The notes under the pieces were generated by a model. The model did not search any database and was not told where the DNA came from. It worked only from the letters and a program-made list of their open reading frames with translations. Made by a program: the position numbers and the translations under genes. 64,000 bases of DNA from Paracoccus solventivorans (GTDB lineage Bacteria; Pseudomonadota; Alphaproteobacteria; Rhodobacterales; Rhodobacteraceae): the NCBI RefSeq assembly GCF_900142875.1, contig NZ_FRCK01000012.1, positions 1 to 64,000 on the forward strand. The letters run 5' to 3'. Shown in pieces: positions 1-64,000 of the stretch (positions are counted from its first letter, which is position 1; every line of letters starts with the position of its first letter).

Positions 1-93
1 TATGCGCAGTTCGTTGCGCTGAAAATCGCCAGCGCGGCGGCACTTGCGGGCGCTTCCCTCAGCGAACTGCGCATAATCACGCGGTGTGCATAA
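1..93. repeat. Inverted repeat at the edge of an IS66 remnant
   Basis: Bases 1-16 and 60-75 are inverted copies of each other (15 of 16 positions), separated by 43 bp. The hexamer GCATAA occurs at 71-76 and again at 88-93. The IS66 transposase homology to the right stops at about base 93, exactly where this structure begins, so it looks like the terminus of a different element that landed in the IS66 gene. Repeated palindromic ends of this kind are known for elements with tyrosine recombinases (RIT type), but no recombinase gene is visible because the window starts here. Identity is a guess. Confidence 0.4.
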
Positions 94-325
94 TTCCGCC
101 CCAAGGCAACGGTACGCATGCCGCGTTCGGCCGCGTTGTTATCCAACTCAAGGATGCCGTGGTCGAGATAAGGGCGCAGGCGCGCCATGCGGGTCAGCGC
201 GTAACGGATGGCCGCCGCGAGTGGGGATTTGCCCGAGATCGTGGTGAGTTGCATGCCAGCCAGACCTCCGGATCGTCGAAGAGCGGAGCGGCATGGGCGC
301 GTCGCAGTTCCGCGCGACGGTCAGG
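90..325 (-). pseudogene. IS66 TnpC transposase, C-terminal fragment
   Basis: Reading down from about 325, the minus strand gives a segment with FDDPEVWL, then after a one-base frameshift near 255 the segment LTTISGKSPLAAAIRYAL, RLRPYLDHGILELDNNAAER and GMRTVALGR. This is the well conserved C-terminal region of IS66 TnpC (consensus around LDNN-AER). Homology ends at ALGRNY near base 93, where the inverted-repeat structure begins. The N-terminal two thirds, including most of the DDE core, are missing. It cannot encode a working transposase. Confidence 0.7.
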
Positions 326-510
326 CGGCAACCCGCATGTTGGCCGGAACAGGGATCACGACATCAGACCCCGGATCAGCCGTGCCAATACTTAGGATCA
401 TAGCTGCCGCTGATGCGCATCCGGTGCCCACCCGCCAATTCGATCTCAATGCAGTTGTCGGCGACAGGCGTCCTCGCTGGCGCCTTCGCCTCCGCGACGA
501 TCTCCACCGG
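326..510 (-). pseudogene. IS66 tnpA 3' fragment and tnpB start
   Basis: Minus strand from about 510 encodes VEIVAEAKAPARTPVADNC followed by IEIELAGGHRMRISGSYD, the C-terminal part of the IS66 accessory protein TnpA. A one-base deletion near 385 makes it end in KYWHG instead of running on to its normal stop at 358-356; another missing base lies near 510, where FVPVEI would be expected. The tnpB start follows as a GTG at 359 reading VIPVPANMRV, the normal TnpB N-terminus, and stops after two more codons at a deletion junction. Non-functional. Confidence 0.65.
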
Positions 511-788
511 TAGAAGCCCCCAGCACGCCGAAGCGGGAACCGGATGTGGGCATCAATTCTTCTCTGGTTCGCAATCAGGGCTCCTTGGCTATGCCGAAAC
601 CACTCGCTTTTCCTCGCAAGCCGCGCAAGGGGACCGACCTTTCGGAGCATAGTGCAGGTAAAAATGATCGTATTCGCTTGGCCACTCGAGCACGGTCAGG
701 GCCACCCCACCCTTTTTTTTCTGCGCGACCCGTTGTATGTTCCTCTCCAGCAACCTCCTGCGCCACCTCAGTAATTCCACCCCAGCAA
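511..788. other. No recognisable gene between the IS66 remnant and the flagellar fusion
   Basis: This stretch has short open frames only. Two overlapping minus-strand frames of about 63 codons (near 575-780) carry a lysine-rich stretch and the phrase EYDHFYLHYAPKG, which I do not recognise. They break across frames in the same way as the IS66 fragment next door, so they are more likely decayed mobile-element or flagellar-downstream DNA than a gene. Confidence 0.4.
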
Positions 789-1856
789 TCAGTTCACGAT
801 GAACTCCGCATGCAGAGCCCCAGCCGCATGGACGGCCTTGAGGATGTCGATCAGTTCGCGCGGGCGCACGCCCAAGGCGTTCAGGCCTTCGACCACGTCG
901 GACAGGGACGATTCTCCGCTGACCTCGGCAAAGCCGATTCCGGGTTCCTGCGTGATCTCGACATCGCTGCGCGGCGCGTCCACATCGCGGATCTGGAAAT
1001 TGGCGGCCAGCCGGCCGCCAGCGTAGCGGCCCATCTGTGCGGCTGGGATTTCCTCGCCATTAAGGGACAGCAGCCCCAGTGCCGAGGCGCCGACCGCCAT
1101 CCCTGCCGTGACCGGCCCGGCGGCGGTGAAGCCGAAGCGGGCGGGCTCGGTGCCATCCAGCAGCACGCCGCCGTTCGCGGTGAACAGCGCCACGCTCCCG
1201 TTTTCGCGGGGCAGTTCCTTCAACGGCACGATTTCGGCCAGTTGGTCGATCAGCCGCTGGCGTTCGTCCTGCAGGGCATTCGCGTCGCCGCCGGCAGTCA
1301 TCTGCATGGCGATCTGCCGGTTCAGTTCGGCCACCTGCTCGAGCCCTGAATTGAGCGTCGCCACATCCTGCGCGATGGCCTGGTCGGCGGTGGTGCGGGC
1401 CTGCTGGATACTGTTGCCGATCGACTGATAGGCGCCGGCCAGTGCGCTGGCGGCGGACAGGGCGCGCGCCAGCCCGGATTCATTCTCGGGGCGCGCCGAG
1501 GCCGAAACCAGCGCCGCCTCGAAGTCGGCAAGCAGCGTGGTCAGGGCGCCGGGCTGGCCGGGCACGCCCAGCGCATCGGCCATGGATTTGTGAAAATCGG
1601 CCAGGGTGCCAGCGCGGGCCGCGTCGGCCGAGGCCAGCCGCCCCTGCGCCAGCACCGAGTTGCGCACCACCCTTGCCACGCCGTCGACCTGCACCCCGCC
1701 GCCGCCGGCGAGATAGGAGCGCGCCGACTGCTGCAGCTCGCGCCGCACATAGCCGGGGGTCAGGGCGTTGGCGAGGTTCGAGGCGACGACCTCGGTCCCG
1801 CGCGAGGCGGCGACGATCCCCGAGACCGCGTTCGAGATGGCATTGGAAAGGCTCAT
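789..1856 (-). CDS. flgK: FlgK N-terminus fused in frame to FlgI C-terminus
   Basis: Residues 1 to about 292 are hook-associated protein FlgK (hook-filament junction): an N-terminus reading MSLSNAISNAVSGIVAASRG, with SNLANALTPGYVRRE and coiled helices after it. From about residue 293 the sequence switches to the end of FlgI, the P-ring protein of the basal body: PRSDVEITQEPGIGF, SLSDVVEGLNALGVRPREL and AGALHAEFIVN. FlgK in this group is much longer, and flgL would normally lie between flgK and flgI. The simplest reading is an in-frame deletion removing the 3' part of flgK, all of flgL and most of flgI, with the junction near base 975. The product cannot cap the hook or build a P-ring. It begins 34 bp after flgE and sits beside IS66 debris. 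Confidence 0.8.
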   Translation of the reverse strand: MSLSNAISNAVSGIVAASRGTEVVASNLANALTPGYVRRELQQSARSYLAGGGGVQVDGVARVVRNSVLAQGRLASADAARAGTLADFHKSMADALGVPGQPGALTTLLADFEAALVSASARPENESGLARALSAASALAGAYQSIGNSIQQARTTADQAIAQDVATLNSGLEQVAELNRQIAMQMTAGGDANALQDERQRLIDQLAEIVPLKELPRENGSVALFTANGGVLLDGTEPARFGFTAAGPVTAGMAVGASALGLLSLNGEEIPAAQMGRYAGGRLAANFQIRDVDAPRSDVEITQEPGIGFAEVSGESSLSDVVEGLNALGVRPRELIDILKAVHAAGALHAEFIVN

Positions 1857-1890
1857 GTCCGGCGTGTCCGCGGCCGCGCCGCGGCCCTCC

Positions 1891-3219
1891 TCAGCGCTTG
1901 ATGTTGGTGGTTTCCTGAAGCATCTCGTCCACGGTCTGGATGACCTTGGCGTTCGACGAATAAGCGCGCTGGGTCTGGATCAGGTCCGTCAGCTCATGCG
2001 CGACATCGGTGGTCGAGTTCTCGCGGGCATAGCCGACCACGGCGCCCGTCGGCCCGTCGCCCGCGTCCCACAGGTAGAACGACCCCGATTCCGCCGAGAC
2101 CTGATAGGTCTGGCTGTCCCGGGCGATCAGCCCGTTCAGATTGGGCACGTCCACCAGCGGGATCTGGGCGATGGTGCGGGTGAAGCCGGTATCATAGGTC
2201 ACCCGCAGCATCCCGTGTTCGTCGATCTCGACCGTCGAGAAATTGCCGACGGGCGAGCCGTTCCGGGCGATGTTGGTCGGGGCGAAGCCGGACTCGAGCT
2301 GGGTCAGCCCGTTGGGGTCGCCCAGCCGGCCGATGGTGACGGCGATGGGGCCGCCCTGCACGGCCAGCGCCAGTTCCCCGGTGGCGGCGTCGTAGGCACC
2401 GCCCGACAGCACCGTCACCGATCGCAGCGTGCCGCCGAAGGCCTGGCCGTCGTCGAACACCAGCTCGTAGCTGCCGACCAGGTTCGAGGCCGGGTCCATG
2501 GCGGAATCGCGGATCTCCATCCGCCAGCTGTTGCTGGGCAGCGCCCCGGTCGAAGCCACGGGCGTGAAGGTGACCTGCAGGCTTTCCGGCGCCCCGAGAT
2601 TGCCGAAATACTCGACCGCCGTCACCTCGGGCAGGCCGGCCGCGCCGGGCCGCGTGGCGCCGGCGGGCAGGTTGATGCCCAGCTGGATCCGCGTCGTCGG
2701 GTCGCCCGAGGTCTGGTGATGGCTGAGCACCACCGGCTGCAGCCCGGCCACGCTATCGCGGGCGTTCAGCGGGATGGTCCCGTCCGCCAACGCCGGCCAG
2801 CCCAGCAGCACCAAGCCCGATTCGGTCTTGAGCACCCCGTTGTCGTCCGGGCGGAAGGACCCGGTCGGGGTCATCATCATCGGCTGGCTGCCCAGCCCCC
2901 CGCCCAGCCCGCCGTCCAGATAGACCGAAGGGATCATCGGCAGCATCCCCCGCCCCGAGACCGCGATGTCCAGCGAATGGGACGAGGGCACCAGCCCGCC
3001 CTTTTGGTCCACCAGCCTTGTGGTCACGGTCCTGACCCCGCCCGAGGCATAAACCCCGGTTCCCCGCGCCTGGTTGATCACCATGCTTTCGAAATCGGTG
3101 TTCAGCCGCTTGTAGCCATGGGTCCCCGAGTTCGCGATATTGTCCGAAATGCTGGCCAGCCGCGCAGCGTTGGCGGCAAGGCCGGACACGCCGGCATGAA
3201 GGGACGAGGAAATCGTCAT
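1891..3219 (-). CDS. flgE: Flagellar hook protein FlgE
   Basis: This protein forms the hook, the flexible joint between basal body and filament. The 442-residue product begins MTISSSLHAGVSGLAANAAR with the DNIANS motif shared by rod and hook proteins, and ends with the conserved C-terminal helix (LIQTQRAYSSNAKVIQTVDE). I chose the ATG at 3219 over an in-frame GTG at 3228 because family members start MTISSS and an AGGG lies 8 bases upstream. It is intact in length. It lies between motB and the flgK-flgI fusion on the same strand. An intact hook gene beside a broken flgK suggests recent loss of the flagellum. Confidence 0.9.
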   Translation of the reverse strand: MTISSSLHAGVSGLAANAARLASISDNIANSGTHGYKRLNTDFESMVINQARGTGVYASGGVRTVTTRLVDQKGGLVPSSHSLDIAVSGRGMLPMIPSVYLDGGLGGGLGSQPMMMTPTGSFRPDDNGVLKTESGLVLLGWPALADGTIPLNARDSVAGLQPVVLSHHQTSGDPTTRIQLGINLPAGATRPGAAGLPEVTAVEYFGNLGAPESLQVTFTPVASTGALPSNSWRMEIRDSAMDPASNLVGSYELVFDDGQAFGGTLRSVTVLSGGAYDAATGELALAVQGGPIAVTIGRLGDPNGLTQLESGFAPTNIARNGSPVGNFSTVEIDEHGMLRVTYDTGFTRTIAQIPLVDVPNLNGLIARDSQTYQVSAESGSFYLWDAGDGPTGAVVGYARENSTTDVAHELTDLIQTQRAYSSNAKVIQTVDEMLQETTNIKR

Positions 3220-3303
3220 TCGGGTCACCCTGGTTGAATCACATTGACTGCAAGATGCGCGACAGAGCTTAATTTCCCGCTAACGGCGCTGCCCTGTCCT
3301 GCA

Positions 3304-4071
3304 TTATCTAAGTAAAATCACCTCGATCCGGTTATTCCCCGGGTCCATCGCATTGGAATTGCGCGGCTTCTTGTCGCCGAAGGCGGTCACGCGCTGGATG
3401 CGGCGGTCGTCCAGCCGCCCATCGACCAGCAGGCGGCGGACGGCGTGGGCGCGCTGGTCCGACAGCGGCCAGGTCGGATTTTCCACCAGCATTTCCGGGA
3501 AACCCCGGACATGCCCGGCAATCGCCAGCTGGTTTTTCGTGCGCCCCAGCACGGTGGCGAGAATCGCGGTCAATTCGCGTAGCGCTGGCGTGGGCTCGGC
3601 CGATTCGCCATGAAACAGCGCCTCGTCCACGATGTCGCCCAACTCGATCACCAGACCCTCGTCGGTAATGCGGGTGACGACGTGGCGCAGCAGGTTCACC
3701 CGCTGCATCGATTCGGCGCCGGTGCCGGTCAGGGCGTTCTGGATCGCCTGCTCGATCTCGCGCATCTGCCGGTCGGCCGAGGGGGTGTAGACCGCGGCCT
3801 GATCCGCGGGGGGATCGTCCGATTCGCCGCCGTCCATGCCCATCGCGGCCGAGGCGGGCGCATGGACGATGGTCGGGTCGAAATACTCCGCCAACCCCTG
3901 GCGCTGCTTTTCCGTGGTCGCGTTCAGCAGCCACATCAGCAGGAAAAACGCCATCATCGCGGTCACGAAATCCGCGTAGGCGACCTTCCACGCGCCGCCG
4001 TGGTGCGATTCCTCGGCCACCGCAGCGCAGCGCCGGATGATGATCGGCAGAGCATTTCGTTTCGACGCCAT
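3304..4071 (-). CDS. motB: Flagellar motor stator protein MotB
   Basis: MotB anchors the stator to peptidoglycan and, with MotA, carries the ion flow that drives rotation. The 255-residue protein has the N-terminal HHGGAWKVAYADFVTAMM motif containing the essential aspartate (Asp34 in this protein), a single membrane helix (FFLLMWLL) and a C-terminal OmpA-like peptidoglycan-binding domain (about 150-255, LSDQRAHAVRRLL to NNRIEVILLR). The sequence looks intact. motA is not in the window. The gene is followed 84 bp later by flgE, so a motor gene survives although the filament-side genes are broken. Confidence 0.88.
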   Translation of the reverse strand: MASKRNALPIIIRRCAAVAEESHHGGAWKVAYADFVTAMMAFFLLMWLLNATTEKQRQGLAEYFDPTIVHAPASAAMGMDGGESDDPPADQAAVYTPSADRQMREIEQAIQNALTGTGAESMQRVNLLRHVVTRITDEGLVIELGDIVDEALFHGESAEPTPALRELTAILATVLGRTKNQLAIAGHVRGFPEMLVENPTWPLSDQRAHAVRRLLVDGRLDDRRIQRVTAFGDKKPRNSNAMDPGNNRIEVILLR

Positions 4072-4137
4072 CTGCGCACCCCCGGATTACCCAAGGGCCA
4101 GCCATAGCAGACGCGGTGTTGCCGGCAGGTTAACCGT

Positions 4138-5727
4138 TCAAATGCCGCGCATTTCCTCGCGCATCATCACCGCGGCCTTTTCCGCGATCATGATGGTGGG
4201 GGCGTTGGTGTTGCCGGATGTGATCACAGGCATGACCGAGGCATCGACCACGCGCAGCCCCTGCACCCCGCGCACCCGCAGCCGCGGGTCCACGACGGCG
4301 CCGTCGTCGGCCCCCATCCGCGCCGTGCCCACCGGGTGGAAGATGGTCGAGCCCACCAGCCCGGCGGCGTCGGCCAGTTCCTCGTCGCTCTGGAACGAGG
4401 GGCCGGGCTTCATTTCCTCGGGGCGATAGCGGGACATCGGCTCGGCCGCCATGATCCGGCGGGTCAGGCGGATCGCGCGCGCCGCGGCCAGGCGGTCGCC
4501 GGGGGTGGAGAGGTAGTTCGGCGCGATCTCGGGCGCGCGCATCGGGTCGGCCGAGGTGATGCGCACATGGCCGCGGCTTTCCGGGCGCAGGTGGCAGACG
4601 CTGGCGGTAATCGCGGGGAAATCATGCAGCGGCTGGCCGAACGCCTCGAGGCTCAGCGGCTGCACGTGCCATTCCAGGTCCGGCGTCGCGACATCGGGGC
4701 TTGACCGCGCGAACGCCCCCAGCTGGCTGGGCGCCATGCTCATCGGGCCGGTGCGGCGCAGCAGATATTCGGCGCCGATCATCCCCCGCCCCCACCAGCG
4801 CCGGGCCATCTGGTTGAGCGTCCGCGCGCCCGAGACCTTCCAGGCGCAGCGCAGTTGCAGGTGGTCCTGCAGGTTCTCGCCCACCGGGGCGTCGCGGCGC
4901 ACCGCGATGCCCATGTCCTGCAACAACGCCCCCGGGCCGATGCCCGAGAGCTGCAGGATCTGCGGGGTGTTGATGGCGCCGGCCGACAGCACCACCTGGC
5001 CCGCGTGCACCACCTCGACCGCGCCGTCGGCGAACAGCTCGAGCCCGACCGCGCGGTCGCCCTCGAACAGGACGCGGCGGACGTGGCGGCCGGTCAGCAC
5101 GGTCAGGTTCGGCCGCTTCATCGCCGGGCGCAGAAAGGCGCGGGCGGCCGAGACCCGCCAGCCGCTCCGCTGGCTGACCTTGAAATAGCCCACGCCCTCG
5201 TTGTCGCCGGTGTTGAAATCGTCGCTGGCGGGGATGCCCACCGCCTGCGCCGCCCGCGCCCAGTCGTCGAGGATGTCCCAGCGCAGCCGCTGCCGCTCGA
5301 TCCGCCAGGGGCCGCCGGCGCCGTGATGTTCCGAGGGACCTGCGAAATAATCCTCGGACTTCAGGAACAGCGGCTGCACGTCGTCCCAGCCCCAGCCGGT
5401 GCAGCCCAGCTGCCGCCAGTGGTCGTAATCGGCGGCCTGCCCGCGCAGATACAGCATCCCGTTAATGGAGCTGCACCCGCCCAGCACCTTGCCGCGCGGA
5501 TACAGCAGCTGCCGGCCGTGCAGCCCGGGGTCGGGCGCGGTCTTGTACATCCAGTCGGTGCGCGGGTTGCCGATGCAATAAAGATAGCCGATCGGCACGT
5601 GAATCCACGGATAGCGGTCGCTTTCCCCGGCCTCGATCAGCAGGACGCGCAGGCGCGGATCCTCGGACAGCCGCGCGGCCAGGACGCAACCGGCGCTGCC
5701 CGCCCCCGCAATGACCACATCGTGCAT
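4138..5727 (-). CDS. GMC-family FAD oxidoreductase (choline dehydrogenase-like)
   Basis: This is a flavin-dependent alcohol dehydrogenase/oxidase of the glucose-methanol-choline family. The start MHDVVIAGAGSAGCVLAARL is the FAD-binding Rossmann motif, followed by the family signature GGCSSINGMLYLRGQ (about 80-95). The C-terminus has the conserved HPVGTARMG with the catalytic histidine, and SGNTNAPTIMIAEKAA. The length, about 529 residues, is usual. The frame stays open far upstream, but the Rossmann motif fixes the start at 5727. It stands alone on the minus strand with motB downstream and pqiA divergent. The substrate cannot be read from sequence: choline, polyethylene glycol and long-chain alcohols are all oxidised by this family. 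Confidence 0.85.
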   Translation of the reverse strand: MHDVVIAGAGSAGCVLAARLSEDPRLRVLLIEAGESDRYPWIHVPIGYLYCIGNPRTDWMYKTAPDPGLHGRQLLYPRGKVLGGCSSINGMLYLRGQAADYDHWRQLGCTGWGWDDVQPLFLKSEDYFAGPSEHHGAGGPWRIERQRLRWDILDDWARAAQAVGIPASDDFNTGDNEGVGYFKVSQRSGWRVSAARAFLRPAMKRPNLTVLTGRHVRRVLFEGDRAVGLELFADGAVEVVHAGQVVLSAGAINTPQILQLSGIGPGALLQDMGIAVRRDAPVGENLQDHLQLRCAWKVSGARTLNQMARRWWGRGMIGAEYLLRRTGPMSMAPSQLGAFARSSPDVATPDLEWHVQPLSLEAFGQPLHDFPAITASVCHLRPESRGHVRITSADPMRAPEIAPNYLSTPGDRLAAARAIRLTRRIMAAEPMSRYRPEEMKPGPSFQSDEELADAAGLVGSTIFHPVGTARMGADDGAVVDPRLRVRGVQGLRVVDASVMPVITSGNTNAPTIMIAEKAAVMMREEMRGI

Positions 5728-5860
5728 TCGGCCTGTTCCCCTTGCCTCGTCCCATCGCCGCAACGCTAGCAAAGGCCGCGCCGGACGCAACGGCAGGATC
5801 GCCGCAGCCGGCCCGGAGCGCTTGCTTGCGCGGTGCCCGGATCGGGCTAGAGTGTTTCCC

Positions 5861-6586
5861 ATGATCGAGGCGGGACAGTTCGACCTGGAAACCGGCGCGG
5901 GGCTGATGGCCTGTCCGCGCTGCGACGCGCTGCATGTCGAGGACGAGCTGGCCGAGGGCGAGACCGCGCGCTGCATCCGCTGCGGCAAGGTGCTGGGGCG
6001 GCCGCGGGCGGGCGCCTTCACCCAGATCGTGGCGCTGTCGGTCACCTCGCTGGTGCTGATGGTGGCGGCGATCTTTTTCCCGTTCCTGGAAATCTCGCGC
6101 ATGGGGTTCGGCAACGCCACCTCGCTGTTCGGGGTGGCGCTGGCGTTTTCCCATGGCTGGCTGATGCCGCTGACGGTGGCGATGCTGGGGTTCATCGTCG
6201 GGCTGCCGGCGCTGCGGGCCTTGCTGCTGGTCTATGTGCTGTGGCCGATGCGCGGCGACGGCCCGCCCGCGCGCCACGCGGGTGAGGCGTTCCGCCTGTC
6301 GGAACTGCTACGGCCGTGGTCGATGGCCGAGATCTTCGTGATCGGCACCTCGGTCGCGCTGGTCAAGGTGGCGGGGCTGGCGACCGTCAGCCTTGGCCCG
6401 GCATTCTGGGCGTTCTGCGGGCTGATCGTGGTCGGCGCCGCCAGCAACGTGTTCACCTGCTCGACGACGATCTGGGACACGCTCGAGGACCGCGGCGCCT
6501 TCACCGACGGGCGCGAAGTCGTCGCTGACCCGCAGGCCGTCGCGCAAACCCGCCACCGCCCCGCCCCGGACGGGCGCGCCGGATGA
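5861..6586 (+). CDS. pqiA: PqiA-type membrane protein, first half
   Basis: PqiA/LetA proteins are inner-membrane partners of MCE proteins in lipid transport between the membranes. This 241-residue protein corresponds to one half of E. coli PqiA: a zinc-ribbon-like pair of CxxC motifs (CPRCDAL and CIRCGK, residues about 14-40) and then four predicted membrane helices (about 50-75, 90-115, 150-170, 180-205). In E. coli both halves are one polypeptide; here the second half is the next gene, overlapping by ATGA at 6583-6586. The start at 5861 gives the zinc ribbon near the N-terminus as expected. Confidence 0.85.
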   Translation: MIEAGQFDLETGAGLMACPRCDALHVEDELAEGETARCIRCGKVLGRPRAGAFTQIVALSVTSLVLMVAAIFFPFLEISRMGFGNATSLFGVALAFSHGWLMPLTVAMLGFIVGLPALRALLLVYVLWPMRGDGPPARHAGEAFRLSELLRPWSMAEIFVIGTSVALVKVAGLATVSLGPAFWAFCGLIVVGAASNVFTCSTTIWDTLEDRGAFTDGREVVADPQAVAQTRHRPAPDGRAG

Positions 6587-7251
6587 GCGCCCCCAAGCCG
6601 GACGAGCCCCCGGTCCTGACCGCCCACCGCGCCGGGCTGGTCGGCTGCCGCGGCTGCGGGCGGGTCTGGCCCGCGGGGACCGAGTTCTGCGGCCGCTGCG
6701 GGGCGCATGTCTACCAGCCCGACCGGCACAGCCTGCAGGCGGTCTGGGCATGGTGGCTGGCGGGGCTGATCTTCTACATCCCGGCCAACCTGCTGCCGAT
6801 GCTGAAGACGCAGACCCTGGGCGGGCTGGCCGGCAACAGCGAAGCCACCATCTTCGGCGGGGTGATCGAGCTGTTGCACTACGGCAACTATGGGGTGGCG
6901 GCGATCATCTTCGTCGCCTCGATCATCGTGCCGATCGGCAAGTTCCTGGTCATCGCCTGGCTGGCCACCGTCGCCGGGCGCCCCGCCAGCGTCGAGGCCG
7001 CGCACACGCGGCTGCGCGCGCTCGAGGCGGTCGAATACATCGGCCGCTGGTCGATGATCGACGTGTTCGTGGTGGCGATCCTGTCGGCGCTGGTGCAGCT
7101 GGGCTTCGTCGCCACCATCCACCCCGGCCCGGCGGCGGCCAGTTTCGCGCTGTCGGTTGCCTTCACGATGCTTTCGGCACAAAGTTTCGATCCGCGGCTG
7201 ATCTGGCGCGGACTGCCGCTTCGGACCCGCAGGGACAGGACCGCCGAATGA
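6583..7251 (+). CDS. pqiA: PqiA-type membrane protein, second half
   Basis: The 222-residue protein has another CxxC pair (CRGCGRVW, CGRCG, residues about 22-45), then membrane helices with the PqiA signature FYIPANLLPML (about 60-75) and a conserved IGRWSMIDVFVVAILSALVQ segment (about 150-170). It starts inside the stop of the preceding PqiA half and its own stop overlaps the pqiB start (ATGA at 7248), so the four pqi genes are probably translationally coupled. The pair together should equal one full PqiA. Confidence 0.85.
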   Translation: MSAPKPDEPPVLTAHRAGLVGCRGCGRVWPAGTEFCGRCGAHVYQPDRHSLQAVWAWWLAGLIFYIPANLLPMLKTQTLGGLAGNSEATIFGGVIELLHYGNYGVAAIIFVASIIVPIGKFLVIAWLATVAGRPASVEAAHTRLRALEAVEYIGRWSMIDVFVVAILSALVQLGFVATIHPGPAAASFALSVAFTMLSAQSFDPRLIWRGLPLRTRRDRTAE

Positions 7252-9338
7252 CCGACATCCCCCCGGGGACCACGCCCCCGCAGCAGACCCCACCCAAGGG
7301 CCCGCCGCCGCTGCGCCCGGCGCATCCGGTCCGGCGCACCGCGGCGCGGGCGGCGCGGGCCAGCGTCTCGGTCATCTGGGCGGTGCCAATCATCGCGCTG
7401 CTGGTCACGCTGGCGCTGGCCTGGAACGCCTATGCCGGGCGCGGCACGCTGGTGTCCGTCGCCTTCAAGGACGCCACCGGCATCACCCCCGGCGAAACCC
7501 TGCTGAAGTTCCGCGAGATCACCGTCGGCCAGGTCGAGGCCGTGCGCTTCACCCACGATCTGGAACAGGTGATCGTGGACATGCGGGTCGACAAGGACAT
7601 CGCCCAGTTCATCGACGACGACGCCGAGTTCTGGATCGTGCGCCCGCAGGTTTCCACGCAGGGGATCTCGCGGCTGGACACGGTGCTGACCGGCGCCTTC
7701 ATCGAGGGCTGGTGGGACAGCGAGATCGGCACCACCGCGCTTGAGGTTCACAGCGGGCTGGAACGCGCGCCGCTGACGCGCAGCAACGAACGCGGCACCT
7801 GGGTGCGGCTGGCCGCCACCGACGCCACCGGGATGAGCGAGGGCGCCCCGATCCTCTATCACGGGCTGGCGGTGGGGCGGATGCAGAACCTGCGCCTGTC
7901 CGAGGCCGACGAGACCGTGATCGCCGATGTGTTCATCGAGGCCCCGCACGACCGCCGGCTGACCACCACCACCGTGTTCTGGGACGTGTCGGGGTTCAAC
8001 ATCTCGCTGGGGACGCAGGGGCTGGCGCTGAATGTCGGCTCGCTGGCCTCGGTGCTGCAAGGGGGGGCCGAGTTCGCCACCCTGTCCTCGGGCGGGCGGC
8101 CGGTCACGGCGGGCCATGTCTTCCACCTGCAGCCCGACCGCGAGACCGCGCAGAACAGCCTGTTCGCCACCTCGCCCGAGGACGAGCTGCGCCTGACCAT
8201 GCTGGTCCCCGAGGCGGTGCGCGGCCTGCCGGTCGGCGCCGACGTGCAGTTCCAGGGGCTCAGCGTGGGTCGCATCACCAACCTTTCGGTGCGCGTCTCG
8301 CCCGACGACGGCGACGTGTTCCAGGACATCACCCTGGCGGTGTCGCCCCAGCGCATGGGCCTGCCCCAGGACGCCGGCCCCGCCGAGGCGCTGGAATTCC
8401 TGTCCCAGCTGGTCGCCGAACAGGGGCTGCGGGCGCGGGTCGCGGGGGCGGGGCTGCTGGGCACCTCGCTGATGGTCGAGCTGGTCGAGCTGCCCGAGGC
8501 GCCGCCCGCGCAGATGCAGCCCGATGCCGAGCCCTTCCCCGTCATTCCCACCGCGCCGCCGGACCTGTCGGACATCTCGACCACCGCGCAGGGGCTGATG
8601 ACGCGGATCGGCAAGCTCAAGCTGGAAGAGCTGCTGAAATCGGCGACCGAGATGATGGACAGCGTGACAGCCATCGCCTCGTCGCAGGACACCCGTGCCA
8701 TCCCGGAATCGGTGCGCAAGGCCAGCGACGAGATCGGCGCCGCGGCCGCCGACATCAGCGCGATCTCCGCCGAGCTGCGCGACAGCGGGCTGGCGGGGCG
8801 GATCGGGCAGGCGCTCGACGATACCTCGGCCGCCGCCAAGGCGGTGACCGAGGCCGCCGCCGACGTGCCCTCGATGGTCGAGCAGATCGAGGCCGCCGCC
8901 GTCGCGGTCGAGGAGTTCGATTTCTCGGGCATCAGCGACTCTGCCAAGGCGGTGGTGGACGACCTGCGCGCCATGCTGGGCAGCGAGGATGCCGAGCAGC
9001 TGCCGCGCAACCTGTCGGACACGCTGCAGGCGGCCTCGGCGCTGCTGAACGATCTGCGCGAGGGCGGCGCATCCGGCAACCTGAATGCGGCGCTGCAATC
9101 GGCGCGGCGCGCGGCCGACCAGGTGGCGCAGGCCGCCAACACCCTGCCGGCGCTGTCGCTGCGCTTCCAGCAGCTGGCGATGCGGGGGGAAACCGTGATC
9201 GCCAGCTACGGCGAACGTGGCGCCTTCAACACGGAAACCATCAACACCATGCGCAGCCTGCGCCGCGCCGCCGAGGCGTTCGGCAGCCTTGCCACCACCA
9301 TCGAGCGCAACCCCCGCGCCTTTATCCTGGGACGTTAG
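7248..9338 (+). CDS. pqiB: PqiB-type MCE-domain protein
   Basis: PqiB forms a periplasm-spanning tube that carries lipids between inner and outer membrane. This 696-residue protein has a short proline-rich cytoplasmic start, one membrane helix (about 44-66: VIWAVPIIALLVTLALAW), and three MCE repeats (about 65-150, 180-260 and 305-415, with motifs such as LLKFREITVGQV, ILYHGLAVGRM and VQFQGLSVGRI). The rest, about 430-696, is alanine-rich and helical, as expected for the needle that follows the MCE rings. It is longer than E. coli PqiB (about 546 residues), the extra length being in this helical part. It lies between pqiA and pqiC. Confidence 0.88.
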   Translation: MTDIPPGTTPPQQTPPKGPPPLRPAHPVRRTAARAARASVSVIWAVPIIALLVTLALAWNAYAGRGTLVSVAFKDATGITPGETLLKFREITVGQVEAVRFTHDLEQVIVDMRVDKDIAQFIDDDAEFWIVRPQVSTQGISRLDTVLTGAFIEGWWDSEIGTTALEVHSGLERAPLTRSNERGTWVRLAATDATGMSEGAPILYHGLAVGRMQNLRLSEADETVIADVFIEAPHDRRLTTTTVFWDVSGFNISLGTQGLALNVGSLASVLQGGAEFATLSSGGRPVTAGHVFHLQPDRETAQNSLFATSPEDELRLTMLVPEAVRGLPVGADVQFQGLSVGRITNLSVRVSPDDGDVFQDITLAVSPQRMGLPQDAGPAEALEFLSQLVAEQGLRARVAGAGLLGTSLMVELVELPEAPPAQMQPDAEPFPVIPTAPPDLSDISTTAQGLMTRIGKLKLEELLKSATEMMDSVTAIASSQDTRAIPESVRKASDEIGAAAADISAISAELRDSGLAGRIGQALDDTSAAAKAVTEAAADVPSMVEQIEAAAVAVEEFDFSGISDSAKAVVDDLRAMLGSEDAEQLPRNLSDTLQAASALLNDLREGGASGNLNAALQSARRAADQVAQAANTLPALSLRFQQLAMRGETVIASYGERGAFNTETINTMRSLRRAAEAFGSLATTIERNPRAFILGR

Positions 9339-9341
9339 ACC

Positions 9342-10055
9342 ATGCGGGCTTTCCTGTTCTTCCCTGCCGTGGCGCTGGTTCTGGCGGGCTGTTCCAACCC
9401 CGAGGCGACGGGCCGCTATCTGATCGACCCGCCGACGCCGCCGATGCGGGTGGCCAACAACCTGGGCACCGCCGAGCTGCGCGACGTGTCGCTGCCGGAA
9501 TACGCGGCCTCGGGCGAGGTGGCGTGGCAGACTGCGGACGGGGCGGTGCGCTCGAACACGAAAACCCTGTGGGCGGACAAGCCGGAACGCGGCTTTACGC
9601 TGGCGCTGGCCCGGGCGATCTCGGACATGAGCGGCGCGACGGTGATCGCCGAGCCCTGGCCCCTGGCCGAGCCGCCGCGGCGTCGGATCGAGGTGCGGGT
9701 GGAACAGGCGCTGGCCGGGATGGACGGGATCTATCGGCTGGGTGGGCGCTATTACGTCGCGCAGGACAGCGCCGGCGGCGCCAACCACGCCCGCAGCTTC
9801 GCCATCGCGGTGCCGATCCCGCAGGCCGCCCCCGCCAGCGGCAGGCGCAAGCCCCCGGCCCCGCCCGCCGCCATCGCCGCCGCGCAGAATGCCGCCATCG
9901 CGCAGCTGGCCGCGCAAATCGCGACGCTGGGCGGCCCCGGCGCGGTGATCCGCACCAGCGCCCCCGCCCCCGAGCCGCTGTTCACCATGGAGCCGCTGCC
10001 GCCGCTGGAACCGCTCGAGCCGCTGCCCGAGCCCGCGCCCCTGCCCTCGGGCTAA
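9342..10055 (+). CDS. pqiC: PqiC-type outer-membrane lipoprotein
   Basis: PqiC is the lipoprotein thought to dock the PqiB tube at the outer membrane. The product (237 residues) has a lipoprotein signal with lipobox LAGC (cysteine at about residue 17) and the family core with LWADKPERGFTLALARAI near residues 76-95. The last 80 residues are rich in alanine and proline and end in repeats of PLEPLEPLPEPAP, a low-complexity tail absent from E. coli PqiC. It starts three bases after the pqiB stop and ends the operon. Confidence 0.78.
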   Translation: MRAFLFFPAVALVLAGCSNPEATGRYLIDPPTPPMRVANNLGTAELRDVSLPEYAASGEVAWQTADGAVRSNTKTLWADKPERGFTLALARAISDMSGATVIAEPWPLAEPPRRRIEVRVEQALAGMDGIYRLGGRYYVAQDSAGGANHARSFAIAVPIPQAAPASGRRKPPAPPAAIAAAQNAAIAQLAAQIATLGGPGAVIRTSAPAPEPLFTMEPLPPLEPLEPLPEPAPLPSG

Positions 10056-10167
10056 CCCCCGCGCTGGCTGCGTCGCCGCGCACCGCTGACAACCACCCCG
10101 CGATCTGGCATGAAGCCGCCGCCCGGCGGCCGCGCCCGCCCGATCCGCAACCGCCACAGGAACCTCC

Positions 10168-11052
10168 ATGTCCCGCTTTGCCCTTCGCGTCTCCTGCCCC
10201 TCGACCCGCGGCATCGTCGCCGCCATCTCGGGCTTTCTGGCCGATCAGGGCTGCAACATCACCGACAGCGCCCAGTTCGACGACACCCACACCGGCCGCT
10301 TCTTCATGCGCATCAGCTTCCGAAGCGAAAAGGGCCGCACGCTGGACGAGTTGCGGCAGGGATTCGCCCCCGTTGCCGCGCCTTTCGCGATGGAGACCGA
10401 GTTCTTCGACGAGACCCGCAAGCGCCGGGTGATCCTCATGGTCAGCCGCTTCGGCCATTGCCTGAACGACCTGCTGTATCGCTGGCGCATCGGCGCGCTG
10501 CCCATCGACATCGTGGCGGTGATCTCGAACCACATGGACTACCAGAAGCTGGTGGTGAACCACGACATCCCCTATTACTGCATCCGCGTCACCCCCGAGA
10601 CCAAGGCCGAGGCCGAGGCCCAGCAGATGCGCATCGTCGAGGAAACCGGGGCCGAGCTGATCGTGCTGGCGCGCTACATGCAGGTGCTGTCGGACCGCAT
10701 GTGCCAGGAAATGTCCGGGCGGATCATCAACATCCACCACTCGTTCCTGCCCAGCTTCAAGGGCGCCAACCCCTACAAGCAGGCATTCGAGCGCGGGGTG
10801 AAGCTGATCGGCGCGACCTCGCATTACGTCACCGCCGATCTGGACGAAGGCCCGATCATCGAACAGGACATCGTGCGGGTGACCCACGCGCAATCGCCCG
10901 AGGATTACGTCAGCCTTGGCCGCGACGTGGAAGCGGCGGTGCTGGCGCGGGCGGTCCATGCGCATGTGAACGGGCGGGTATTCCTGAACGGCAACAAGAC
11001 CGTGGTGTTCCCCGCCTCGCCCGGCAGCTACGCGTCCGAGCGGATGGGCTGA
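10168..11052 (+). CDS. purU: Formyltetrahydrofolate deformylase PurU
   Basis: PurU hydrolyses 10-formyl-tetrahydrofolate to formate and tetrahydrofolate, balancing one-carbon and purine metabolism. The protein (294 residues) has an N-terminal ACT domain (about 5-80, LRVSCPSTRGIVAAISGFLA) and a formyltransferase-fold catalytic domain (about 88-285) with NIHHSFLPSFKGANPY and the conserved aspartate in DEGPIIEQD. An AGGAA ribosome site precedes the start. It seems to be monocistronic or paired with the next gene 18 bp downstream. Confidence 0.93.
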   Translation: MSRFALRVSCPSTRGIVAAISGFLADQGCNITDSAQFDDTHTGRFFMRISFRSEKGRTLDELRQGFAPVAAPFAMETEFFDETRKRRVILMVSRFGHCLNDLLYRWRIGALPIDIVAVISNHMDYQKLVVNHDIPYYCIRVTPETKAEAEAQQMRIVEETGAELIVLARYMQVLSDRMCQEMSGRIINIHHSFLPSFKGANPYKQAFERGVKLIGATSHYVTADLDEGPIIEQDIVRVTHAQSPEDYVSLGRDVEAAVLARAVHAHVNGRVFLNGNKTVVFPASPGSYASERMG

Positions 11053-11070
11053 GACCGAAAGGGGGCGCCC

Positions 11071-12588
11071 ATGGACGATCAGGCAGATGTGATCGCATTC
11101 CTGTCCGACCCCGCCACCCATGGCGGCGCGCCCGTCGAGGTGATCGAGACCCATATCTCGCGCATCTTCCTGGCCGGCGACCGCGCCTGGAAGATGAAGC
11201 GGGCGGTGCGCCTGCCCTATGCGGATTTTTCCACCCCCGCGCTGCGGCTGGCGGCGTGTGAGGCCGAGCTGACGCTGAACCGCCGCACCGCCCCCGCGCT
11301 GTACCTGCGGGTGCGGCGGCTGACCCGGGATGCGGACGGCATCGCGTTTGACGGCACCGGCGAACTGGTCGACGCGGTGGCGGAAATGGCCCGCTTCGAT
11401 CAGGACTGCCTGTTCGACCGCATGGCGGCGGCGGGGCAGCTGACGCGGGCGCTGATCGAGGCGCTGGCCCGCAACATCGCCGATTTCCACGCCGCGGCGC
11501 AGGTGCTGCACATCGGCGGCACCGACAACATGGCCTGGGTGCTGGGCATCAACGAGGCCGGTTTCGCCGGCAGCCGCGTGTTTTCCGCAGCCGAGCAGGA
11601 GCGCCTGAACGCCGCCTTCCGCGCCGCGCTGGACCGCCACGCCCCCGCACTGGACCGGCGCGCCGATGCCGGGATGGTGCGGCGCTGCCACGGCGACCTG
11701 CATCTGCGCAACATCTGCCTGATCGACGGCCGCCCGCTGCTGTTCGACTGCATCGAGTTCAACGAGCAGCTGGCCGGCATCGACGTCGCCTATGACCTTG
11801 CCTTCCTGCTGATGGACCTGTGGCACCGCGGGCTGGAGGGGCTGGCGAACCTGGCCGCCAACCGCTGGTGCGACGCGACCGGGGACGAGGACGGCTTTGC
11901 GCTGCTGCCGTTCTTCATGGCGGTGCGGGCGGCGGTGCGGGCGCATGTCATCGCCACCCAGGCCGAAACCGCGGGCACGGGCCGCGGCCGGCTGGCGGCC
12001 GACGCGCGCCAGTATTTCGACCTCGCGCAGGCGCTGCTGGCACCCTCGCCGGCGCGGCTGGTGGCGCTGGGCGGGCTCAGCGGCTCGGGCAAGACCACGG
12101 TGGCCGAGGCGCTGGCCCCGCATCTGTCGCCCCCGCCCGGGGCGCGGCTGCTGGAAAGCGACCGGCTGCGCAAGGCGATGCACGGGGTCGCCGCCGAAAC
12201 ACGGCTGCCCGCCGCCGCCTATGCGCCCGAGGTTTCGGCGCAGGTCTATGCGCAGATGGCCGGGCGCAGCACCGCCATGCTGGCGCAGGGCGCGCCGGTG
12301 GTCGCCAATGCGGTGCACGACCGCGACCCCGACCGCGCCGCGTTCGAGCAGGCCGCCCGCGCGGCGGGCGCGGCGTTCCTGGGGGTCTGGCTGGACGCCG
12401 ACCCGGCGCTGCTGCGCCAGCGGGTGGCGGCGCGGCGGGGCGGGGCCTCGGACGCCACGCTTTCGGTGCTGGAATCGCAGTTGCAGCGCACGGCCCAGGT
12501 CACCGGCTGGCATCGCATCGACGCGGGCCAGCCCACGGCGCGGATCGTGCAGCAGATCCTGGCCCTGCCCCCTGACAAGGGGCGTTGA
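11071..12588 (+). CDS. Phosphotransferase-like / P-loop kinase fusion protein
   Basis: The 505-residue protein has two parts. Residues 1-320 resemble the aminoglycoside phosphotransferase fold, with HGDLHLRN at 207-214 and the metal-binding DCIEFNE segment near 226-232. Residues 325-505 are a small-kinase-like AAA domain with a clear Walker A (GGLSGSGKTT, 334-343). Such fusions are common in Proteobacteria and are annotated only by domain; no substrate is established. There is no reason to call it a resistance enzyme. The start has a strong purine-rich AAAGGGGG site just upstream. It follows purU by 18 bp. Confidence 0.75.
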   Translation: MDDQADVIAFLSDPATHGGAPVEVIETHISRIFLAGDRAWKMKRAVRLPYADFSTPALRLAACEAELTLNRRTAPALYLRVRRLTRDADGIAFDGTGELVDAVAEMARFDQDCLFDRMAAAGQLTRALIEALARNIADFHAAAQVLHIGGTDNMAWVLGINEAGFAGSRVFSAAEQERLNAAFRAALDRHAPALDRRADAGMVRRCHGDLHLRNICLIDGRPLLFDCIEFNEQLAGIDVAYDLAFLLMDLWHRGLEGLANLAANRWCDATGDEDGFALLPFFMAVRAAVRAHVIATQAETAGTGRGRLAADARQYFDLAQALLAPSPARLVALGGLSGSGKTTVAEALAPHLSPPPGARLLESDRLRKAMHGVAAETRLPAAAYAPEVSAQVYAQMAGRSTAMLAQGAPVVANAVHDRDPDRAAFEQAARAAGAAFLGVWLDADPALLRQRVAARRGGASDATLSVLESQLQRTAQVTGWHRIDAGQPTARIVQQILALPPDKGR

Positions 12589-12641
12589 CCTCTCTCCATT
12601 CTCGCACATATCGTGATGTTTGAATGTAAGGGAGGTCGTCC

Positions 12642-13613
12642 ATGTCCAGTTCCGTCCGGCGCAGCCTTGCGCCGCTTGCCGCTGCTGCGGCCATCTGCGC
12701 CACCGGGACCGCGGCCGCATCCGAGGACATCCCCGACAAATACCCCGAATCGCCGCTTTACGACAAACCCGTGCAGGTGACCGACCGGGTCTGGTCCGCC
12801 ATCGGCGCCACCGCGCCGCCGACCTATGAAAACCAGGGGCACAACAACAACCTGTCCTTCATCGTCACGGACGAGGGCGTGGTGGTGATCAACGGCGGCG
12901 CCTCGACCGTGCTGGCGCAGGCGCTGCATGACGAGATCAAGGCCGTCACCGACCAGCCGGTCAGGCTGGTCATCAACGAAAACGGCCAGGGCCATTCCAT
13001 GCTGGGCAACGGCTATTGGCGCGAACAGGGGGTCCGCATCGTCGCGCATGAGGACGCGGCGGCCGAGTTCGCCGACAGCGCCCCGCAGGCGCTGGAATCG
13101 CTGAAGGGTTACGCGCGCGAAGGCGCCGAGGGCACCAGCATCGTCGCCCCGGACGAGACCTTCACCGACCGCTACGACGCCAGCATGGGCGGCGTCACGA
13201 TCGAGGTGCTGTATCTGGGTCCGGCCCACAGCCCCGGCGACACCCAGGTCTGGCTGCCCGACGACAGGACCCTGATCGCCGGCGACATCGCGTTCCACGA
13301 ACGGATGCTGCCGCTGTTCAACGACACCTGCACCAGCTGCTGGATCGAGACCTGGGACAATGCGCTGGTGCCCTTGGGCGCCGAGGTGGTGATCCCCGGC
13401 CACGGCCACCCCACCGACATGGCCACCGTGCAGCTTTACACCCGCGACTACCTGCTGGACCTGCGCGAAAAGATCGGCGCCCATATCGAAGAGGGCGGCG
13501 ACCTGGCCGGCGCCTATTACGTCGACCAGAGCCGCTGGCAGGATCTGGACACCTTCGACGAGCTGGCGACCAAGAACGCGGGGCTGGTCTTTGCCGAGAT
13601 GGAGTTCGAATAG
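12642..13613 (+). CDS. Exported metallo-beta-lactamase-fold protein with altered metal motif
   Basis: The 323-residue protein has a signal peptide (cleavage near 26, after TAAA) and a metallo-beta-lactamase fold. Its first metal motif, normally HxHxDH, reads NENGQGH at 112-118, so two or three usual ligands are replaced. The later positions are kept: GPAHSPGD with His196, AGD with Asp215, and GHGH at 253-256. Similar N-x-N-G-Q-x-H variants occur in exported relatives of SoxH and quinoprotein-relay hydrolases, so this may be a family trait. Start chosen at 12642, behind AAGGGAGG. Function unknown; it probably acts in the periplasm. Confidence 0.75.
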   Translation: MSSSVRRSLAPLAAAAAICATGTAAASEDIPDKYPESPLYDKPVQVTDRVWSAIGATAPPTYENQGHNNNLSFIVTDEGVVVINGGASTVLAQALHDEIKAVTDQPVRLVINENGQGHSMLGNGYWREQGVRIVAHEDAAAEFADSAPQALESLKGYAREGAEGTSIVAPDETFTDRYDASMGGVTIEVLYLGPAHSPGDTQVWLPDDRTLIAGDIAFHERMLPLFNDTCTSCWIETWDNALVPLGAEVVIPGHGHPTDMATVQLYTRDYLLDLREKIGAHIEEGGDLAGAYYVDQSRWQDLDTFDELATKNAGLVFAEMEFE

Positions 13614-13750
13614 GCCCGCCCCTGCCCGTCCCCGCACGTGCTGACGCCCCGTCACTTCCGGCGGCCCGGGCGGGGGATGCAAAACGACAGTTGCAGAACC
13701 ATCCCGCTCGGGTCACCTTGGCAGACAAAATGCAGCGGAGGTGCAAGCTC

Positions 13751-15331
13751 ATGCAATATCGTCACAAACTTCTGACAGCGGCGCTGCTGTCGGCCAGCAT
13801 CCTGGCGGGGCCGGTCTCGGCCGAGACCCTGCGCTGGGCCAAGGCGGCGGATGCGACCACACTGGACCCGCATTCGCAAAACCTTGGAACCAACCACAAT
13901 TTCCTGCACCACATCTATGAAACGCTGGTCGAGCGCGAGGTCGACGGCACGCTGGTCCCGCGGCTGGCGACCGAGTGGGCGATCAAGGAAGGCGAGCCCA
14001 ACGTCTGGGTGTTCAAGCTGCGCGAGGGCGTGACCTTCCACGACGGCGCGCCGTTCACCGCCGACGACGTGGTGTTTTCCATCGACCGGGCGCGCTCGGA
14101 AACCTCGAACATGCGGCAGCTGCACGCGGGGGTGGATCACGTGGTCGCGGTGGACGACCACACGGTCGAGGTCCACATGGTCGGCCCGAACCCGCTTTAT
14201 CCCGACAACCTGACCAACACCTTCATCATGGACCGCGAATGGTCCGAGGCGAACAACGTGGTCGAGGTGCAGGACTACGCCGCCGGCGAGGACAACCATG
14301 CCGTGCGCAACACCAACGGCACCGGCCCCTATACGCTGACCGAACGCGAGGTCGACGTGCGCTCGGTCCTGACCTGGTTCGAGAACCACTGGGCCGACAA
14401 GCCGCAGGTGACCGAGATCGTCTATGTCCCCATCGCCGAAAACGCGACCCGCATCGCCGCGCTGCTGTCGGGCGAGGTCGATTTCGTGCAGGACGTGCCG
14501 GTGCAGGACATCGAGCGGCTGGAATCCAGCGAAGGCATCACCGTCACCAAGGGCCCGGAAAACCGCATCATCTATCTGGGCTACCGCTTCGGCGAAGAGC
14601 CGCTGAAGACCTCGAACGTCACCGATTCGAACCCGATCGACAATCCGCTGGTGCGCGAGGCGATGCATCTGGCCATCGACCGCGACACGATCCAGCGGGT
14701 GGTGATGCGCGGCAACTCGATCCCGACCGGGGTGGCGACGCCGCCCTTCGTCAACGGCTGGACCGAGGAACTGGACGCCTATCCCGCCCCCGACCCGGAA
14801 CGCGCCAAGGCGCTGCTGGCCGAGGCGGGCTATCCCGACGGCTTCACCATCACGCTGGACACCCCCAACAACCGCTATGTGAACGACGAGGCGATCTCGC
14901 AATCCGTGGTGGGGATGCTGGCGCGGATCGGGATCAAGGTGACGCTGGCCTCGCGCCCGATCGCGCAGCACTCGCCGCAGATCACCAACAACCTGACGGA
15001 TTTCTACCTGATGGGCTGGGGGGTGCCGACCTTCGATTCCGCCTATATCTTCAACGATCTGGTCCACACGAAAGAGGGCAATTTCGGCGCCTATAACGGC
15101 GGGCTCTATTCCAACCCCGAGTTGGACCCCAAGATCGAGTCGCTGGAAACCGAGATCGACATCGACAAGCGCAACGCCACCATCGCCGAAATCTGGGACG
15201 TGGTGCAGAAGGACCGGGTGCTGCTGCCGCTGCACAACCAGATGCTGGCCTATGCGACGCGCAAGGGGGTCAACATCGCGGTGCACCCGGAAAACCAGCC
15301 GCTGATGATGACCGTTACCTTCGACCAGTGA
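13751..15331 (+). CDS. Peptide-type ABC transporter, substrate-binding protein
   Basis: This is the periplasmic receptor of the importer encoded next, of the DppA/OppA family (SBP family 5). The 526 residues start with a signal peptide (cleaved after PVSA, near 24), then ETLRWAKAADATTLDPHSQ, the family's opening motif. The frame is open from 13691, but the ATG at 13751 has GGAGG nine bases upstream and places the signal peptide correctly. A hairpin terminator follows immediately, before the permease genes. Substrate is likely a small peptide or a similar molecule. Confidence 0.88.
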   Translation: MQYRHKLLTAALLSASILAGPVSAETLRWAKAADATTLDPHSQNLGTNHNFLHHIYETLVEREVDGTLVPRLATEWAIKEGEPNVWVFKLREGVTFHDGAPFTADDVVFSIDRARSETSNMRQLHAGVDHVVAVDDHTVEVHMVGPNPLYPDNLTNTFIMDREWSEANNVVEVQDYAAGEDNHAVRNTNGTGPYTLTEREVDVRSVLTWFENHWADKPQVTEIVYVPIAENATRIAALLSGEVDFVQDVPVQDIERLESSEGITVTKGPENRIIYLGYRFGEEPLKTSNVTDSNPIDNPLVREAMHLAIDRDTIQRVVMRGNSIPTGVATPPFVNGWTEELDAYPAPDPERAKALLAEAGYPDGFTITLDTPNNRYVNDEAISQSVVGMLARIGIKVTLASRPIAQHSPQITNNLTDFYLMGWGVPTFDSAYIFNDLVHTKEGNFGAYNGGLYSNPELDPKIESLETEIDIDKRNATIAEIWDVVQKDRVLLPLHNQMLAYATRKGVNIAVHPENQPLMMTVTFDQ

Positions 15332-15338
15332 CGCCGCC

Positions 15339-15367
15339 CGGCCCGCCCCCTGTCGGGCGGGCCGTTT
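15339..15367 (+). terminator. Intrinsic terminator after the binding-protein gene
   Basis: A perfect 10-bp stem (15339-15348 with 15355-15364) closes a six-base loop and is followed by TTT. It begins eight bases after the stop codon at 15331. Placed between the binding protein and the permeases, it should let only part of the transcripts continue, giving more receptor than membrane complex, as is common for ABC importers. Confidence 0.75.
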
Positions 15368-15547
15368 CATTGCCCGCGCCCCTGCGTCACGCTTGCGCCG
15401 GGACGCGGGATCGGCCAGATGGCCCCGTCTCTCGTCGCCAGCCGATTCAGCCAGCCTGCCGCCAGCCGCTATCCGCCCGCCAGATCCCTTCCCGCCGATC
15501 CATCGCCCGCCCGACGCTTGTCGGCATCGACCTGCAGGAACCCGCCC

Positions 15548-16525
15548 ATGCTCATCTTCATCGTGCGACGCCTTCTCCAGTCCGTCATCGTGATGCTGGT
15601 GGTGGCGCTGATCGCGTTCCTGATCTTCCGCTATGTCGGCGACCCCATCGTGTCCATGGCCGGGGTCGACACGCGGCTTGAGGATCAGGAGCTGATGCGA
15701 GAGCGGCTGGGGCTGAACGACCCGTTCTATATCCAGTTCTGGAACTTCCTGACCAACGCGCTGCACGGGGATTTCGGGATCTCGTATCGCCTGCAACAAC
15801 CGGCGATGCGGCTGATCCTCGACCGGCTGCCCGCCACTATCGAACTGGCGGTGGTGTCGGCCACGCTGGCGCTGGTGCTGGGGGTGCTGATGGGCATCTT
15901 CACCGCGTTGCGGGCGCGGTCGTTCCTGTCGGGCGTCATCATGACGCTGTCGCTGGTCGGGGTGTCGCTGCCGACCTTCCTGATCGGGATCGGGCTGATC
16001 TACATCTTTGCGGTGGAACTGCAGTGGCTGCCCTCGAACGGGCGCGGCACCACGGTGCAGCTGGGCTGGTGGCGCACCGGGTTTTTGACCGAAAGCGGGC
16101 TGCGCTCGCTGATCCTGCCGGCGATCACCCTGTCGCTGTTCCAGATGACGCTGATCATGCGGTTGGTCCGGGCCGAGATGCTCGAGGTGCTGCGCAGCGA
16201 CTATATCCGCTTTGCCCGCGCCCGCGGCCTGCCCGACCGGGTGATCAACTTCCGCCACGCGCTGAAAAACACGCTGGTCCCGGTCATCACCATCACCGGC
16301 CTGCAACTTGGCTCGGTGATCGCCTTCGCCATCGTGACGGAAACCGTGTTCCAGTGGCCGGGGGTGGGCTCGCTGTTCATCAACTCGGTGCAGGCGGTCG
16401 ATGTGCCGGTGATGGCGACCTATCTGATGATGGTCGGGCTGGTCTTCGTCACCATCAACCTGGTGGTGGACATCCTTTATTACCTGGTCGATCCGCGGCT
16501 GCGGGTGCAGGGCAAGGGGCGCTGA
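15548..16525 (+). CDS. Peptide-type ABC transporter permease (DppB-like)
   Basis: The first of two inner-membrane channel subunits. The 325-residue protein starts MLIFIVRRLLQSVIVMLVVA, the usual first helix of DppB/OppB, and has about six helices and the cytoplasmic EAA loop (about 210-235, RSDYIRFARARGLPDRVINF). The frame stays open to about 15419, but MLIFIVRR is the normal family start. It lies 216 bp after the receptor gene, beyond the terminator, and the next permease begins one base after its stop. Confidence 0.9.
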   Translation: MLIFIVRRLLQSVIVMLVVALIAFLIFRYVGDPIVSMAGVDTRLEDQELMRERLGLNDPFYIQFWNFLTNALHGDFGISYRLQQPAMRLILDRLPATIELAVVSATLALVLGVLMGIFTALRARSFLSGVIMTLSLVGVSLPTFLIGIGLIYIFAVELQWLPSNGRGTTVQLGWWRTGFLTESGLRSLILPAITLSLFQMTLIMRLVRAEMLEVLRSDYIRFARARGLPDRVINFRHALKNTLVPVITITGLQLGSVIAFAIVTETVFQWPGVGSLFINSVQAVDVPVMATYLMMVGLVFVTINLVVDILYYLVDPRLRVQGKGR

Positions 16526-16526
16526 G

Positions 16527-17473
16527 ATGACCGATCCGACCACTTCCCCCACTTCCGCCCCGCGCGGCTTCTGGCAGCGGCTGTTCGACAGCGACATCTG
16601 GTTTTCATGGTCGCGCTCGCCGGTGACCATCGTCGCTTCGCTGGTGGCGCTGGCGCTGATCCTGGCGGCGGTGCTGGCGCCGTGGATTGCGCCGCACACC
16701 CCCTTCGACCCCGCCACGGTCGAGCTAATGGACGGCTTCACCCCGCCCGGCCAGCAGGCGCTGTCGGGCACCACCTATCTGCTGGGCAGCGACGACCAGG
16801 GCCGCGACATGCTGTCGACGATCATGTACGGCTCGCGCGTGTCGCTGTTCGTGGGGTTTGCGGCGACGCTGTTCGCGATGACGCTGGGCATCGCGCTGGG
16901 GCTGACCGCCGGCTATCGCGGCGGCTTTGCCGACACCATCATCATGCGCATCGCCGATGTGCAGCTGTCCTTCCCGGCGATCCTGATCGCACTGCTGATC
17001 TTTGGGGTGGCGCAAGGGCTGATCCCGGCCAGCCAGCAGGAACAGACCGCGGTCTGGGTGCTGATCCTGGCCATCGGCCTGTCCAACTGGGCGCAATTCG
17101 CCCGCACCGTGCGCGGCACCACCATGGTCGAGCGGCAAAAGGACTATGTTTCCGCCGCCCGCCTGCTGGGGCGCAACCCGCTGGCCATCGTCACCCGCCA
17201 CGTGCTGCCCAACGTGCTGGGGCCGGTGCTGGTGATCGCCACCATCAGCCTCGCGCTCGCCATCATCGAGGAGGCGACGCTGTCCTATCTGGGCGTCGGC
17301 GTGCCGCCCACCCAGCCCAGCCTGGGCACGCTGATCCGCATCGGCCAGCGGTTCCTGTTCTCGGGCGAGTGGTGGATCCTCGCCTTTCCCGCCGTCACGC
17401 TGATCCTGCTGGCGCTGTCGGTCAACCTGCTGGGCGACTGGCTGCGCGACGCCCTGAACCCGAGGCTGCGCAA

Positions 17474-17477
<4 letters not shown>
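16527..17477 (+). CDS. Peptide-type ABC transporter permease (DppC-like)
   Basis: The second channel subunit, 316 residues. It has an N-terminal cytoplasmic arm, a first helix near 33-55, the periplasmic segment with YLLGSDDQGRDMLSTIMYGS typical of DppC (about 88-107), and an EAA loop (about 205-230, QKDYVSAARLLGRNPLAIV). Its stop codon overlaps the ATP-binding gene (ATGA at 17474). Confidence 0.9.
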
Positions 17478-19111
<1,634 letters not shown>

Positions 19112-19128
19112 AGGCCGCGCCCGCTGCC

Positions 19129-20640
19129 TCAGCCGGCAAAGCTGTCCCGGAACTGTTCGCGCAGCAGGTTCTTCTGCACCTTGCCCATGGTGTTGCGCGG
19201 CAGTTCGGCCACCACCGCATAGCGCTTGGGCTGCTTGAAGCGCGCAAGACCGGGGGCAATCGCGGCCTCAAGCGCCTGCGCGGTAACCTCGGCCCCCGCC
19301 TCGGGCACGATCACCGCCACCACCGCCTCGCCGAAATCGGGATGCGGCACCCCGATCACCGCGCTTTCCAGCACGCCCGGCTGTTCGTCCAGGACCAGCT
19401 CGATTTCCTTGGGATAGATGTTGTAGCCGCCCGAGATGATCAGGTCCTTCTGCCGCCCGACGATCGAGACATAGCCGTCGGCGTCGATCACCCCGATGTC
19501 GCCGGTGATGAAGAATCCGTCCGCGCGCAGCTCCTCGGCGGTCTTTTCGGGCATCTGCCAGTAGCCCTTGAAGACGTTGTGGCCGCGCACCTCGATCATG
19601 CCGGGGCTGCCCTGCGGCAGTTCCTCGCCGGTTTCGGGGTCGGTGATCTTCAACTCGACCCCCGGCAGCGGAAAGCCCACGGTGCCGGCGCGCCGCTCGC
19701 CGTCATAGGGGTTCGAGGTCGACATGTTGGTTTCCGTCATCCCGTAGCGTTCAAGGATGCGGTGGCCGGTGCGCCCCTGAAACTGCCGGTGGGTTTCGGC
19801 CAGCAGCGGCGCGGACCCCGAGGTGAACAGCCGCATATGCCCGGTCAGCGCCCGGTCGAAACGCGGATCATCCAGCAGCCGCGTGTAGAAGGTCGGCACC
19901 CCCATCATGCTGGTCGCCCGCGGCAGCCAGCACAGCGCCCGGTCCACGCTGAACCCGGGCAGGAAGATCATCTTGCCCCCCGACAGCAGCGACACGTTCG
20001 AGGCCACGAACAGCCCGTGGGTGTGAAAGATCGGCAGCATGTGCAGCAGCACGTCGTCGGCGGTGAAGCGCCATTCGTCCACCAGCACCTGCGCGTTATC
20101 CAGCAGGTTCGCCTGCGTCAGCATCGCGCCCTTGGACCGCCCCGTCGTCCCCGAGGTGTAAAGGATCGCCGCCAGATCGTCGCGGCTACGCTCCACCGGG
20201 TCGAAACCGTCCGGCTGCTCGGCCGCCAGCAGCGCCAGGCTGCCGTCGCCGGTGCCGTCCAGCGTCTGCATGGCGGCGCCGTGGTGGGCGGCAACCGGCC
20301 CCAGCGCCTCTGACGCCGAAGGGTCGCAGACCAGCAGCACCGCCCCCGAGTTCTCGACGAAATAGGCGACCTCGTCGGGGGTATAGGCGGTGTTCAGCGG
20401 CAGGAACACCACCCCCGCCGCCAGCGCCGCCCCATACAGCGCCAGCGCCTCGGGGGATTTCTGGATCTGCACCGCCATGCGGTCGCCCGGCTCCAGCCCC
20501 AGCACCACCAGCGCATGGGCGAAGCGATGCGCCATGGCGGCGAACTCGGCGCCGGAAATCTCGGCCCCGTCAGTCAGCAGCAGGGGCGCGGCGCGGTCGA
20601 TCTGCGGCGCGATCAGCGCGTCATACAGCGGGTTGGTCAT
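19129..20640 (-). CDS. matB: Malonyl-CoA synthetase MatB
   Basis: The enzyme activates malonate with ATP and CoA to malonyl-CoA. The 503-residue protein is an acyl-adenylate-forming ligase: the AMP motif YTSGTTGRSKGAML is near 155-168, GMTETNMSTSNPY near 293-305, and FFITGDIGVIDADGYVSIVGR and the C-terminal lysine motif PRNTMGKVQKNLLRE follow. The start is at 20640, overlapping the stop of matA (ATGA). Paired with a malonyl-CoA decarboxylase, it forms a malonate-to-acetyl-CoA route. It could also feed malonyl-CoA to the PKS in this window, though nothing in the sequence links them. Confidence 0.88.
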   Translation of the reverse strand: MTNPLYDALIAPQIDRAAPLLLTDGAEISGAEFAAMAHRFAHALVVLGLEPGDRMAVQIQKSPEALALYGAALAAGVVFLPLNTAYTPDEVAYFVENSGAVLLVCDPSASEALGPVAAHHGAAMQTLDGTGDGSLALLAAEQPDGFDPVERSRDDLAAILYTSGTTGRSKGAMLTQANLLDNAQVLVDEWRFTADDVLLHMLPIFHTHGLFVASNVSLLSGGKMIFLPGFSVDRALCWLPRATSMMGVPTFYTRLLDDPRFDRALTGHMRLFTSGSAPLLAETHRQFQGRTGHRILERYGMTETNMSTSNPYDGERRAGTVGFPLPGVELKITDPETGEELPQGSPGMIEVRGHNVFKGYWQMPEKTAEELRADGFFITGDIGVIDADGYVSIVGRQKDLIISGGYNIYPKEIELVLDEQPGVLESAVIGVPHPDFGEAVVAVIVPEAGAEVTAQALEAAIAPGLARFKQPKRYAVVAELPRNTMGKVQKNLLREQFRDSFAG

Positions 20641-21953
20641 TCCTTGGTCTTTCCTGTCTGCTTGCCCCGGGACAGCAGGGCCCGGATATCCTTGGACATC
20701 ACCACGGTATTCTGCGTGGCGAAAGCCTCGTGGTTCGCCTCGACCCGGTCCAGGTCGTAAAGATAGCTGACCATGGCCGAGGCCGATTGCGCCAGCCCCT
20801 GCGCCGACACATCGGCCAGCGCATGGATCAGATGCAGCTCGGCGCCGTTGCCCAGATGGAAGCGCGCCACCGGGTCGGCGGGGGCGCCGCCGGGGCGTTT
20901 TTCCTCGGCCAGCCAGATTGCGGCATGGGTGCGCAGCTTGTCCGACAGCGCGGCGATGGCGTCGCGGTCGCCGGCCTCGGCCGCGGCGACCAGCTTGCGG
21001 GCGGATTCGTCGTCCTGCGCGCGCAGATGCCCCATCAACCCCGGAATCGGCGACAGCGTCACGAAGGTCCGCAGCTGCGGCAGTTCCTGATGCAGCTCGG
21101 CCACCACCTGCTTGATCAGCGAATTGCCAAAGGAGATGCCGCGCAGCCCCTCCTGACAGTTCGAGATCGAATAGAACACCGCGGTGTCGGTGTCCTCGTC
21201 GTCCATCGCCACGCGGTTTTCCGCCAGCAGGTCCTGGACCGAGGACGGGATGCCCCGGCACAGCGCCACCTCGACGAAGATCAGCGGCTCTTCCAGCATC
21301 GAGGGGTGGAAGAAGGCAAAGCAGCGCCGGTCCTGCGGCATCACCCGCCGTTGCAGGTCGGACCAGTCGTCGATGGCGTGGACGGCCTCGTATTCCACGA
21401 TCTTTTCAAGGATGTTGGCGGGCGTGTGCCAGTCGATCGGCCGCAGCACCAGAAAGCCGCGGTTGAACCACGACCGGAACAGATGCCGGAAATCCACGTC
21501 CAGCGCCGCAAGCCCGGGGTGGTCGGGCAGCAGCCGCAGCAGGTCCAGCCGCATCCGCACCAGATCCAGCGTCGCCCCCGGCGCCTGGTTCAACCGGCGC
21601 AGCAGTTCCTGCCGGCGCGGCTCGGCCGCTTCGGCCAGCGCCATGTAGGACCGCCGGTCGGGCGCGTCGCGATAGCGTTCCGCCGCGGCGATGATCGCGG
21701 CCGGGTCCACGTCCAGCGCCCCGGCCATCCAGCCGAAGAACGCGGCGCGGCCGGCCGGGTCCATCTCGCGGTATTCGTCCAGGATCTCGCCCGCAAGCCG
21801 CGTCCCCGAGACCTCGCCCTGCGCCGACAGCAGCGCCAACGCCAGCTCGGTCAGCCCGTCGCCCGAGGCGCGGCCCCTGCGGGCCGCACCGCGCCGTGGC
21901 ACCCTTTCGAACAGGCCCGACATCATGCCGGTAAAGAAAGACAGCCGTCCCAT
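20637..21953 (-). CDS. matA: Malonyl-CoA decarboxylase MatA
   Basis: It converts malonyl-CoA to acetyl-CoA and CO2. The 438-residue protein has an N-terminal helical domain (about 30-170) and a GNAT-fold catalytic domain with HPSMLEEPLIFVEVAL, SISNCQEGLRGISFGN and the FHLGNGAELH region that contains the catalytic histidine. I place the start at MGRLSFFTG (21953), just after an AAGGGGG site, rather than at an upstream in-frame ATG at 22040. matB follows with an ATGA overlap. No malonate carrier or MatR-type regulator is seen nearby. Confidence 0.88.
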   Translation of the reverse strand: MGRLSFFTGMMSGLFERVPRRGAARRGRASGDGLTELALALLSAQGEVSGTRLAGEILDEYREMDPAGRAAFFGWMAGALDVDPAAIIAAAERYRDAPDRRSYMALAEAAEPRRQELLRRLNQAPGATLDLVRMRLDLLRLLPDHPGLAALDVDFRHLFRSWFNRGFLVLRPIDWHTPANILEKIVEYEAVHAIDDWSDLQRRVMPQDRRCFAFFHPSMLEEPLIFVEVALCRGIPSSVQDLLAENRVAMDDEDTDTAVFYSISNCQEGLRGISFGNSLIKQVVAELHQELPQLRTFVTLSPIPGLMGHLRAQDDESARKLVAAAEAGDRDAIAALSDKLRTHAAIWLAEEKRPGGAPADPVARFHLGNGAELHLIHALADVSAQGLAQSASAMVSYLYDLDRVEANHEAFATQNTVVMSKDIRALLSRGKQTGKTKE

Positions 21954-22112
21954 CACGCCCCCTTCAGCCTCGGTCCACCGATGCCGCGGCGATCCAAGGA
22001 AAGCGCGCGACACCACGATCATGCACATGACATAGGGCATCGCGCCGCCAAGGACAGGGCGCGGGGGGATTTCGGGCGCGATCCCGGCCGGCAGGCGGGC
22101 CGGAGCGCCTTC

Positions 22113-23678
22113 TCAGACGGTGATCCCCGACTTGCCGGGGGCGATGATCCCGTTGGGGTCCAGCGCCCGCTTCAGCGTCTGGTTCACCTGTCGCTGCACC
22201 GGCCCGTAGCAATCGGCCACCTGCTCCATAAAGGCGTTGTTGGTGCGGTAGACCGCATAGCCGTGCTGGCGGAAGGTCTGGATCAGTTCGGTCATGCAGG
22301 CATGGGCGTTCCTAGTATCCTCGGGGTCGGTCTTGTCGAACAGCAGGTCGATGACGTGATGCATGTCGCGCATGCCGACGATATATTCGCCGCAATAGTC
22401 GAAGCCCCAGCGGTTCAGGATCTCCATGGCCATCCGGGTCTGTTTCAGCGTTTCCGAGCCTTTGGCGACCGTCACCGGCGCAAACCACATCGAGCCGCCG
22501 CCGCCGCGCCAGCGGTAAAGCCCGAACTCCTGCAGGTTCATACCGCCCCGCATCAGGGCGGCGCGGTATTCAAAGGGCTCGGTGCCGGCCATGTCCTCCT
22601 GCGTGAAGATCTCGCCCTTGCCAAGCGCGCGCACCGCATCGGTGACGATCTTCCAGTTCACCTCGATCTGCTCGGGCGTGCCGTAGAGCGCGGCATAGAC
22701 GTTCCAGGCGCCGAAGCCCTCGGCCTCTTTCATGCGCTCGATGTCGGCCTGCGGCATGGCGCCGGGGCCGTCATAGTATTTCGACCGCGGAATTACCGCC
22801 GGGGCCTCCCACAGCGCATGAGCAAAGACCACGGCGTTGGGGATGATGTTGGCCATGCGCAGCGGCCGCATCATGTCGACGATCTCGGCAATGTCGTCGT
22901 CATCCCTGAACCGGATGTAGAAGGGCTTGTAGGCCGGCGGCTTCGGCATCAGCCACAGCCCCATCTTGGTGACGATGCCATAGTTCGACTGGGTGAAGAT
23001 GCCGTCCAGATAGGGGCCGTAGCCCCATTTGAACACCTGCCAGCTGTTCGAGCCCTCGACGCCGCCCATGGCGGTGCGCAGCAGATCGCCGTTCGGCAGC
23101 ACCACCTCCATCCCGCATTGCATCATGAAATGCTCGCCATAGGGGGTATAGCCGACGCCGCGGTCCAGCGTGTTGCCCACCGGCGAGGCGATGGCCGAGG
23201 GCGCCGGGCAGGACACCCACAGCGGAATGTCGTTTTCTTCCAGATAATCGACCAGCTGCTGATAGGTGACGCCCGGTTCCAGCAGCGCGGTGCCGAGTTC
23301 GGCGTCCACCTCCAGAATCCGGTTCATATGGCGGAAGTCGATCACCACCTGATGGCGGTGCCCCTGCGCGCTTCCCTGCGCGTAGGTGCCATAGCCGAAA
23401 TTGCGCCCGGTCGAGGTCGGCCAGACCGGCACCCCGAAGTCGTTGCAGATGCGCACGATCTCTTGCACCTGCTCGGCGCTGGTCGGCTGCAGCACCGCCG
23501 ACATGGCGTAATCCTCGTCCGCCACCGGCATCATGGTCTTGCGATAGGGGGTCAGCCGATCCTCGCCGATCAGCACGTTGTCGGGGCCGACGACGCTTTC
23601 GAACCGGGTCAGCGCCTGCATGAACTGTTCAGGCGACACCCCGTCCGGGGTTACGGTGATTTCGCGCTGCGTGGTCAT
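22113..23678 (-). CDS. pchF: Flavoprotein subunit of a p-cresol methylhydroxylase / eugenol hydroxylase-type enzyme
   Basis: Enzymes of this family (PchF, EhyB, related to vanillyl-alcohol oxidase) oxidise the benzylic carbon of a para-alkylphenol with water as oxygen donor and pass electrons to a small cytochrome. The 521-residue protein has the PP-loop FAD domain (PTSTGRNFGYGTY, about 88-100; IDFRHMNRILEVD; PVGNTLDRGVGYTPYG) and the family C-terminal cap. The cytochrome gene is immediately upstream (ATGA overlap at 23675), and aldehyde dehydrogenases lie in the same operon. Whether the substrate is p-cresol, eugenol or another 4-alkylphenol is not decidable from sequence. Confidence 0.82.
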   Translation of the reverse strand: MTTQREITVTPDGVSPEQFMQALTRFESVVGPDNVLIGEDRLTPYRKTMMPVADEDYAMSAVLQPTSAEQVQEIVRICNDFGVPVWPTSTGRNFGYGTYAQGSAQGHRHQVVIDFRHMNRILEVDAELGTALLEPGVTYQQLVDYLEENDIPLWVSCPAPSAIASPVGNTLDRGVGYTPYGEHFMMQCGMEVVLPNGDLLRTAMGGVEGSNSWQVFKWGYGPYLDGIFTQSNYGIVTKMGLWLMPKPPAYKPFYIRFRDDDDIAEIVDMMRPLRMANIIPNAVVFAHALWEAPAVIPRSKYYDGPGAMPQADIERMKEAEGFGAWNVYAALYGTPEQIEVNWKIVTDAVRALGKGEIFTQEDMAGTEPFEYRAALMRGGMNLQEFGLYRWRGGGGSMWFAPVTVAKGSETLKQTRMAMEILNRWGFDYCGEYIVGMRDMHHVIDLLFDKTDPEDTRNAHACMTELIQTFRQHGYAVYRTNNAFMEQVADCYGPVQRQVNQTLKRALDPNGIIAPGKSGITV

Positions 23679-24004
23679 TCTTCGGTTTCCTTGCGGATAG
23701 AGGCGAGGTGGGCGGCGATCTGATCCAGGGTGACTGCATCCACCATCGATTCGGTAAAGGCCGGCATCGGGCCCGAGCCGTGGCGGGCGAAATGGCGGAT
23801 GGTGTCGGGATCATAGTCGTTGGCGGTCAGGTCGGGGCCGACCGCATCCTCGCGCCCGGTGTGGCAGCGGGCGCAGATCTTCTGAAAGGCGATCTCGCCC
23901 GAGGGGAACATCCGCTGCGCATCCAGCCGCGGCGTGTCGGCAAGGGCGGTCCCGCCCGCTGCCAGCACAAGTGCCAGCGCGGGGATCAATCTGGGGTCGA
24001 ACAT
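23675..24004 (-). CDS. pchC: Cytochrome c subunit of the p-cresol methylhydroxylase-type enzyme
   Basis: A 109-residue exported cytochrome c: signal peptide to about residue 22 (ALA), one haem motif CARCH near residues 44-48, and a methionine ligand in GPMPAF near 78-83. It accepts electrons from the flavoprotein encoded next, with which it overlaps by four bases. The size and arrangement match the small PchC/EhyA subunits. It follows the 115-residue Tat-exported protein by seven bases. Confidence 0.85.
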   Translation of the reverse strand: MFDPRLIPALALVLAAGGTALADTPRLDAQRMFPSGEIAFQKICARCHTGREDAVGPDLTANDYDPDTIRHFARHGSGPMPAFTESMVDAVTLDQIAAHLASIRKETEE

Positions 24005-24011
24005 GGTGTCC

Positions 24012-24359
24012 TCAGCTGCTCTGGATGGTCAGGCGTTCGATGGCGCCGCGGCGGGTGCGGTGCAGGACCGCGCGGCCCTGGGCATTCAGCGCGGTGTCCA
24101 GCAGCACCTCGGCCGCGGCATCGAGATGAAGCTCAAGCCGCAGCGCCGCCGGGTCGGCAAGCAGGGCGCGCAACTGCAGGAACCGGTCAAGCTGGCTGCC
24201 CGCCAGCCGCAGACGCCGCGGCCCGGGGCCGAAGAACGGGGTCTCGGCGCTGTCAATGGTGATCGGCGCCGCCGCTGGCGTGGCAACGGCCGCACCGGCG
24301 GCGGACAGCGCGCCAAGCAGGGCGGCGCTGCCCTGCATGAAGCTGCGTCTGGTGAACAT
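24012..24359 (-). CDS. Small Tat-exported protein of the alkylphenol operon
   Basis: The 115-residue protein begins with a twin-arginine signal (RRSFMQG at residues 4-10) and a hydrophobic stretch ending near AAA at about 30. The mature part of some 85 residues has no motif I recognise. A strong AGGGAGGA site precedes the start. It sits between an aldehyde dehydrogenase gene and the cytochrome gene. In Pseudomonas p-cresol operons a small gene of unknown role (pchX) also accompanies pchC and pchF, so an assembly or haem/flavin-loading role is possible, but this is inference from position only. Confidence 0.65.
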   Translation of the reverse strand: MFTRRSFMQGSAALLGALSAAGAAVATPAAAPITIDSAETPFFGPGPRRLRLAGSQLDRFLQLRALLADPAALRLELHLDAAAEVLLDTALNAQGRAVLHRTRRGAIERLTIQSS

Positions 24360-24419
24360 GGTTCCTCCCTGGACGGATGGGGCGGCGGCCCGGGCGCGCG
24401 GGCCGCGGCCTGGGGGCGA

Positions 24420-25865
24420 TCAGAATGGATAGGGCTGGGCGGGGTCCTCGATGGTGACCCAGCGCAGCTGCGTGAACTCGGCGATGCCGGCCCGGCCGCC
24501 GAAACGGCCATGACCCGACGCCTTGACCCCGCCGAAGGGGGCCTGCGGCTCGTCGTTCACGGTGGGGCCGTTGATGTGGCAGATGCCGGTTTCCAGCCGC
24601 TCGGCAAAACCCATGGCGCGGCTGATGTCGCGGCTGAACACCGCCGAGGACAGGCCATAGTCGCTGTCGTTGGCGACGCGCAGCGCCTCGGCCTCGTCGC
24701 GCACGCGGATGATGGGCTTGACCGGGCCGAAGCTTTCCTCGGAGTGGATGCGCATCTCCGGAGTCACCCCGTCGATCACCGTCGCGGCGACCACGGCGCC
24801 GTCGCGGCTGCCGCCGGCCAGCACCCGGCCGCCCTTGGCGACGGCATCGGCGATCAGTTCCTCCATCCGGTCGGCGGCGCCGGGCAGGCACAGCGCCCCG
24901 AGCACCACCTGCCCGCGCGGATCGCCGGCCGGCAACGCCGCCGCGCGCTCGGCAAACTTGCGGGCGAAATCGTCGGCCACGCTGTCGACCACGATCATCC
25001 GCTCGGTCGACATGCAGATCTGGCCCTGGTTCATGTAGCAGCCGAAGATCGCGGCATTCACCGCCGCGTCGATATCGGCGTCCTCCAGCACCACGAAAGG
25101 CGCCTTGCCGCCCAGTTCCAGCAGTGCGGGCTTGAGGTTCTCGCCCGCCAGCCGGCCGATGATCCGCCCCACGCGGGTCGAACCGGTGAAGTTCACGTGC
25201 CGCACCTCGGGCGCGCGGATCAGCGTCTCGACGATGGCGCCTGCATCCTCGGGGGCGTTCGAGATCACGTTGACCACGCCCGGCGGGAACCCGGCATCAA
25301 CAAAGCACTGCCCGATCAGCCGGTGGGTTTCGGGGCACATTTCCGAGGATTTCAACACCGCGGTATTGCCCAGCGCCACCGGCACCGCCACCGCGCGCGT
25401 GCCCAGGATCACCGGCGCGTTCCACGGCGCGATGCCCAGGCAGACCCCGTGCGGCCGCGCCACCGCCATCGACAGGCAGCCGGGCTTGTTCGAGGGGATG
25501 ATCTCGCCCCCCGCCTGGGTGACGATGCTGGCAGCCTCGCGCAGGATGCCGGCGGCCAGCGTCACGTTGAAGCCGATCCAGGGACCGGTGGCACCGGTTT
25601 CGGCCATGGCGGCGGCGATGAAGTCGTCCATCCGCGCCTCCATCGCCGCGGCGGCCTTCAGCAGCAGGGCGCGGCGGTCCTGGGGCGATGTGCGCGACCA
25701 GCCGGGAAAGGCGGCATGGGCGGCGGCGACCGCCGCCAGCGCATCGGCATCCCCCGCCGCCGCCGCGGTCGAGGCGACGGCCCCGGTCACCGGGTCGCGC
25801 CGGTCATAGCTGCGCCCGCCCGCGGCCGCGCGGTGTTCGCCGTTGATCAGAAGCTGGGTGTCCAT
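24420..25865 (-). CDS. Aldehyde dehydrogenase (4-hydroxybenzaldehyde/vanillin type)
   Basis: An NAD(P)-dependent aldehyde dehydrogenase of about 481 residues. It shows NFTGSTRVGR (NAD loop), LELGGKAPFVVLEDADID with the active-site glutamate, and NQGQICMSTER with the catalytic cysteine. The closest recognisable theme is vanillin / 4-hydroxybenzaldehyde dehydrogenase, converting the aldehyde made by the flavocytochrome to the benzoate used by PobA. I prefer the ATG at 25865 because AGGA then lies seven bases upstream; an ATG at 25871 is the alternative. A second homologous enzyme is encoded at 26664-28148. Confidence 0.85.
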   Translation of the reverse strand: MDTQLLINGEHRAAAGGRSYDRRDPVTGAVASTAAAAGDADALAAVAAAHAAFPGWSRTSPQDRRALLLKAAAAMEARMDDFIAAAMAETGATGPWIGFNVTLAAGILREAASIVTQAGGEIIPSNKPGCLSMAVARPHGVCLGIAPWNAPVILGTRAVAVPVALGNTAVLKSSEMCPETHRLIGQCFVDAGFPPGVVNVISNAPEDAGAIVETLIRAPEVRHVNFTGSTRVGRIIGRLAGENLKPALLELGGKAPFVVLEDADIDAAVNAAIFGCYMNQGQICMSTERMIVVDSVADDFARKFAERAAALPAGDPRGQVVLGALCLPGAADRMEELIADAVAKGGRVLAGGSRDGAVVAATVIDGVTPEMRIHSEESFGPVKPIIRVRDEAEALRVANDSDYGLSSAVFSRDISRAMGFAERLETGICHINGPTVNDEPQAPFGGVKASGHGRFGGRAGIAEFTQLRWVTIEDPAQPYPF

Positions 25866-25878
25866 CTGCATGTCCTGT

Positions 25879-26667
25879 TCAGAAGCCCATGGTTTCGGCG
25901 TTGACCGAGGCTTCCAGCCCCCCATCCGCCGCGATATTGGCGCCGTTGATCCAGCGCGCACCGTCCGAGGCCAGAAACAGCACCACCGGCGCGATGTCGC
26001 CCGGGGTGCCGGCGCGGCCGACGCGGGTCACGTCGCTGTTGACCCGCGCCTCGCCCAGCACCTCGCGGAACTGGGTCAGGATCGGGGTCTCGACCGGGCC
26101 GGGGGACACGCTGTTCACCCGGATGCCGCGGTCGCGGAAGGCGGGCTGAAAGGCCGCGATCTGGGTCCACAGGATCAGCGCCTCTTTCGAGACCGGATAG
26201 CCGGCCTCGTCGGGGACGCCCAGATCGTCAGCCAGCCGGGCGGTGTCGGGGAACCCCTCGGCCGCCACCAGCGCCCGGGCGCGGTCAAGATTGCCCCGCC
26301 AGCCATAGCCCGCGATCGAGGCGACGCTGACGATGGCGCCGCCCGGCCGCATCCGCGGCGCCGCTGCCTGCGACAACGCCCGCAGCCCATAGAAATTGAT
26401 CGCCAGCGTCGGCGCCGCGCCGGTGTTGCCCGACACGCCCGCAATGTTCAGCAGCGCATCGATGCCGTCGGGCAGCGCCTGCGCCAGCGCCTGCACGCCC
26501 TGGGCCGAGGACAGGTCGCCCCGGATGAAATCGCCCACCGCCTGCGCGGGCGGGTTGCGGTCGATGCCGATGACATCGGCCCCCATCTGCGCCGCCAGTT
26601 CCGCCGTGCGCCGGCCGATGCCGCTGGCCACGCCGGTGATGGCGACCGTCTTTCCGAAAAGCATCAT
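25879..26667 (-). CDS. SDR-family alcohol dehydrogenase (coniferyl-alcohol dehydrogenase-like)
   Basis: A 262-residue short-chain dehydrogenase. TGVASGIGRR near residues 11-20 is the NAD(P) motif, NIAGVSG near 74-80 the NAG-like motif, and YPVSKEALI the catalytic Tyr-x-x-x-Lys (about 167-171). The opening KTVAITGVASGIG and the acidic VIGIDRNP that would favour NAD resemble coniferyl-alcohol dehydrogenases (CalA). In this operon it would oxidise the benzylic or allylic alcohol formed from the alkylphenol. It overlaps the upstream aldehyde dehydrogenase gene by ATGA at 26664-26667. Confidence 0.8.
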   Translation of the reverse strand: MMLFGKTVAITGVASGIGRRTAELAAQMGADVIGIDRNPPAQAVGDFIRGDLSSAQGVQALAQALPDGIDALLNIAGVSGNTGAAPTLAINFYGLRALSQAAAPRMRPGGAIVSVASIAGYGWRGNLDRARALVAAEGFPDTARLADDLGVPDEAGYPVSKEALILWTQIAAFQPAFRDRGIRVNSVSPGPVETPILTQFREVLGEARVNSDVTRVGRAGTPGDIAPVVLFLASDGARWINGANIAADGGLEASVNAETMGF

Positions 26668-28148
26668 CTGTCAGGTCCTTCGCTGGCCGGAGGTTGCAGA
26701 AACGGATAGCTACGCGGGGCATCGGCCAGGGTGACCCAGCGCAGCTCGGTGAACTCGTCCAGCACCGCAGCGCCGCCGAACCGGCCGTAGCCGCTGTCCT
26801 TGACGCCGCCGATGGGCTGGTCGGGGCGGTCGTTCAGGGTCGGGCCGTTGATGTGGCAGATGCCGGTTTCCAGCTGCCGCGCCAGCCGCAGCGCGCGCCC
26901 GCTGTCGCGGCTAAAGATCGCAGCCGACAGCCCGTATTGCGTGTCGTTGGCGATGCCGATCGCCTCGGCCTCGGTCGCGGCGCGGCAGATGCCGGCGATC
27001 GGGCCGAAACACTCCTCGGCGTAAAGCGCCATGCCGGGCGCCACCCCGTCCACCACGGTGGCGTCCATGAAACTGCCGCGTGGCGGCCCGCCCGCCCGCA
27101 GCACCGCGCCGCGTTCCTGTGCGTCGCGCAGCAACTCGGCCAGCCGCGCGGCGACATTGCCGCTGACCAGCGGCCCCAGCGCGCAACTCTCCTGCCGCGG
27201 GTCGCCCGCCCGCAGCCGCCGGGCGCGGTCCGACAGCAACGCGGTGAAATCCTCGGCCACGCTGTCCAGGACCACGATCCGGTCGGTGGCCATGCAGATC
27301 TGGCCCTGGTTGAAGAACGCGCCCCAGGCAGCGGCTTCCGCCGCGGCCTCGAGGTCGGCATCGTCGAGCACGATCAGCGGCGCCTTGCCGCCCAGTTCCA
27401 GCAGGCAGCGTTTCAGATGCCGGGCGGCGATTTCGGCGACCAGCCGCCCGACCCGGGTCGAGCCGGTGAAGTTGATCCGCCGCACCGCCGGGTGGGCGAT
27501 CAGCGCCTCGACCACCTCCTGCGCGTGTTCGGGGGCGTGGGTGACGATGTTCAGCACCCCCTCGGGTAGCCCGGCATCGGCGAGGATGCGCCCGATCAGC
27601 AGATGGGTCTGCGGGCAGATTTCCGAGGCTTTCAGCACCACGCTGTTGCCGCAGGCCAGCGCCGTGGCGACCGCCCGCATCCCCAGCACGAAGGGCGCAT
27701 TCCACGGCGCCATCGCCAGGCAGACCCCGACCGGCTCGCGAAAGGCGAAGCTGAGGCCCAAGGGGTCGCGCTGTACCGTACCGCTGGCCTGCGTCACCAT
27801 CGCGGCGGCGTTTTCCAGATGCTGGCGCCCGATATCCAGGTTGAACCGCACCCACAGCGGCGTCGCTCCGATCTCTGCCTGCATCGCGGCGGCAAGCCGA
27901 GGCTCATAGGCGGCGACCAGCTCCGCGGCGCGGGTCAGGATCTCGCGCCGGCGGGCGGGCGGGGTGCGGGACCAGTCGGCATGGGCGCGCGCGGCGCGGC
28001 TGGCGGCCAGCACCGCCTCGCGCCGGCGGCAGGCGGGCGCGGTCGAGGCGACCAGCCCGGTCGCGGGGTCCAGGCGCTGGAACTCGGCCGCCGTCGCGGT
28101 GGCGGCGCCCGTCCCCGGCCGGGCGCGGGCCTGCATCGATCCTGTCAT
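26664..28148 (-). CDS. Aldehyde dehydrogenase, second copy in the alkylphenol operon
   Basis: This is the first gene of the operon. Its 494 residues carry NFTGSTRVGR, LELGGKAPLIVLDDADLE and NQGQICMATDR, the same catalytic set as the enzyme at 24420-25865, with which it is clearly paralogous over its length. The start follows AGGAGGG. Two aldehyde dehydrogenases plus an alcohol dehydrogenase suggest either two successive aldehyde steps, as in eugenol degradation (coniferyl aldehyde, then vanillin), or a range of 4-hydroxybenzaldehydes. Which copy acts where cannot be told from sequence. Confidence 0.85.
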   Translation of the reverse strand: MTGSMQARARPGTGAATATAAEFQRLDPATGLVASTAPACRRREAVLAASRAARAHADWSRTPPARRREILTRAAELVAAYEPRLAAAMQAEIGATPLWVRFNLDIGRQHLENAAAMVTQASGTVQRDPLGLSFAFREPVGVCLAMAPWNAPFVLGMRAVATALACGNSVVLKASEICPQTHLLIGRILADAGLPEGVLNIVTHAPEHAQEVVEALIAHPAVRRINFTGSTRVGRLVAEIAARHLKRCLLELGGKAPLIVLDDADLEAAAEAAAWGAFFNQGQICMATDRIVVLDSVAEDFTALLSDRARRLRAGDPRQESCALGPLVSGNVAARLAELLRDAQERGAVLRAGGPPRGSFMDATVVDGVAPGMALYAEECFGPIAGICRAATEAEAIGIANDTQYGLSAAIFSRDSGRALRLARQLETGICHINGPTLNDRPDQPIGGVKDSGYGRFGGAAVLDEFTELRWVTLADAPRSYPFLQPPASEGPDR

Positions 28149-28262
28149 TGCGCCCTCCTGTCGCCGGGTGATTGCGTGCGGCCTGTGCCGATCAATGAAC
28201 GCTACATGGTTGCCCGGCGTCGCGTAATGTCGTTTCATGGCAGTTAATTGTGAGTTTCTGGC
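28149..28262. promoter_or_regulatory. Divergent control region between the alkylphenol operon and its AraC gene
   Basis: 114 bp separate the first aldehyde dehydrogenase gene (minus strand) from the AraC-family gene (plus strand). Both promoters should lie here, and the AraC protein is the natural candidate to bind. I see no clear -35/-10 pair and no convincing repeat, so the function rests on position. Confidence 0.5.
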
Positions 28263-29168
28263 ATGATCGCGCCCCAAAACCCCGCCTCCGCCCGGCTGGA
28301 CCAGCTGGTCCGGGCCGAGCCGCTGCCTGCGGCACTGCGCCGCACGGCGATTCGGCCCGGGCGCGGCAGCTACGCGCCCTTCACCCATCTGTTGCTGCTG
28401 GACCACGGCGAGATCGGCATCGAGACGGCCGAGTCCGCCCGCCAGATCGAGGGGCCCGCCGCCGCGATCCTGCCGCCGGGCGAATCATTGCTGTTGCAGC
28501 TTGGCCCCGGCTGCGGCGGCTGGCTGCTGGGGATGGCGCCCTCGATGTGGGCCGCGGCGGTGGGGGTGCGGGCGGAATCCGAGTTTCTCGTCCCCATCGG
28601 CACGCAGCTGCTGATCGCGCCGGGCCTGTCCGAGGCAACCGCCCCCGACCCGTTCCTGCTGGCCGAGCGGATCGGGGACGAGCTGTCGCGCAGCGCTGTC
28701 GGGGCACAGATGGCGGTGCTGGCCTGCCTGCGGCTGATCCTGCTGGACATCTGGCGCGGCAGCGACATCCAGACCGGGCTTGTCGGCCGGGGCAACGAAA
28801 TCCACGTGCTGCAGGCGTTCCGGCGGTTGGTCGAACTGCATTTCCGCAGCCGGCTGGGGGTCCGCGACTATGCCGGGCTGCTGGGGGTCAGCTATGAGCG
28901 CCTGCACCGGATCTGCCGGCGCAACCTGCAACGCTCGCCGCTGCAGCTGATCCATCGGCGGATGATGCGTGAGGCGGCGGACTGGCTGGAGCGTTCGGGC
29001 CGCTCGGTCCAGCAGATCGCGCATCTGCTGGGTTTTCACGACAGCGCCGAGTTCAGCCATTTCTTCAAGCGCAACAGCGGGCTGTCGCCCTCGGCCTATC
29101 GCCAGCAGGTCCGCAACCAGAGCACCGCGTCGCGCCCCGCCACCACCTCCTTTGCGGATTGGCCGTGA
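28263..29168 (+). CDS. AraC-family transcription regulator
   Basis: The 301-residue protein has an N-terminal sensing region (about 1-180, ending in a segment like the AraC-binding-like domain of FeaR/XylS relatives) and a C-terminal pair of helix-turn-helix motifs (about 200-285) ending in the family signature IAHLLGFHDSAEFSHFFKRN and LSPSAYR. It is divergent from the alkylphenol operon and probably activates it in response to an aromatic compound. It is convergent with pcaQ, with three bases between the stops. Confidence 0.82.
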   Translation: MIAPQNPASARLDQLVRAEPLPAALRRTAIRPGRGSYAPFTHLLLLDHGEIGIETAESARQIEGPAAAILPPGESLLLQLGPGCGGWLLGMAPSMWAAAVGVRAESEFLVPIGTQLLIAPGLSEATAPDPFLLAERIGDELSRSAVGAQMAVLACLRLILLDIWRGSDIQTGLVGRGNEIHVLQAFRRLVELHFRSRLGVRDYAGLLGVSYERLHRICRRNLQRSPLQLIHRRMMREAADWLERSGRSVQQIAHLLGFHDSAEFSHFFKRNSGLSPSAYRQQVRNQSTASRPATTSFADWP

Positions 29169-29170
29169 TC

Positions 29171-31351
<2,181 letters not shown>

Positions 31352-31352
<1 letters not shown>

Positions 31353-32132
31353 TGCAGACGATCCAGGCAAACGGGGCAGAGCTGCATGTCGCGGTGTCGG
31401 GGCCGGACACCGGCCCGGCGGTGGTGTTTGCAAACTCTCTGGGCACCGACCTGCGGGTCTGGGATGCGCTGATCCCGCATCTGGCGCCGGGGCTGCGGCT
31501 GGTGCGCTATGACAAGCGCGGCCACGGGCTGTCCGAGGAAACCCCCGGCCCCTACAGCATCGAGACGCTGACCGACGACGCCGCAGCGCTGATTGCGGCG
31601 CTGGGTCTGGGGCGGGTGGTGTTCGTGGGCCTGTCCATCGGCGGGCTGATCGGCCTGTCGCTGGCCGACCGCCATCCGGGGCTGCTGGCGGGGCTGGTCG
31701 TCTCGAACTCGGCCGCCAGAATCGGCGATGCGGCGATGTGGAACGCAAGGATCGCGGCGATCCGCAAGGACGGGCTGGCCAGCATCGCCGCCCCCACGAT
31801 GGAGCGCTGGTTCTCGCCCGCCTTCCGCGCTTTGGGTCGCGATGCGGTCTGGGCGCGGATGCTGTCCCGGCAGCCGCAGGGGGGCTATGTCGCCTGCTGC
31901 CAGGCCATCGCCGGGGCCGACCTGACCGATACCGCCCGGGCGCTGGACCTGCCGGTGCAGGTGATCGCGGGCGGGCTGGACGGCTCGACCCCGCCGGATC
32001 TGGTGCAGGCCACCGCCGCGCTGATCCCCGGCGCGCGCTTCGACCTGATCCCAGGGACCGCGCATATCCCCTGCGTCGAGGCGCCCGCCGCCCATGCCGC
32101 CATTCTCAACCGTTTTTTCAGGGACATCGGCC

Positions 32133-32140
<8 letters not shown>
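31352..32140 (+). CDS. pcaD: 3-oxoadipate enol-lactone hydrolase PcaD
   Basis: An alpha/beta hydrolase that opens beta-ketoadipate enol-lactone to beta-ketoadipate. The 262 residues show the nucleophile elbow GLSIGG (serine near 94), the acid in GGLDGSTP and the histidine in GTAHIPC. Starts inside the pobA stop and overlaps pcaC by eight bases. Confidence 0.92.
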
Positions 32141-33240
<1,100 letters not shown>

Positions 33241-33241
<1 letters not shown>

Positions 33242-33951
33242 TGAAGATCGTCGACGCGCTGGCCAACCGCCCGCACTACCTGCCGGAAACCGCCTCGCAG
33301 ACCGCCGGGCCCTATGTCCATATCGGGCTGGCGCCGGGGGCTGCCGGCTTTCGGATCTTCGACCGGGAACTGGGCTGGGACATCGCCGGGCCGAATGCGG
33401 CGGGTGAGCGCATCCGGGTCGAGGGGCTGGTGATCGACGGCAGCGGCAGCCCGGTCAAGGACGTGCTGATCGAGGTCTGGCAGGCCAATGCCGCCGGCAT
33501 CTACGCCCACCCCGAGGGCGGCGGCGAGGTCGAGGACGGGTTTCGCGGCTGGGGCCGGGTGATCACCGATTTCGAGACCGGCGAATGGGGTTTCGACACG
33601 GTGAAACCCGGGCCGGTGCGGGCGCGGGGCCGCATGGAATCGGGCGTGGCCCAGCGGGTGCGCGACAGCCATCCCGACTGGCAGGGCCGCGCGCAGGAAG
33701 ACAACGTGCCGATGGCGCCGCACCTGAACCTGTGGATCGTCGCCCGGGGCATCAACATCGGCCTGAACACAAGGATGTATTTCGACGACGAGACCGCGGC
33801 CAATGCCGCCGATCCGGTGCTGAATCTGATCGAATGGGAACGCCGCCGCGCCACGCTGATCGCCAGGCGCACGGTCCGCGACGGCACCCCGGTCTATCGC
33901 TTCGACATCCGCTTGCAGGGCGAGGACGAGACGGTGTTCTTCGATGTCTGA
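33241..33951 (+). CDS. pcaG: Protocatechuate 3,4-dioxygenase alpha chain PcaG
   Basis: The alpha subunit (236 residues) shapes the active-site pocket but does not bind iron. It has the family opening ETASQTAGPYVHIGLAPGA (about 18-36), the intradiol beta-sandwich (VEGLVIDGSGSPVKDVLIEVWQAN), and PHLNLWIVARGINIGLNTRM in place of the iron ligands. It overlaps the next gene by eight bases. Confidence 0.94.
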
Positions 33952-34792
33952 TCCGGCCGGCAAGCCCTGCATCATCTGCGTCGCCATCACCGGCAGCCTG
34001 CCGACCAAGGCCGACAACCCGGCGGTGCCGATCACCGTGGCCGAGCAGATCGAATCGACGCATGAGGCGTTCGAGGCCGGGGCCGCGATCGCCCATTGCC
34101 ACGTCCGCGACGATCAGGGCCGCCCGACCAGCGACCCCGACCGCTTTGCCGCGCTGAAAGAGGGGCTGGAGAAACACTGCCCCGGCATGATCGTGCAACT
34201 GTCGACCGGCGGACGCTCGGGGGCGGGACAGGCGCGGGGGGCCATGCTGCCCTTGCGCCCCGACATGGCCTCGCTGTCGGTCGGGTCCAACAACTTCCCG
34301 ACCCGGGTCTATGAAAACCCGCCGGATCTGGTGGACTGGCTGGCCGGGCAGATGCTGGACTACGGGGTGAAACCGGAAATCGAGGCTTTCGATCTGTCGC
34401 ATATCCTGCAGGCGAAGCTCATGGCCGAGGACGGGCGGCTGGCGGGCACCCCCTATGTGCAGTTCGTGATGGGGGTGAAAAATGCCATGCCCGCCGACCG
34501 CGACGTGTTCGACTATTACATCCACACGGTGAAGCGGCTGTTCGGCGCGGATGCGCCCTGGTGCGCGGCCGGGATCGGGCCGAACCAGATCGTGCTGAAC
34601 GAATGGGCGATTGTCGCGGGCGGGCACGCGCGCACCGGGCTGGAAGACAACGTGCGGCTGGACCGGACCACGCTTGCACCCTCGAACGCGGCGCTGGTGG
34701 CCCGTGCGGTCGAGCTGTGCGGGAAATACGAACGCCCGGTTGCCACATGGCAGCAGGCGCGGCAGATCCTCGGGCTGCGGATGCCGCGATGA
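33944..34792 (+). CDS. BKACE-family beta-keto acid cleavage enzyme (DUF849)
   Basis: BKACE enzymes condense a beta-keto acid with acetyl-CoA and split it to acetoacetate and a new acyl-CoA; 3-keto-5-aminohexanoate is the first known substrate. The 282-residue protein has the metal-binding HCHVRD motif (about 46-51) and the barrel typical of the family. Being inside the pca operon, its likely substrate is beta-ketoadipate, giving succinyl-CoA and acetoacetate. That would replace PcaIJ and PcaF, none of which is present in this window. This assignment is inference from position plus the known substrate range of the family. Confidence 0.85.
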   Translation: MSDPAGKPCIICVAITGSLPTKADNPAVPITVAEQIESTHEAFEAGAAIAHCHVRDDQGRPTSDPDRFAALKEGLEKHCPGMIVQLSTGGRSGAGQARGAMLPLRPDMASLSVGSNNFPTRVYENPPDLVDWLAGQMLDYGVKPEIEAFDLSHILQAKLMAEDGRLAGTPYVQFVMGVKNAMPADRDVFDYYIHTVKRLFGADAPWCAAGIGPNQIVLNEWAIVAGGHARTGLEDNVRLDRTTLAPSNAALVARAVELCGKYERPVATWQQARQILGLRMPR

Positions 34793-36090
34793 CCACGGGC
34801 ACGCTGCTGGGGCAGCTTTACGGCGATGCGGAAATGGCGGCGATCCTGTCGGATCGGTCCGCCATTGCCGCCATGCTGCGGGTCGAGGTGGCGCTCGCGC
34901 GCGCGCAGGCCGATCTGGGGGTGATCCCGGCCGCGGCGGCCGAGGCGATCGCGCAGGCGGCGGCGGCCCTCGACCCCGACCCGGCAGAGCTTTCCGCGGC
35001 GGTGGCGGTGGCGGGCATCCCCGCGCAGCCGGTGATCGCGGCGCTGAAATCCGCGGCGGGCGAGGCCGGGGGCTTCGCCCATTACGGCGCCACCTCGCAG
35101 GATATCCAGGACACCGCGCTGGCGCTGCAGCTGGTGCAGGCGCTGGACCTGCTGGACGCGCGGCTGGGGCAGCTGGCAGCGCTGCTGGCGCAAAAGGCCG
35201 CAGATCACGCCGAACTGCCGATCCCGGCGCGCACCCGCCATCAGCTTGCCGCGCCGACCACGCTGGGCGCCAAGATCGCGGTCTGGCAGGGGATGGCGGT
35301 GCGCAACCGCCAGCGGCTGGCGCAGCTGCGTCCGCGGCTGCTGCTGCTGTCGCTGCACGGCGCGGCGGGGACGGAAGCGGCATTCTCCGGCCACGGCCCG
35401 GCGCTACGCGCGGCGATGGCGGCGGCGCTGGGGCTGGGCGTGCCGGGCGGCCCCTGGCACGCGGCCCGCGACGGCATCGCGGAACTGGCTGGCTGGCTGT
35501 CGCTGGTCACCGGCGCATTGGGCAAGATGGGCCTCGACCTGATCCAGCTGGGGCAAAGCGAGATCGCCGAGGTCTCGGCCGGGGACGCCGGCGGCTCGTC
35601 CACCATGCCGCAGAAACAGAACCCCGTCGCGGCCGAGGCGCTGGTGACGCTGGCGCGGCTGAACGCGGGCGATCTGGCCGGGATGCATCAGGCGCTGCTG
35701 CACGCGCAGGAACGCGACGGCAGCGCGCTGGGGCTGGAATGGACCCTGCTGCCCGCGATGCTGGAACGCACCGCCGCCGCGCTGCGCATCGGCTGCGCGC
35801 TGGCCGCGACGCTGGCGCCACGCCCCGACCGCATCGCCGCCAGCTTCGCCGCCGACCGCGGCCGGATGGCGGCCGAGGCCGCGGGCTTCCTGCTGGCCCG
35901 GACCATGCCACGCGAGCGGGCGCTGGCCATCGTCGCGCAGGCGCTGGCGCAGCTCGACGACGGCAAGGCCGCGACGCTGGCCGAGGCGCTGGCGCATCTG
36001 GCCCCCGGCCGCGACTGGGCTAGGGCGCTGCGCCCCGAAAACCTGACCGGCGCCGCGCCCGACCAGGCCCGCGCCGCAACACCGGACTGA
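34789..36090 (+). CDS. pcaB: 3-carboxy-cis,cis-muconate cycloisomerase PcaB
   Basis: Cyclises beta-carboxymuconate to gamma-carboxymuconolactone. The 433-residue protein belongs to the fumarase/aspartase superfamily, with GATSQDIQDTA (about 100-110) and the signature GSSTMPQKQNP (about 267-277). The tail beyond about 400 is alanine-rich and poorly conserved. It starts in an ATGA overlap with the BKACE gene. All enzymes from protocatechuate to beta-ketoadipate are thus present in one operon. Confidence 0.93.
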   Translation: MTTGTLLGQLYGDAEMAAILSDRSAIAAMLRVEVALARAQADLGVIPAAAAEAIAQAAAALDPDPAELSAAVAVAGIPAQPVIAALKSAAGEAGGFAHYGATSQDIQDTALALQLVQALDLLDARLGQLAALLAQKAADHAELPIPARTRHQLAAPTTLGAKIAVWQGMAVRNRQRLAQLRPRLLLLSLHGAAGTEAAFSGHGPALRAAMAAALGLGVPGGPWHAARDGIAELAGWLSLVTGALGKMGLDLIQLGQSEIAEVSAGDAGGSSTMPQKQNPVAAEALVTLARLNAGDLAGMHQALLHAQERDGSALGLEWTLLPAMLERTAAALRIGCALAATLAPRPDRIAASFAADRGRMAAEAAGFLLARTMPRERALAIVAQALAQLDDGKAATLAEALAHLAPGRDWARALRPENLTGAAPDQARAATPD

Positions 36091-36112
36091 ACGAACCAAA
36101 CGGGAGGAAACC

Positions 36113-37138
36113 ATGAAAACCCTGATCCTGTCGGCCATCGCCTCGCTGTCGCTGGGCGGCGCGGCATCCGCCGCCGAGGTGACGCTGCGCGTCCACCACT
36201 TCCTGTCGGCCGAGGCGCCGATGCATACCGAGGTGCTGGTCCCCTGGGAAAAGACCGTCGAGGAACAGTCGGGCGGCCGCATCGACGTGCAGCTGTTCCC
36301 CTCGATGCAGCTGGGCGGCAAGCCGCCGCAGCTGTTCGACCAGGCGCGCGACGGCATCGTGGACATCTCGTGGACGCTGCTGGGCTACACCCCCGGCCGC
36401 TTCCCCATCGCCGAGGTGTTCGAGCTGCCGTTCATGTCCGGCACCGCCGCCCAGACCACCGCCGCGCTGCAGCAGTTCCAGGCGAAATACCTGGGCGAAG
36501 AGCTGGCGCAGGTCAAACCGCTGCTGCTGCACGCGCCGGCGGGCTACAAGTTCCACATGCGCAGCGATCCCATCACCTCGCTGGCCGATCTCAGGGGCAA
36601 GAAGATCCGCGCCCCCTCGCGCGCGATGACCGACGCGCTGAACGCGCTGGGGGCCACCGCGGTCGGGATGCCGGTCCCCGAGGTCGCGCAGGCGCTGACC
36701 ACCGGCGTGATCGACGGCGCCCAGATCCCGTGGGAAGTCGTCGGCTCGCTGCGGGTCGAGGAAATCACCAAGGCGCACACGGAAATCGGCGTCGAGAACG
36801 GCGGCATGTCCACCGCCGTGATGGCGCTGGTGATGAACCGGGCGAAATACGACGCCCTGCCCGACGACCTGAAGAAGGTGATCGACGACCACAGCGGCGC
36901 GGCGCTGGCCGCACTGGCGGGCGAGGCGTTCGATCGGGTCGAGGCCGAGGAACGGCAGAAATACCTGGACGCCGGCGCGCAGATCAACGTGATCCCGGCC
37001 GACCAGCTGGGCGACTGGCGCGAGGCCGTGCAGCCAGTGGTCGACGGCTGGGTCAAGGCGATGGACGGGCGCGGGCTGGACGGGCGGGCGATGCTGGACG
37101 ACGCGCAGGCCATGCTGGCCGCGGCGCAGGCCGAATAA
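36113..37138 (+). CDS. TRAP transporter substrate-binding protein (DctP family)
   Basis: A 341-residue periplasmic receptor with signal peptide (cut near ASA, residue 19) and the DctP fold: KIRAPSRAMTDALNALGATA (about 163-182) and EVAQALTTGVIDGAQIPWEV are the usual ligand-binding region. GGGAGGAAACC precedes the start. It follows pcaB by 22 bp, so it is probably co-transcribed with the pca genes and should bring in an aromatic acid such as 4-hydroxybenzoate or protocatechuate; this substrate is inferred. Confidence 0.88.
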   Translation: MKTLILSAIASLSLGGAASAAEVTLRVHHFLSAEAPMHTEVLVPWEKTVEEQSGGRIDVQLFPSMQLGGKPPQLFDQARDGIVDISWTLLGYTPGRFPIAEVFELPFMSGTAAQTTAALQQFQAKYLGEELAQVKPLLLHAPAGYKFHMRSDPITSLADLRGKKIRAPSRAMTDALNALGATAVGMPVPEVAQALTTGVIDGAQIPWEVVGSLRVEEITKAHTEIGVENGGMSTAVMALVMNRAKYDALPDDLKKVIDDHSGAALAALAGEAFDRVEAEERQKYLDAGAQINVIPADQLGDWREAVQPVVDGWVKAMDGRGLDGRAMLDDAQAMLAAAQAE

Positions 37139-37155
37139 GGGACCGCGAGGGCGAG

Positions 37156-37677
37156 ATGACCAAAGCCGAACCCCTGACCGAACATGCCCATCCGGTGCCG
37201 GTGCCCGGCTGGCTGGTCACCCTGTGCCGCTGGTTCGCCACCCTCGGCGGCACCGCCCTGCTGGCGATGATGCTGATGACCGTGACCAGCGTCACGCTGC
37301 GCTCGGTCCTGGGCTGGCCGATCCCCGGCGATTTCGAGCTGGTCGAGGTGCTTTCCGCCATCACCGTGTTCTGCTTTCTGCCCTGGTGCCAGATCGTCGG
37401 CGGCAACGTGCTGGTGGATTTCTTCACCATGAAGGCGGGGCCGCGGGTCAACCATGCGCTCGAAGCGCTGGGGGACTTGGTGTATCTGGCGATCGGGGCG
37501 CTGCTGACCTGGCGGCTGTGGCACGGGGCGGTGGATTTCCACGCTTACGGCGAGCAGACCATGGTGCTGCGCATCCCGATCTGGTGGAGCTTCGTCATCG
37601 CCATGCCGGCCATGGCGCTGCTGATCGTGACCACCCTGTTCACCCTGCTGGGCCATGTCAGAAAGGCCGCCGCATGA
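37156..37677 (+). CDS. TRAP transporter small membrane protein (DctQ family)
   Basis: The 173-residue protein has four predicted membrane helices and the DctQ feature of an LRSVLGWPIPGDFELVE loop after helix one. It pairs with the large membrane subunit encoded next (ATGA overlap at 37674). Confidence 0.88.
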   Translation: MTKAEPLTEHAHPVPVPGWLVTLCRWFATLGGTALLAMMLMTVTSVTLRSVLGWPIPGDFELVEVLSAITVFCFLPWCQIVGGNVLVDFFTMKAGPRVNHALEALGDLVYLAIGALLTWRLWHGAVDFHAYGEQTMVLRIPIWWSFVIAMPAMALLIVTTLFTLLGHVRKAAA

Positions 37678-38993
37678 CCGGGATCGCCGCCGGGCTGACG
37701 GGTTTCGCGGTGCTGCTGGCGCTGATGGCCATCCGCATTCCGATTGCGGTGGCGATGCTGACCACCGGCATCGTGGGCTATGGGCTGGTCAGCGGCTGGA
37801 TGCCGCTGCTCGCCTTTCTCAAGACCAACACCTATTACCAGTTTTCCACCTATTCGCTGTCGGTGATCCCGCTGTTCGTGCTGATGGGCGAGTTCGCCAC
37901 CCACGCCGGGATGAGCCGGGCGCTCTACCGCGCCGCCGCGGCCTTCATGGGGCATCTGCGCGGCGGGCTGGCCATGGCCTCGATCGGGGGCTGCGCGGCC
38001 TTTGGCGCGATCTGCGGCTCGTCGCTGGCCACCGCCGCCACCATGGGGCAGGTCGCCCTGCCCGAGATGCGGCGCTACAACTATTCCGGCGCGCTCGCCA
38101 CCGGCTCGCTGGCGGCGGGGGGCACGCTGGGGATCCTGATCCCGCCCTCGGTCATCCTGGTGCTTTACGCGCTGATGGCGGAACAGAGCATCGCCAAGAT
38201 GTTCGTCGCCGCCATGGTGCCGGGGGTGATCGCGGCACTGGGCTACATGCTGGCAGTCGCCATCTTCGTGCGCCGCCGCCCCGAGGCCGGCCCCGCCGGC
38301 CCCCGCGCCAGCTGGTCCGAGCGGCTGGAGTCGCTGCAGGAAACCTGGTCGATCATCCTGATCTTCGGCGTGGTGATCGTCGGCATGTATCGCGGCTGGT
38401 TCACCCCCACCGAGGGCGCGGCGGTCGGCGCCTTCGGCGCCTTCGTGCTGGCGGTGGTCAAGGGCGGGATGCGGCTGCGCGGGGTGGTGCAGTGCATCCT
38501 GGGCACGGCGCGGACCTCGGGGATGATCTTCCTGATCATGCTGGGGGCCGAGATGTTCAACGCCTTCCTGTCGGCCACGCAGACGCCCATGCTCGCCTCG
38601 CAGATGATCGTCGAGGCGGGGCTGTCGCCGCTGATGGTGCTGGCGGCGATCCTGCTGCTGTATCTGGCGATGGGCTGCGTGATGGATTCCATGTCCATGC
38701 TGCTGCTGACCATCCCGATCTTCTACCCGATCATCGCCGGGCTGGATTTCGGCATGGGCCGCGAGGAGACACTGATCTGGTTCGGCATCCTTGCCGTGGT
38801 GGTGGTCGAGGTCGGGCTGATCACCCCCCCGGTCGGGATGAACGTGTTCGTCATCAACGGCCTGGCCCGGGACGTGCCGATGTGGGACAGCTTCCGCGGG
38901 GTGATGCCGTTCCTGATTTCGGACCTGCTGCGCATCGTGCTGCTGGTGGCGTTTCCCGGCATCACCCTGGGGCTGGTGCGGGCGCTGGGGTAG
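37674..38993 (+). CDS. TRAP transporter large membrane protein (DctM family)
   Basis: The transport channel, 439 residues and about 12 helices. It has the conserved ICGSSLATAATMGQVALPEM (about 118-137) and GTLGILIPPSVILVLYA, and near the C-terminus LITPPVGMNVFVINGLARDV. It is the last gene of the pobA-pca-TRAP unit and is convergent with the glycosyltransferase at 39042. Confidence 0.9.
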   Translation: MTGIAAGLTGFAVLLALMAIRIPIAVAMLTTGIVGYGLVSGWMPLLAFLKTNTYYQFSTYSLSVIPLFVLMGEFATHAGMSRALYRAAAAFMGHLRGGLAMASIGGCAAFGAICGSSLATAATMGQVALPEMRRYNYSGALATGSLAAGGTLGILIPPSVILVLYALMAEQSIAKMFVAAMVPGVIAALGYMLAVAIFVRRRPEAGPAGPRASWSERLESLQETWSIILIFGVVIVGMYRGWFTPTEGAAVGAFGAFVLAVVKGGMRLRGVVQCILGTARTSGMIFLIMLGAEMFNAFLSATQTPMLASQMIVEAGLSPLMVLAAILLLYLAMGCVMDSMSMLLLTIPIFYPIIAGLDFGMGREETLIWFGILAVVVVEVGLITPPVGMNVFVINGLARDVPMWDSFRGVMPFLISDLLRIVLLVAFPGITLGLVRALG

Positions 38994-39006
38994 CGTGAGA
39001 CCGGGC

Positions 39007-39025
39007 GGGGCGGCGCTTCCGCCCC
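39007..39025. terminator. GC-rich hairpin between convergent genes
   Basis: A 7-bp stem (39007-39013 with 39019-39025) and a five-base loop lie between the dctM stop and the end of the convergent glycosyltransferase gene. There is no T-run on either side, so it may slow polymerase from both directions but is not a typical intrinsic terminator. Confidence 0.4.
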
Positions 39026-39041
39026 ACCCCGGCCGCGGCGA

Positions 39042-40265
39042 TCACGCCCCGGAGGTTTCCGCAAAGGCGGCGGCAAGATCGGCGGCGATCAGGTCGATGT
39101 CATGCGCCCCGGCCACCCGCGCCCTTGCGCTGCGGCCCATCGCCAGCCGCTGGTCCCCGGGCAGGGCGCAGAAACGGGCGATGGCGACCGCCAGCGCGTC
39201 GATGTCGCCCGCCGGCACCAGCAGCCCGTCGCGCCCGTCGCGCACCAGTTCCGGCGTGCCGGCGATCCAGGTGGAAATCACCGGACGGCCGGCGGCCATC
39301 GCCTCCATCGCGACCACGGGCAGGCCCTCGGCGAAGCTGGGCAGGATCAGCGCGTCAGCCTGGGCCAGCGCCTCGCGCACGCCGCGGTCGTCCAGCCAGC
39401 CGGCCAGCCGGATCCGCCCGCCCATGCCGGTGGCGGCGATCGCGGCCTCGATCTGCGGGCGCAGCGCGCCGTCGCCGACCAGCGTCAGCCGCACATCCGC
39501 GCCCTGATCCACCGCCTGCGCCAGCGCCGCGGGCAGCAGGATCTGCCCCTTTTGCTCGGCAAAGCGGCCGATATTGACCAGATGCACCGGCCGTCCCGCC
39601 AGCGGCGGCGGGTCGGGCAGCTCTGCAAAGGCCGCGGGGGCGATGCCGCAATGGATCACCCGCAGCTTGTCCCAATCCCCCAGCCGCGCCCAGCGGAACA
39701 GCTGGCTGCGCCCGTGCTGGGAAATCGCCGCGACGAAGCGGGCGCCGGCGATCTTGTCGGCAAGGCTCAGCGCCTGCGGAGCGTCGAACTCTTCCGGGCC
39801 GTGGACGGTGAAGCTGTAGCCGGGCCCGCCCATCGCCCGGACCAGCGCCGCCACCGCCGCGGCGTTGGTGCCGAAATGCGCGTGCAGATGGGTGATCCCC
39901 AGCGCGCGGGCGCGGGCGGCGACATGCGCGGCCTCGGCCAGATAGATCAGGTGCCGCAGCCGCCCCTGCGGGTGCCGCCCGCCCATGCGCAGCGCCAGCT
40001 TGGCCGCCGACAGGAACCGCCGCGGCTCGGCCAGCAGCCGCGCGCCCATGTCGGCCAGCAGCCGCGGGGCGCCGGCCTTCAGCACGAACTCGGTGCGCTC
40101 ATGTTCCGCCAGATCGGCTGCGTCCTTCAGCCCGGCACGGTCCGAGCGCATGGCGAAGCGGTGGATCTTTACCCCCTGCCGCTCCAGCGCCGCGATCTCG
40201 CGGCGGATAAAGGTGACGCTGGGCTGCGGATAGGTGTTCAGCAGATAGGCGATACGCGCGGTCAT
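39042..40265 (-). CDS. Glycosyltransferase, GT4 family
   Basis: A 407-residue GT-B enzyme that adds a sugar from a nucleotide donor during polysaccharide synthesis. HAHFGTNAAAVAALV (about 125-140), GPEEFDAP and the C-terminal donor-site motif LPSFAEGLPVVAMEAMAAGR followed by GTPELVRDG are typical of retaining GT4 enzymes. The start at 40265 overlaps the stop of the GT2 gene (ATGA). It is the last of four minus-strand genes (43673 to 39042). Sugar and acceptor unknown. Confidence 0.87.
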   Translation of the reverse strand: MTARIAYLLNTYPQPSVTFIRREIAALERQGVKIHRFAMRSDRAGLKDAADLAEHERTEFVLKAGAPRLLADMGARLLAEPRRFLSAAKLALRMGGRHPQGRLRHLIYLAEAAHVAARARALGITHLHAHFGTNAAAVAALVRAMGGPGYSFTVHGPEEFDAPQALSLADKIAGARFVAAISQHGRSQLFRWARLGDWDKLRVIHCGIAPAAFAELPDPPPLAGRPVHLVNIGRFAEQKGQILLPAALAQAVDQGADVRLTLVGDGALRPQIEAAIAATGMGGRIRLAGWLDDRGVREALAQADALILPSFAEGLPVVAMEAMAAGRPVISTWIAGTPELVRDGRDGLLVPAGDIDALAVAIARFCALPGDQRLAMGRSARARVAGAHDIDLIAADLAAAFAETSGA

Positions 40266-41092
40266 TGTCGTCCCCTTGCCCAGGTGCCGCTGTCCCGCCC
40301 CATGCGGACGGCCAGCGACACCGCCGCATAGGCCGCGAACCCCGCAGGATCGGCGGCCGCCAGCCGCAGCACCCCGCCCGCGCCCAGCCGCGGCTTGCCC
40401 TCGTTCGCCAGCAGCTCGGGCCAGCGGGCGGCGATCTCGGCCACGCCGGCGTCCTGGCGGCGTCGGACGCGGATCAGCGCGGCGAAACCCTCGGTCATCG
40501 GCCAGTCGTAGGGGGCGGCGACCTCGATCCGCTCGGACGGCTGGAACAGCATCCGCACATAGCTGTCGTCGGAAATGATCGCCGGGAACTCGCCCCAGCG
40601 GGCGCGGCCGGCGCGGTTGACCGCGAACAGCCCGAAGCCCGGCGCAGTGCTGCGGGCAAAGGGCAGCCGCGACCAGAACCGCGCATAGGCACGGCTGAGC
40701 CGGCTTTGCGCCGTCACCCGCGGCCGCCCCGAGCCATAGGCCGCGCCCTCTCGCGCCCCCAGCCCCCGCGCCAGCGCCGCCAGCAGCGGGGGTGAAACGA
40801 TCACGTCGGCGTCCAGATAGGCGCGGATTTCCCCCCGCGCCACGCGGTCGGCATGGTTCAGCGCGGCGGGCTTGCCGCCCTCGGCCCGCTCGATCACCGT
40901 CAGCTGCCAACCCGCGGCGGCGGCCTCCGGGATCGCCGCGCGCGCCACCTCGGCGGTGCGGTCGCGGCAGCCGTTCGCCGCGACGATGATTTCCGCCCCG
41001 CCCGCCACCGGGTCCGAGGCGATCAGCGCCGAGAGGCAGGCGCCGAGCCAGCGTTCCTCGTTGCTGGCGGGGATGATGACCGACAGGATCAC
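40262..41092 (-). CDS. Glycosyltransferase, GT2 family
   Basis: A 276-residue GT-A enzyme: opening ILSVIIPASNEERWLGACL (1-20), the DxD-like DADVIVSPP near 97-105, and a cytosolic C-terminal part. The start codon is GTG at 41092, overlapping the preceding stop as GTGA; the protein otherwise lacks any start near the Rossmann-like motif. No membrane helices are obvious, so it is a soluble transferase acting at the membrane face. Confidence 0.83.
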   Translation of the reverse strand: MILSVIIPASNEERWLGACLSALIASDPVAGGAEIIVAANGCRDRTAEVARAAIPEAAAAGWQLTVIERAEGGKPAALNHADRVARGEIRAYLDADVIVSPPLLAALARGLGAREGAAYGSGRPRVTAQSRLSRAYARFWSRLPFARSTAPGFGLFAVNRAGRARWGEFPAIISDDSYVRMLFQPSERIEVAAPYDWPMTEGFAALIRVRRRQDAGVAEIAARWPELLANEGKPRLGAGGVLRLAAADPAGFAAYAAVSLAVRMGRDSGTWARGRQ

Positions 41093-42702
41093 TCGTCCGC
41101 CGCCCGGCGCAGCGCCTGCCAGCGCGGGTTGTCGTCGGACAGATGCCGCAGCGCGCCCCAGCTGCCCCATTTCGACGGCGCGGACACGTCGACAAAGGCC
41201 ATGAACGGGCCGTCGCCCAGTTCCGCCCAGCCGTCGATCAGCCTGCGATACAGCGCCGCCATCTCGTCCGAGTAGTTCAGCGCCAGAAAGAACCCGGTTG
41301 CCTGTTCGTCGTCGACGACCGGGCCCTGCCCGACGACATGGGTGCCGCCCTCGTACATCAGCAGCTTCAGCCCGTATTGATCGGCGACCTTGCGATGATG
41401 GGGCAGGATCTCGGTCAGCAGCCGCTCCAGGGAATCGGTGCGCGGATCGTCTAGCAGCGCCTGCGCCGCCTGCGGGAAGACCGCCGCCATGTCGCCGCCC
41501 GCGCCAGCCAGCCATTGCTGCCAGACCGGGCGGAACTCCTCGCTGCCGAAGCCATGGCCGAAATACCCGGTCACCGCATAGGCATCGAAGCTTTCCACCG
41601 GCGGCCGCAGCGTGCGTTCCACCTGCCGGGCGCGCGGCGCGTTGAGGATGTCGTCCTCCAGCCCCAGCCAGCCGGTCTGGGTGGCGATGACCCGCACCAG
41701 CCGCTGGGGGGCGGCATCGCCGAACTCCTCGGTCCAGATTGCCGCGATCTCGGCCGCGCGCACCGCGCCGTATTGCACCCAGGCATCGCGGATGCCCCAG
41801 CGTTCCTGCGCGTGGTCGTCGGCCCATTGCGCCTGCTGGAACTGCCAGTTCCAGATCTCGTTCGAGAACTCGACATGCGCGCGCAGCCCGGGATCGAGAT
41901 CGCGCGCCACGATCGCCGCATATTCCCGCGCCAGCCCGTCCGAGCCGGTGTGCGGCATGGTGAACCAGGGATCGGCCTTGATACGGTTGGCCAGCTCTAC
42001 CATCACCTCGACCGGGACGCCCTTCACCGTCCAGGCATAGTCGTCGATGCGGGGGCGGTCGGCGGCCTCGACCAGGGTGGCGTCGTTCGTCGCCATCCAG
42101 TCCATGAAGCGGATGGTGCGCGCGCCCTCGATCCGCGCCAGAAAATCGGGGTTGAAGATCTCGCCCGATTCCAGCAGCGCGCGGCGATCCTCGCGCACCA
42201 GCCGCAGGTTGCGGATCGGGTCGGCGGGGTCGGTCTTGCGGATGGTCAGCACCACCATCCCCTCGCCGGGGGTGAAATCGAACCGCGCAAGGGTGGGGCG
42301 CAGGTCCAGCCGCGACACGCGGCCCTCGACCGACAGCGCGCCGCGGCCGTCCCAGCGCAGCTCATAGCGGCCGGCGGTGTCGGCGGCGCCCTCGGGCAGG
42401 TCGGTCAGCACCAGCGTGGACACGCCGGTCACCTCCGCGGGCAGGGCCTTCAGCCAGCCGTTTTCGTCCAGAAACCCCTCGGCCCGCAGCCGCTGATGGT
42501 CCCAGCCGCCCCATTGGTCGGGCAGATGGCCGATCCAGGGCCGCGCGGTCTTCATCAGGTCCAGGAACGGCTGCTCTGCCGTCCAGTCGGAAATCCCCTC
42601 GAGCCCAAAGCCGATGTCGTCGCGCAGCACGGTCTGCGGGGCGGAAAGCACCGCAGCCGGGGCCAGGAACGCCAGCAGGGCAAGAACAAGGCGCAGCATC
42701 AT
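41089..42702 (-). CDS. Secreted putative glycoside hydrolase of the polysaccharide locus
   Basis: The 537-residue protein has a signal peptide (about 1-20, ending VLS) and a large domain I cannot assign with certainty. HVEFSNEIWNWQFQQA (Glu282) and KLLMYEGGTHV (Glu451) resemble the acid/base and nucleophile positions of clan GH-A glycosidases: an Asn-Glu pair and a later strand-end glutamate. Similar exported proteins in polysaccharide loci are sometimes called cellulose-binding. It may trim or process the polymer in the periplasm. It overlaps the SGNH gene (ATGA) and the GT2 gene (GTGA). Confidence 0.6.
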   Translation of the reverse strand: MMLRLVLALLAFLAPAAVLSAPQTVLRDDIGFGLEGISDWTAEQPFLDLMKTARPWIGHLPDQWGGWDHQRLRAEGFLDENGWLKALPAEVTGVSTLVLTDLPEGAADTAGRYELRWDGRGALSVEGRVSRLDLRPTLARFDFTPGEGMVVLTIRKTDPADPIRNLRLVREDRRALLESGEIFNPDFLARIEGARTIRFMDWMATNDATLVEAADRPRIDDYAWTVKGVPVEVMVELANRIKADPWFTMPHTGSDGLAREYAAIVARDLDPGLRAHVEFSNEIWNWQFQQAQWADDHAQERWGIRDAWVQYGAVRAAEIAAIWTEEFGDAAPQRLVRVIATQTGWLGLEDDILNAPRARQVERTLRPPVESFDAYAVTGYFGHGFGSEEFRPVWQQWLAGAGGDMAAVFPQAAQALLDDPRTDSLERLLTEILPHHRKVADQYGLKLLMYEGGTHVVGQGPVVDDEQATGFFLALNYSDEMAALYRRLIDGWAELGDGPFMAFVDVSAPSKWGSWGALRHLSDDNPRWQALRRAADE

Positions 42703-43673
42703 GTCGGAATCCCGGTTTGCGGAAAGCGGCGGATGGTGGCCGCCACGATCCGGTGCAGCGCGGCCAGGGTGTCGGGCGCGACGTCGATCGGGCGGCCGTC
42801 GGCGGCGGTCAGCGGGGCCGGGGCCGGCTCGGGCAGGCGCTGGTGGATCACCGCCACATGCGCCAGCGCCACCACCAGCGCGCCAAGATCGCTGAAATGG
42901 ATCGGGTCCGGCGCGCCCGCATCGTCGCGGGCAAACAGCTGCTCGCGCGAGGTGACGCCGGGGACCTGCCCCGCCTCGGCGGCGCGGGCGACGGCGGCCA
43001 TCACCTGCCCGCCGGGGATCAGGTGGATCGGCCCCACCCCCGGCACCGCCAGCGCGCGGCGCAGGATCTGCTGTTCCCACAGTTCGGGCAGGTCGCGGTC
43101 GATACGTTCCAGCCAGCCCTCGGGGTCGGTCAGCTGGTGCCAGCTTTCGTAAAGATAGATGCGCAGGTCTGGGCGGGCCTGCCGCGCCAGCAGCGCCCAT
43201 TGCGCCAGGTAATGCGCCGAGTGGTGCCAGCGGATCGCGTCCTTGAGCTCGACCATCTCGGTCAGCACCAGCACATCGGCCCAGCCCGATTCCAGCGCCT
43301 GCCGCACCGGACGGAAATGCGGATGCGCGTTCTCGCGCTCGAACCCGGGCACCGCGGCGTCGCCCTGCCAGTGCTGCATCAGCGAGGCGCCCCAGCCCAG
43401 CTGCACCGCGTGGTCCTGCCCGCCCAAGGGCCCCGCCAGCGCAGTGGCCAGCGCCGGCATGTCGCGCCCGACCAGGCTGTGGCCCAGGTGATAGACCTTG
43501 ACCGGCGGCACCGGCGGCGCCAGCCGGGGCTGCGCGGCGCGATAATCCTCAGGCGGCAACGGCTCGGGCATCGGCGGCCCGGCGCGGCGCTGCCGGCGCC
43601 AGCCCAGCGCCGCGGCCGCGCCCGCAGCCAGCACCCCCGCGGCCCCCAGCAACCCCTGCCGGCGGCTAACCAT
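42699..43673 (-). CDS. SGNH-hydrolase-like exported or anchored protein
   Basis: The 324-residue protein begins with RRQGLLGAAGVLAAGAAAAL, an export signal or membrane anchor with an arginine pair. YHLGHSLVGRDM (Ser66) and DPIHFSDLG (Asp256, His259) fit blocks I and V of the SGNH/GDSL hydrolases, which often add or remove acetyl groups from polysaccharides. The block I sequence is GHSL rather than GDSL. It is the first gene of the four-gene minus-strand set and divergent from the GT4 gene at 43749. Confidence 0.65.
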   Translation of the reverse strand: MVSRRQGLLGAAGVLAAGAAAALGWRRQRRAGPPMPEPLPPEDYRAAQPRLAPPVPPVKVYHLGHSLVGRDMPALATALAGPLGGQDHAVQLGWGASLMQHWQGDAAVPGFERENAHPHFRPVRQALESGWADVLVLTEMVELKDAIRWHHSAHYLAQWALLARQARPDLRIYLYESWHQLTDPEGWLERIDRDLPELWEQQILRRALAVPGVGPIHLIPGGQVMAAVARAAEAGQVPGVTSREQLFARDDAGAPDPIHFSDLGALVVALAHVAVIHQRLPEPAPAPLTAADGRPIDVAPDTLAALHRIVAATIRRFPQTGIPT

Positions 43674-43748
43674 GGTTGCCTTGGGCGGTCATGTGCGGTT
43701 TCCTGTTCAAGACGCTGTTTCCCCAGAATATGCAGGAGTAGGCCGCGA
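43674..43748. promoter_or_regulatory. Divergent promoter gap in the polysaccharide locus
   Basis: 75 bp lie between an SGNH-type gene (minus) and a glycosyltransferase gene (plus). Only the AGGAG ribosome site of the latter (just before 43749) is clear. Promoters are expected from the divergent layout, but no convincing core elements were found. Confidence 0.35.
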
Positions 43749-45020
43749 ATGCCAGAACCAGCCGACGCAAGCCTGCTGATCTATGCGCCGGTGCCGCTGC
43801 ACCGGGACGGCGCGCAGCTTCTGCTTGAGGATCAGGCCTGCAACGGCCTGCGGCTGTGGGCGGCGCATTTCGCGCAGGTGACGGCGATCATGCCGGTTTC
43901 CGACGCCCCTGCCCCGGCCAGCTGGGTGCCGGTCGAGCGGGTCGGCCCGGCGCTGGAGCGCATCCGGCTGCTGCCGGTGCCGCAGGCCTGGACGCTGGGC
44001 CGGTTCCTGCGCGCCCGTCCCGCCGTGCGGCGGCTGATCCGCGACGAGATCGCGCGCGCGGATTACCTGTCCTTTGCCATCGGCGGGCTGGTCGGCGACT
44101 GGGGCGCGCTGGCCTGCGCCGAGGCCTGTCGCATGGGCCGCCCCCATGCCGTCTGGACCGACCGCGTGGAATCCGAGGTCACGCGGATGGAGGCCGTCGG
44201 CGCCCCGCGGCTGCGCCGCCGGCTCAAGGCGCAGCTGATCTGGCGCCCGATGGCGGCGCTGGAACGGCGCGCGGTGCGCCGCGCGACGCTGGGGCTGTTC
44301 CACGGGCAGGCGACCTTCGACCATTACGCGCGCTTCAGCCGCGATCCGCATCTGGTCCACGACATCCACGTCCGCGCCGCCGACCTGATCCCGGCCAAGG
44401 CGCTGGCCGCCAAGGCCGCGCGCGCAGGCGCGGGCGGGCCGCTGCGGCTGGTCTATGTCGGCCGCGCCGACACGATGAAAGGCCCGCTCGACTGGATCGA
44501 GGCGCTGGAGCTGGCGGCGCAGGCCGGCGTCGATCTGCGCGCCAGCTGGATCGGCGGGGGCGAACAGATCGAGGCGCTGCGCGCCCGCATCGCCCAGGGA
44601 CCGCTGGCCGGGCAGGTGACGGCGCCGGGGTTCCTTTCCGACCGGGCCGCGGTGCTGGCGGCGCTGCGGGATGCCGATGCGCTGCTGTTCTGCCACCGCA
44701 CCCCGGAATCGCCGCGGGTGCTGATCGAGGCGCTGGTCTCGGGCGCGCCGCTGATCGGCTATGAGGGACCGTTCCAGCAGTCGCTGATCGCGGACAATGG
44801 GGCCGGGGCGCTGGTCCCCGACGGGCGGCCGGACCTGCTGGCGCAGGAACTGGCCCTGCTGCACCGTCATCGCGCAACGCTGGCGCGGATGATCGCGGCG
44901 ACCGCCAAGGCCGCCCACGGCCACGACGACGAGACCGCGTTTGCGCATCGCAGCCGGATCATCCTGACGCATCTGCCGCCCCCGCAGGATCGGGCCGGGG
45001 ATCCGCACAGGCCGCGATGA
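43749..45020 (+). CDS. Glycosyltransferase, GT4-like
   Basis: The 423-residue protein has a GT-B layout: a variable N-terminal acceptor half and a C-terminal donor half with LRLVYVGRADTMKGPLDWIE (about 232-251) and CHRTPESPRVLIEALVSGAP (about 314-333), where the glutamates bind the nucleotide sugar. AGGAG lies before the ATG at 43749. Its last 62 bases overlap the 3' end of the convergent phosphopantetheinyl transferase gene. Sugar unknown. Confidence 0.82.
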   Translation: MPEPADASLLIYAPVPLHRDGAQLLLEDQACNGLRLWAAHFAQVTAIMPVSDAPAPASWVPVERVGPALERIRLLPVPQAWTLGRFLRARPAVRRLIRDEIARADYLSFAIGGLVGDWGALACAEACRMGRPHAVWTDRVESEVTRMEAVGAPRLRRRLKAQLIWRPMAALERRAVRRATLGLFHGQATFDHYARFSRDPHLVHDIHVRAADLIPAKALAAKAARAGAGGPLRLVYVGRADTMKGPLDWIEALELAAQAGVDLRASWIGGGEQIEALRARIAQGPLAGQVTAPGFLSDRAAVLAALRDADALLFCHRTPESPRVLIEALVSGAPLIGYEGPFQQSLIADNGAGALVPDGRPDLLAQELALLHRHRATLARMIAATAKAAHGHDDETAFAHRSRIILTHLPPPQDRAGDPHRPR

Positions 45021-45669
45021 CCAGCCCCTCGGCCCGCGCCAGCCGCACCGGCAGCACCGCACCCGCCGGATAGGGCGGCGCGGCGCGGGTAAAGCGCAGG
45101 GTCGCCGCATCCGCCGTCAGCGTTTCCAGCCGCAGGTCGGTGAACTCCAGCAGCTGGCGGCTGCGCGGGAACTGGCATTTATAGGCGGCCTCCTTGGCGG
45201 CGAAGCCTTCGCGCGCACGGCGCAGCGGCTGGGGCGAGGCCGCCAACAGGCGCTGTTCCGCCGGATCGGGAAAGATCAGCGGCAGCAGATCGCCGGGCAG
45301 TTCCTCGTCGGGTTCGGCGTCCAGCCCCAGCGCCAGCGCCCCGGCGCGCGCGGCCACCGCGAAGGCCAGCGCCCCGTGGTGGGTGATGCTGCCGGTGACG
45401 CCGGCGGGCCAGATCGGGGCGCGGTCCTCGCCCATCGGGATCGGACTTGCGGGCAGGCCCAGCCGTGCCATCGCCTGCCGCGCGGCGTGGCGGCCGGCGG
45501 CGAACTCGGCCTGCCGGGCCGGGACGGCGCGCGCCATGGCGGCGGCCTCGGCCCCCAGCAGCGGCCCGCCCTGCCCGACCACGCAGGCGCCGACGCCGAT
45601 GCCCGGGGGAAACAGCGTCGCCACCGTGCGGGCGGCGCTTGTCCCGGTCAGGACGGCCTCAGCCGCCAT
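44959..45669 (-). CDS. 4'-phosphopantetheinyl transferase (EntD/Sfp type)
   Basis: It attaches the phosphopantetheine arm to carrier domains of NRPS and PKS enzymes. The 236-residue protein has GSITHHGALAFA near 100, the magnesium-binding GLDAEP and the motif FAAKEAAYK, all expected for EntD-type transferases. It is the last gene of the PKS-GT2-NRPS operon, starting 11 bases inside the NRPS gene, so it most likely activates the PCP (Ser1441) and ACP (Ser1798) encoded upstream. Confidence 0.86.
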   Translation of the reverse strand: MAAEAVLTGTSAARTVATLFPPGIGVGACVVGQGGPLLGAEAAAMARAVPARQAEFAAGRHAARQAMARLGLPASPIPMGEDRAPIWPAGVTGSITHHGALAFAVAARAGALALGLDAEPDEELPGDLLPLIFPDPAEQRLLAASPQPLRRAREGFAAKEAAYKCQFPRSRQLLEFTDLRLETLTADAATLRFTRAAPPYPAGAVLPVRLARAEGLVIAACADPRPDPAGAADASG

Positions 45670-48600
45670 CGCGCTGCGCCCGCAGCGCGCGGCGCCGCGC
45701 GATGGCATCGGCGCGGGCGGTTTCCTCGGCAGCCTCGGCCTCCTTGCGGGCGCTGTCGTCCGCGGTGCCGCCGGACAGATGGGCTGCCAGCGATTCCAGC
45801 GTCGGAAAGCGGAAGATGTCGGTAATCGACAGCCGCACGCCCCCGCCCAGCGCCGCCCGGATTTCCCGGTGCGCCTGCACCGCCAGCAGCGAATGCCCGC
45901 CCAGCGCAAAGAAATTGTCGCGCGAGCCGATCCGCGGCCGGTTCAGCACCCGCGCCCAGACCGCGGCGATGGTCGCCTCGATCCCGTCCGAGGGCGCCAC
46001 GAAATCCTCGGCCACCGCATCGGCGCTTTCCACCACGTCGGGCAGCGCCTTACGGTCCACCTTGCGGTTGGGGGTCAGCGGGAACTCGGCCAGCCGCACG
46101 AAATGCGCAGGGATCATATGCGGGGGCAGGCGCTCGGCCAGATGGCGCTTGACCGCATCGGTGGACAGCTGGTGATCGCCGGTCAGATAGGCGATCAGCC
46201 GCAGGTCGCCCGGACCCATCTCGCGGCAGATCACCACCGCCTGCCGGACGCCGGCGCATTCCTCGGCGGCGGCCTCGATCTCGCCCAGCTCGATGCGATA
46301 ACCGCGCAGCTTGACCTGATGGTCGGCGCGGCCGAGGAACTCGAGCTTGGCGCCGCCCTGCCCGTCGGGACGCCAGCGCACCAGATCGCCGGTGCCGTAG
46401 ATGCGGCCGGGGGCGAAGGGGTTGGGGCGGAACCGGTCCTCGGTCAGGTCGGGGCGCTGCCAGTAGCCGCGGGCCACGCCCTCGCCGCCGATCCAAAGCT
46501 CGCCCTCGGCGCCCAGGGCCACGGGCTGGCCGTCCGCATCCAGCACATAGCATTGGGTGTTGGCGATGGGGGTGCCGATGCTGACCACCGGGTCCGCGAC
46601 CCCGGCGGGGGCGGTGGTGGACCAGATCGTGGTCTCGGTCGGGCCATACATGTTGGTGATCCGGCGCGCGCCGGCGCGGGTCAGATCACCCACCAGCGAC
46701 GCCGGCAGCGCCTCGCCCCCCAGCACCAGATGGCGCAGCCCGCCCATGGCGGCGCGGGCGTCGTCGTTCATCGCGATCATCCGCGCCATCGAGGGCGTGC
46801 ATTGCATATGCGTGGCGCGGTGGCGGGTGATCTGCGCGGCGATCGACCAATCGTCCGAGGCCAGCTCGGGCGCCATGTTACTGCGGCGCAGGATCTCGGC
46901 CAGCGGCGCCAGCCCTTCCAGCACCGTCTCGCAGGGCAGGCCATAGTCGATCAGGCAGGCGATCTCGTCCACGCCGATGCGCTTGAGCTGTTCGACCCGG
47001 GCCAGCCCGTCCTCGACGGTGCCGAACAGGCCCGAATCCTCGAAATAGCGCTGGAAGGCGAAATCGAGGATCGCCTCGGTCTCCTCGGCATCCAGGCTGC
47101 GCAGGTCGATGTCCATCGGGTTGGTCACGCCCTGCGGTTTCTTGAAGGCGGGAAAGGCCCAGGCGTATTGCTTGACCAACGCCGCGGCCGAGCGCAGGTA
47201 ATCCTTCATCGGGCCGCGGGCGCGTTCGCGCGCCACCTCGCGGTCGTGGCAGATATAGCTGTGCAGCATCAGCGTGACCTTGAAATCCGCCGGATCGCGG
47301 CCGGATTTGCGCAGCGCGTCGTGATAGATGGCGATCTTTTCGCCGACCTCCTCGACCGACTGGCCCAGCAGGTGGGTCAGCACGTTGGCGCCGATCTCGC
47401 CGGCCTCGCGCCAGGTGGCGGGGTTGCCGGCGGTGGTCACCCAGATCGACAGCTCGCGGCTGACCGGGCGCGGCTGCGTCACCACATCGACCATGCGCCC
47501 GTCGTTCAGCGGAAACGGCACCGCCTCGCCCCGCCACATCCGGCGCAGCTTGTCGATGGTGTCGAACATCGCCGCCTTGTTGTTGGGCGGGCCGTTTTCC
47601 GGGCGCAGCACGAAATCCTCGGGGTGCCAGCCGGACGCGATGCCCAGCGCCGTGCGCCCGTTGGTCAGGTTGTCGATGACCGCCCATTCCTCGGCCACCC
47701 GGATCGGATGGTGCAGGGGCGCCACGCAGGACCCGGCGCGGACCTCGAGGTTGGTCGTTACAGCTGCAACCGCCGCCCCGGTGACCGAGGGGTTCGGATA
47801 GGGGCCGCCAAAGGCGTGGAAATGCCGCTCCGGCGTCCAGACGGCGCAGAACCCGTGCTGGTCGGCGAACTTCGCGCCCTCCAGCAGGACGCGGTATTTC
47901 TGCCGCCCCACGCCGTCGTCGTTGCCCCAGTAGAACAGGCTGAAGTCCATCTTGCGGGCGCTGATGCGGCTGCCGGCGGACACCAGCGCACGCTCTTCCT
48001 CGCCCATCAGCACGACATGATAGCCGCGGGCCAGCGTCCAGAACAGCTCCAGCACCGAGATGTCGAACGAGAGCGAGGTCACCGCCAGCCACACCCGCCC
48101 GTCGCTGTCGGGGATGCGCTGGTCCATGCCGGCGAAGAAGTTCGCCACGTTGCGATGTTCCAGCATCACCCCCTTGGGGCGGCCGGTCGAGCCCGAGGTG
48201 TAGATCAGATAGGCCAGATCCTCCGGCGCGGCGCCGCCCTCGGGGTTGGTTTCGGGCATCGCGGCCAGCCGCGGCTCGGCGTCCAGCACCAGAAGCTCGG
48301 CGTCGCTGTCGGGCAGCGCGGGTTCCAGCGCGGTTTCGGTGATGATGACCGGGGCGCCGGAATCTTCCACATAAAGGGCGATGCGGTCGGCAGGATAGGC
48401 CGGGTCCAGCGGCAGATAGGCGCCGCCGGCCTTGAGGATCCCCAGCGCCCCCACCAGCAGCAGGGGCGAGCGGCGCAGGTTCAGCCCCACCACCGTGCCC
48501 GGCCCCACCCCCATCTGCCGCAGCAGATGCGCCAGCCGGTTGGCGCGGGCGTTCAGCTGCGCATAGGTGAGGGTCCGGTCCTCATGCGTCAGCGCGGCGC

Positions 48601-50212
48601 CGCCGGGAGTACGGGCGGCCTGCGCCTCGAACGCGCGGTGGATCGAGTGGTCGGGGACGGCGCAGGCGGTGCCGTTCAGGCCGGTCAGCAGCAGCTGGCG
48701 CTCGGCCTCGGGCATGGTCGGGATGGTGGCGGCATCGGCGTCGCTGGCGGCTGCGGCGACCGCAGGGGTGAAATGCGCCAGCCGCGCGGCCAGCAGCTGC
48801 GCGCCCATCCGGTCGATGCGGGACAGGTCCGCCAGCAGCCGCCCGTCGGCGGTCACGGTCAACACGGTGCCGGGGACCGGGCGGTTCGCGTCGGACCAGC
48901 CGATGGCGGGGATCAGCGTGGCCCCGATGGCAGGGTCGCGCAGCGGCAGGTCCACGGCGAACTCGGGCCAGCGGCGGGCGCGCTGGAACCCCTGTTCGGC
49001 ATCAGCGGCGATACGCTCCAGCGGCCCGGTGCCCGCCAGCGGCAGCGGCGCCCAGCCCGACAGATACCCCGGCAGCCGCGGCGCATTGCCATCGGCAAAG
49101 GCCAGATACACGCGCTCGCGCCCCGCCAGCTGCGCGGCCCACAGCGCCAGCGCCGAGGGCGTCGCGGCGGCGCCCAGCGGGAACTCCTGCCAGTCGGCAG
49201 CACCCTGCCCCGGCTGCGCAAAGGGCAGCGCGGCGGGTTCCAGAGCCAGCGCGTGGCGGAACGCGCCCTCGCCCCCGGCGACGGCGGCGATGGCGGCGTC
49301 GATCCGCGCGACCTCATCGGCGGGGGCAGAGGCCAGCACCTCGCCCAGCTGCGCCGCGTCCGCGGCGGCGACCTCGGTCCCGTCCATCTCGCGCAGCCCC
49401 GACAGGCGCACGGCGCCGCTGGCGCAGGCGACGGTCAGGCCGGTGTCATCGGCGGCCAGCACCGTGCCGGGCGCGCCGGCGCCCTCGGCCAGCGCAGCGG
49501 TGCGGACGGAAAGCAGCCGCCCCCGCAGCCACAGCTTGGGCAGCGCCAGCGGGTTGGCGAAATCGCCGTGGTCGAGCGCGCGGACCAGCCGCGCCACCTC
49601 GGCCGCCGGGCGGTCGAAGCCCAGCCGCCCCGCCGCTGCGGGACGCTTGTCGCGGGGGTGATAGCTGCGCAGCGACAGGTCCTGCGGGCACCGCGCGGGC
49701 GCGCCGGTAAGCAGCGCCTCGGCCAGCTCGGGGAAGCTGTCCACCGCGGCTTCCCACGCGCGGGCGTTCAGCGTCAGAGTGGTGTCGTCCGGGGCAATCT
49801 CGAACTCGCGCGAGACCAGGATGTCGCCCTCGTCGATGCCGCCCTCGATCAGGTGCCAGGTGATGCCGTGGCGCGGCTCGGCCCCCAGGATCGCCCAGGC
49901 GGGGGCGTTCAGCCCGGCGTGGCGCGGCAGCGGCCCGTCGTGAAAGTTCACCGCGCCGCGCCGCGCGCCGTCCAGCAGCGGCTGCGGGATGATCGACAGG
50001 TTCGCCACGCTCAGCAGCCAGTCGTAATCCAGTCCCTCGGGGCTGCGCAGATCATCCTGCGCGCGCAGGGGAATGCCGCGCCCTTCGGCCCAGCGGGCGA
50101 TGTCGGGGTTGCGCGTGGCCACCGCGGCGATGGTCAGGCCGCGCCCCAGCCAATGCTCGGCGCACTGGACCAGAAGCGATTCGTTACCGATGAAAAGCGC
50201 CGAAACGGACAT
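45659..50212 (-). CDS. NRPS loading module: formyltransferase - partial C - A (with inserted luciferase-like monooxygenase) - PCP
   Basis: The 1517 residues read in order: formyltransferase (1 to about 275; NFH 89-91 and Asp127 form the Fmt-type catalytic set); a region like the C-terminal half of a condensation domain (about 300-500) with no HHxxxDG; adenylation N-part (520-735; YTSGSTGRPKG 671-681, FDIS 716-719); a bacterial luciferase-like monooxygenase insert (about 755-1105); the rest of the A domain (1110-1395; NMYGPTETT 1187-1195, Lys1384); and a PCP (1405-1480, Ser1441 in GGHSL). The specificity residues read D-I-L-Q-V-G-M-I-W-K, two changes from the glycine code as I recall it. The insert is of the MupA/Atu3671 type. 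No TE, so the chain must pass to the PKS. Confidence 0.9.
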   Translation of the reverse strand: MSVSALFIGNESLLVQCAEHWLGRGLTIAAVATRNPDIARWAEGRGIPLRAQDDLRSPEGLDYDWLLSVANLSIIPQPLLDGARRGAVNFHDGPLPRHAGLNAPAWAILGAEPRHGITWHLIEGGIDEGDILVSREFEIAPDDTTLTLNARAWEAAVDSFPELAEALLTGAPARCPQDLSLRSYHPRDKRPAAAGRLGFDRPAAEVARLVRALDHGDFANPLALPKLWLRGRLLSVRTAALAEGAGAPGTVLAADDTGLTVACASGAVRLSGLREMDGTEVAAADAAQLGEVLASAPADEVARIDAAIAAVAGGEGAFRHALALEPAALPFAQPGQGAADWQEFPLGAAATPSALALWAAQLAGRERVYLAFADGNAPRLPGYLSGWAPLPLAGTGPLERIAADAEQGFQRARRWPEFAVDLPLRDPAIGATLIPAIGWSDANRPVPGTVLTVTADGRLLADLSRIDRMGAQLLAARLAHFTPAVAAAASDADAATIPTMPEAERQLLLTGLNGTACAVPDHSIHRAFEAQAARTPGGAALTHEDRTLTYAQLNARANRLAHLLRQMGVGPGTVVGLNLRRSPLLLVGALGILKAGGAYLPLDPAYPADRIALYVEDSGAPVIITETALEPALPDSDAELLVLDAEPRLAAMPETNPEGGAAPEDLAYLIYTSGSTGRPKGVMLEHRNVANFFAGMDQRIPDSDGRVWLAVTSLSFDISVLELFWTLARGYHVVLMGEEERALVSAGSRISARKMDFSLFYWGNDDGVGRQKYRVLLEGAKFADQHGFCAVWTPERHFHAFGGPYPNPSVTGAAVAAVTTNLEVRAGSCVAPLHHPIRVAEEWAVIDNLTNGRTALGIASGWHPEDFVLRPENGPPNNKAAMFDTIDKLRRMWRGEAVPFPLNDGRMVDVVTQPRPVSRELSIWVTTAGNPATWREAGEIGANVLTHLLGQSVEEVGEKIAIYHDALRKSGRDPADFKVTLMLHSYICHDREVARERARGPMKDYLRSAAALVKQYAWAFPAFKKPQGVTNPMDIDLRSLDAEETEAILDFAFQRYFEDSGLFGTVEDGLARVEQLKRIGVDEIACLIDYGLPCETVLEGLAPLAEILRRSNMAPELASDDWSIAAQITRHRATHMQCTPSMARMIAMNDDARAAMGGLRHLVLGGEALPASLVGDLTRAGARRITNMYGPTETTIWSTTAPAGVADPVVSIGTPIANTQCYVLDADGQPVALGAEGELWIGGEGVARGYWQRPDLTEDRFRPNPFAPGRIYGTGDLVRWRPDGQGGAKLEFLGRADHQVKLRGYRIELGEIEAAAEECAGVRQAVVICREMGPGDLRLIAYLTGDHQLSTDAVKRHLAERLPPHMIPAHFVRLAEFPLTPNRKVDRKALPDVVESADAVAEDFVAPSDGIEATIAAVWARVLNRPRIGSRDNFFALGGHSLLAVQAHREIRAALGGGVRLSITDIFRFPTLESLAAHLSGGTADDSARKEAEAAEETARADAIARRRALRAQRDGG

Positions 50213-50221
50213 GGAAAACCT

Positions 50222-51172
50222 CTAACGATGTGACTCGGGGGCTGGCCGGGGGCCGGTCAGCATATGGGCGAGCAGCTGGCGGGTGAACCCCGGGGCTGCC
50301 GCGCGGCGCCCGCGCAGCCGGGCAATCATAGACCCGGCGACCACCGCGCCGGTCGCGGCAAGATAGCGCAGCTGCCCGTGGTTCTTGCGCCAGTAATGGC
50401 GGCGGCTGTCGAACCAGTAGTCGGGCGTCCGCGCCCAGGTCTTCATCCCCGTCGAGACCGAGCCGATATGCATCACCCGGCTGGCAGGCACGAAATCGGT
50501 CTGCCACCCGGCGCGGGCGGCGCGCAGGCACAGGTCGGTTTCCTCGAAATAAAGGAAGAACTCCTCGTCGAAGATGCCGATCTCGTCCAGCAGGTCCTGC
50601 CGCATCATCAGGCTGGCGCCCGCCACCCAGTCCATGCGCGTGGGCCGGTCGGGGATCGGCCGCGGCACCACATGGCGGTGCAGCAGCCGGGTGATCGGGC
50701 CGGTGACGGCCGCGCCCTCGAACTCGGACGCGACCGAGGGAAAGCGGAAACAGGCGGTGTGGGGGTCGCCGTCGGGGCCGTGGATATAGCTGCCGGCCAT
50801 GCCGGTCCGCGGATGCGCCAGCATGTGGTCCAGCAGCGCCCGCACCGCATCCGGAGCCGGAAACGCGTCCGAGTTCAGCAGATAGACGAAATCCGGCCGC
50901 CGCCCGTCCGGCAGCCCGGCCCGGATCGCGTGGTTGTTGCCGGCGCCGAAACCGCCGTTGCGGCCCGATTGCAGCAGCCGCACCCGGTCCCAGCCGCGTT
51001 CGGCGATGCCGCGGGCGATGGCACCCTCAGAGCCGTCGCCGCTGTCGTTGTCGACGATGGTGATGGCGCCGTCGATGCCCGCCATCGCCGCCACCAGCGC
51101 CTCGGCCGAGCGCAGGGTCATGTCCGGCGTACGCCAGTTCAGGATGATCGCGTGCAGCACCGTCATGGTCAT
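50222..51172 (-). CDS. Glycosyltransferase, GT2 (rhamnosyltransferase-like), between the PKS and NRPS genes
   Basis: The 316-residue protein has the GT-A opening VLHAIILNWRTPDMTLRSAE, IVDNDSGDGSE, GRNGGFGAGNNHAIR (about 72-86) and LLNSDAFP, the WbbL-type rhamnosyltransferase pattern, and FDEEFFLYFEETDLCLRA. It starts in an ATGA overlap with the PKS gene and ends ten bases before the NRPS start, so it belongs to their operon. It may glycosylate the PKS/NRPS product, or it is a polysaccharide enzyme sharing the transcript. Sugar specificity is not read from sequence. Confidence 0.85.
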   Translation of the reverse strand: MTMTVLHAIILNWRTPDMTLRSAEALVAAMAGIDGAITIVDNDSGDGSEGAIARGIAERGWDRVRLLQSGRNGGFGAGNNHAIRAGLPDGRRPDFVYLLNSDAFPAPDAVRALLDHMLAHPRTGMAGSYIHGPDGDPHTACFRFPSVASEFEGAAVTGPITRLLHRHVVPRPIPDRPTRMDWVAGASLMMRQDLLDEIGIFDEEFFLYFEETDLCLRAARAGWQTDFVPASRVMHIGSVSTGMKTWARTPDYWFDSRRHYWRKNHGQLRYLAATGAVVAGSMIARLRGRRAAAPGFTRQLLAHMLTGPRPAPESHR

Positions 51173-54100
51173 TCCGCCGCCTGGCGCATGGGCGCCGCTT
51201 CCGCCTGCGCCAGGATGCGCCGCAGATGCGAGGCGAGCAACCGGACGTTGGGTTCCAGCACCATGCTGTCGTGGTCCCCCGGCACCTCGATCACCTCGAG
51301 CGCGGGGGAAAGCGGGGTCAGGCCGTTGTCTTCCATCACATATTCCTTGGCCGCACTGATCCAGCGCCCGCCCGACACCTTGAAGCGCCGGTCCAGCGGC
51401 GGGCGCAGCAGCACCACCCGCCCGTCGCGCCGCACCATGTCGAAGCGGGGCAGCGCCGCATAGAACGCCGCCTCGATCGCCGAGTTGTGCAGCTGGTGCG
51501 CATCCTCGACCGCGCGGGGATTGCGTTGCGCGCGCTTCCATTCGGCACGTTCGCGGGCCCAGCGCGACAGATAGGCGGGGCCTTCCTCGCGCAACAGCGC
51601 CAGCTTGATCAGCGCCTTGTCCACCCGCCCCGGCACCGGCCGCATCGGCAGCGGCGTGTCCAGCAGCACGGTGACGGCGACGGTTTCGCCCGCCTCTTCA
51701 AGCTGGCGGGCGATTTCCCAGGCGATCAGCCCGCCGCCCGAGAACCCGCCGACCAGATACGGCCCCTGCGGCTGCACCTGCTGCATTTCCGCGATGTAAT
51801 CGCGGGCGGCGTCGGTGAAATCCTCATGCGGCGGCGCGTCCCCGAACAGCCCCCGCGCCTGCAGGCCGTAGAACGGCCGCTCATGGCCCAACAGCTGCGC
51901 AAGATGGCGCAGGTTCAGCACGTTGCCGAACATCCCCGCCACCAGGAAGAACGGCGTGCGCGGCCCGCCGTCGCCGCGATGCATCGCGACCAGATGGGTG
52001 TGGCGGCGCATGGGGGTGACCTCGGCCGGGGCGCTGTCTGCCGCCGGCTCGGCGGTATCGCCCGCCGGCCCGATCTGCGCCTCGATCAGCGCGGCGCAGG
52101 CGGCGATGGTCGGGGCCTCGAACAGGATCGAGATTGGGAAATCCACCGCATAGGTCTTGCGGATCATCGAAAACAGCCGCACCGCGATCAGCGAATGCCC
52201 GCCAAGGTCGAAGAAACTGTCCTCGACCCCCAGGTTGCCGACGCCCAGCAGGTCCTTCCAGAACCCGACCAGCGTGCGCTCGATATCGTTGCGGGGGGCG
52301 ACGAATTCGCTGTCGAGCTCGGGGCGCTCGAACTCGGTGGCGCCGGGTTTCGCCGCATCCGCCCCGGCATCGGCCTGCGCGATCAGCGCCGGCAGCGGGA
52401 TCGAGCTGACCACCAGCTGCCCGGCGCCGCTGGCGATGGCGCGCAGGAACGCCTCGGCCCCCTCGTCGGCGTGGATGCCCTGCGACAGATTGTGGCGCAG
52501 CTGCTCCTCGGCCGGGCCGATCTGGCGCGGCGCATCGGCGGCGTCAAAGGCGATCTCGCGCGCGTCGGGCGTGGCGGACAGGTCCAGCGCACCCTCGATC
52601 CGGCGCAGGGTAAAGCCGGCGATCTCGGCCACCACGTGGCCATCGGGGTCGCTCAGGGTGATGTCGAACCGCGCCAGCCCGTCGCCGTCGCGGTTGGGGG
52701 CAGCGTTGCGGATATGGCTGACGATCTGCGCAGGCAGCGCCCCGGTCAGGGTGATCGCGCCATAGCCCAGCGGCACCCACAGCCTTGCGTCGTCATAGCC
52801 CTCGATCAGCCGCATCGCCCAGCCGGTAGCGATGTCCAGCAGCGCCGGATGCAGCAGGTATCCGGCATCCGCACCCCGGAACTGCGGCGGCAGCGCCAGA
52901 TCGGCAATGCCCTCGCCCGTGCCCAAGGCCCGGCTTTGCAGCACCCGCCAGCGCGGGCCGAAACGCAGGTGGCGTTCCTGATCGGTCACCAGCCCCTCGC
53001 CGCGCTCGGGCGCGGGGCAGCGGGCGCGGATCGCGGCAAGGTCCAGCGTGGGGGGCGCGGCGGCATCGGTCTCGACCCGCGCCTCGGCGTGCAGCAGCCA
53101 GCCGGTGCTGCCGTCCACCGCCACCGCGCTGCGGATCTCGGCGTCATAGCCGCCCTGCGTGCGGGTCAGCCGCACCCGGATGCGCGCCTGCTCGCCATCC
53201 GCCACCAGCAGCGGCCGCAGGAAGGTCAGGTCGGTGATGCGCAGCGGCCCCGGGGCCTCGACCTCGGCCAGCGCCTCGGCCAGCAGCTCCAGATAGCCGG
53301 TGCCGGGCAGCAGCGCCTGGCCTTGGGCCAGCCGGTGGCCGTCGATGATCCAGTCGCGGTGGTCCACCACCCCCGAAAACAGCCGCCGGCCGTCGGGATC
53401 GAACCCGGCCTCGGCCAGCAGGGGCCGGGTGATCGGCGTCGGCGCGGCAGGCGCGGGCGGCGCCAGCGCCGCGGCGGCCATGCCGACATCGGCCCAGATC
53501 CCCCAGTTGATCGCCAGCACCCGCGTGGCCCCGCCAGCGCGCGATTCCGCCCAGGCATTCAGGAAGCTGTTGGCGGCGACGTAATCCAGCTGCCCGGGCG
53601 GCGTCGTCACCGTGGACGAGGACGAAAACACCACGATCAGCCCGACCGAGCCGTCCGGGAACACGCTGTCCAGCACCATGGTGCCATGCAGCTTGGGGGC
53701 CAGAACCTGCTCGATGGATTCCGGGGTCTTGGCCAGGATCGGCGCGTCGTCGACCACGCCGGCGGCATGGATCACCGCGTCGATGCGGCCGAACCGGGCC
53801 TCGGCGGCAGCGCGGGCGGCCTCGACCTCTTCGACGTTGCAGATGTCGGCGGCGAGGGTCAGCACCTCGGCGCCCTCGGCCTCCAGCGCCTCGACCGCGC
53901 GCAGCCTTACTGCCAGCGGGTCGCCGGGCGGCGCCTGCCGGATCAGCGCCGGCCACTCGCCGCGTTCCGGCAGGGCACTGCGGCCCAAAAGCACCAGCCG
54001 GGCGCCATGGTCGCGCCACAGCCGCCGCGCCACGGTCAGGCCGATGCCACCAAAGGCGCCGGTGATCAGGCAGACCGCACCCCGCGGCAGCGCCGCAGCC

Positions 54101-57100
54101 TCAGCCGCGGGCAGCGCCCGGGGCCGCCAGTTACGCTCATACCGCACGCCGGCGCGCAGGGCGGCGGTGCGGCGGCCGGGGGGTGCCAGCAGCTCGGCCA
54201 GAACCTCGGCGGCGGTGTCGGCCGGCGGCATCCCCGGGTCGATATCCAGGCTGGAACAGCTCGCCCCGGCGAATTCGCGCGGGATCACCCCCAGCGGGCC
54301 GGCAATCGCGGCTTTTTCCGGGTGGGCGAGCCGCTCGATCTTCTGTCCCGAAATATCCCCGCCGGAGGCTCCGGCCGCGCCGCCCACACCCCCGCGCAGC
54401 GGCAGCGCCGCCGCGCCGCTGGTGATCGCGGTCAGATGCCAGGGCGCGGGCAGCCCGGCCTCGTCCATCGCCTGCGCAAGGAAGGTCAGGCTGTAGAACC
54501 CCTGTTCCAGATTGCGGTGGAACAGGCTCGACCCCGGCCGGAAACCCTCATCCGCGGCCAGCCAGAAATGCGCGATCCGGTCGGGGGCGAGACCCTGCGC
54601 CACCAGATCGCCCAGCAGCAGGTCGTAGTCGTCGCGCCCGCGCTCGGCCGAGATGCAATAGCGGTCCTGATCCAGCCGGGCGAAACTGTCGCCGGCCAAG
54701 ACCTCGATCACCCGATGCCCGGCGGCGCGCAGGGGGGCGGCCACCGCGGCGCCCAAGCCCTGCCCATCCGACAGGAACAGCCAGCAGCGCTTTTCCGCGC
54801 GGTCGAGCGCATCCACCGCGATCTCGGCGCTGCGGCGCAGCCAGAACGGCTCCCACCCCCAGTCGGCCACGTCGTCCACCCGTTCGGGGAAACGGGCGGT
54901 GTCGTCGCGGGCGACGGTCGCGGCGCGGTCGATGAAATAGCGCTGGCGCTGGAACGGGTAGGTCGGCAGCACCACCCGCTGCCGCGGCACATCGCCCCAG
55001 AACTGCGGCCAGTCCACCGCCACCCCCAGCGCCCACAGCCGGGTCAGCGTGGCGATGAACCACTCATCATCGGCGACCTGGTGGTCGGGGTGGCGCAGCG
55101 TTGCCAGCGACTGGTTGGCCGGCACCCCGTTGGCCACAGCCAGCGAGGCCAGCGTCCGCCCCGGCCCGACCTCGAGATAAACCCGCCCCTTGTCGCGGCT
55201 CAGATGCGCCATGCCGTCGGCGAAATGCACGGTATTGCGCAGATGCGCGACCCAATACTCCGGGTCGGTCGCCTGCGCGGCGGTCAGTTCTGTGCCGGTG
55301 CGGTTGGAAATCACCGGCAGCCTGGGCACCGATAGCTTCATCCCGCGCAGATGCGCGCCGAAATCGGCCAGGATCGGCTCGAGCATCCGGGAATGTGCGG
55401 CGATGTCGATGCGGATGCGCTGGGGGGTGATCTCATCCGCCGCCAGCCGCGCGGCCAACGCATCCAGCGCCGCATCGGGGCCGGAAATCACGCAAAGCTC
55501 GGGCGCGTTGACCGAGGCGATGTCCAGATCATCGCTCAGATACGGCCGCACCGCATCGACCGACAGCGGCACCGACAGCATCCCCCCCGGCGGCACGCTG
55601 TCGAACAGCTGCCCGCGCCGGTGCACCAGCCCGATGCAATCCTGAAACGACATCACCCCGGCGATGCAGGCGGCGACGTTTTCGCCCATCGAATGCCCGA
55701 TCAGCGCCGAGGGCTGCACGCCCCAGCTCATCCACAGCTTCGCCAGCGCATATTCGGTGATCGCGATCAGCGGCAGCTGGACCGAGGGCCTGGTCAGCGC
55801 CGCCTCGGCCGCCGCTTCCTGCCCCGGCTCGGGCAGCCAGACGGCGCGGGGGTCATAGTCCAGCATCGGGGCCAGATGCGACAGGCCCTTGTCCATCCAC
55901 TCGCGGAACTCGGGCTCGGTGTCGTAAAGCCCGCGCGCCATCTGCGCATATTGCGCGCCGCCGCCGGGGAACATGAACACCACCTCGAGGCGGTCGCCCA
56001 GATGCTGGTGGGTGAACACCTGCCGCTGGTCGCCCGATTCCAGCCGCGCGGCGGCGGTGTCGTGGTCACTGGCCACGACGATGCGGCGATGGTCGAACTG
56101 GCGCCGCCCCTGCATCAGGGTAAAGGCGACATCGGCCAGCTTCTGTTCGGGATGGGCGCGCAGATGCGCGGCCAGCCGCGTCGTGGCCTGATCCAGCGCC
56201 GCCTTGTTGCGGGCCGAGACCACCAGCGGCTGGAACGGGAAATCCGGCTCCTCGGATGGCGCGCGCGCGGGCGCTTCTTCAAGCACCAGATGCGCGTTGG
56301 TGCCGCCGACGCCAAGGCTGTTCACCCCCGCCCGCCGCGGCGCCCCCTGCTGCGGGAACGGCGTCAGCCGGTCGCAGACCGCGAACGGCGAATGCGCGAA
56401 GTCGATCGAGGGGTTCGGCGCCTCATACCCCAGCGAGGGCGGGATTTCCGCGTGATGCAGCGCCAGCGACGCCTTGATGACGCTGGCCACCCCCGCGGCG
56501 GTGTCCAGATGGCCGATATTGGTCTTGACGCTGCCCACCAGGCAGCGCGCGGCATCCGTGCCGGTTTCGGCGAAAGCCTCGGTCAGGGCGGCGATCTCGA
56601 TCGGGTCACCCAGATAGGTGCCGGTGCCGTGGCATTCGACATAGCCGATGCTGTCGGCGCTGACGCCCGCCGCGCGATGCGCCGCCGCCACCGCGGCCGC
56701 CTGCCCGTCGACCGAGGGCGCCAGATAGCCGGCCTTGGCCGCACCGTCGTTGTTGATGGCGCTGCCGCGGATCACCGCCCAGATATGGTCGCCCTCGGCC
56801 AGCGCATCGGCCAGCGGGCGCAGCACCACGCAGCCCGCGCCGGACCCGAACACCGTCCCCTGCCCGCGGTGGTCGAAGGCGTGGCAATGCCCGTCGGGGG
56901 ACAGCACCTCGCCGTCCTGATACAGATAGCCGCGGCCGTGGGGCAGCTCGATGGTGACGCCGCCGGCCAGCGCCATGGCGCATTCGCCGCGCTGGATCGA
57001 CTGGCAGGCCATGTGGATCGCCACCAGCGAGGTCGAGCACGCGGTCTGCACCGAAATGCTGGGCCCGGTCAGGTCGAGGATATGGCTGACCCGGGTGGAC

Positions 57101-57585
57101 AGGAAATCCTTGTCGTTGCCGGTATGGCGCAGCAGGAACATGCCGGTCGAGCGCACCAGCTCGTCCTGGGAACAGACGTTGAAATAGAAATAGCTGCCCA
57201 TGCCGCAGCCGGCAAAGACGCCGATGGGGCGGCCCAGACCTTCCGGCGTGTGGCCGGCGTTCTCCATCGCCTCCCACGCGGTTTCCAGGAACTGGCGGTG
57301 CTGGGGGTCCATGATCGCCGCCTCTTTCGGCGACAGGCCGAAGAACTCGGCATCGAAATGGTCGAAGCGGTCCAGCGTCGCGGCAGCGGGGACGTAGTTC
57401 GGCTGGCGCATCCGGGACGGGCTTTCTCCGGCCTCGCGCAGCTCGGACTCGGTCAGGGTGCGAATCGATTCGACGCCCTGCCGCAGGTTGTCCCAATACT
57501 CGGCGATGGAGCCCGCCCCCGGCAGATGCGCGGCCATCCCGACGATCGCGATGTCGCCCGAACCGGGCCTGTCCTGCATATCCAT
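51169..57585 (-). CDS. Type I polyketide synthase, KS-AT-KR-DH-ACP-TE
   Basis: 2138 residues from the ATG at 57585 (an AGGGG lies upstream; an ATG at 57603 and a TTG at 57612 are less likely). KS about 12-437 with Cys183 (TACSTS), His319 and His359; AT about 533-830 with Ser632 (GHSMG) and IAAH at 728-731 where malonyl enzymes usually have HAFH; KR about 1168-1375 (GAFGGIG, Tyr1335); DH about 1405-1663 with His1417 in HxxxGxxxxP and Asp1584; ACP about 1765-1838 (Ser1798); TE about 1866-2125 (Ser1949, Asp1976, His2105). All key residues are present. The DH lies after the KR, the reverse of the usual order. The terminal TE makes it the last module of the line. Confidence 0.92.
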   Translation of the reverse strand: MDMQDRPGSGDIAIVGMAAHLPGAGSIAEYWDNLRQGVESIRTLTESELREAGESPSRMRQPNYVPAAATLDRFDHFDAEFFGLSPKEAAIMDPQHRQFLETAWEAMENAGHTPEGLGRPIGVFAGCGMGSYFYFNVCSQDELVRSTGMFLLRHTGNDKDFLSTRVSHILDLTGPSISVQTACSTSLVAIHMACQSIQRGECAMALAGGVTIELPHGRGYLYQDGEVLSPDGHCHAFDHRGQGTVFGSGAGCVVLRPLADALAEGDHIWAVIRGSAINNDGAAKAGYLAPSVDGQAAAVAAAHRAAGVSADSIGYVECHGTGTYLGDPIEIAALTEAFAETGTDAARCLVGSVKTNIGHLDTAAGVASVIKASLALHHAEIPPSLGYEAPNPSIDFAHSPFAVCDRLTPFPQQGAPRRAGVNSLGVGGTNAHLVLEEAPARAPSEEPDFPFQPLVVSARNKAALDQATTRLAAHLRAHPEQKLADVAFTLMQGRRQFDHRRIVVASDHDTAAARLESGDQRQVFTHQHLGDRLEVVFMFPGGGAQYAQMARGLYDTEPEFREWMDKGLSHLAPMLDYDPRAVWLPEPGQEAAAEAALTRPSVQLPLIAITEYALAKLWMSWGVQPSALIGHSMGENVAACIAGVMSFQDCIGLVHRRGQLFDSVPPGGMLSVPLSVDAVRPYLSDDLDIASVNAPELCVISGPDAALDALAARLAADEITPQRIRIDIAAHSRMLEPILADFGAHLRGMKLSVPRLPVISNRTGTELTAAQATDPEYWVAHLRNTVHFADGMAHLSRDKGRVYLEVGPGRTLASLAVANGVPANQSLATLRHPDHQVADDEWFIATLTRLWALGVAVDWPQFWGDVPRQRVVLPTYPFQRQRYFIDRAATVARDDTARFPERVDDVADWGWEPFWLRRSAEIAVDALDRAEKRCWLFLSDGQGLGAAVAAPLRAAGHRVIEVLAGDSFARLDQDRYCISAERGRDDYDLLLGDLVAQGLAPDRIAHFWLAADEGFRPGSSLFHRNLEQGFYSLTFLAQAMDEAGLPAPWHLTAITSGAAALPLRGGVGGAAGASGGDISGQKIERLAHPEKAAIAGPLGVIPREFAGASCSSLDIDPGMPPADTAAEVLAELLAPPGRRTAALRAGVRYERNWRPRALPAAEAAALPRGAVCLITGAFGGIGLTVARRLWRDHGARLVLLGRSALPERGEWPALIRQAPPGDPLAVRLRAVEALEAEGAEVLTLAADICNVEEVEAARAAAEARFGRIDAVIHAAGVVDDAPILAKTPESIEQVLAPKLHGTMVLDSVFPDGSVGLIVVFSSSSTVTTPPGQLDYVAANSFLNAWAESRAGGATRVLAINWGIWADVGMAAAALAPPAPAAPTPITRPLLAEAGFDPDGRRLFSGVVDHRDWIIDGHRLAQGQALLPGTGYLELLAEALAEVEAPGPLRITDLTFLRPLLVADGEQARIRVRLTRTQGGYDAEIRSAVAVDGSTGWLLHAEARVETDAAAPPTLDLAAIRARCPAPERGEGLVTDQERHLRFGPRWRVLQSRALGTGEGIADLALPPQFRGADAGYLLHPALLDIATGWAMRLIEGYDDARLWVPLGYGAITLTGALPAQIVSHIRNAAPNRDGDGLARFDITLSDPDGHVVAEIAGFTLRRIEGALDLSATPDAREIAFDAADAPRQIGPAEEQLRHNLSQGIHADEGAEAFLRAIASGAGQLVVSSIPLPALIAQADAGADAAKPGATEFERPELDSEFVAPRNDIERTLVGFWKDLLGVGNLGVEDSFFDLGGHSLIAVRLFSMIRKTYAVDFPISILFEAPTIAACAALIEAQIGPAGDTAEPAADSAPAEVTPMRRHTHLVAMHRGDGGPRTPFFLVAGMFGNVLNLRHLAQLLGHERPFYGLQARGLFGDAPPHEDFTDAARDYIAEMQQVQPQGPYLVGGFSGGGLIAWEIARQLEEAGETVAVTVLLDTPLPMRPVPGRVDKALIKLALLREEGPAYLSRWARERAEWKRAQRNPRAVEDAHQLHNSAIEAAFYAALPRFDMVRRDGRVVLLRPPLDRRFKVSGGRWISAAKEYVMEDNGLTPLSPALEVIEVPGDHDSMVLEPNVRLLASHLRRILAQAEAAPMRQAAE

Positions 57586-57680
57586 GCGTGCATCGCCCCT
57601 CATTAAACACAACCACAGTCAGATATCGCCAGATCCGGCAACGGGTATACAGCAGTCAATATGAACAAAAACTCTGTCTA

Positions 57681-57708
57681 TTTATACAGCCTGTCGCAGC
57701 ACGGTCAG
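57681..57708 (-). promoter_or_regulatory. Candidate promoter of the PKS-GT2-NRPS operon
   Basis: On the minus strand CTGACC (57708-57703) is followed after 16 bp by TATAAA (57686-57681), a fair match to a sigma-70 pair. It lies at the end of the ligase gene and about 95 bp upstream of the PKS start, in the AT-rich 119-bp gap. Evidence is the sequence match and position only. Confidence 0.35.
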
Positions 57709-59117
57709 ATCAGGGTCCGGGCCGGGCCCGGATCCTCGGGGGTTGCGGCCGGATCCTCGGCCAGCTCACCCGCAGATTGCGCCGCCCCCAGCAGCGCCCC
57801 GGCCAGCAGCCAGGTCAGCGGGGTCATGGTGGCGTTGGGAACCAGATCGACCATGTTCACCGCCAGCATCAGCGCCGTGCCGGCGAAAAGCAACGGCGCC
57901 TGCCCGCCCGCGCCCTGATTTACCGCCCGCCGCGCCGCCTGCGCCGCCCGCAGCACCGCCAGCACCAGCAGCCCGAACCGGCCGGCAAAGCCCACCACCC
58001 CGCGCGAGCTCATCACGATGATCCATTCACCATCGGTGACGGTCAGGATGCTGCCGTCCACGTCGAAGACGTGGTTGCGGTTCCATTCGCCCCAGCCGAA
58101 CAGCGGGCGCATCTGCACATGCTCAAGCAGCACCCGCTCGTTGTCGAAACGATATTGCAGCGAGCTCGCGCGGTCGACACTGACCTTGCCCGCCATTTCC
58201 AGCATCCAGTCGATCGGCACCAGCCCGTAAAGCCGCAGCAGCGGGTAGCAGAACACCGCCGCCGCCATCGCCACGGCCACCCGCCCGATCAGCCAGGGCG
58301 GCGCCGCCAGCACCAGCGGCACGAAAAGCAGCGCATAGATCCACGCCGCCAGCGTCCGGCACAGGACCACCATCACCAGCAGCGCCAGCAGCGCCGCCAG
58401 CAGCCGGCGCCGGCGCTCGGGCGCGGACAGGCGGGTCAGCAGCGCCGCGGCATGGGCGGCCATATAGGTCAGCAGCGCCACCCAGATGCCGTGCTCCAGG
58501 AACACGATGGGGCGGTATCCCCCGAATCGGACCATCTGGTCGAACTGGTGCTGGAAATACCCGTAGACCCAGACGTTCAGCTGCGGGGACATCCGCACTT
58601 CGACCAGCATCGGCACCGCATAGAGCAGCATCGCCGCGACCAGCGCCCCCAGCAGCTCGCGCAGGTCGCTGGGGCTGCGGACATAGCGCACCCCCAGCGC
58701 CCAGATCAGCAGCGGCGGCAGGATGTTGATGACCATCGACAGCCCGTCGCGCAGCGACAGGCCGGGCAGCACCACGCCGCCGCCGACGAAGCGCGCATCC
58801 CCGTTGGTCAGCGCCGTGCCGACCCCGCCGCCGATGATCAGCGCCAGACACAGGGCCGCCCAGATCCCGGCGCCGAACAGCGGCGCCCGCTCGCCCCGGA
58901 TCGTCCAGGCGGCGAGATACGAGGCGATCGCCGGGATTGCCAGCTTGTCCAGCGCCGGCAGAAGTGGCAGGTCGAAGGCAACCAGCGGCGGCAGCAGCAG
59001 ATAGCCGCCCAGAACCGAAACCAGCAGCGCCCGCAGCGGCGCCATACGGGCGAACAGCACGAATGTCAGCGGGAACCACAGCGCCAGGGCCAGGAATGCA
59101 ACGGGACTGCTGGGCAC
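57705..59117 (-). CDS. O-antigen ligase/polymerase-like membrane protein
   Basis: The 470-residue protein has about ten to twelve predicted membrane helices and one large hydrophilic loop (about 315-365, with NERVLLEHVQMRPLFGWGEW and RNHVF), the plan of Wzy polymerases and WaaL-type ligases. The W/G-W-G-E segment is a common feature of the Wzy_C family. It would polymerise or transfer the polysaccharide repeat in the periplasm. It is followed by the PKS operon on the same strand and divergent from the WecG-type gene with 58 bp between. Confidence 0.78.
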   Translation of the reverse strand: MPSSPVAFLALALWFPLTFVLFARMAPLRALLVSVLGGYLLLPPLVAFDLPLLPALDKLAIPAIASYLAAWTIRGERAPLFGAGIWAALCLALIIGGGVGTALTNGDARFVGGGVVLPGLSLRDGLSMVINILPPLLIWALGVRYVRSPSDLRELLGALVAAMLLYAVPMLVEVRMSPQLNVWVYGYFQHQFDQMVRFGGYRPIVFLEHGIWVALLTYMAAHAAALLTRLSAPERRRRLLAALLALLVMVVLCRTLAAWIYALLFVPLVLAAPPWLIGRVAVAMAAAVFCYPLLRLYGLVPIDWMLEMAGKVSVDRASSLQYRFDNERVLLEHVQMRPLFGWGEWNRNHVFDVDGSILTVTDGEWIIVMSSRGVVGFAGRFGLLVLAVLRAAQAARRAVNQGAGGQAPLLFAGTALMLAVNMVDLVPNATMTPLTWLLAGALLGAAQSAGELAEDPAATPEDPGPARTLI

Positions 59118-59175
59118 GGGGCGATGGTTCCTTGCTGCGGGCCTTGCGGCTGGCCGTAACGGGCGGGCCGGCGCG

Positions 59176-59931
59176 ATGAAGTTCCGTTACGAGGACACCA
59201 CCATAACGGTCAATATGCCGGATCGCGAGACTCTGCTGGCGGAAATCCGGCAGCGGCTGCGCGAGGGGCGGGGCTTTGCGGTGGCCACGATCAACCTGGA
59301 CCACCTGGTCAAGCTGCGCGGCGATGCCGGCTTCCGCCGGGCCTATGCGGCCCAGGACCTGATCGTGGCCGACGGCAACCCGATCGTGTGGCTGGCGCGC
59401 ACGGCGGGGCACCGGGTGGCGCTGGTCCCCGGCTCGGATCTGGTGCTGCCGATGGCGGCGCTGGCGGCGGACGAGGATGCGCCAGTCGCGCTGCTGGGCA
59501 GCACCGCCGAGGTGCTGGACGCCGCCGCCGCCCGGCTGGAGGCGCTCTGCCCCGGGCTGCGGGTGGTGGCGCGGATCGCGCCGCCGATGGGGTTCGACCC
59601 AAGGGGACCGCAGGCCGACGCCCTGCTGGCGAAACTGGGCGCGACCGGGGCGCGGGTGACGTTCCTTGCACTCGGGGCGCCCAAGCAGGAAATCCTCGCC
59701 GCCCGCGGGCGCGAGCTGTTGCCGGCGATGGGGTTTCTGTCGGTGGGCGCGGGCATCGACTTCATCGCCGGGGCGCAGACACGGGCGCCGGCGCTGGTGC
59801 GGGGGCTGGCGCTGGAATGGCTGTGGCGCGCCGCCTCGGCCCCGCGGCGGCTGGGGCCGCGCTATGCGAAATGCGCGGCGATCCTGCCGGGGGAATACCT
59901 GGCCGCACGGCGCCAGCGCCGCGAGGGCTGA
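59176..59931 (+). CDS. WecG/TagA/CpsF-family glycosyltransferase
   Basis: A 251-residue member of the family that adds N-acetylmannosaminuronate or a similar sugar to an undecaprenyl-linked primer (GT26). The motifs ATINLDHLVKLRGD (about 36-49), ADGNPIVWLAR, PGSDLVLPM and GAPKQEILAARGRELLPA are typical, and the tail RGLALEWLWRAASAPRRLG is the membrane-associated C-terminal part. Divergent from the ligase gene, convergent with the flippase gene 61 bp downstream. The actual sugar is not known. Confidence 0.88.
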   Translation: MKFRYEDTTITVNMPDRETLLAEIRQRLREGRGFAVATINLDHLVKLRGDAGFRRAYAAQDLIVADGNPIVWLARTAGHRVALVPGSDLVLPMAALAADEDAPVALLGSTAEVLDAAAARLEALCPGLRVVARIAPPMGFDPRGPQADALLAKLGATGARVTFLALGAPKQEILAARGRELLPAMGFLSVGAGIDFIAGAQTRAPALVRGLALEWLWRAASAPRRLGPRYAKCAAILPGEYLAARRQRREG

Positions 59932-59992
59932 GCGCGGCCGCCCGGAGTTTTCATCGACGATCCCCAAGGGCAACACACCCCCGCCCGGCCCG

Positions 59993-61363
59993 TCAGAACC
60001 ACAGCACCAGCAGCGCCACCAGCGCCCCCGCGGACAGGAACACCGCGTCATGCAGCGGGTCCCACACCTGGTGGCGCCGCGCGATCCACACCACCGCCGG
60101 ATAGGCCAGCATCGCCCCCAGCGCCTGCCCGACCAGCGCCCCCGGCAGCCCGGCGAAATGCACCCCCACCCAGTAGAGCGACAGAAACAGCGTCGCCCGC
60201 ACCGCGGTCACCACCAGAAACCGCTTGCTGTCGGCGTTCGCCAGCGCCGCCTGGTCGTAGCTGAGCATCACGATCTGCGGGATGGTGGCGCAGGCGATCA
60301 TCGGCAGCATCATCCCGGCGGATTCGTAGCGCGGGTCGTAAAGCAGCGCCACGATCCACGGCCCCAGCGCCGCCATCGTCACCAGCACCGCCAGGAAACC
60401 GCCGGTCAGCCCCCAATGGATGCGCCGCAGCCGGTAGGTCAGCATCGGCGAGGGACCCTGATGATATTCGCGATAGACCGGGATCATCAGCCGCCAGATC
60501 ACCGCGATCGCCAGCTGCAGCGGAAAGCTGGCCAGGAAATAGGCGATGTTGTAGATGCCCAGCTCGTCCAGCGTCAGGTATTTGCCCAGGATCGCACGGT
60601 CGCCCTGGCCGATGCCAAAGCCGACGATGGTGCTGGGAAAGATCCATTTGCCGAACCCGACCAGCTCGGCCACCGCGCTGCGGTCCCAGCGGAAGCGGTT
60701 GCGCTCTCCCGGCAGCAGCCGCTCGGCCAGCAGCCACTTGATCGCCGCCCCGATCACCATCCCGATCACCAGCGCCCAGGCCGAGCGCATCACCGCCGCC
60801 AGCGTCACCGTCAGCACGATGGACAGGGCCGAGGACGCCAGCTCGATCCGCGTCAGCATCCCCAGCTGCAGGTGGCGGTTGGCCTCTTCCAGGCGGGTGG
60901 TCAGCAGGCCGTTGATGACCGAGACGAACCCGGCGACCGGCAGGTACCATGCCAACTCGGGCGTGTCGTAGAACCGCGCTACCGGCACCGCCAGCACGAC
61001 GCAGCCCAGCCACAGTATCACCCCGCGCACCGCCTGCATGGTAAAGGCGGTGTTCAGGAAATCGCGGTCGTCGCCGCGGCGGCTTTGCATGATCGCCGGG
61101 CCGACGCCGACATCCGAGAAATTGTTCAGCCCCTGGATCACCACCATGATCAGCGCCATCACCCCGAAGATCTCGGGGAACAGCAGCCGGGTCAGGATCA
61201 GGTTCGACGCCAGCCGCAGCCCCTGCGAGCTGCCGAAGCCGACGACCGTCCACAGCGAGCCGCGCAGCGCCCGCTGCTCGAGCCCGTCGCCTTGAAGCAG
61301 CCGCGCCAGCCGGCGCTGCGGGCGAGAGCCGGGGTCCCGGTTCGAGGCCGCGTCCCGCATCAT
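59993..61363 (-). CDS. Oligosaccharide flippase, Wzx/PST family
   Basis: The 456-residue membrane protein has about 12 to 14 helices. ALRGSLWTVVGFGSSQGLRL (about 30-50), RLLFPEIFGVMALIMVV and the internal FGIGQGDRAILGKYL region are usual for polysaccharide transporters (RfbX/Wzx). It would flip lipid-linked repeat units to the periplasm. It starts in an ATGA overlap with the 85-residue gene. Together with the ligase/polymerase and the priming transferase this makes a Wzx/Wzy-type export locus. Confidence 0.87.
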   Translation of the reverse strand: MMRDAASNRDPGSRPQRRLARLLQGDGLEQRALRGSLWTVVGFGSSQGLRLASNLILTRLLFPEIFGVMALIMVVIQGLNNFSDVGVGPAIMQSRRGDDRDFLNTAFTMQAVRGVILWLGCVVLAVPVARFYDTPELAWYLPVAGFVSVINGLLTTRLEEANRHLQLGMLTRIELASSALSIVLTVTLAAVMRSAWALVIGMVIGAAIKWLLAERLLPGERNRFRWDRSAVAELVGFGKWIFPSTIVGFGIGQGDRAILGKYLTLDELGIYNIAYFLASFPLQLAIAVIWRLMIPVYREYHQGPSPMLTYRLRRIHWGLTGGFLAVLVTMAALGPWIVALLYDPRYESAGMMLPMIACATIPQIVMLSYDQAALANADSKRFLVVTAVRATLFLSLYWVGVHFAGLPGALVGQALGAMLAYPAVVWIARRHQVWDPLHDAVFLSAGALVALLVLWF

Positions 61364-61617
61364 CGCCCGCCCCCGTCCAGCCGGCGCAGGGCCGGCAGGC
61401 TGCGCCGGCCCAGGGGCGCGGGACGCCGGACTGCAAGGATCATGCCGTGCGGCGCCAGCCCGGCGCTGGAGTCCGCCCTACCGTGGCGCCCCATCCGCAT
61501 CGCGCGGATCGGCAGCTCGGCCACACGGCAGCCCGCGGACACTGCCGCCACCGGGAAAAGCCCGGTCTCGGGCTCTTGGCCGGGGGTTCTGCTCGGGTCC
61601 GGCATGGTGATGGTCAT
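61360..61617 (-). CDS. Small protein of unknown function, coupled to GMC oxidoreductase and flippase genes
   Basis: This 85-residue frame shares ATGA overlaps with genes on both sides (61614-61617 with the GMC gene, 61360-61363 with the flippase), which argues that it is translated. There is no signal peptide or membrane helix. The middle part GCRVAELPIRAMRMGRHGRA faintly resembles the end of GT2 enzymes and could be a remnant of one, but this is weak. Unrecognised. Confidence 0.5.
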   Translation of the reverse strand: MTITMPDPSRTPGQEPETGLFPVAAVSAGCRVAELPIRAMRMGRHGRADSSAGLAPHGMILAVRRPAPLGRRSLPALRRLDGGGR

Positions 61618-63227
61618 GACACCCCCTTGCGGCTGGCGGAACGGCTGGCCGCGATGATGCCGGCCACGCGCAGGGCGTTGGCGGCGATGGTCAGGCTTGG
61701 GTTCACCCCGGTCGAGGTCGGCATGAACGAGGCATCGGCCACGTAAAGATTGTCCAGCTCATGCGCGCGGCAGTCGCGGTCCAGCACCCCGCGCGCCGGG
61801 TCGTCGGAAAACCGCAGCGTGCCGCAGGCATGGGCCAGGTTCGGCTCGGGCCGGTGGTTCAGGAACAGGATCCGCCCGCGCCCGAAGCGGCGCACCAGCT
61901 GCCGGCGCAGGCGGTGGCGGCGGGCCAGCAGCTCGGCCGGGAAATCATAGGTGAACAGCAGGTCGTCGGGGTTGTCGGGGTCGTAGAGGACGCGGTTCTC
62001 GTCGCTGGGCAGGTCCTCGATCATCGCGGCATACAGATCGGCGCTGCCCAGCAGCCGCGCGGCCATCGCCGCCGGCAGATGCAGCGCCAGCCGCAGCCCC
62101 GGCAGCCGGTGGAGCGCCGAGCTTTCCAGCCGCGCCCGCAGCGCCGCCAGGATCAGCCCGTATTCCGCCCGCACCCCCAGCGCCTGCACCAGCCCCAGCC
62201 GCTCGGGCGCCGCCGGTTCCAGGCCGGGAACCCCGGCGCCGTCGTAGAAGTCGCGCAGCGAAAAGGTCTTGCGCGGGCCCTGCCGCGACAGGCCGCGGGG
62301 CGCCCACAGCGCGAACATCTCGTCCAGGTGGAACATCAGCCCGCGCCCGACCAGCCCGCTGCCATTGGCGCAGCCCTGCGGCCAGTCCTCGCTGGCCGAG
62401 GCCAGCAGCAGCCGCGGCGAGGACATCGCCCCGGCCGCCAGCACCACCACCGGCGCGCGCACGATGCGCAGGCGGCCTTCGACCTCGACCTCGACCCCCT
62501 CGACCCGGCGGCCGCGGCCCAGCAGGCGGCGCACCACCGCGCGGTCCCACAGCTGGGCCCGGCCGGTGGCCAGCGCCGGTTCCACCCCCGCAGAGCGGCC
62601 GTCCATCTTGCAGGACAGCGGGCAGCGATGGCCGATGCATTCCAGGCAGCCCGGCAGGTAGCGGATGCCCAGCGGCGTGCGATAGGGGTGCAGCCCGCGG
62701 CGGCGCAGCTGCGCCACCTGCGCCTCATGCGCGGGGGACAGCGGCGGCGGGGTCAGCAGCGGCACGGCAGGCGGATCGCCCAGCGGGTCAGAGGTGCCGC
62801 TCAGATACAGCAGCTGCTGGGCGCGGTCGAACCACGGCGCGAACTCGTCATGCCCGACCGGCCAGCCGCCGGTGGGGTGGGCCATGGCGCCCACGGTTTC
62901 CAGGTCGCGGCGGGCGGGGCGTTCCAGCGCCGCCCCGTAAAACGCCGAAGTGCCCCCCGGCCCCACCCCCTGGTTGGCCACCGGCAGGCTGGGCACGCCG
63001 CCGATTATCGCCCGTGTGGGGGCGGGCCAGCAGCCCAGCAACTCGCGCGCGCTGGCATTGCCAGGCTCGGCGGCCATGGCGTTGACCGCCCGCCGCGGCG
63101 GGGTCGGGCCGCGTTCCAGAAACAGCACCGACAGCCCGGCCTCGGCCAGGGCGCGGCCGGCCAGCCCGCCGCCCATGCCCGCCCCGATCACCACCACATC
63201 GGGCGAGAACTGCGCCGCGGCGGTCAT
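61614..63227 (-). CDS. GMC-family oxidoreductase of the polysaccharide locus
   Basis: The 537-residue FAD protein begins DVVVIGAGMGGGLAGRALAE (Rossmann motif) and ends with HACGTLRFSDDPARGVLD and STGVNPSLTIAANALR, the GMC C-terminal domain including the catalytic His region. A cysteine-rich stretch (CLECIGHRCPLSC, about 195-207) is unlike choline dehydrogenases and recalls GMC proteins that carry a ferredoxin-like insert. It is in an operon with the flippase, so a sugar or lipid-linked alcohol may be its substrate. Not closely related to the GMC gene at 4138. Confidence 0.78.
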   Translation of the reverse strand: MTAAAQFSPDVVVIGAGMGGGLAGRALAEAGLSVLFLERGPTPPRRAVNAMAAEPGNASARELLGCWPAPTRAIIGGVPSLPVANQGVGPGGTSAFYGAALERPARRDLETVGAMAHPTGGWPVGHDEFAPWFDRAQQLLYLSGTSDPLGDPPAVPLLTPPPLSPAHEAQVAQLRRRGLHPYRTPLGIRYLPGCLECIGHRCPLSCKMDGRSAGVEPALATGRAQLWDRAVVRRLLGRGRRVEGVEVEVEGRLRIVRAPVVVLAAGAMSSPRLLLASASEDWPQGCANGSGLVGRGLMFHLDEMFALWAPRGLSRQGPRKTFSLRDFYDGAGVPGLEPAAPERLGLVQALGVRAEYGLILAALRARLESSALHRLPGLRLALHLPAAMAARLLGSADLYAAMIEDLPSDENRVLYDPDNPDDLLFTYDFPAELLARRHRLRRQLVRRFGRGRILFLNHRPEPNLAHACGTLRFSDDPARGVLDRDCRAHELDNLYVADASFMPTSTGVNPSLTIAANALRVAGIIAASRSASRKGVS

Positions 63228-63313
63228 GGGTCGGCCCCCGGGTTCAGCGGCGCCGCCGTTGCGCGGGGAAAAGCCGCCCCGCTCAGGCCGTCGATGTCAG
63301 GTCTGGAGTTCAT
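63224..63313 (-). CDS. Possible 29-residue leader peptide of the GMC-flippase operon
   Basis: An ATG at 63313 opens a 29-codon frame (MNSRPDIDG to LNPGADP) whose TGA overlaps the GMC start as ATGA (63224-63227). The overlap style matches the genes around it, suggesting translational coupling. No strong ribosome site is seen before it. It may equally be chance. Confidence 0.3.
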   Translation of the reverse strand: MNSRPDIDGLSGAAFPRATAAPLNPGADP

Positions 63314-63690
63314 GCGACGATCAACACAGCCCTGCTGCACAGAGGCGGGCAAAATGCCCGTCGACGGCGGAGACTAGACCGGAGGTCCAGACCGCTCAAC
63401 ACATCATTTACACAACCATGGGGAGATTCGACCAGCTCGCACCCCCGAGCGAATCGTGGTGGCAAACTCATTAACCTTGTGTTAATGATCGTTAACGGCG
63501 GCCAGTCAACTACCTTTATGTATAAATTGCAACGCGAGCGATAACTTGCCAATCTGCAAGCGCGTTCCGGTAGATCTGCGGGTCTGCCGGGCGCAATAGG
63601 TTGAAAGTTCATGTATAGGGCTCGGCAATAACCCGCCGTGTGAGCCGTGTAACGTATTGGAGAGTCGCCTATGTTTTGGGGGCAAGTGGT
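63314..63690. promoter_or_regulatory. 377-bp AT-richer control region before the priming sugar transferase
   Basis: No gene is seen here. The segment from about 63400 to 63680 is clearly poorer in GC than its surroundings. It contains a perfect inverted repeat ATTAAC-5-GTTAAT (63470-63475 and 63481-63486), followed by a further GTTAAC at 63491-63496, and a second inverted repeat CTTGC-6-GCAAG (63545-63549 and 63556-63560). TATAAA occurs at 63521-63526, without a good -35. The layout fits a divergent promoter region with operator sites for both polysaccharide operons. Confidence 0.5.
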
Positions 63691-64000
63691 ATGAGTATCG
63701 AACGGATCAACGATTTTGCAGCAGATCCGAAGCTCCAGCGGGTCAAGGCGCCGATCTATCGTCATGGTGGAAAGCGCGCGCTGGATATTGCACTCGTTCT
63801 GGCAGCATTGCCGATCGTGTTTTTCACCGTAGGGTTGATCGCGCTGGTGATGCTGATCATCGAGCGCGCCAATCCCTTCTATTCCCAGCTGCGCGTCGGA
63901 AAGGGCGGCTCGGCCTTCCGCATCTGGAAATTGCGCACCATGGTGCCGAATGCCGATGAAATGCTGGAAAGCTATCTGGCGGCCAACCCGGCGGCGCGGC
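63691..64000 (+). CDS. Priming sugar-phosphate transferase (ExoY/WbaP type), 5' part
   Basis: The first 103 codons, cut by the window end, read GGKRALDIALVLAALPIVFF (about 27-46, the membrane hairpin), RANPFYSQLRVGKGGSAF and WKLRTMVPNADEMLESYLA (about 83-101). This is the polyprenyl-phosphate hexose-1-phosphate transferase family, which puts the first sugar on undecaprenyl phosphate. Start at 63691 has a GGGGG stretch upstream; a seven-codon frame beginning at 63671 ends across it (ATGA). It marks this region as the initiation point of the repeat-unit pathway. Confidence 0.9.
   Translation, partial: MSIERINDFAADPKLQRVKAPIYRHGGKRALDIALVLAALPIVFFTVGLIALVMLIIERANPFYSQLRVGKGGSAFRIWKLRTMVPNADEMLESYLAANPAAR

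What the first reader, a model, noticed from the sequence alone, without database searches (positions are those of the whole stretch)
44959..57585. Self-contained PKS-GT-NRPS-PPTase operon embedded in a polysaccharide locus
The four genes are tightly coupled, share a candidate promoter and include their own activating enzyme and a glycosyltransferase. The neighbours make, flip and polymerise a polysaccharide. The peptide-polyketide may be glycosylated, or attached to the polymer as a non-sugar decoration. A predicted simplest product is a formylated 4-amino-butenoyl chain, possibly oxidised. This is the strongest candidate for an undescribed system here.
Basis: inference. Interest (0 to 1): 0.85.

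Follow-up and report, generated by a model that had tools for sequence, protein, structure and literature searches.

The report
Peptide-polyketide operon in polysaccharide gene loci
A small assembly line that should make a short formylated amino-acid/polyketide unit sits, in many related bacteria, among the genes that build a secreted polysaccharide and goes together with one particular type of polymer-linking enzyme, so the unit is probably built onto that polymer, which still has to be tested.

Summary
The operon is real: PKS, GT2, NRPS and PPTase, translationally coupled, minus strand. The NRPS is a loading module: formyltransferase, relic C-lobe of a condensation domain, glycine-type A domain split by a luciferase-like monooxygenase between a4 and a5, PCP. 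The PKS is KS-AT-KR-DH-ACP-TE. PKS, GT2 and NRPS occur together in 94 of 94 other loci examined; 87 of these carry a core EPS gene in the flanks held. In 246 genomes of the family the NRPS is in 89, and a strong relative of the window's Wzy-like polymerase is in 82 of those 89 and in 2 others, both with PKS/NRPS pieces nearby. Sixteen Wzy genes not next to the operon (5 at 50-416 kb on the same contig, 11 on another contig) all fall in the operon-linked Wzy clade; 15 from genomes without the NRPS all fall outside it. This ties the assembly line to one polymer type. Best reading: it makes an N-formyl (hydroxy)glycyl-butenoyl-type substituent of a Wzy-dependent exopolysaccharide. Attachment and chemistry are untested. 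Against: two sister genomes carry PKS-NRPS beside a glutamine-synthetase-like gene without GT2, that Wzy or recognised core EPS genes, and outgroup NRPSs sit in ordinary NRPS-PKS clusters.

The parts
51169..57603 (-). Type I PKS, KS-AT-KR-DH-ACP-TE
   Evidence: Pfam domains; KS, AT, KR, DH, ACP and TE active-site residues (assigned by motif) each in 83 of 83 sequences compared
50222..51172 (-). GT2 glycosyltransferase, overlaps the PKS stop by 4 bases
   Evidence: Pfam GT2 families; matched in 94 of 94 other loci; N-x-D and E-E residues 93 of 93
45659..50212 (-). NRPS loading module: formyltransferase - C-lobe relic - A (Gly-type code) split by LLM monooxygenase - PCP
   Evidence: Pfam and TIGR04020; AF2 models and fold comparisons; residues conserved in 93 sequences
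48677..49327 (-). Inside the NRPS (residues 296-512): C-terminal lobe of a condensation domain, N-lobe absent
44959..45669 (-). 4'-phosphopantetheinyl transferase (4PPT_N + ACPS)
   Evidence: Pfam; HMM matches in 82 of 95 loci counting the window
57705..59117 (-). Wzy-like polymerase, directly upstream of the PKS
   Evidence: weak Wzy_C match, 20.7 bits against a cut-off of 31.7; co-occurrence and tree
59176..59931 (+). WecG/TagA/CpsF glycosyltransferase, the only match in the genome
   Evidence: Pfam; single match in G000
59993..61363 (-). Wzx-type flippase
   Evidence: Pfam Polysacc_synt_3; MOP flippase family match below its cut-off
61614..63227 (-). GMC oxidoreductase, recurrent in these EPS loci
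   Evidence: Pfam; in 10 of 95 loci and in 5 of the 13 second loci
63640..64000 (+). Initiating sugar transferase (runs on past the window end, to 64359 of the contig)
   Evidence: ORF; homologues annotated 'sugar transferase' in Parasedimentitalea and Ruegeria
43749..45020 (+). GT4 glycosyltransferase, convergent with the operon
   Evidence: Pfam; start
42699..43673 (-). Conserved protein without a Pfam match, labelled SGNH-like by me by eye
   Evidence: no Pfam match; homologues in 29 of 95 loci
41089..42702 (-). Conserved protein with a likely signal peptide (by eye), no Pfam match
   Evidence: no Pfam match; homologues in 33 of 95 loci

Best explanation
The operon makes a short non-sugar unit that becomes a substituent of a Wzx/Wzy-dependent exopolysaccharide. 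Steps. (1) The PPTase arms the PCP and ACP. (2) The A domain loads glycine, the formyltransferase formylates it, and the built-in monooxygenase can hydroxylate the glycine alpha carbon. (3) The PKS takes the (hydroxy)formylglycyl unit, adds one malonyl unit, then reduces and dehydrates it to an N-formyl 4-amino-(4-hydroxy)-but-2-enoyl thioester. (4) The PKS thioesterase transfers it onto a sugar of the lipid-linked repeat unit. (5) GT2 helps build the repeat unit, Wzx flips it, and a specialised Wzy polymerises repeats that carry the unit. Shown: gene content, domain order, conserved active-site residues, synteny, and coupling to one Wzy clade. Inferred: substrate, extender unit, product, transfer by the thioesterase, and the order of steps 2 to 5.
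For: PKS, GT2 and NRPS in 94 of 94 loci; a core EPS gene in 73 of 80 named loci and 14 of 14 same-genus loci. In 246 family genomes NRPS is in 89, GT2 (strong) in 84 of these and Wzy (strong) in 82 of these; 2 further genomes have strong GT2 and Wzy, and both have PKS/NRPS pieces beside GT2. Wzy is 50, 81, 100, 176 and 416 kb away on the same contig in G197, G272, G279, G141 and G126; with 11 on other contigs, all 16 such Wzy rows lie on the operon side of the tree, and all 15 NRPS-less rows on the other, joined only by L061 and G224, SH-aLRT 99. EPS setting also in Hyphomicrobiales with a different gene order. NRPS code D-I-L-Q-x-G-M-I/V-W-K nearly invariant and active-site residues invariant in 93 NRPS and 83 PKS sequences, so one product is expected across the clade. 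LLM (757-1107) between a4 (716) and a5 (1187) of the A domain, as reported for myxothiazol and melithiazol glycine modules (PMC10204066, passages); formyl-Gly loading as proposed for conglobatin (PMC4504003, passages).
Against: No compound, polymer or mutant was examined. I saw no dedicated acyltransferase conserved beside the operon (a recurrent acyltransferase-like cluster covers only 10 loci), so transfer rests on the thioesterase, which could simply hydrolyse. G251 and G224 carry PKS-NRPS with a glutamine-synthetase-like gene upstream, without GT2; the strong Wzy class is absent and no core EPS gene was recognised there; they are sisters nested in the operon clade. NRPSs of the same architecture outside the clade lie in NRPS-PKS clusters without recognised EPS genes. 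L061 has the operon but a Wzy of the other clade. The Fisher test is not corrected for shared ancestry. Wzy genes on another contig may still be near in a draft assembly.
Confidence: 0.62

Rival explanations
1. Free metabolite: the pair makes a diffusible small molecule (signal, toxin or metal binder) that is co-regulated with surface growth and so sits in EPS loci.
For: Relatives outside the clade sit in NRPS-PKS clusters without recognised EPS genes; the G251/G224 lineage uses the pair beside a glutamine-synthetase-like gene; genome papers file such genes as secondary metabolism (PMC4062626, PMC11225332, PMC8383342, passages).
Against: Coupling to one Wzy clade also when unlinked and to GT2 is not expected of a free compound. 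Among the window neighbours scanned with Pfam no exporter or resistance gene lies next to the operon; the nearest transporter gene recognised is a DctP-type binding protein at 36113-37138.
Confidence: 0.2
2. Cap or anchor: the unit is joined once per chain, as a chain end or lipid-like anchor, with GT2 making the linking sugar.
For: GT2 lies between PKS and NRPS in 88 of 94 loci; PKS-glycosyltransferase pairs build glycolipids elsewhere (recalled).
Against: The predicted acyl is short (one PKS module), and the enzyme that co-varies is the polymerase, which reads every repeat. GT2-Wzy pairs exist without PKS-NRPS.
Confidence: 0.12
3. Hitch-hiking: PKS-NRPS is merely inherited with a popular EPS locus and has no shared function.
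For: The genes are usually physically linked, and the family sample is not corrected for ancestry.
Against: Unlinked co-occurrence, different gene orders and two bacterial classes, and absence of GT2 and the strong-class Wzy in the same two genomes where the pair left EPS.
Confidence: 0.06

Closest known systems
Formyl-glycine loading modules (CongA of conglobatin, OzmO of oxazolomycin; LgrA F-A-PCP)
   Same: N-terminal formyltransferase, Gly-type A domain and PCP, feeding a PKS in CongA and OzmO (PMC4504003, passages)
   Different: Here a luciferase-like monooxygenase splits the A domain, a condensation C-lobe relic lies between F and A, one PKS extension module follows, and it sits in polysaccharide loci
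Monooxygenase-interrupted Gly modules of myxothiazol and melithiazol (MtaG/MelG, gene names recalled)
   Same: Gly-activating A domain with a flavin monooxygenase between a4 and a5 (PMC10204066, passages); in SolF of solanimycin it lies between a8 and a9
   Different: Those act on a growing peptide chain; here it is a starter module with a formyltransferase and no complete C domain
Wzx/Wzy-dependent exopolysaccharide loci
   Same: flippase, polymerase-like protein, WecG, initiating sugar transferase, Wzz
   Different: carry a PKS-NRPS assembly line and a polymerase clade tied to it
Dlt system (D-alanylation of teichoic acids), recalled
   Same: NRPS-like A domain and carrier protein charge an amino acid for transfer to a polymer
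   Different: a membrane acyltransferase does the transfer; no PKS, formylation or oxidation
Type I FAS/PKS genes in capsule loci (wcbR of Burkholderia CPS I, rkpA of Sinorhizobium), recalled
   Same: acyl assembly genes in a polysaccharide locus
   Different: no NRPS, formyltransferase or monooxygenase partner known to me; not compared here

Membership tests
Formylating NRPS loading module | N-terminal formyltransferase with N-H-D residues | tested here: met
Formylating NRPS loading module | no complete condensation domain upstream of A | tested here: met
   No Pfam condensation match; only the C-lobe fold found in 296-512
Formylating NRPS loading module | N-formyl group in the product | not testable with these tools
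   needs chemistry
Myxothiazol-type monooxygenase-interrupted Gly module | flavin monooxygenase domain between a4 and a5 | tested here: met
   LLM 757-1107 between FDISVLEL 716 and NMYGPTE 1187
Myxothiazol-type monooxygenase-interrupted Gly module | glycine specificity | tested here: inconclusive
   code DILQVGMIWK read from the alignment; its likeness to a glycine code DILQLGLIWK is recalled, not assayed
Myxothiazol-type monooxygenase-interrupted Gly module | condensation domain and thioesterase in the same protein, amide release | tested here: not met
   no condensation or thioesterase match in the NRPS; amide release not testable
Wzx/Wzy-dependent polysaccharide locus | Wzx flippase | tested here: met
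   PF13440, 172 bits
Wzx/Wzy-dependent polysaccharide locus | Wzy polymerase | tested here: inconclusive
   PF04932 at 20.7 bits, under the cut-off of 31.7
Wzx/Wzy-dependent polysaccharide locus | Wzz chain-length protein | tested here: met
   PF02706 at 27.9 bits against a cut-off of 25.5
Sfp/PptT-type PPTase | 4PPT_N and ACPS domains | tested here: met
   the NCBIfam cut-offs for PptT, Npt and EntD are not reached

The most novel reading that the evidence does not exclude
A new class of exopolysaccharide whose repeat unit carries an assembly-line-made, formylated and possibly oxidised amino-butenoyl group, with a dedicated polymerase clade (and GT2) that evolved to handle it. On this reading the NRPS-PKS is part of polymer construction rather than secondary metabolism in about a third of the genera of this family, with relatives in Comamonadaceae and Hyphomicrobiales. 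If the hydroxyglycyl carbon collapses, the group could be a reactive aldehyde that crosslinks the matrix.
Probability: 0.45. Interest if true: 0.87.

Novelty: new variant of a known kind. Interest (0 to 1): 0.73.

Why it matters
If true, a widespread 'orphan' PKS-NRPS pair of Rhodobacteraceae, filed as secondary metabolism in the papers I saw, would instead shape the cell-surface polymer, and polymer chemistry would have to include assembly-line substituents. The link to one polymerase clade gives a direct test (delete the PKS, look at the polymer) and a genomic marker for which strains make it. It would also show how a natural-product starter module can be recruited into matrix building and, in one lineage, leave it again.

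Tried and rejected
Rejected: a shared sigma-70 promoter for the four genes (0 found). Rejected: the region between the F and A domains as an unknown domain; it is a condensation C-lobe. Rejected: the operon as peculiar to this strain. Rejected: strict inseparability from EPS (G251, G224). Led nowhere: Rfam and tRNA scans, 0 hits; no PDB sequence match for GT2 at E 0.01. Ten paper searches listed no paper that I recognised as describing a PKS-NRPS pair in polysaccharide building; I saw listings (20 of 40 hits, 10 of 11) and passages of eight papers. These cover open-licence PMC only.

Limits. GT2 separates cleanly (317 bits and above against 190 and below). Wzy does not separate by bits alone: I classed 13 Wzy rows as weak because the same genome had a weak GT2 match. 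The tree placed 11 of these 13 outside the operon side; the other 2 (G282, second copy of G173) were not fetched. Of the 84 strong family rows, 16 were placed in a tree (the window, G138, G149 and 13 fetched); the rest are classed by score alone. G030 was left out of the Wzy and GT2 trees because its genes are broken. Of the 15 same-genus genomes with the NRPS, 13 Wzy were placed; G001 and G030 were not. G013, G018 and G028 (no full-length NRPS) have broken, weaker Wzy matches; G018 and G028 fall in the other clade, G013 was not placed. Six NRPS genomes have no Wzy match: G199, G200, G250 and G273 have the NRPS on contigs of 3.7-7.3 kb, so a gap is possible but not shown; G190 is an outgroup NRPS; G251 is a real exception. 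G224 has only the other Wzy clade. Conservation counts use 93 of 95 NRPS, 93 of 95 GT2 and 83 of 95 PKS; shorter pieces were dropped. The GT2 tree used 67 of 112 rows. In the NRPS trees I gave the label EPS to every operon row not named as lacking it, L072 and L082 included, although these two have no core EPS gene in the stretch held. In G251 and G224 I scanned 10 ORFs each with Pfam, not all.
Full report
What is there. Junctions are tight: a 4-base overlap, a 9-base gap and an 11-base overlap, and this is general: over 89 loci counting the window the median distance from the PKS stop to the start of the GT2 match is 3 bases, and from the GT2 stop to the start of the NRPS match 9 bases. The genome belongs to the Paracoccus group by inference: same-genus genome G022 has a contig of 3,634,760 bases, the length listed for a Paracoccus stylophorae protein, and G004 contig 10 is 255,051 bases, the length of a P. 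liaowanqingii plasmid.

Anatomy of the PKS. KS-AT-KR-DH-ACP-TE. The residues I assign by motif as KS Cys-His-His, AT Ser, KR Lys-Ser-Tyr-Asn, DH His-Asp, ACP Ser and TE Ser-His are identical in all 83 sequences compared. In myxothiazol and melithiazol that hydroxyl leads to cleavage, while in solanimycin B it is kept (PMC10204066, passages), so both outcomes are open here.

Synteny. A scan of genome contigs with an alignment of 14 NRPSs returned the 80 best of 548 confirmed loci: many Rhodobacteraceae genera, Hydrogenophaga and Curvibacter. Together with 14 same-genus loci, 94 of 94 have matches to PKS, GT2 and NRPS, a few only in part at contig ends. HMM searches over these and the window (95 loci) found PPTase in 82, Wzx in 49, Wzy in 43, WecG in 51, Wzz in 57 and the kinase-like partner in 58. 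A core EPS gene (Wzx, Wzy, WecG, Wzz, kinase-like or initiating transferase) is in the held flank of 73 of 80 named and 14 of 14 same-genus loci. Of the 7 without, 4 (L066, L079, L080, L082) sit on contigs or stretches of 10.0-18.5 kb; L100 has a ManC-like gene and an acyltransferase, L135 has aminotransferase, epimerase and GT4 genes, and L072 has a GT4 next door but also a transporter and a glutamine-synthetase-like gene. By eye, the gene just upstream of the PKS is Wzy in one set of loci and Wzx in another. WecG is single-copy in the 3.37-Mb genome of the window, so its place here is not a matter of abundance. In Hyphomicrobiales (Aminobacter, Shinella) the PKS is divergent from the NRPS and no GT2 lies between; both loci hold flippase and polysaccharide-export genes, and Shinella also an initiating transferase, a WecG relative and, 12 kb away, a 41% relative of GT2.

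Coupling beyond the neighbourhood. In 246 family genomes, nearly one per genus, the NRPS is in 89, the strong GT2 class in 86 and the strong Wzy class in 84. NRPS and GT2 coincide in 84, NRPS and Wzy in 82. The two genomes with GT2 and Wzy but no NRPS call (G138, G149) do have PKS and NRPS pieces beside GT2. Wzy lies 50-416 kb from the NRPS on the same contig in G197, G272, G279, G141 and G126, and on other contigs in others, including same-genus G008, G025 and G027. In a tree of 16 such unlinked Wzy proteins, 45 linked ones, 15 from genomes without the NRPS, and G224, the best split holds all 15 NRPS-less rows plus L061 and G224; all 16 unlinked rows lie on the other side (SH-aLRT 99). Five of the 16 are certainly distant; 11 are on another contig, which in a draft can still be near. 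Within the genus, 15 of 37 genomes have the NRPS and all 15 have a Wzy match; G009, G011 and G021 have a comparable Wzy without the NRPS, and these three fall in the other clade. Eleven family genomes have a distant GT2 and Wzy but no such NRPS; in the 20-40 kb held around them no PKS or NRPS was seen, and in G184, G278 and G214 WecG, Wzy and GT2 are adjacent (for G282 only GT2 was held). This looks like the same polysaccharide core without the assembly line.

Results against. G251 and G224 have PKS and NRPS without GT2; the strong Wzy class is absent from both genomes, and no core EPS gene was recognised around the pair, though G251 has the SGNH-like gene beside it. In both, the next gene recognised upstream of the PKS, on the same strand, is glutamine-synthetase-like (about 0.9 kb off in G251); the two copies are 53% identical. 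They are sister sequences nested inside the operon-associated NRPS clade, so this looks like one later departure. More distant NRPSs of the same F-A-LLM-PCP type (Aliiroseovarius plasmid, G332, G547, G190) lie in larger or two-gene NRPS-PKS clusters without EPS genes recognisable by homology to the window and fall outside the 34-row operon clade. So the starter module probably came from ordinary natural-product biosynthesis and can be used outside polymers. L061 has the operon with a Wzy of the other clade. The co-occurrence statistic is not corrected for ancestry.

Judgement. The most economical reading is a substituent of a Wzy-dependent EPS. Wzy reads the repeat unit, so a polymerase clade that follows the PKS-NRPS even when unlinked is what a modified repeat predicts. 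GT2 most likely builds the repeat unit rather than glycosylating a free compound. The transfer step is unknown; the PKS thioesterase is the enzyme always at hand that could do it.

What is in print. I saw passages of eight papers. Phaeobacter inhibens: a PKS (Inhi_1972) and, among three NRPSs, Inhi_1974, with one tag between them and no function given (PMC4062626); the gap would fit GT2, which I did not check. A Tritonibacter genome has T1PKS and NRPS-like clusters unlike any known (PMC11225332). A Rhodobacterales survey lists T1PKS and NRPS clusters as secondary metabolism (PMC8383342). A Rhizobium announcement names EPS genes and PKS/NRPS separately (PMC6256449). The others are PMC10204066, PMC4504003, PMC12858407 and PMC8795117, on related enzymes. 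In the listings of ten searches I saw no title or abstract start that ties such a pair to a polysaccharide. Most subscription papers are not held.

Noticed in passing
L219/L220 (G251) and L225/L226 (G224): A sister lineage keeps PKS-NRPS but has a glutamine-synthetase-like gene upstream on the same strand and no GT2 or recognised core EPS genes; it may ligate the released product to an amine.
   Followed up: partly
L162-L178 (G131, G133, G145, G155, G184, G214, G228, G278, G282, G286, G294): Loci with distant Wzy and GT2 relatives (G282: only GT2 held), in three cases WecG-Wzy-GT2 adjacent, and no PKS-NRPS: a natural 'without assembly line' counterpart.
   Followed up: partly
L161 25153-29067 and L098 2891-4438: UbiA-type prenyltransferase (in L161 with GtrA, FAD oxidoreductase and SDR) near the operon; it resembles a decaprenyl-phospho-arabinose route (recalled).
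   Followed up: no
window 41089-42702 and 42699-43673: Two adjacent conserved proteins without Pfam matches recur in these EPS loci (33 and 29 of 95 loci).
   Followed up: partly
window 20637-22040: Malonyl-CoA decarboxylase gene about 30 kb from the PKS; no link to the operon was tested.
   Followed up: no
L111: Record titled Exiguobacterium profundum isolate SSD5 carries a copy that groups with Gemmobacter-type sequences, so the record is probably mislabelled or mixed.
   Followed up: no
L072 (Curvibacter) and L062-L064 (Hydrogenophaga): Two separate placements of Comamonadaceae copies among Rhodobacteraceae NRPSs suggest at least two transfers of the operon.
   Followed up: partly
L055/L056 (G004) and L157, L160, L161: The operon and its surroundings lie on plasmids in several Rhodobacterales.
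   Followed up: no
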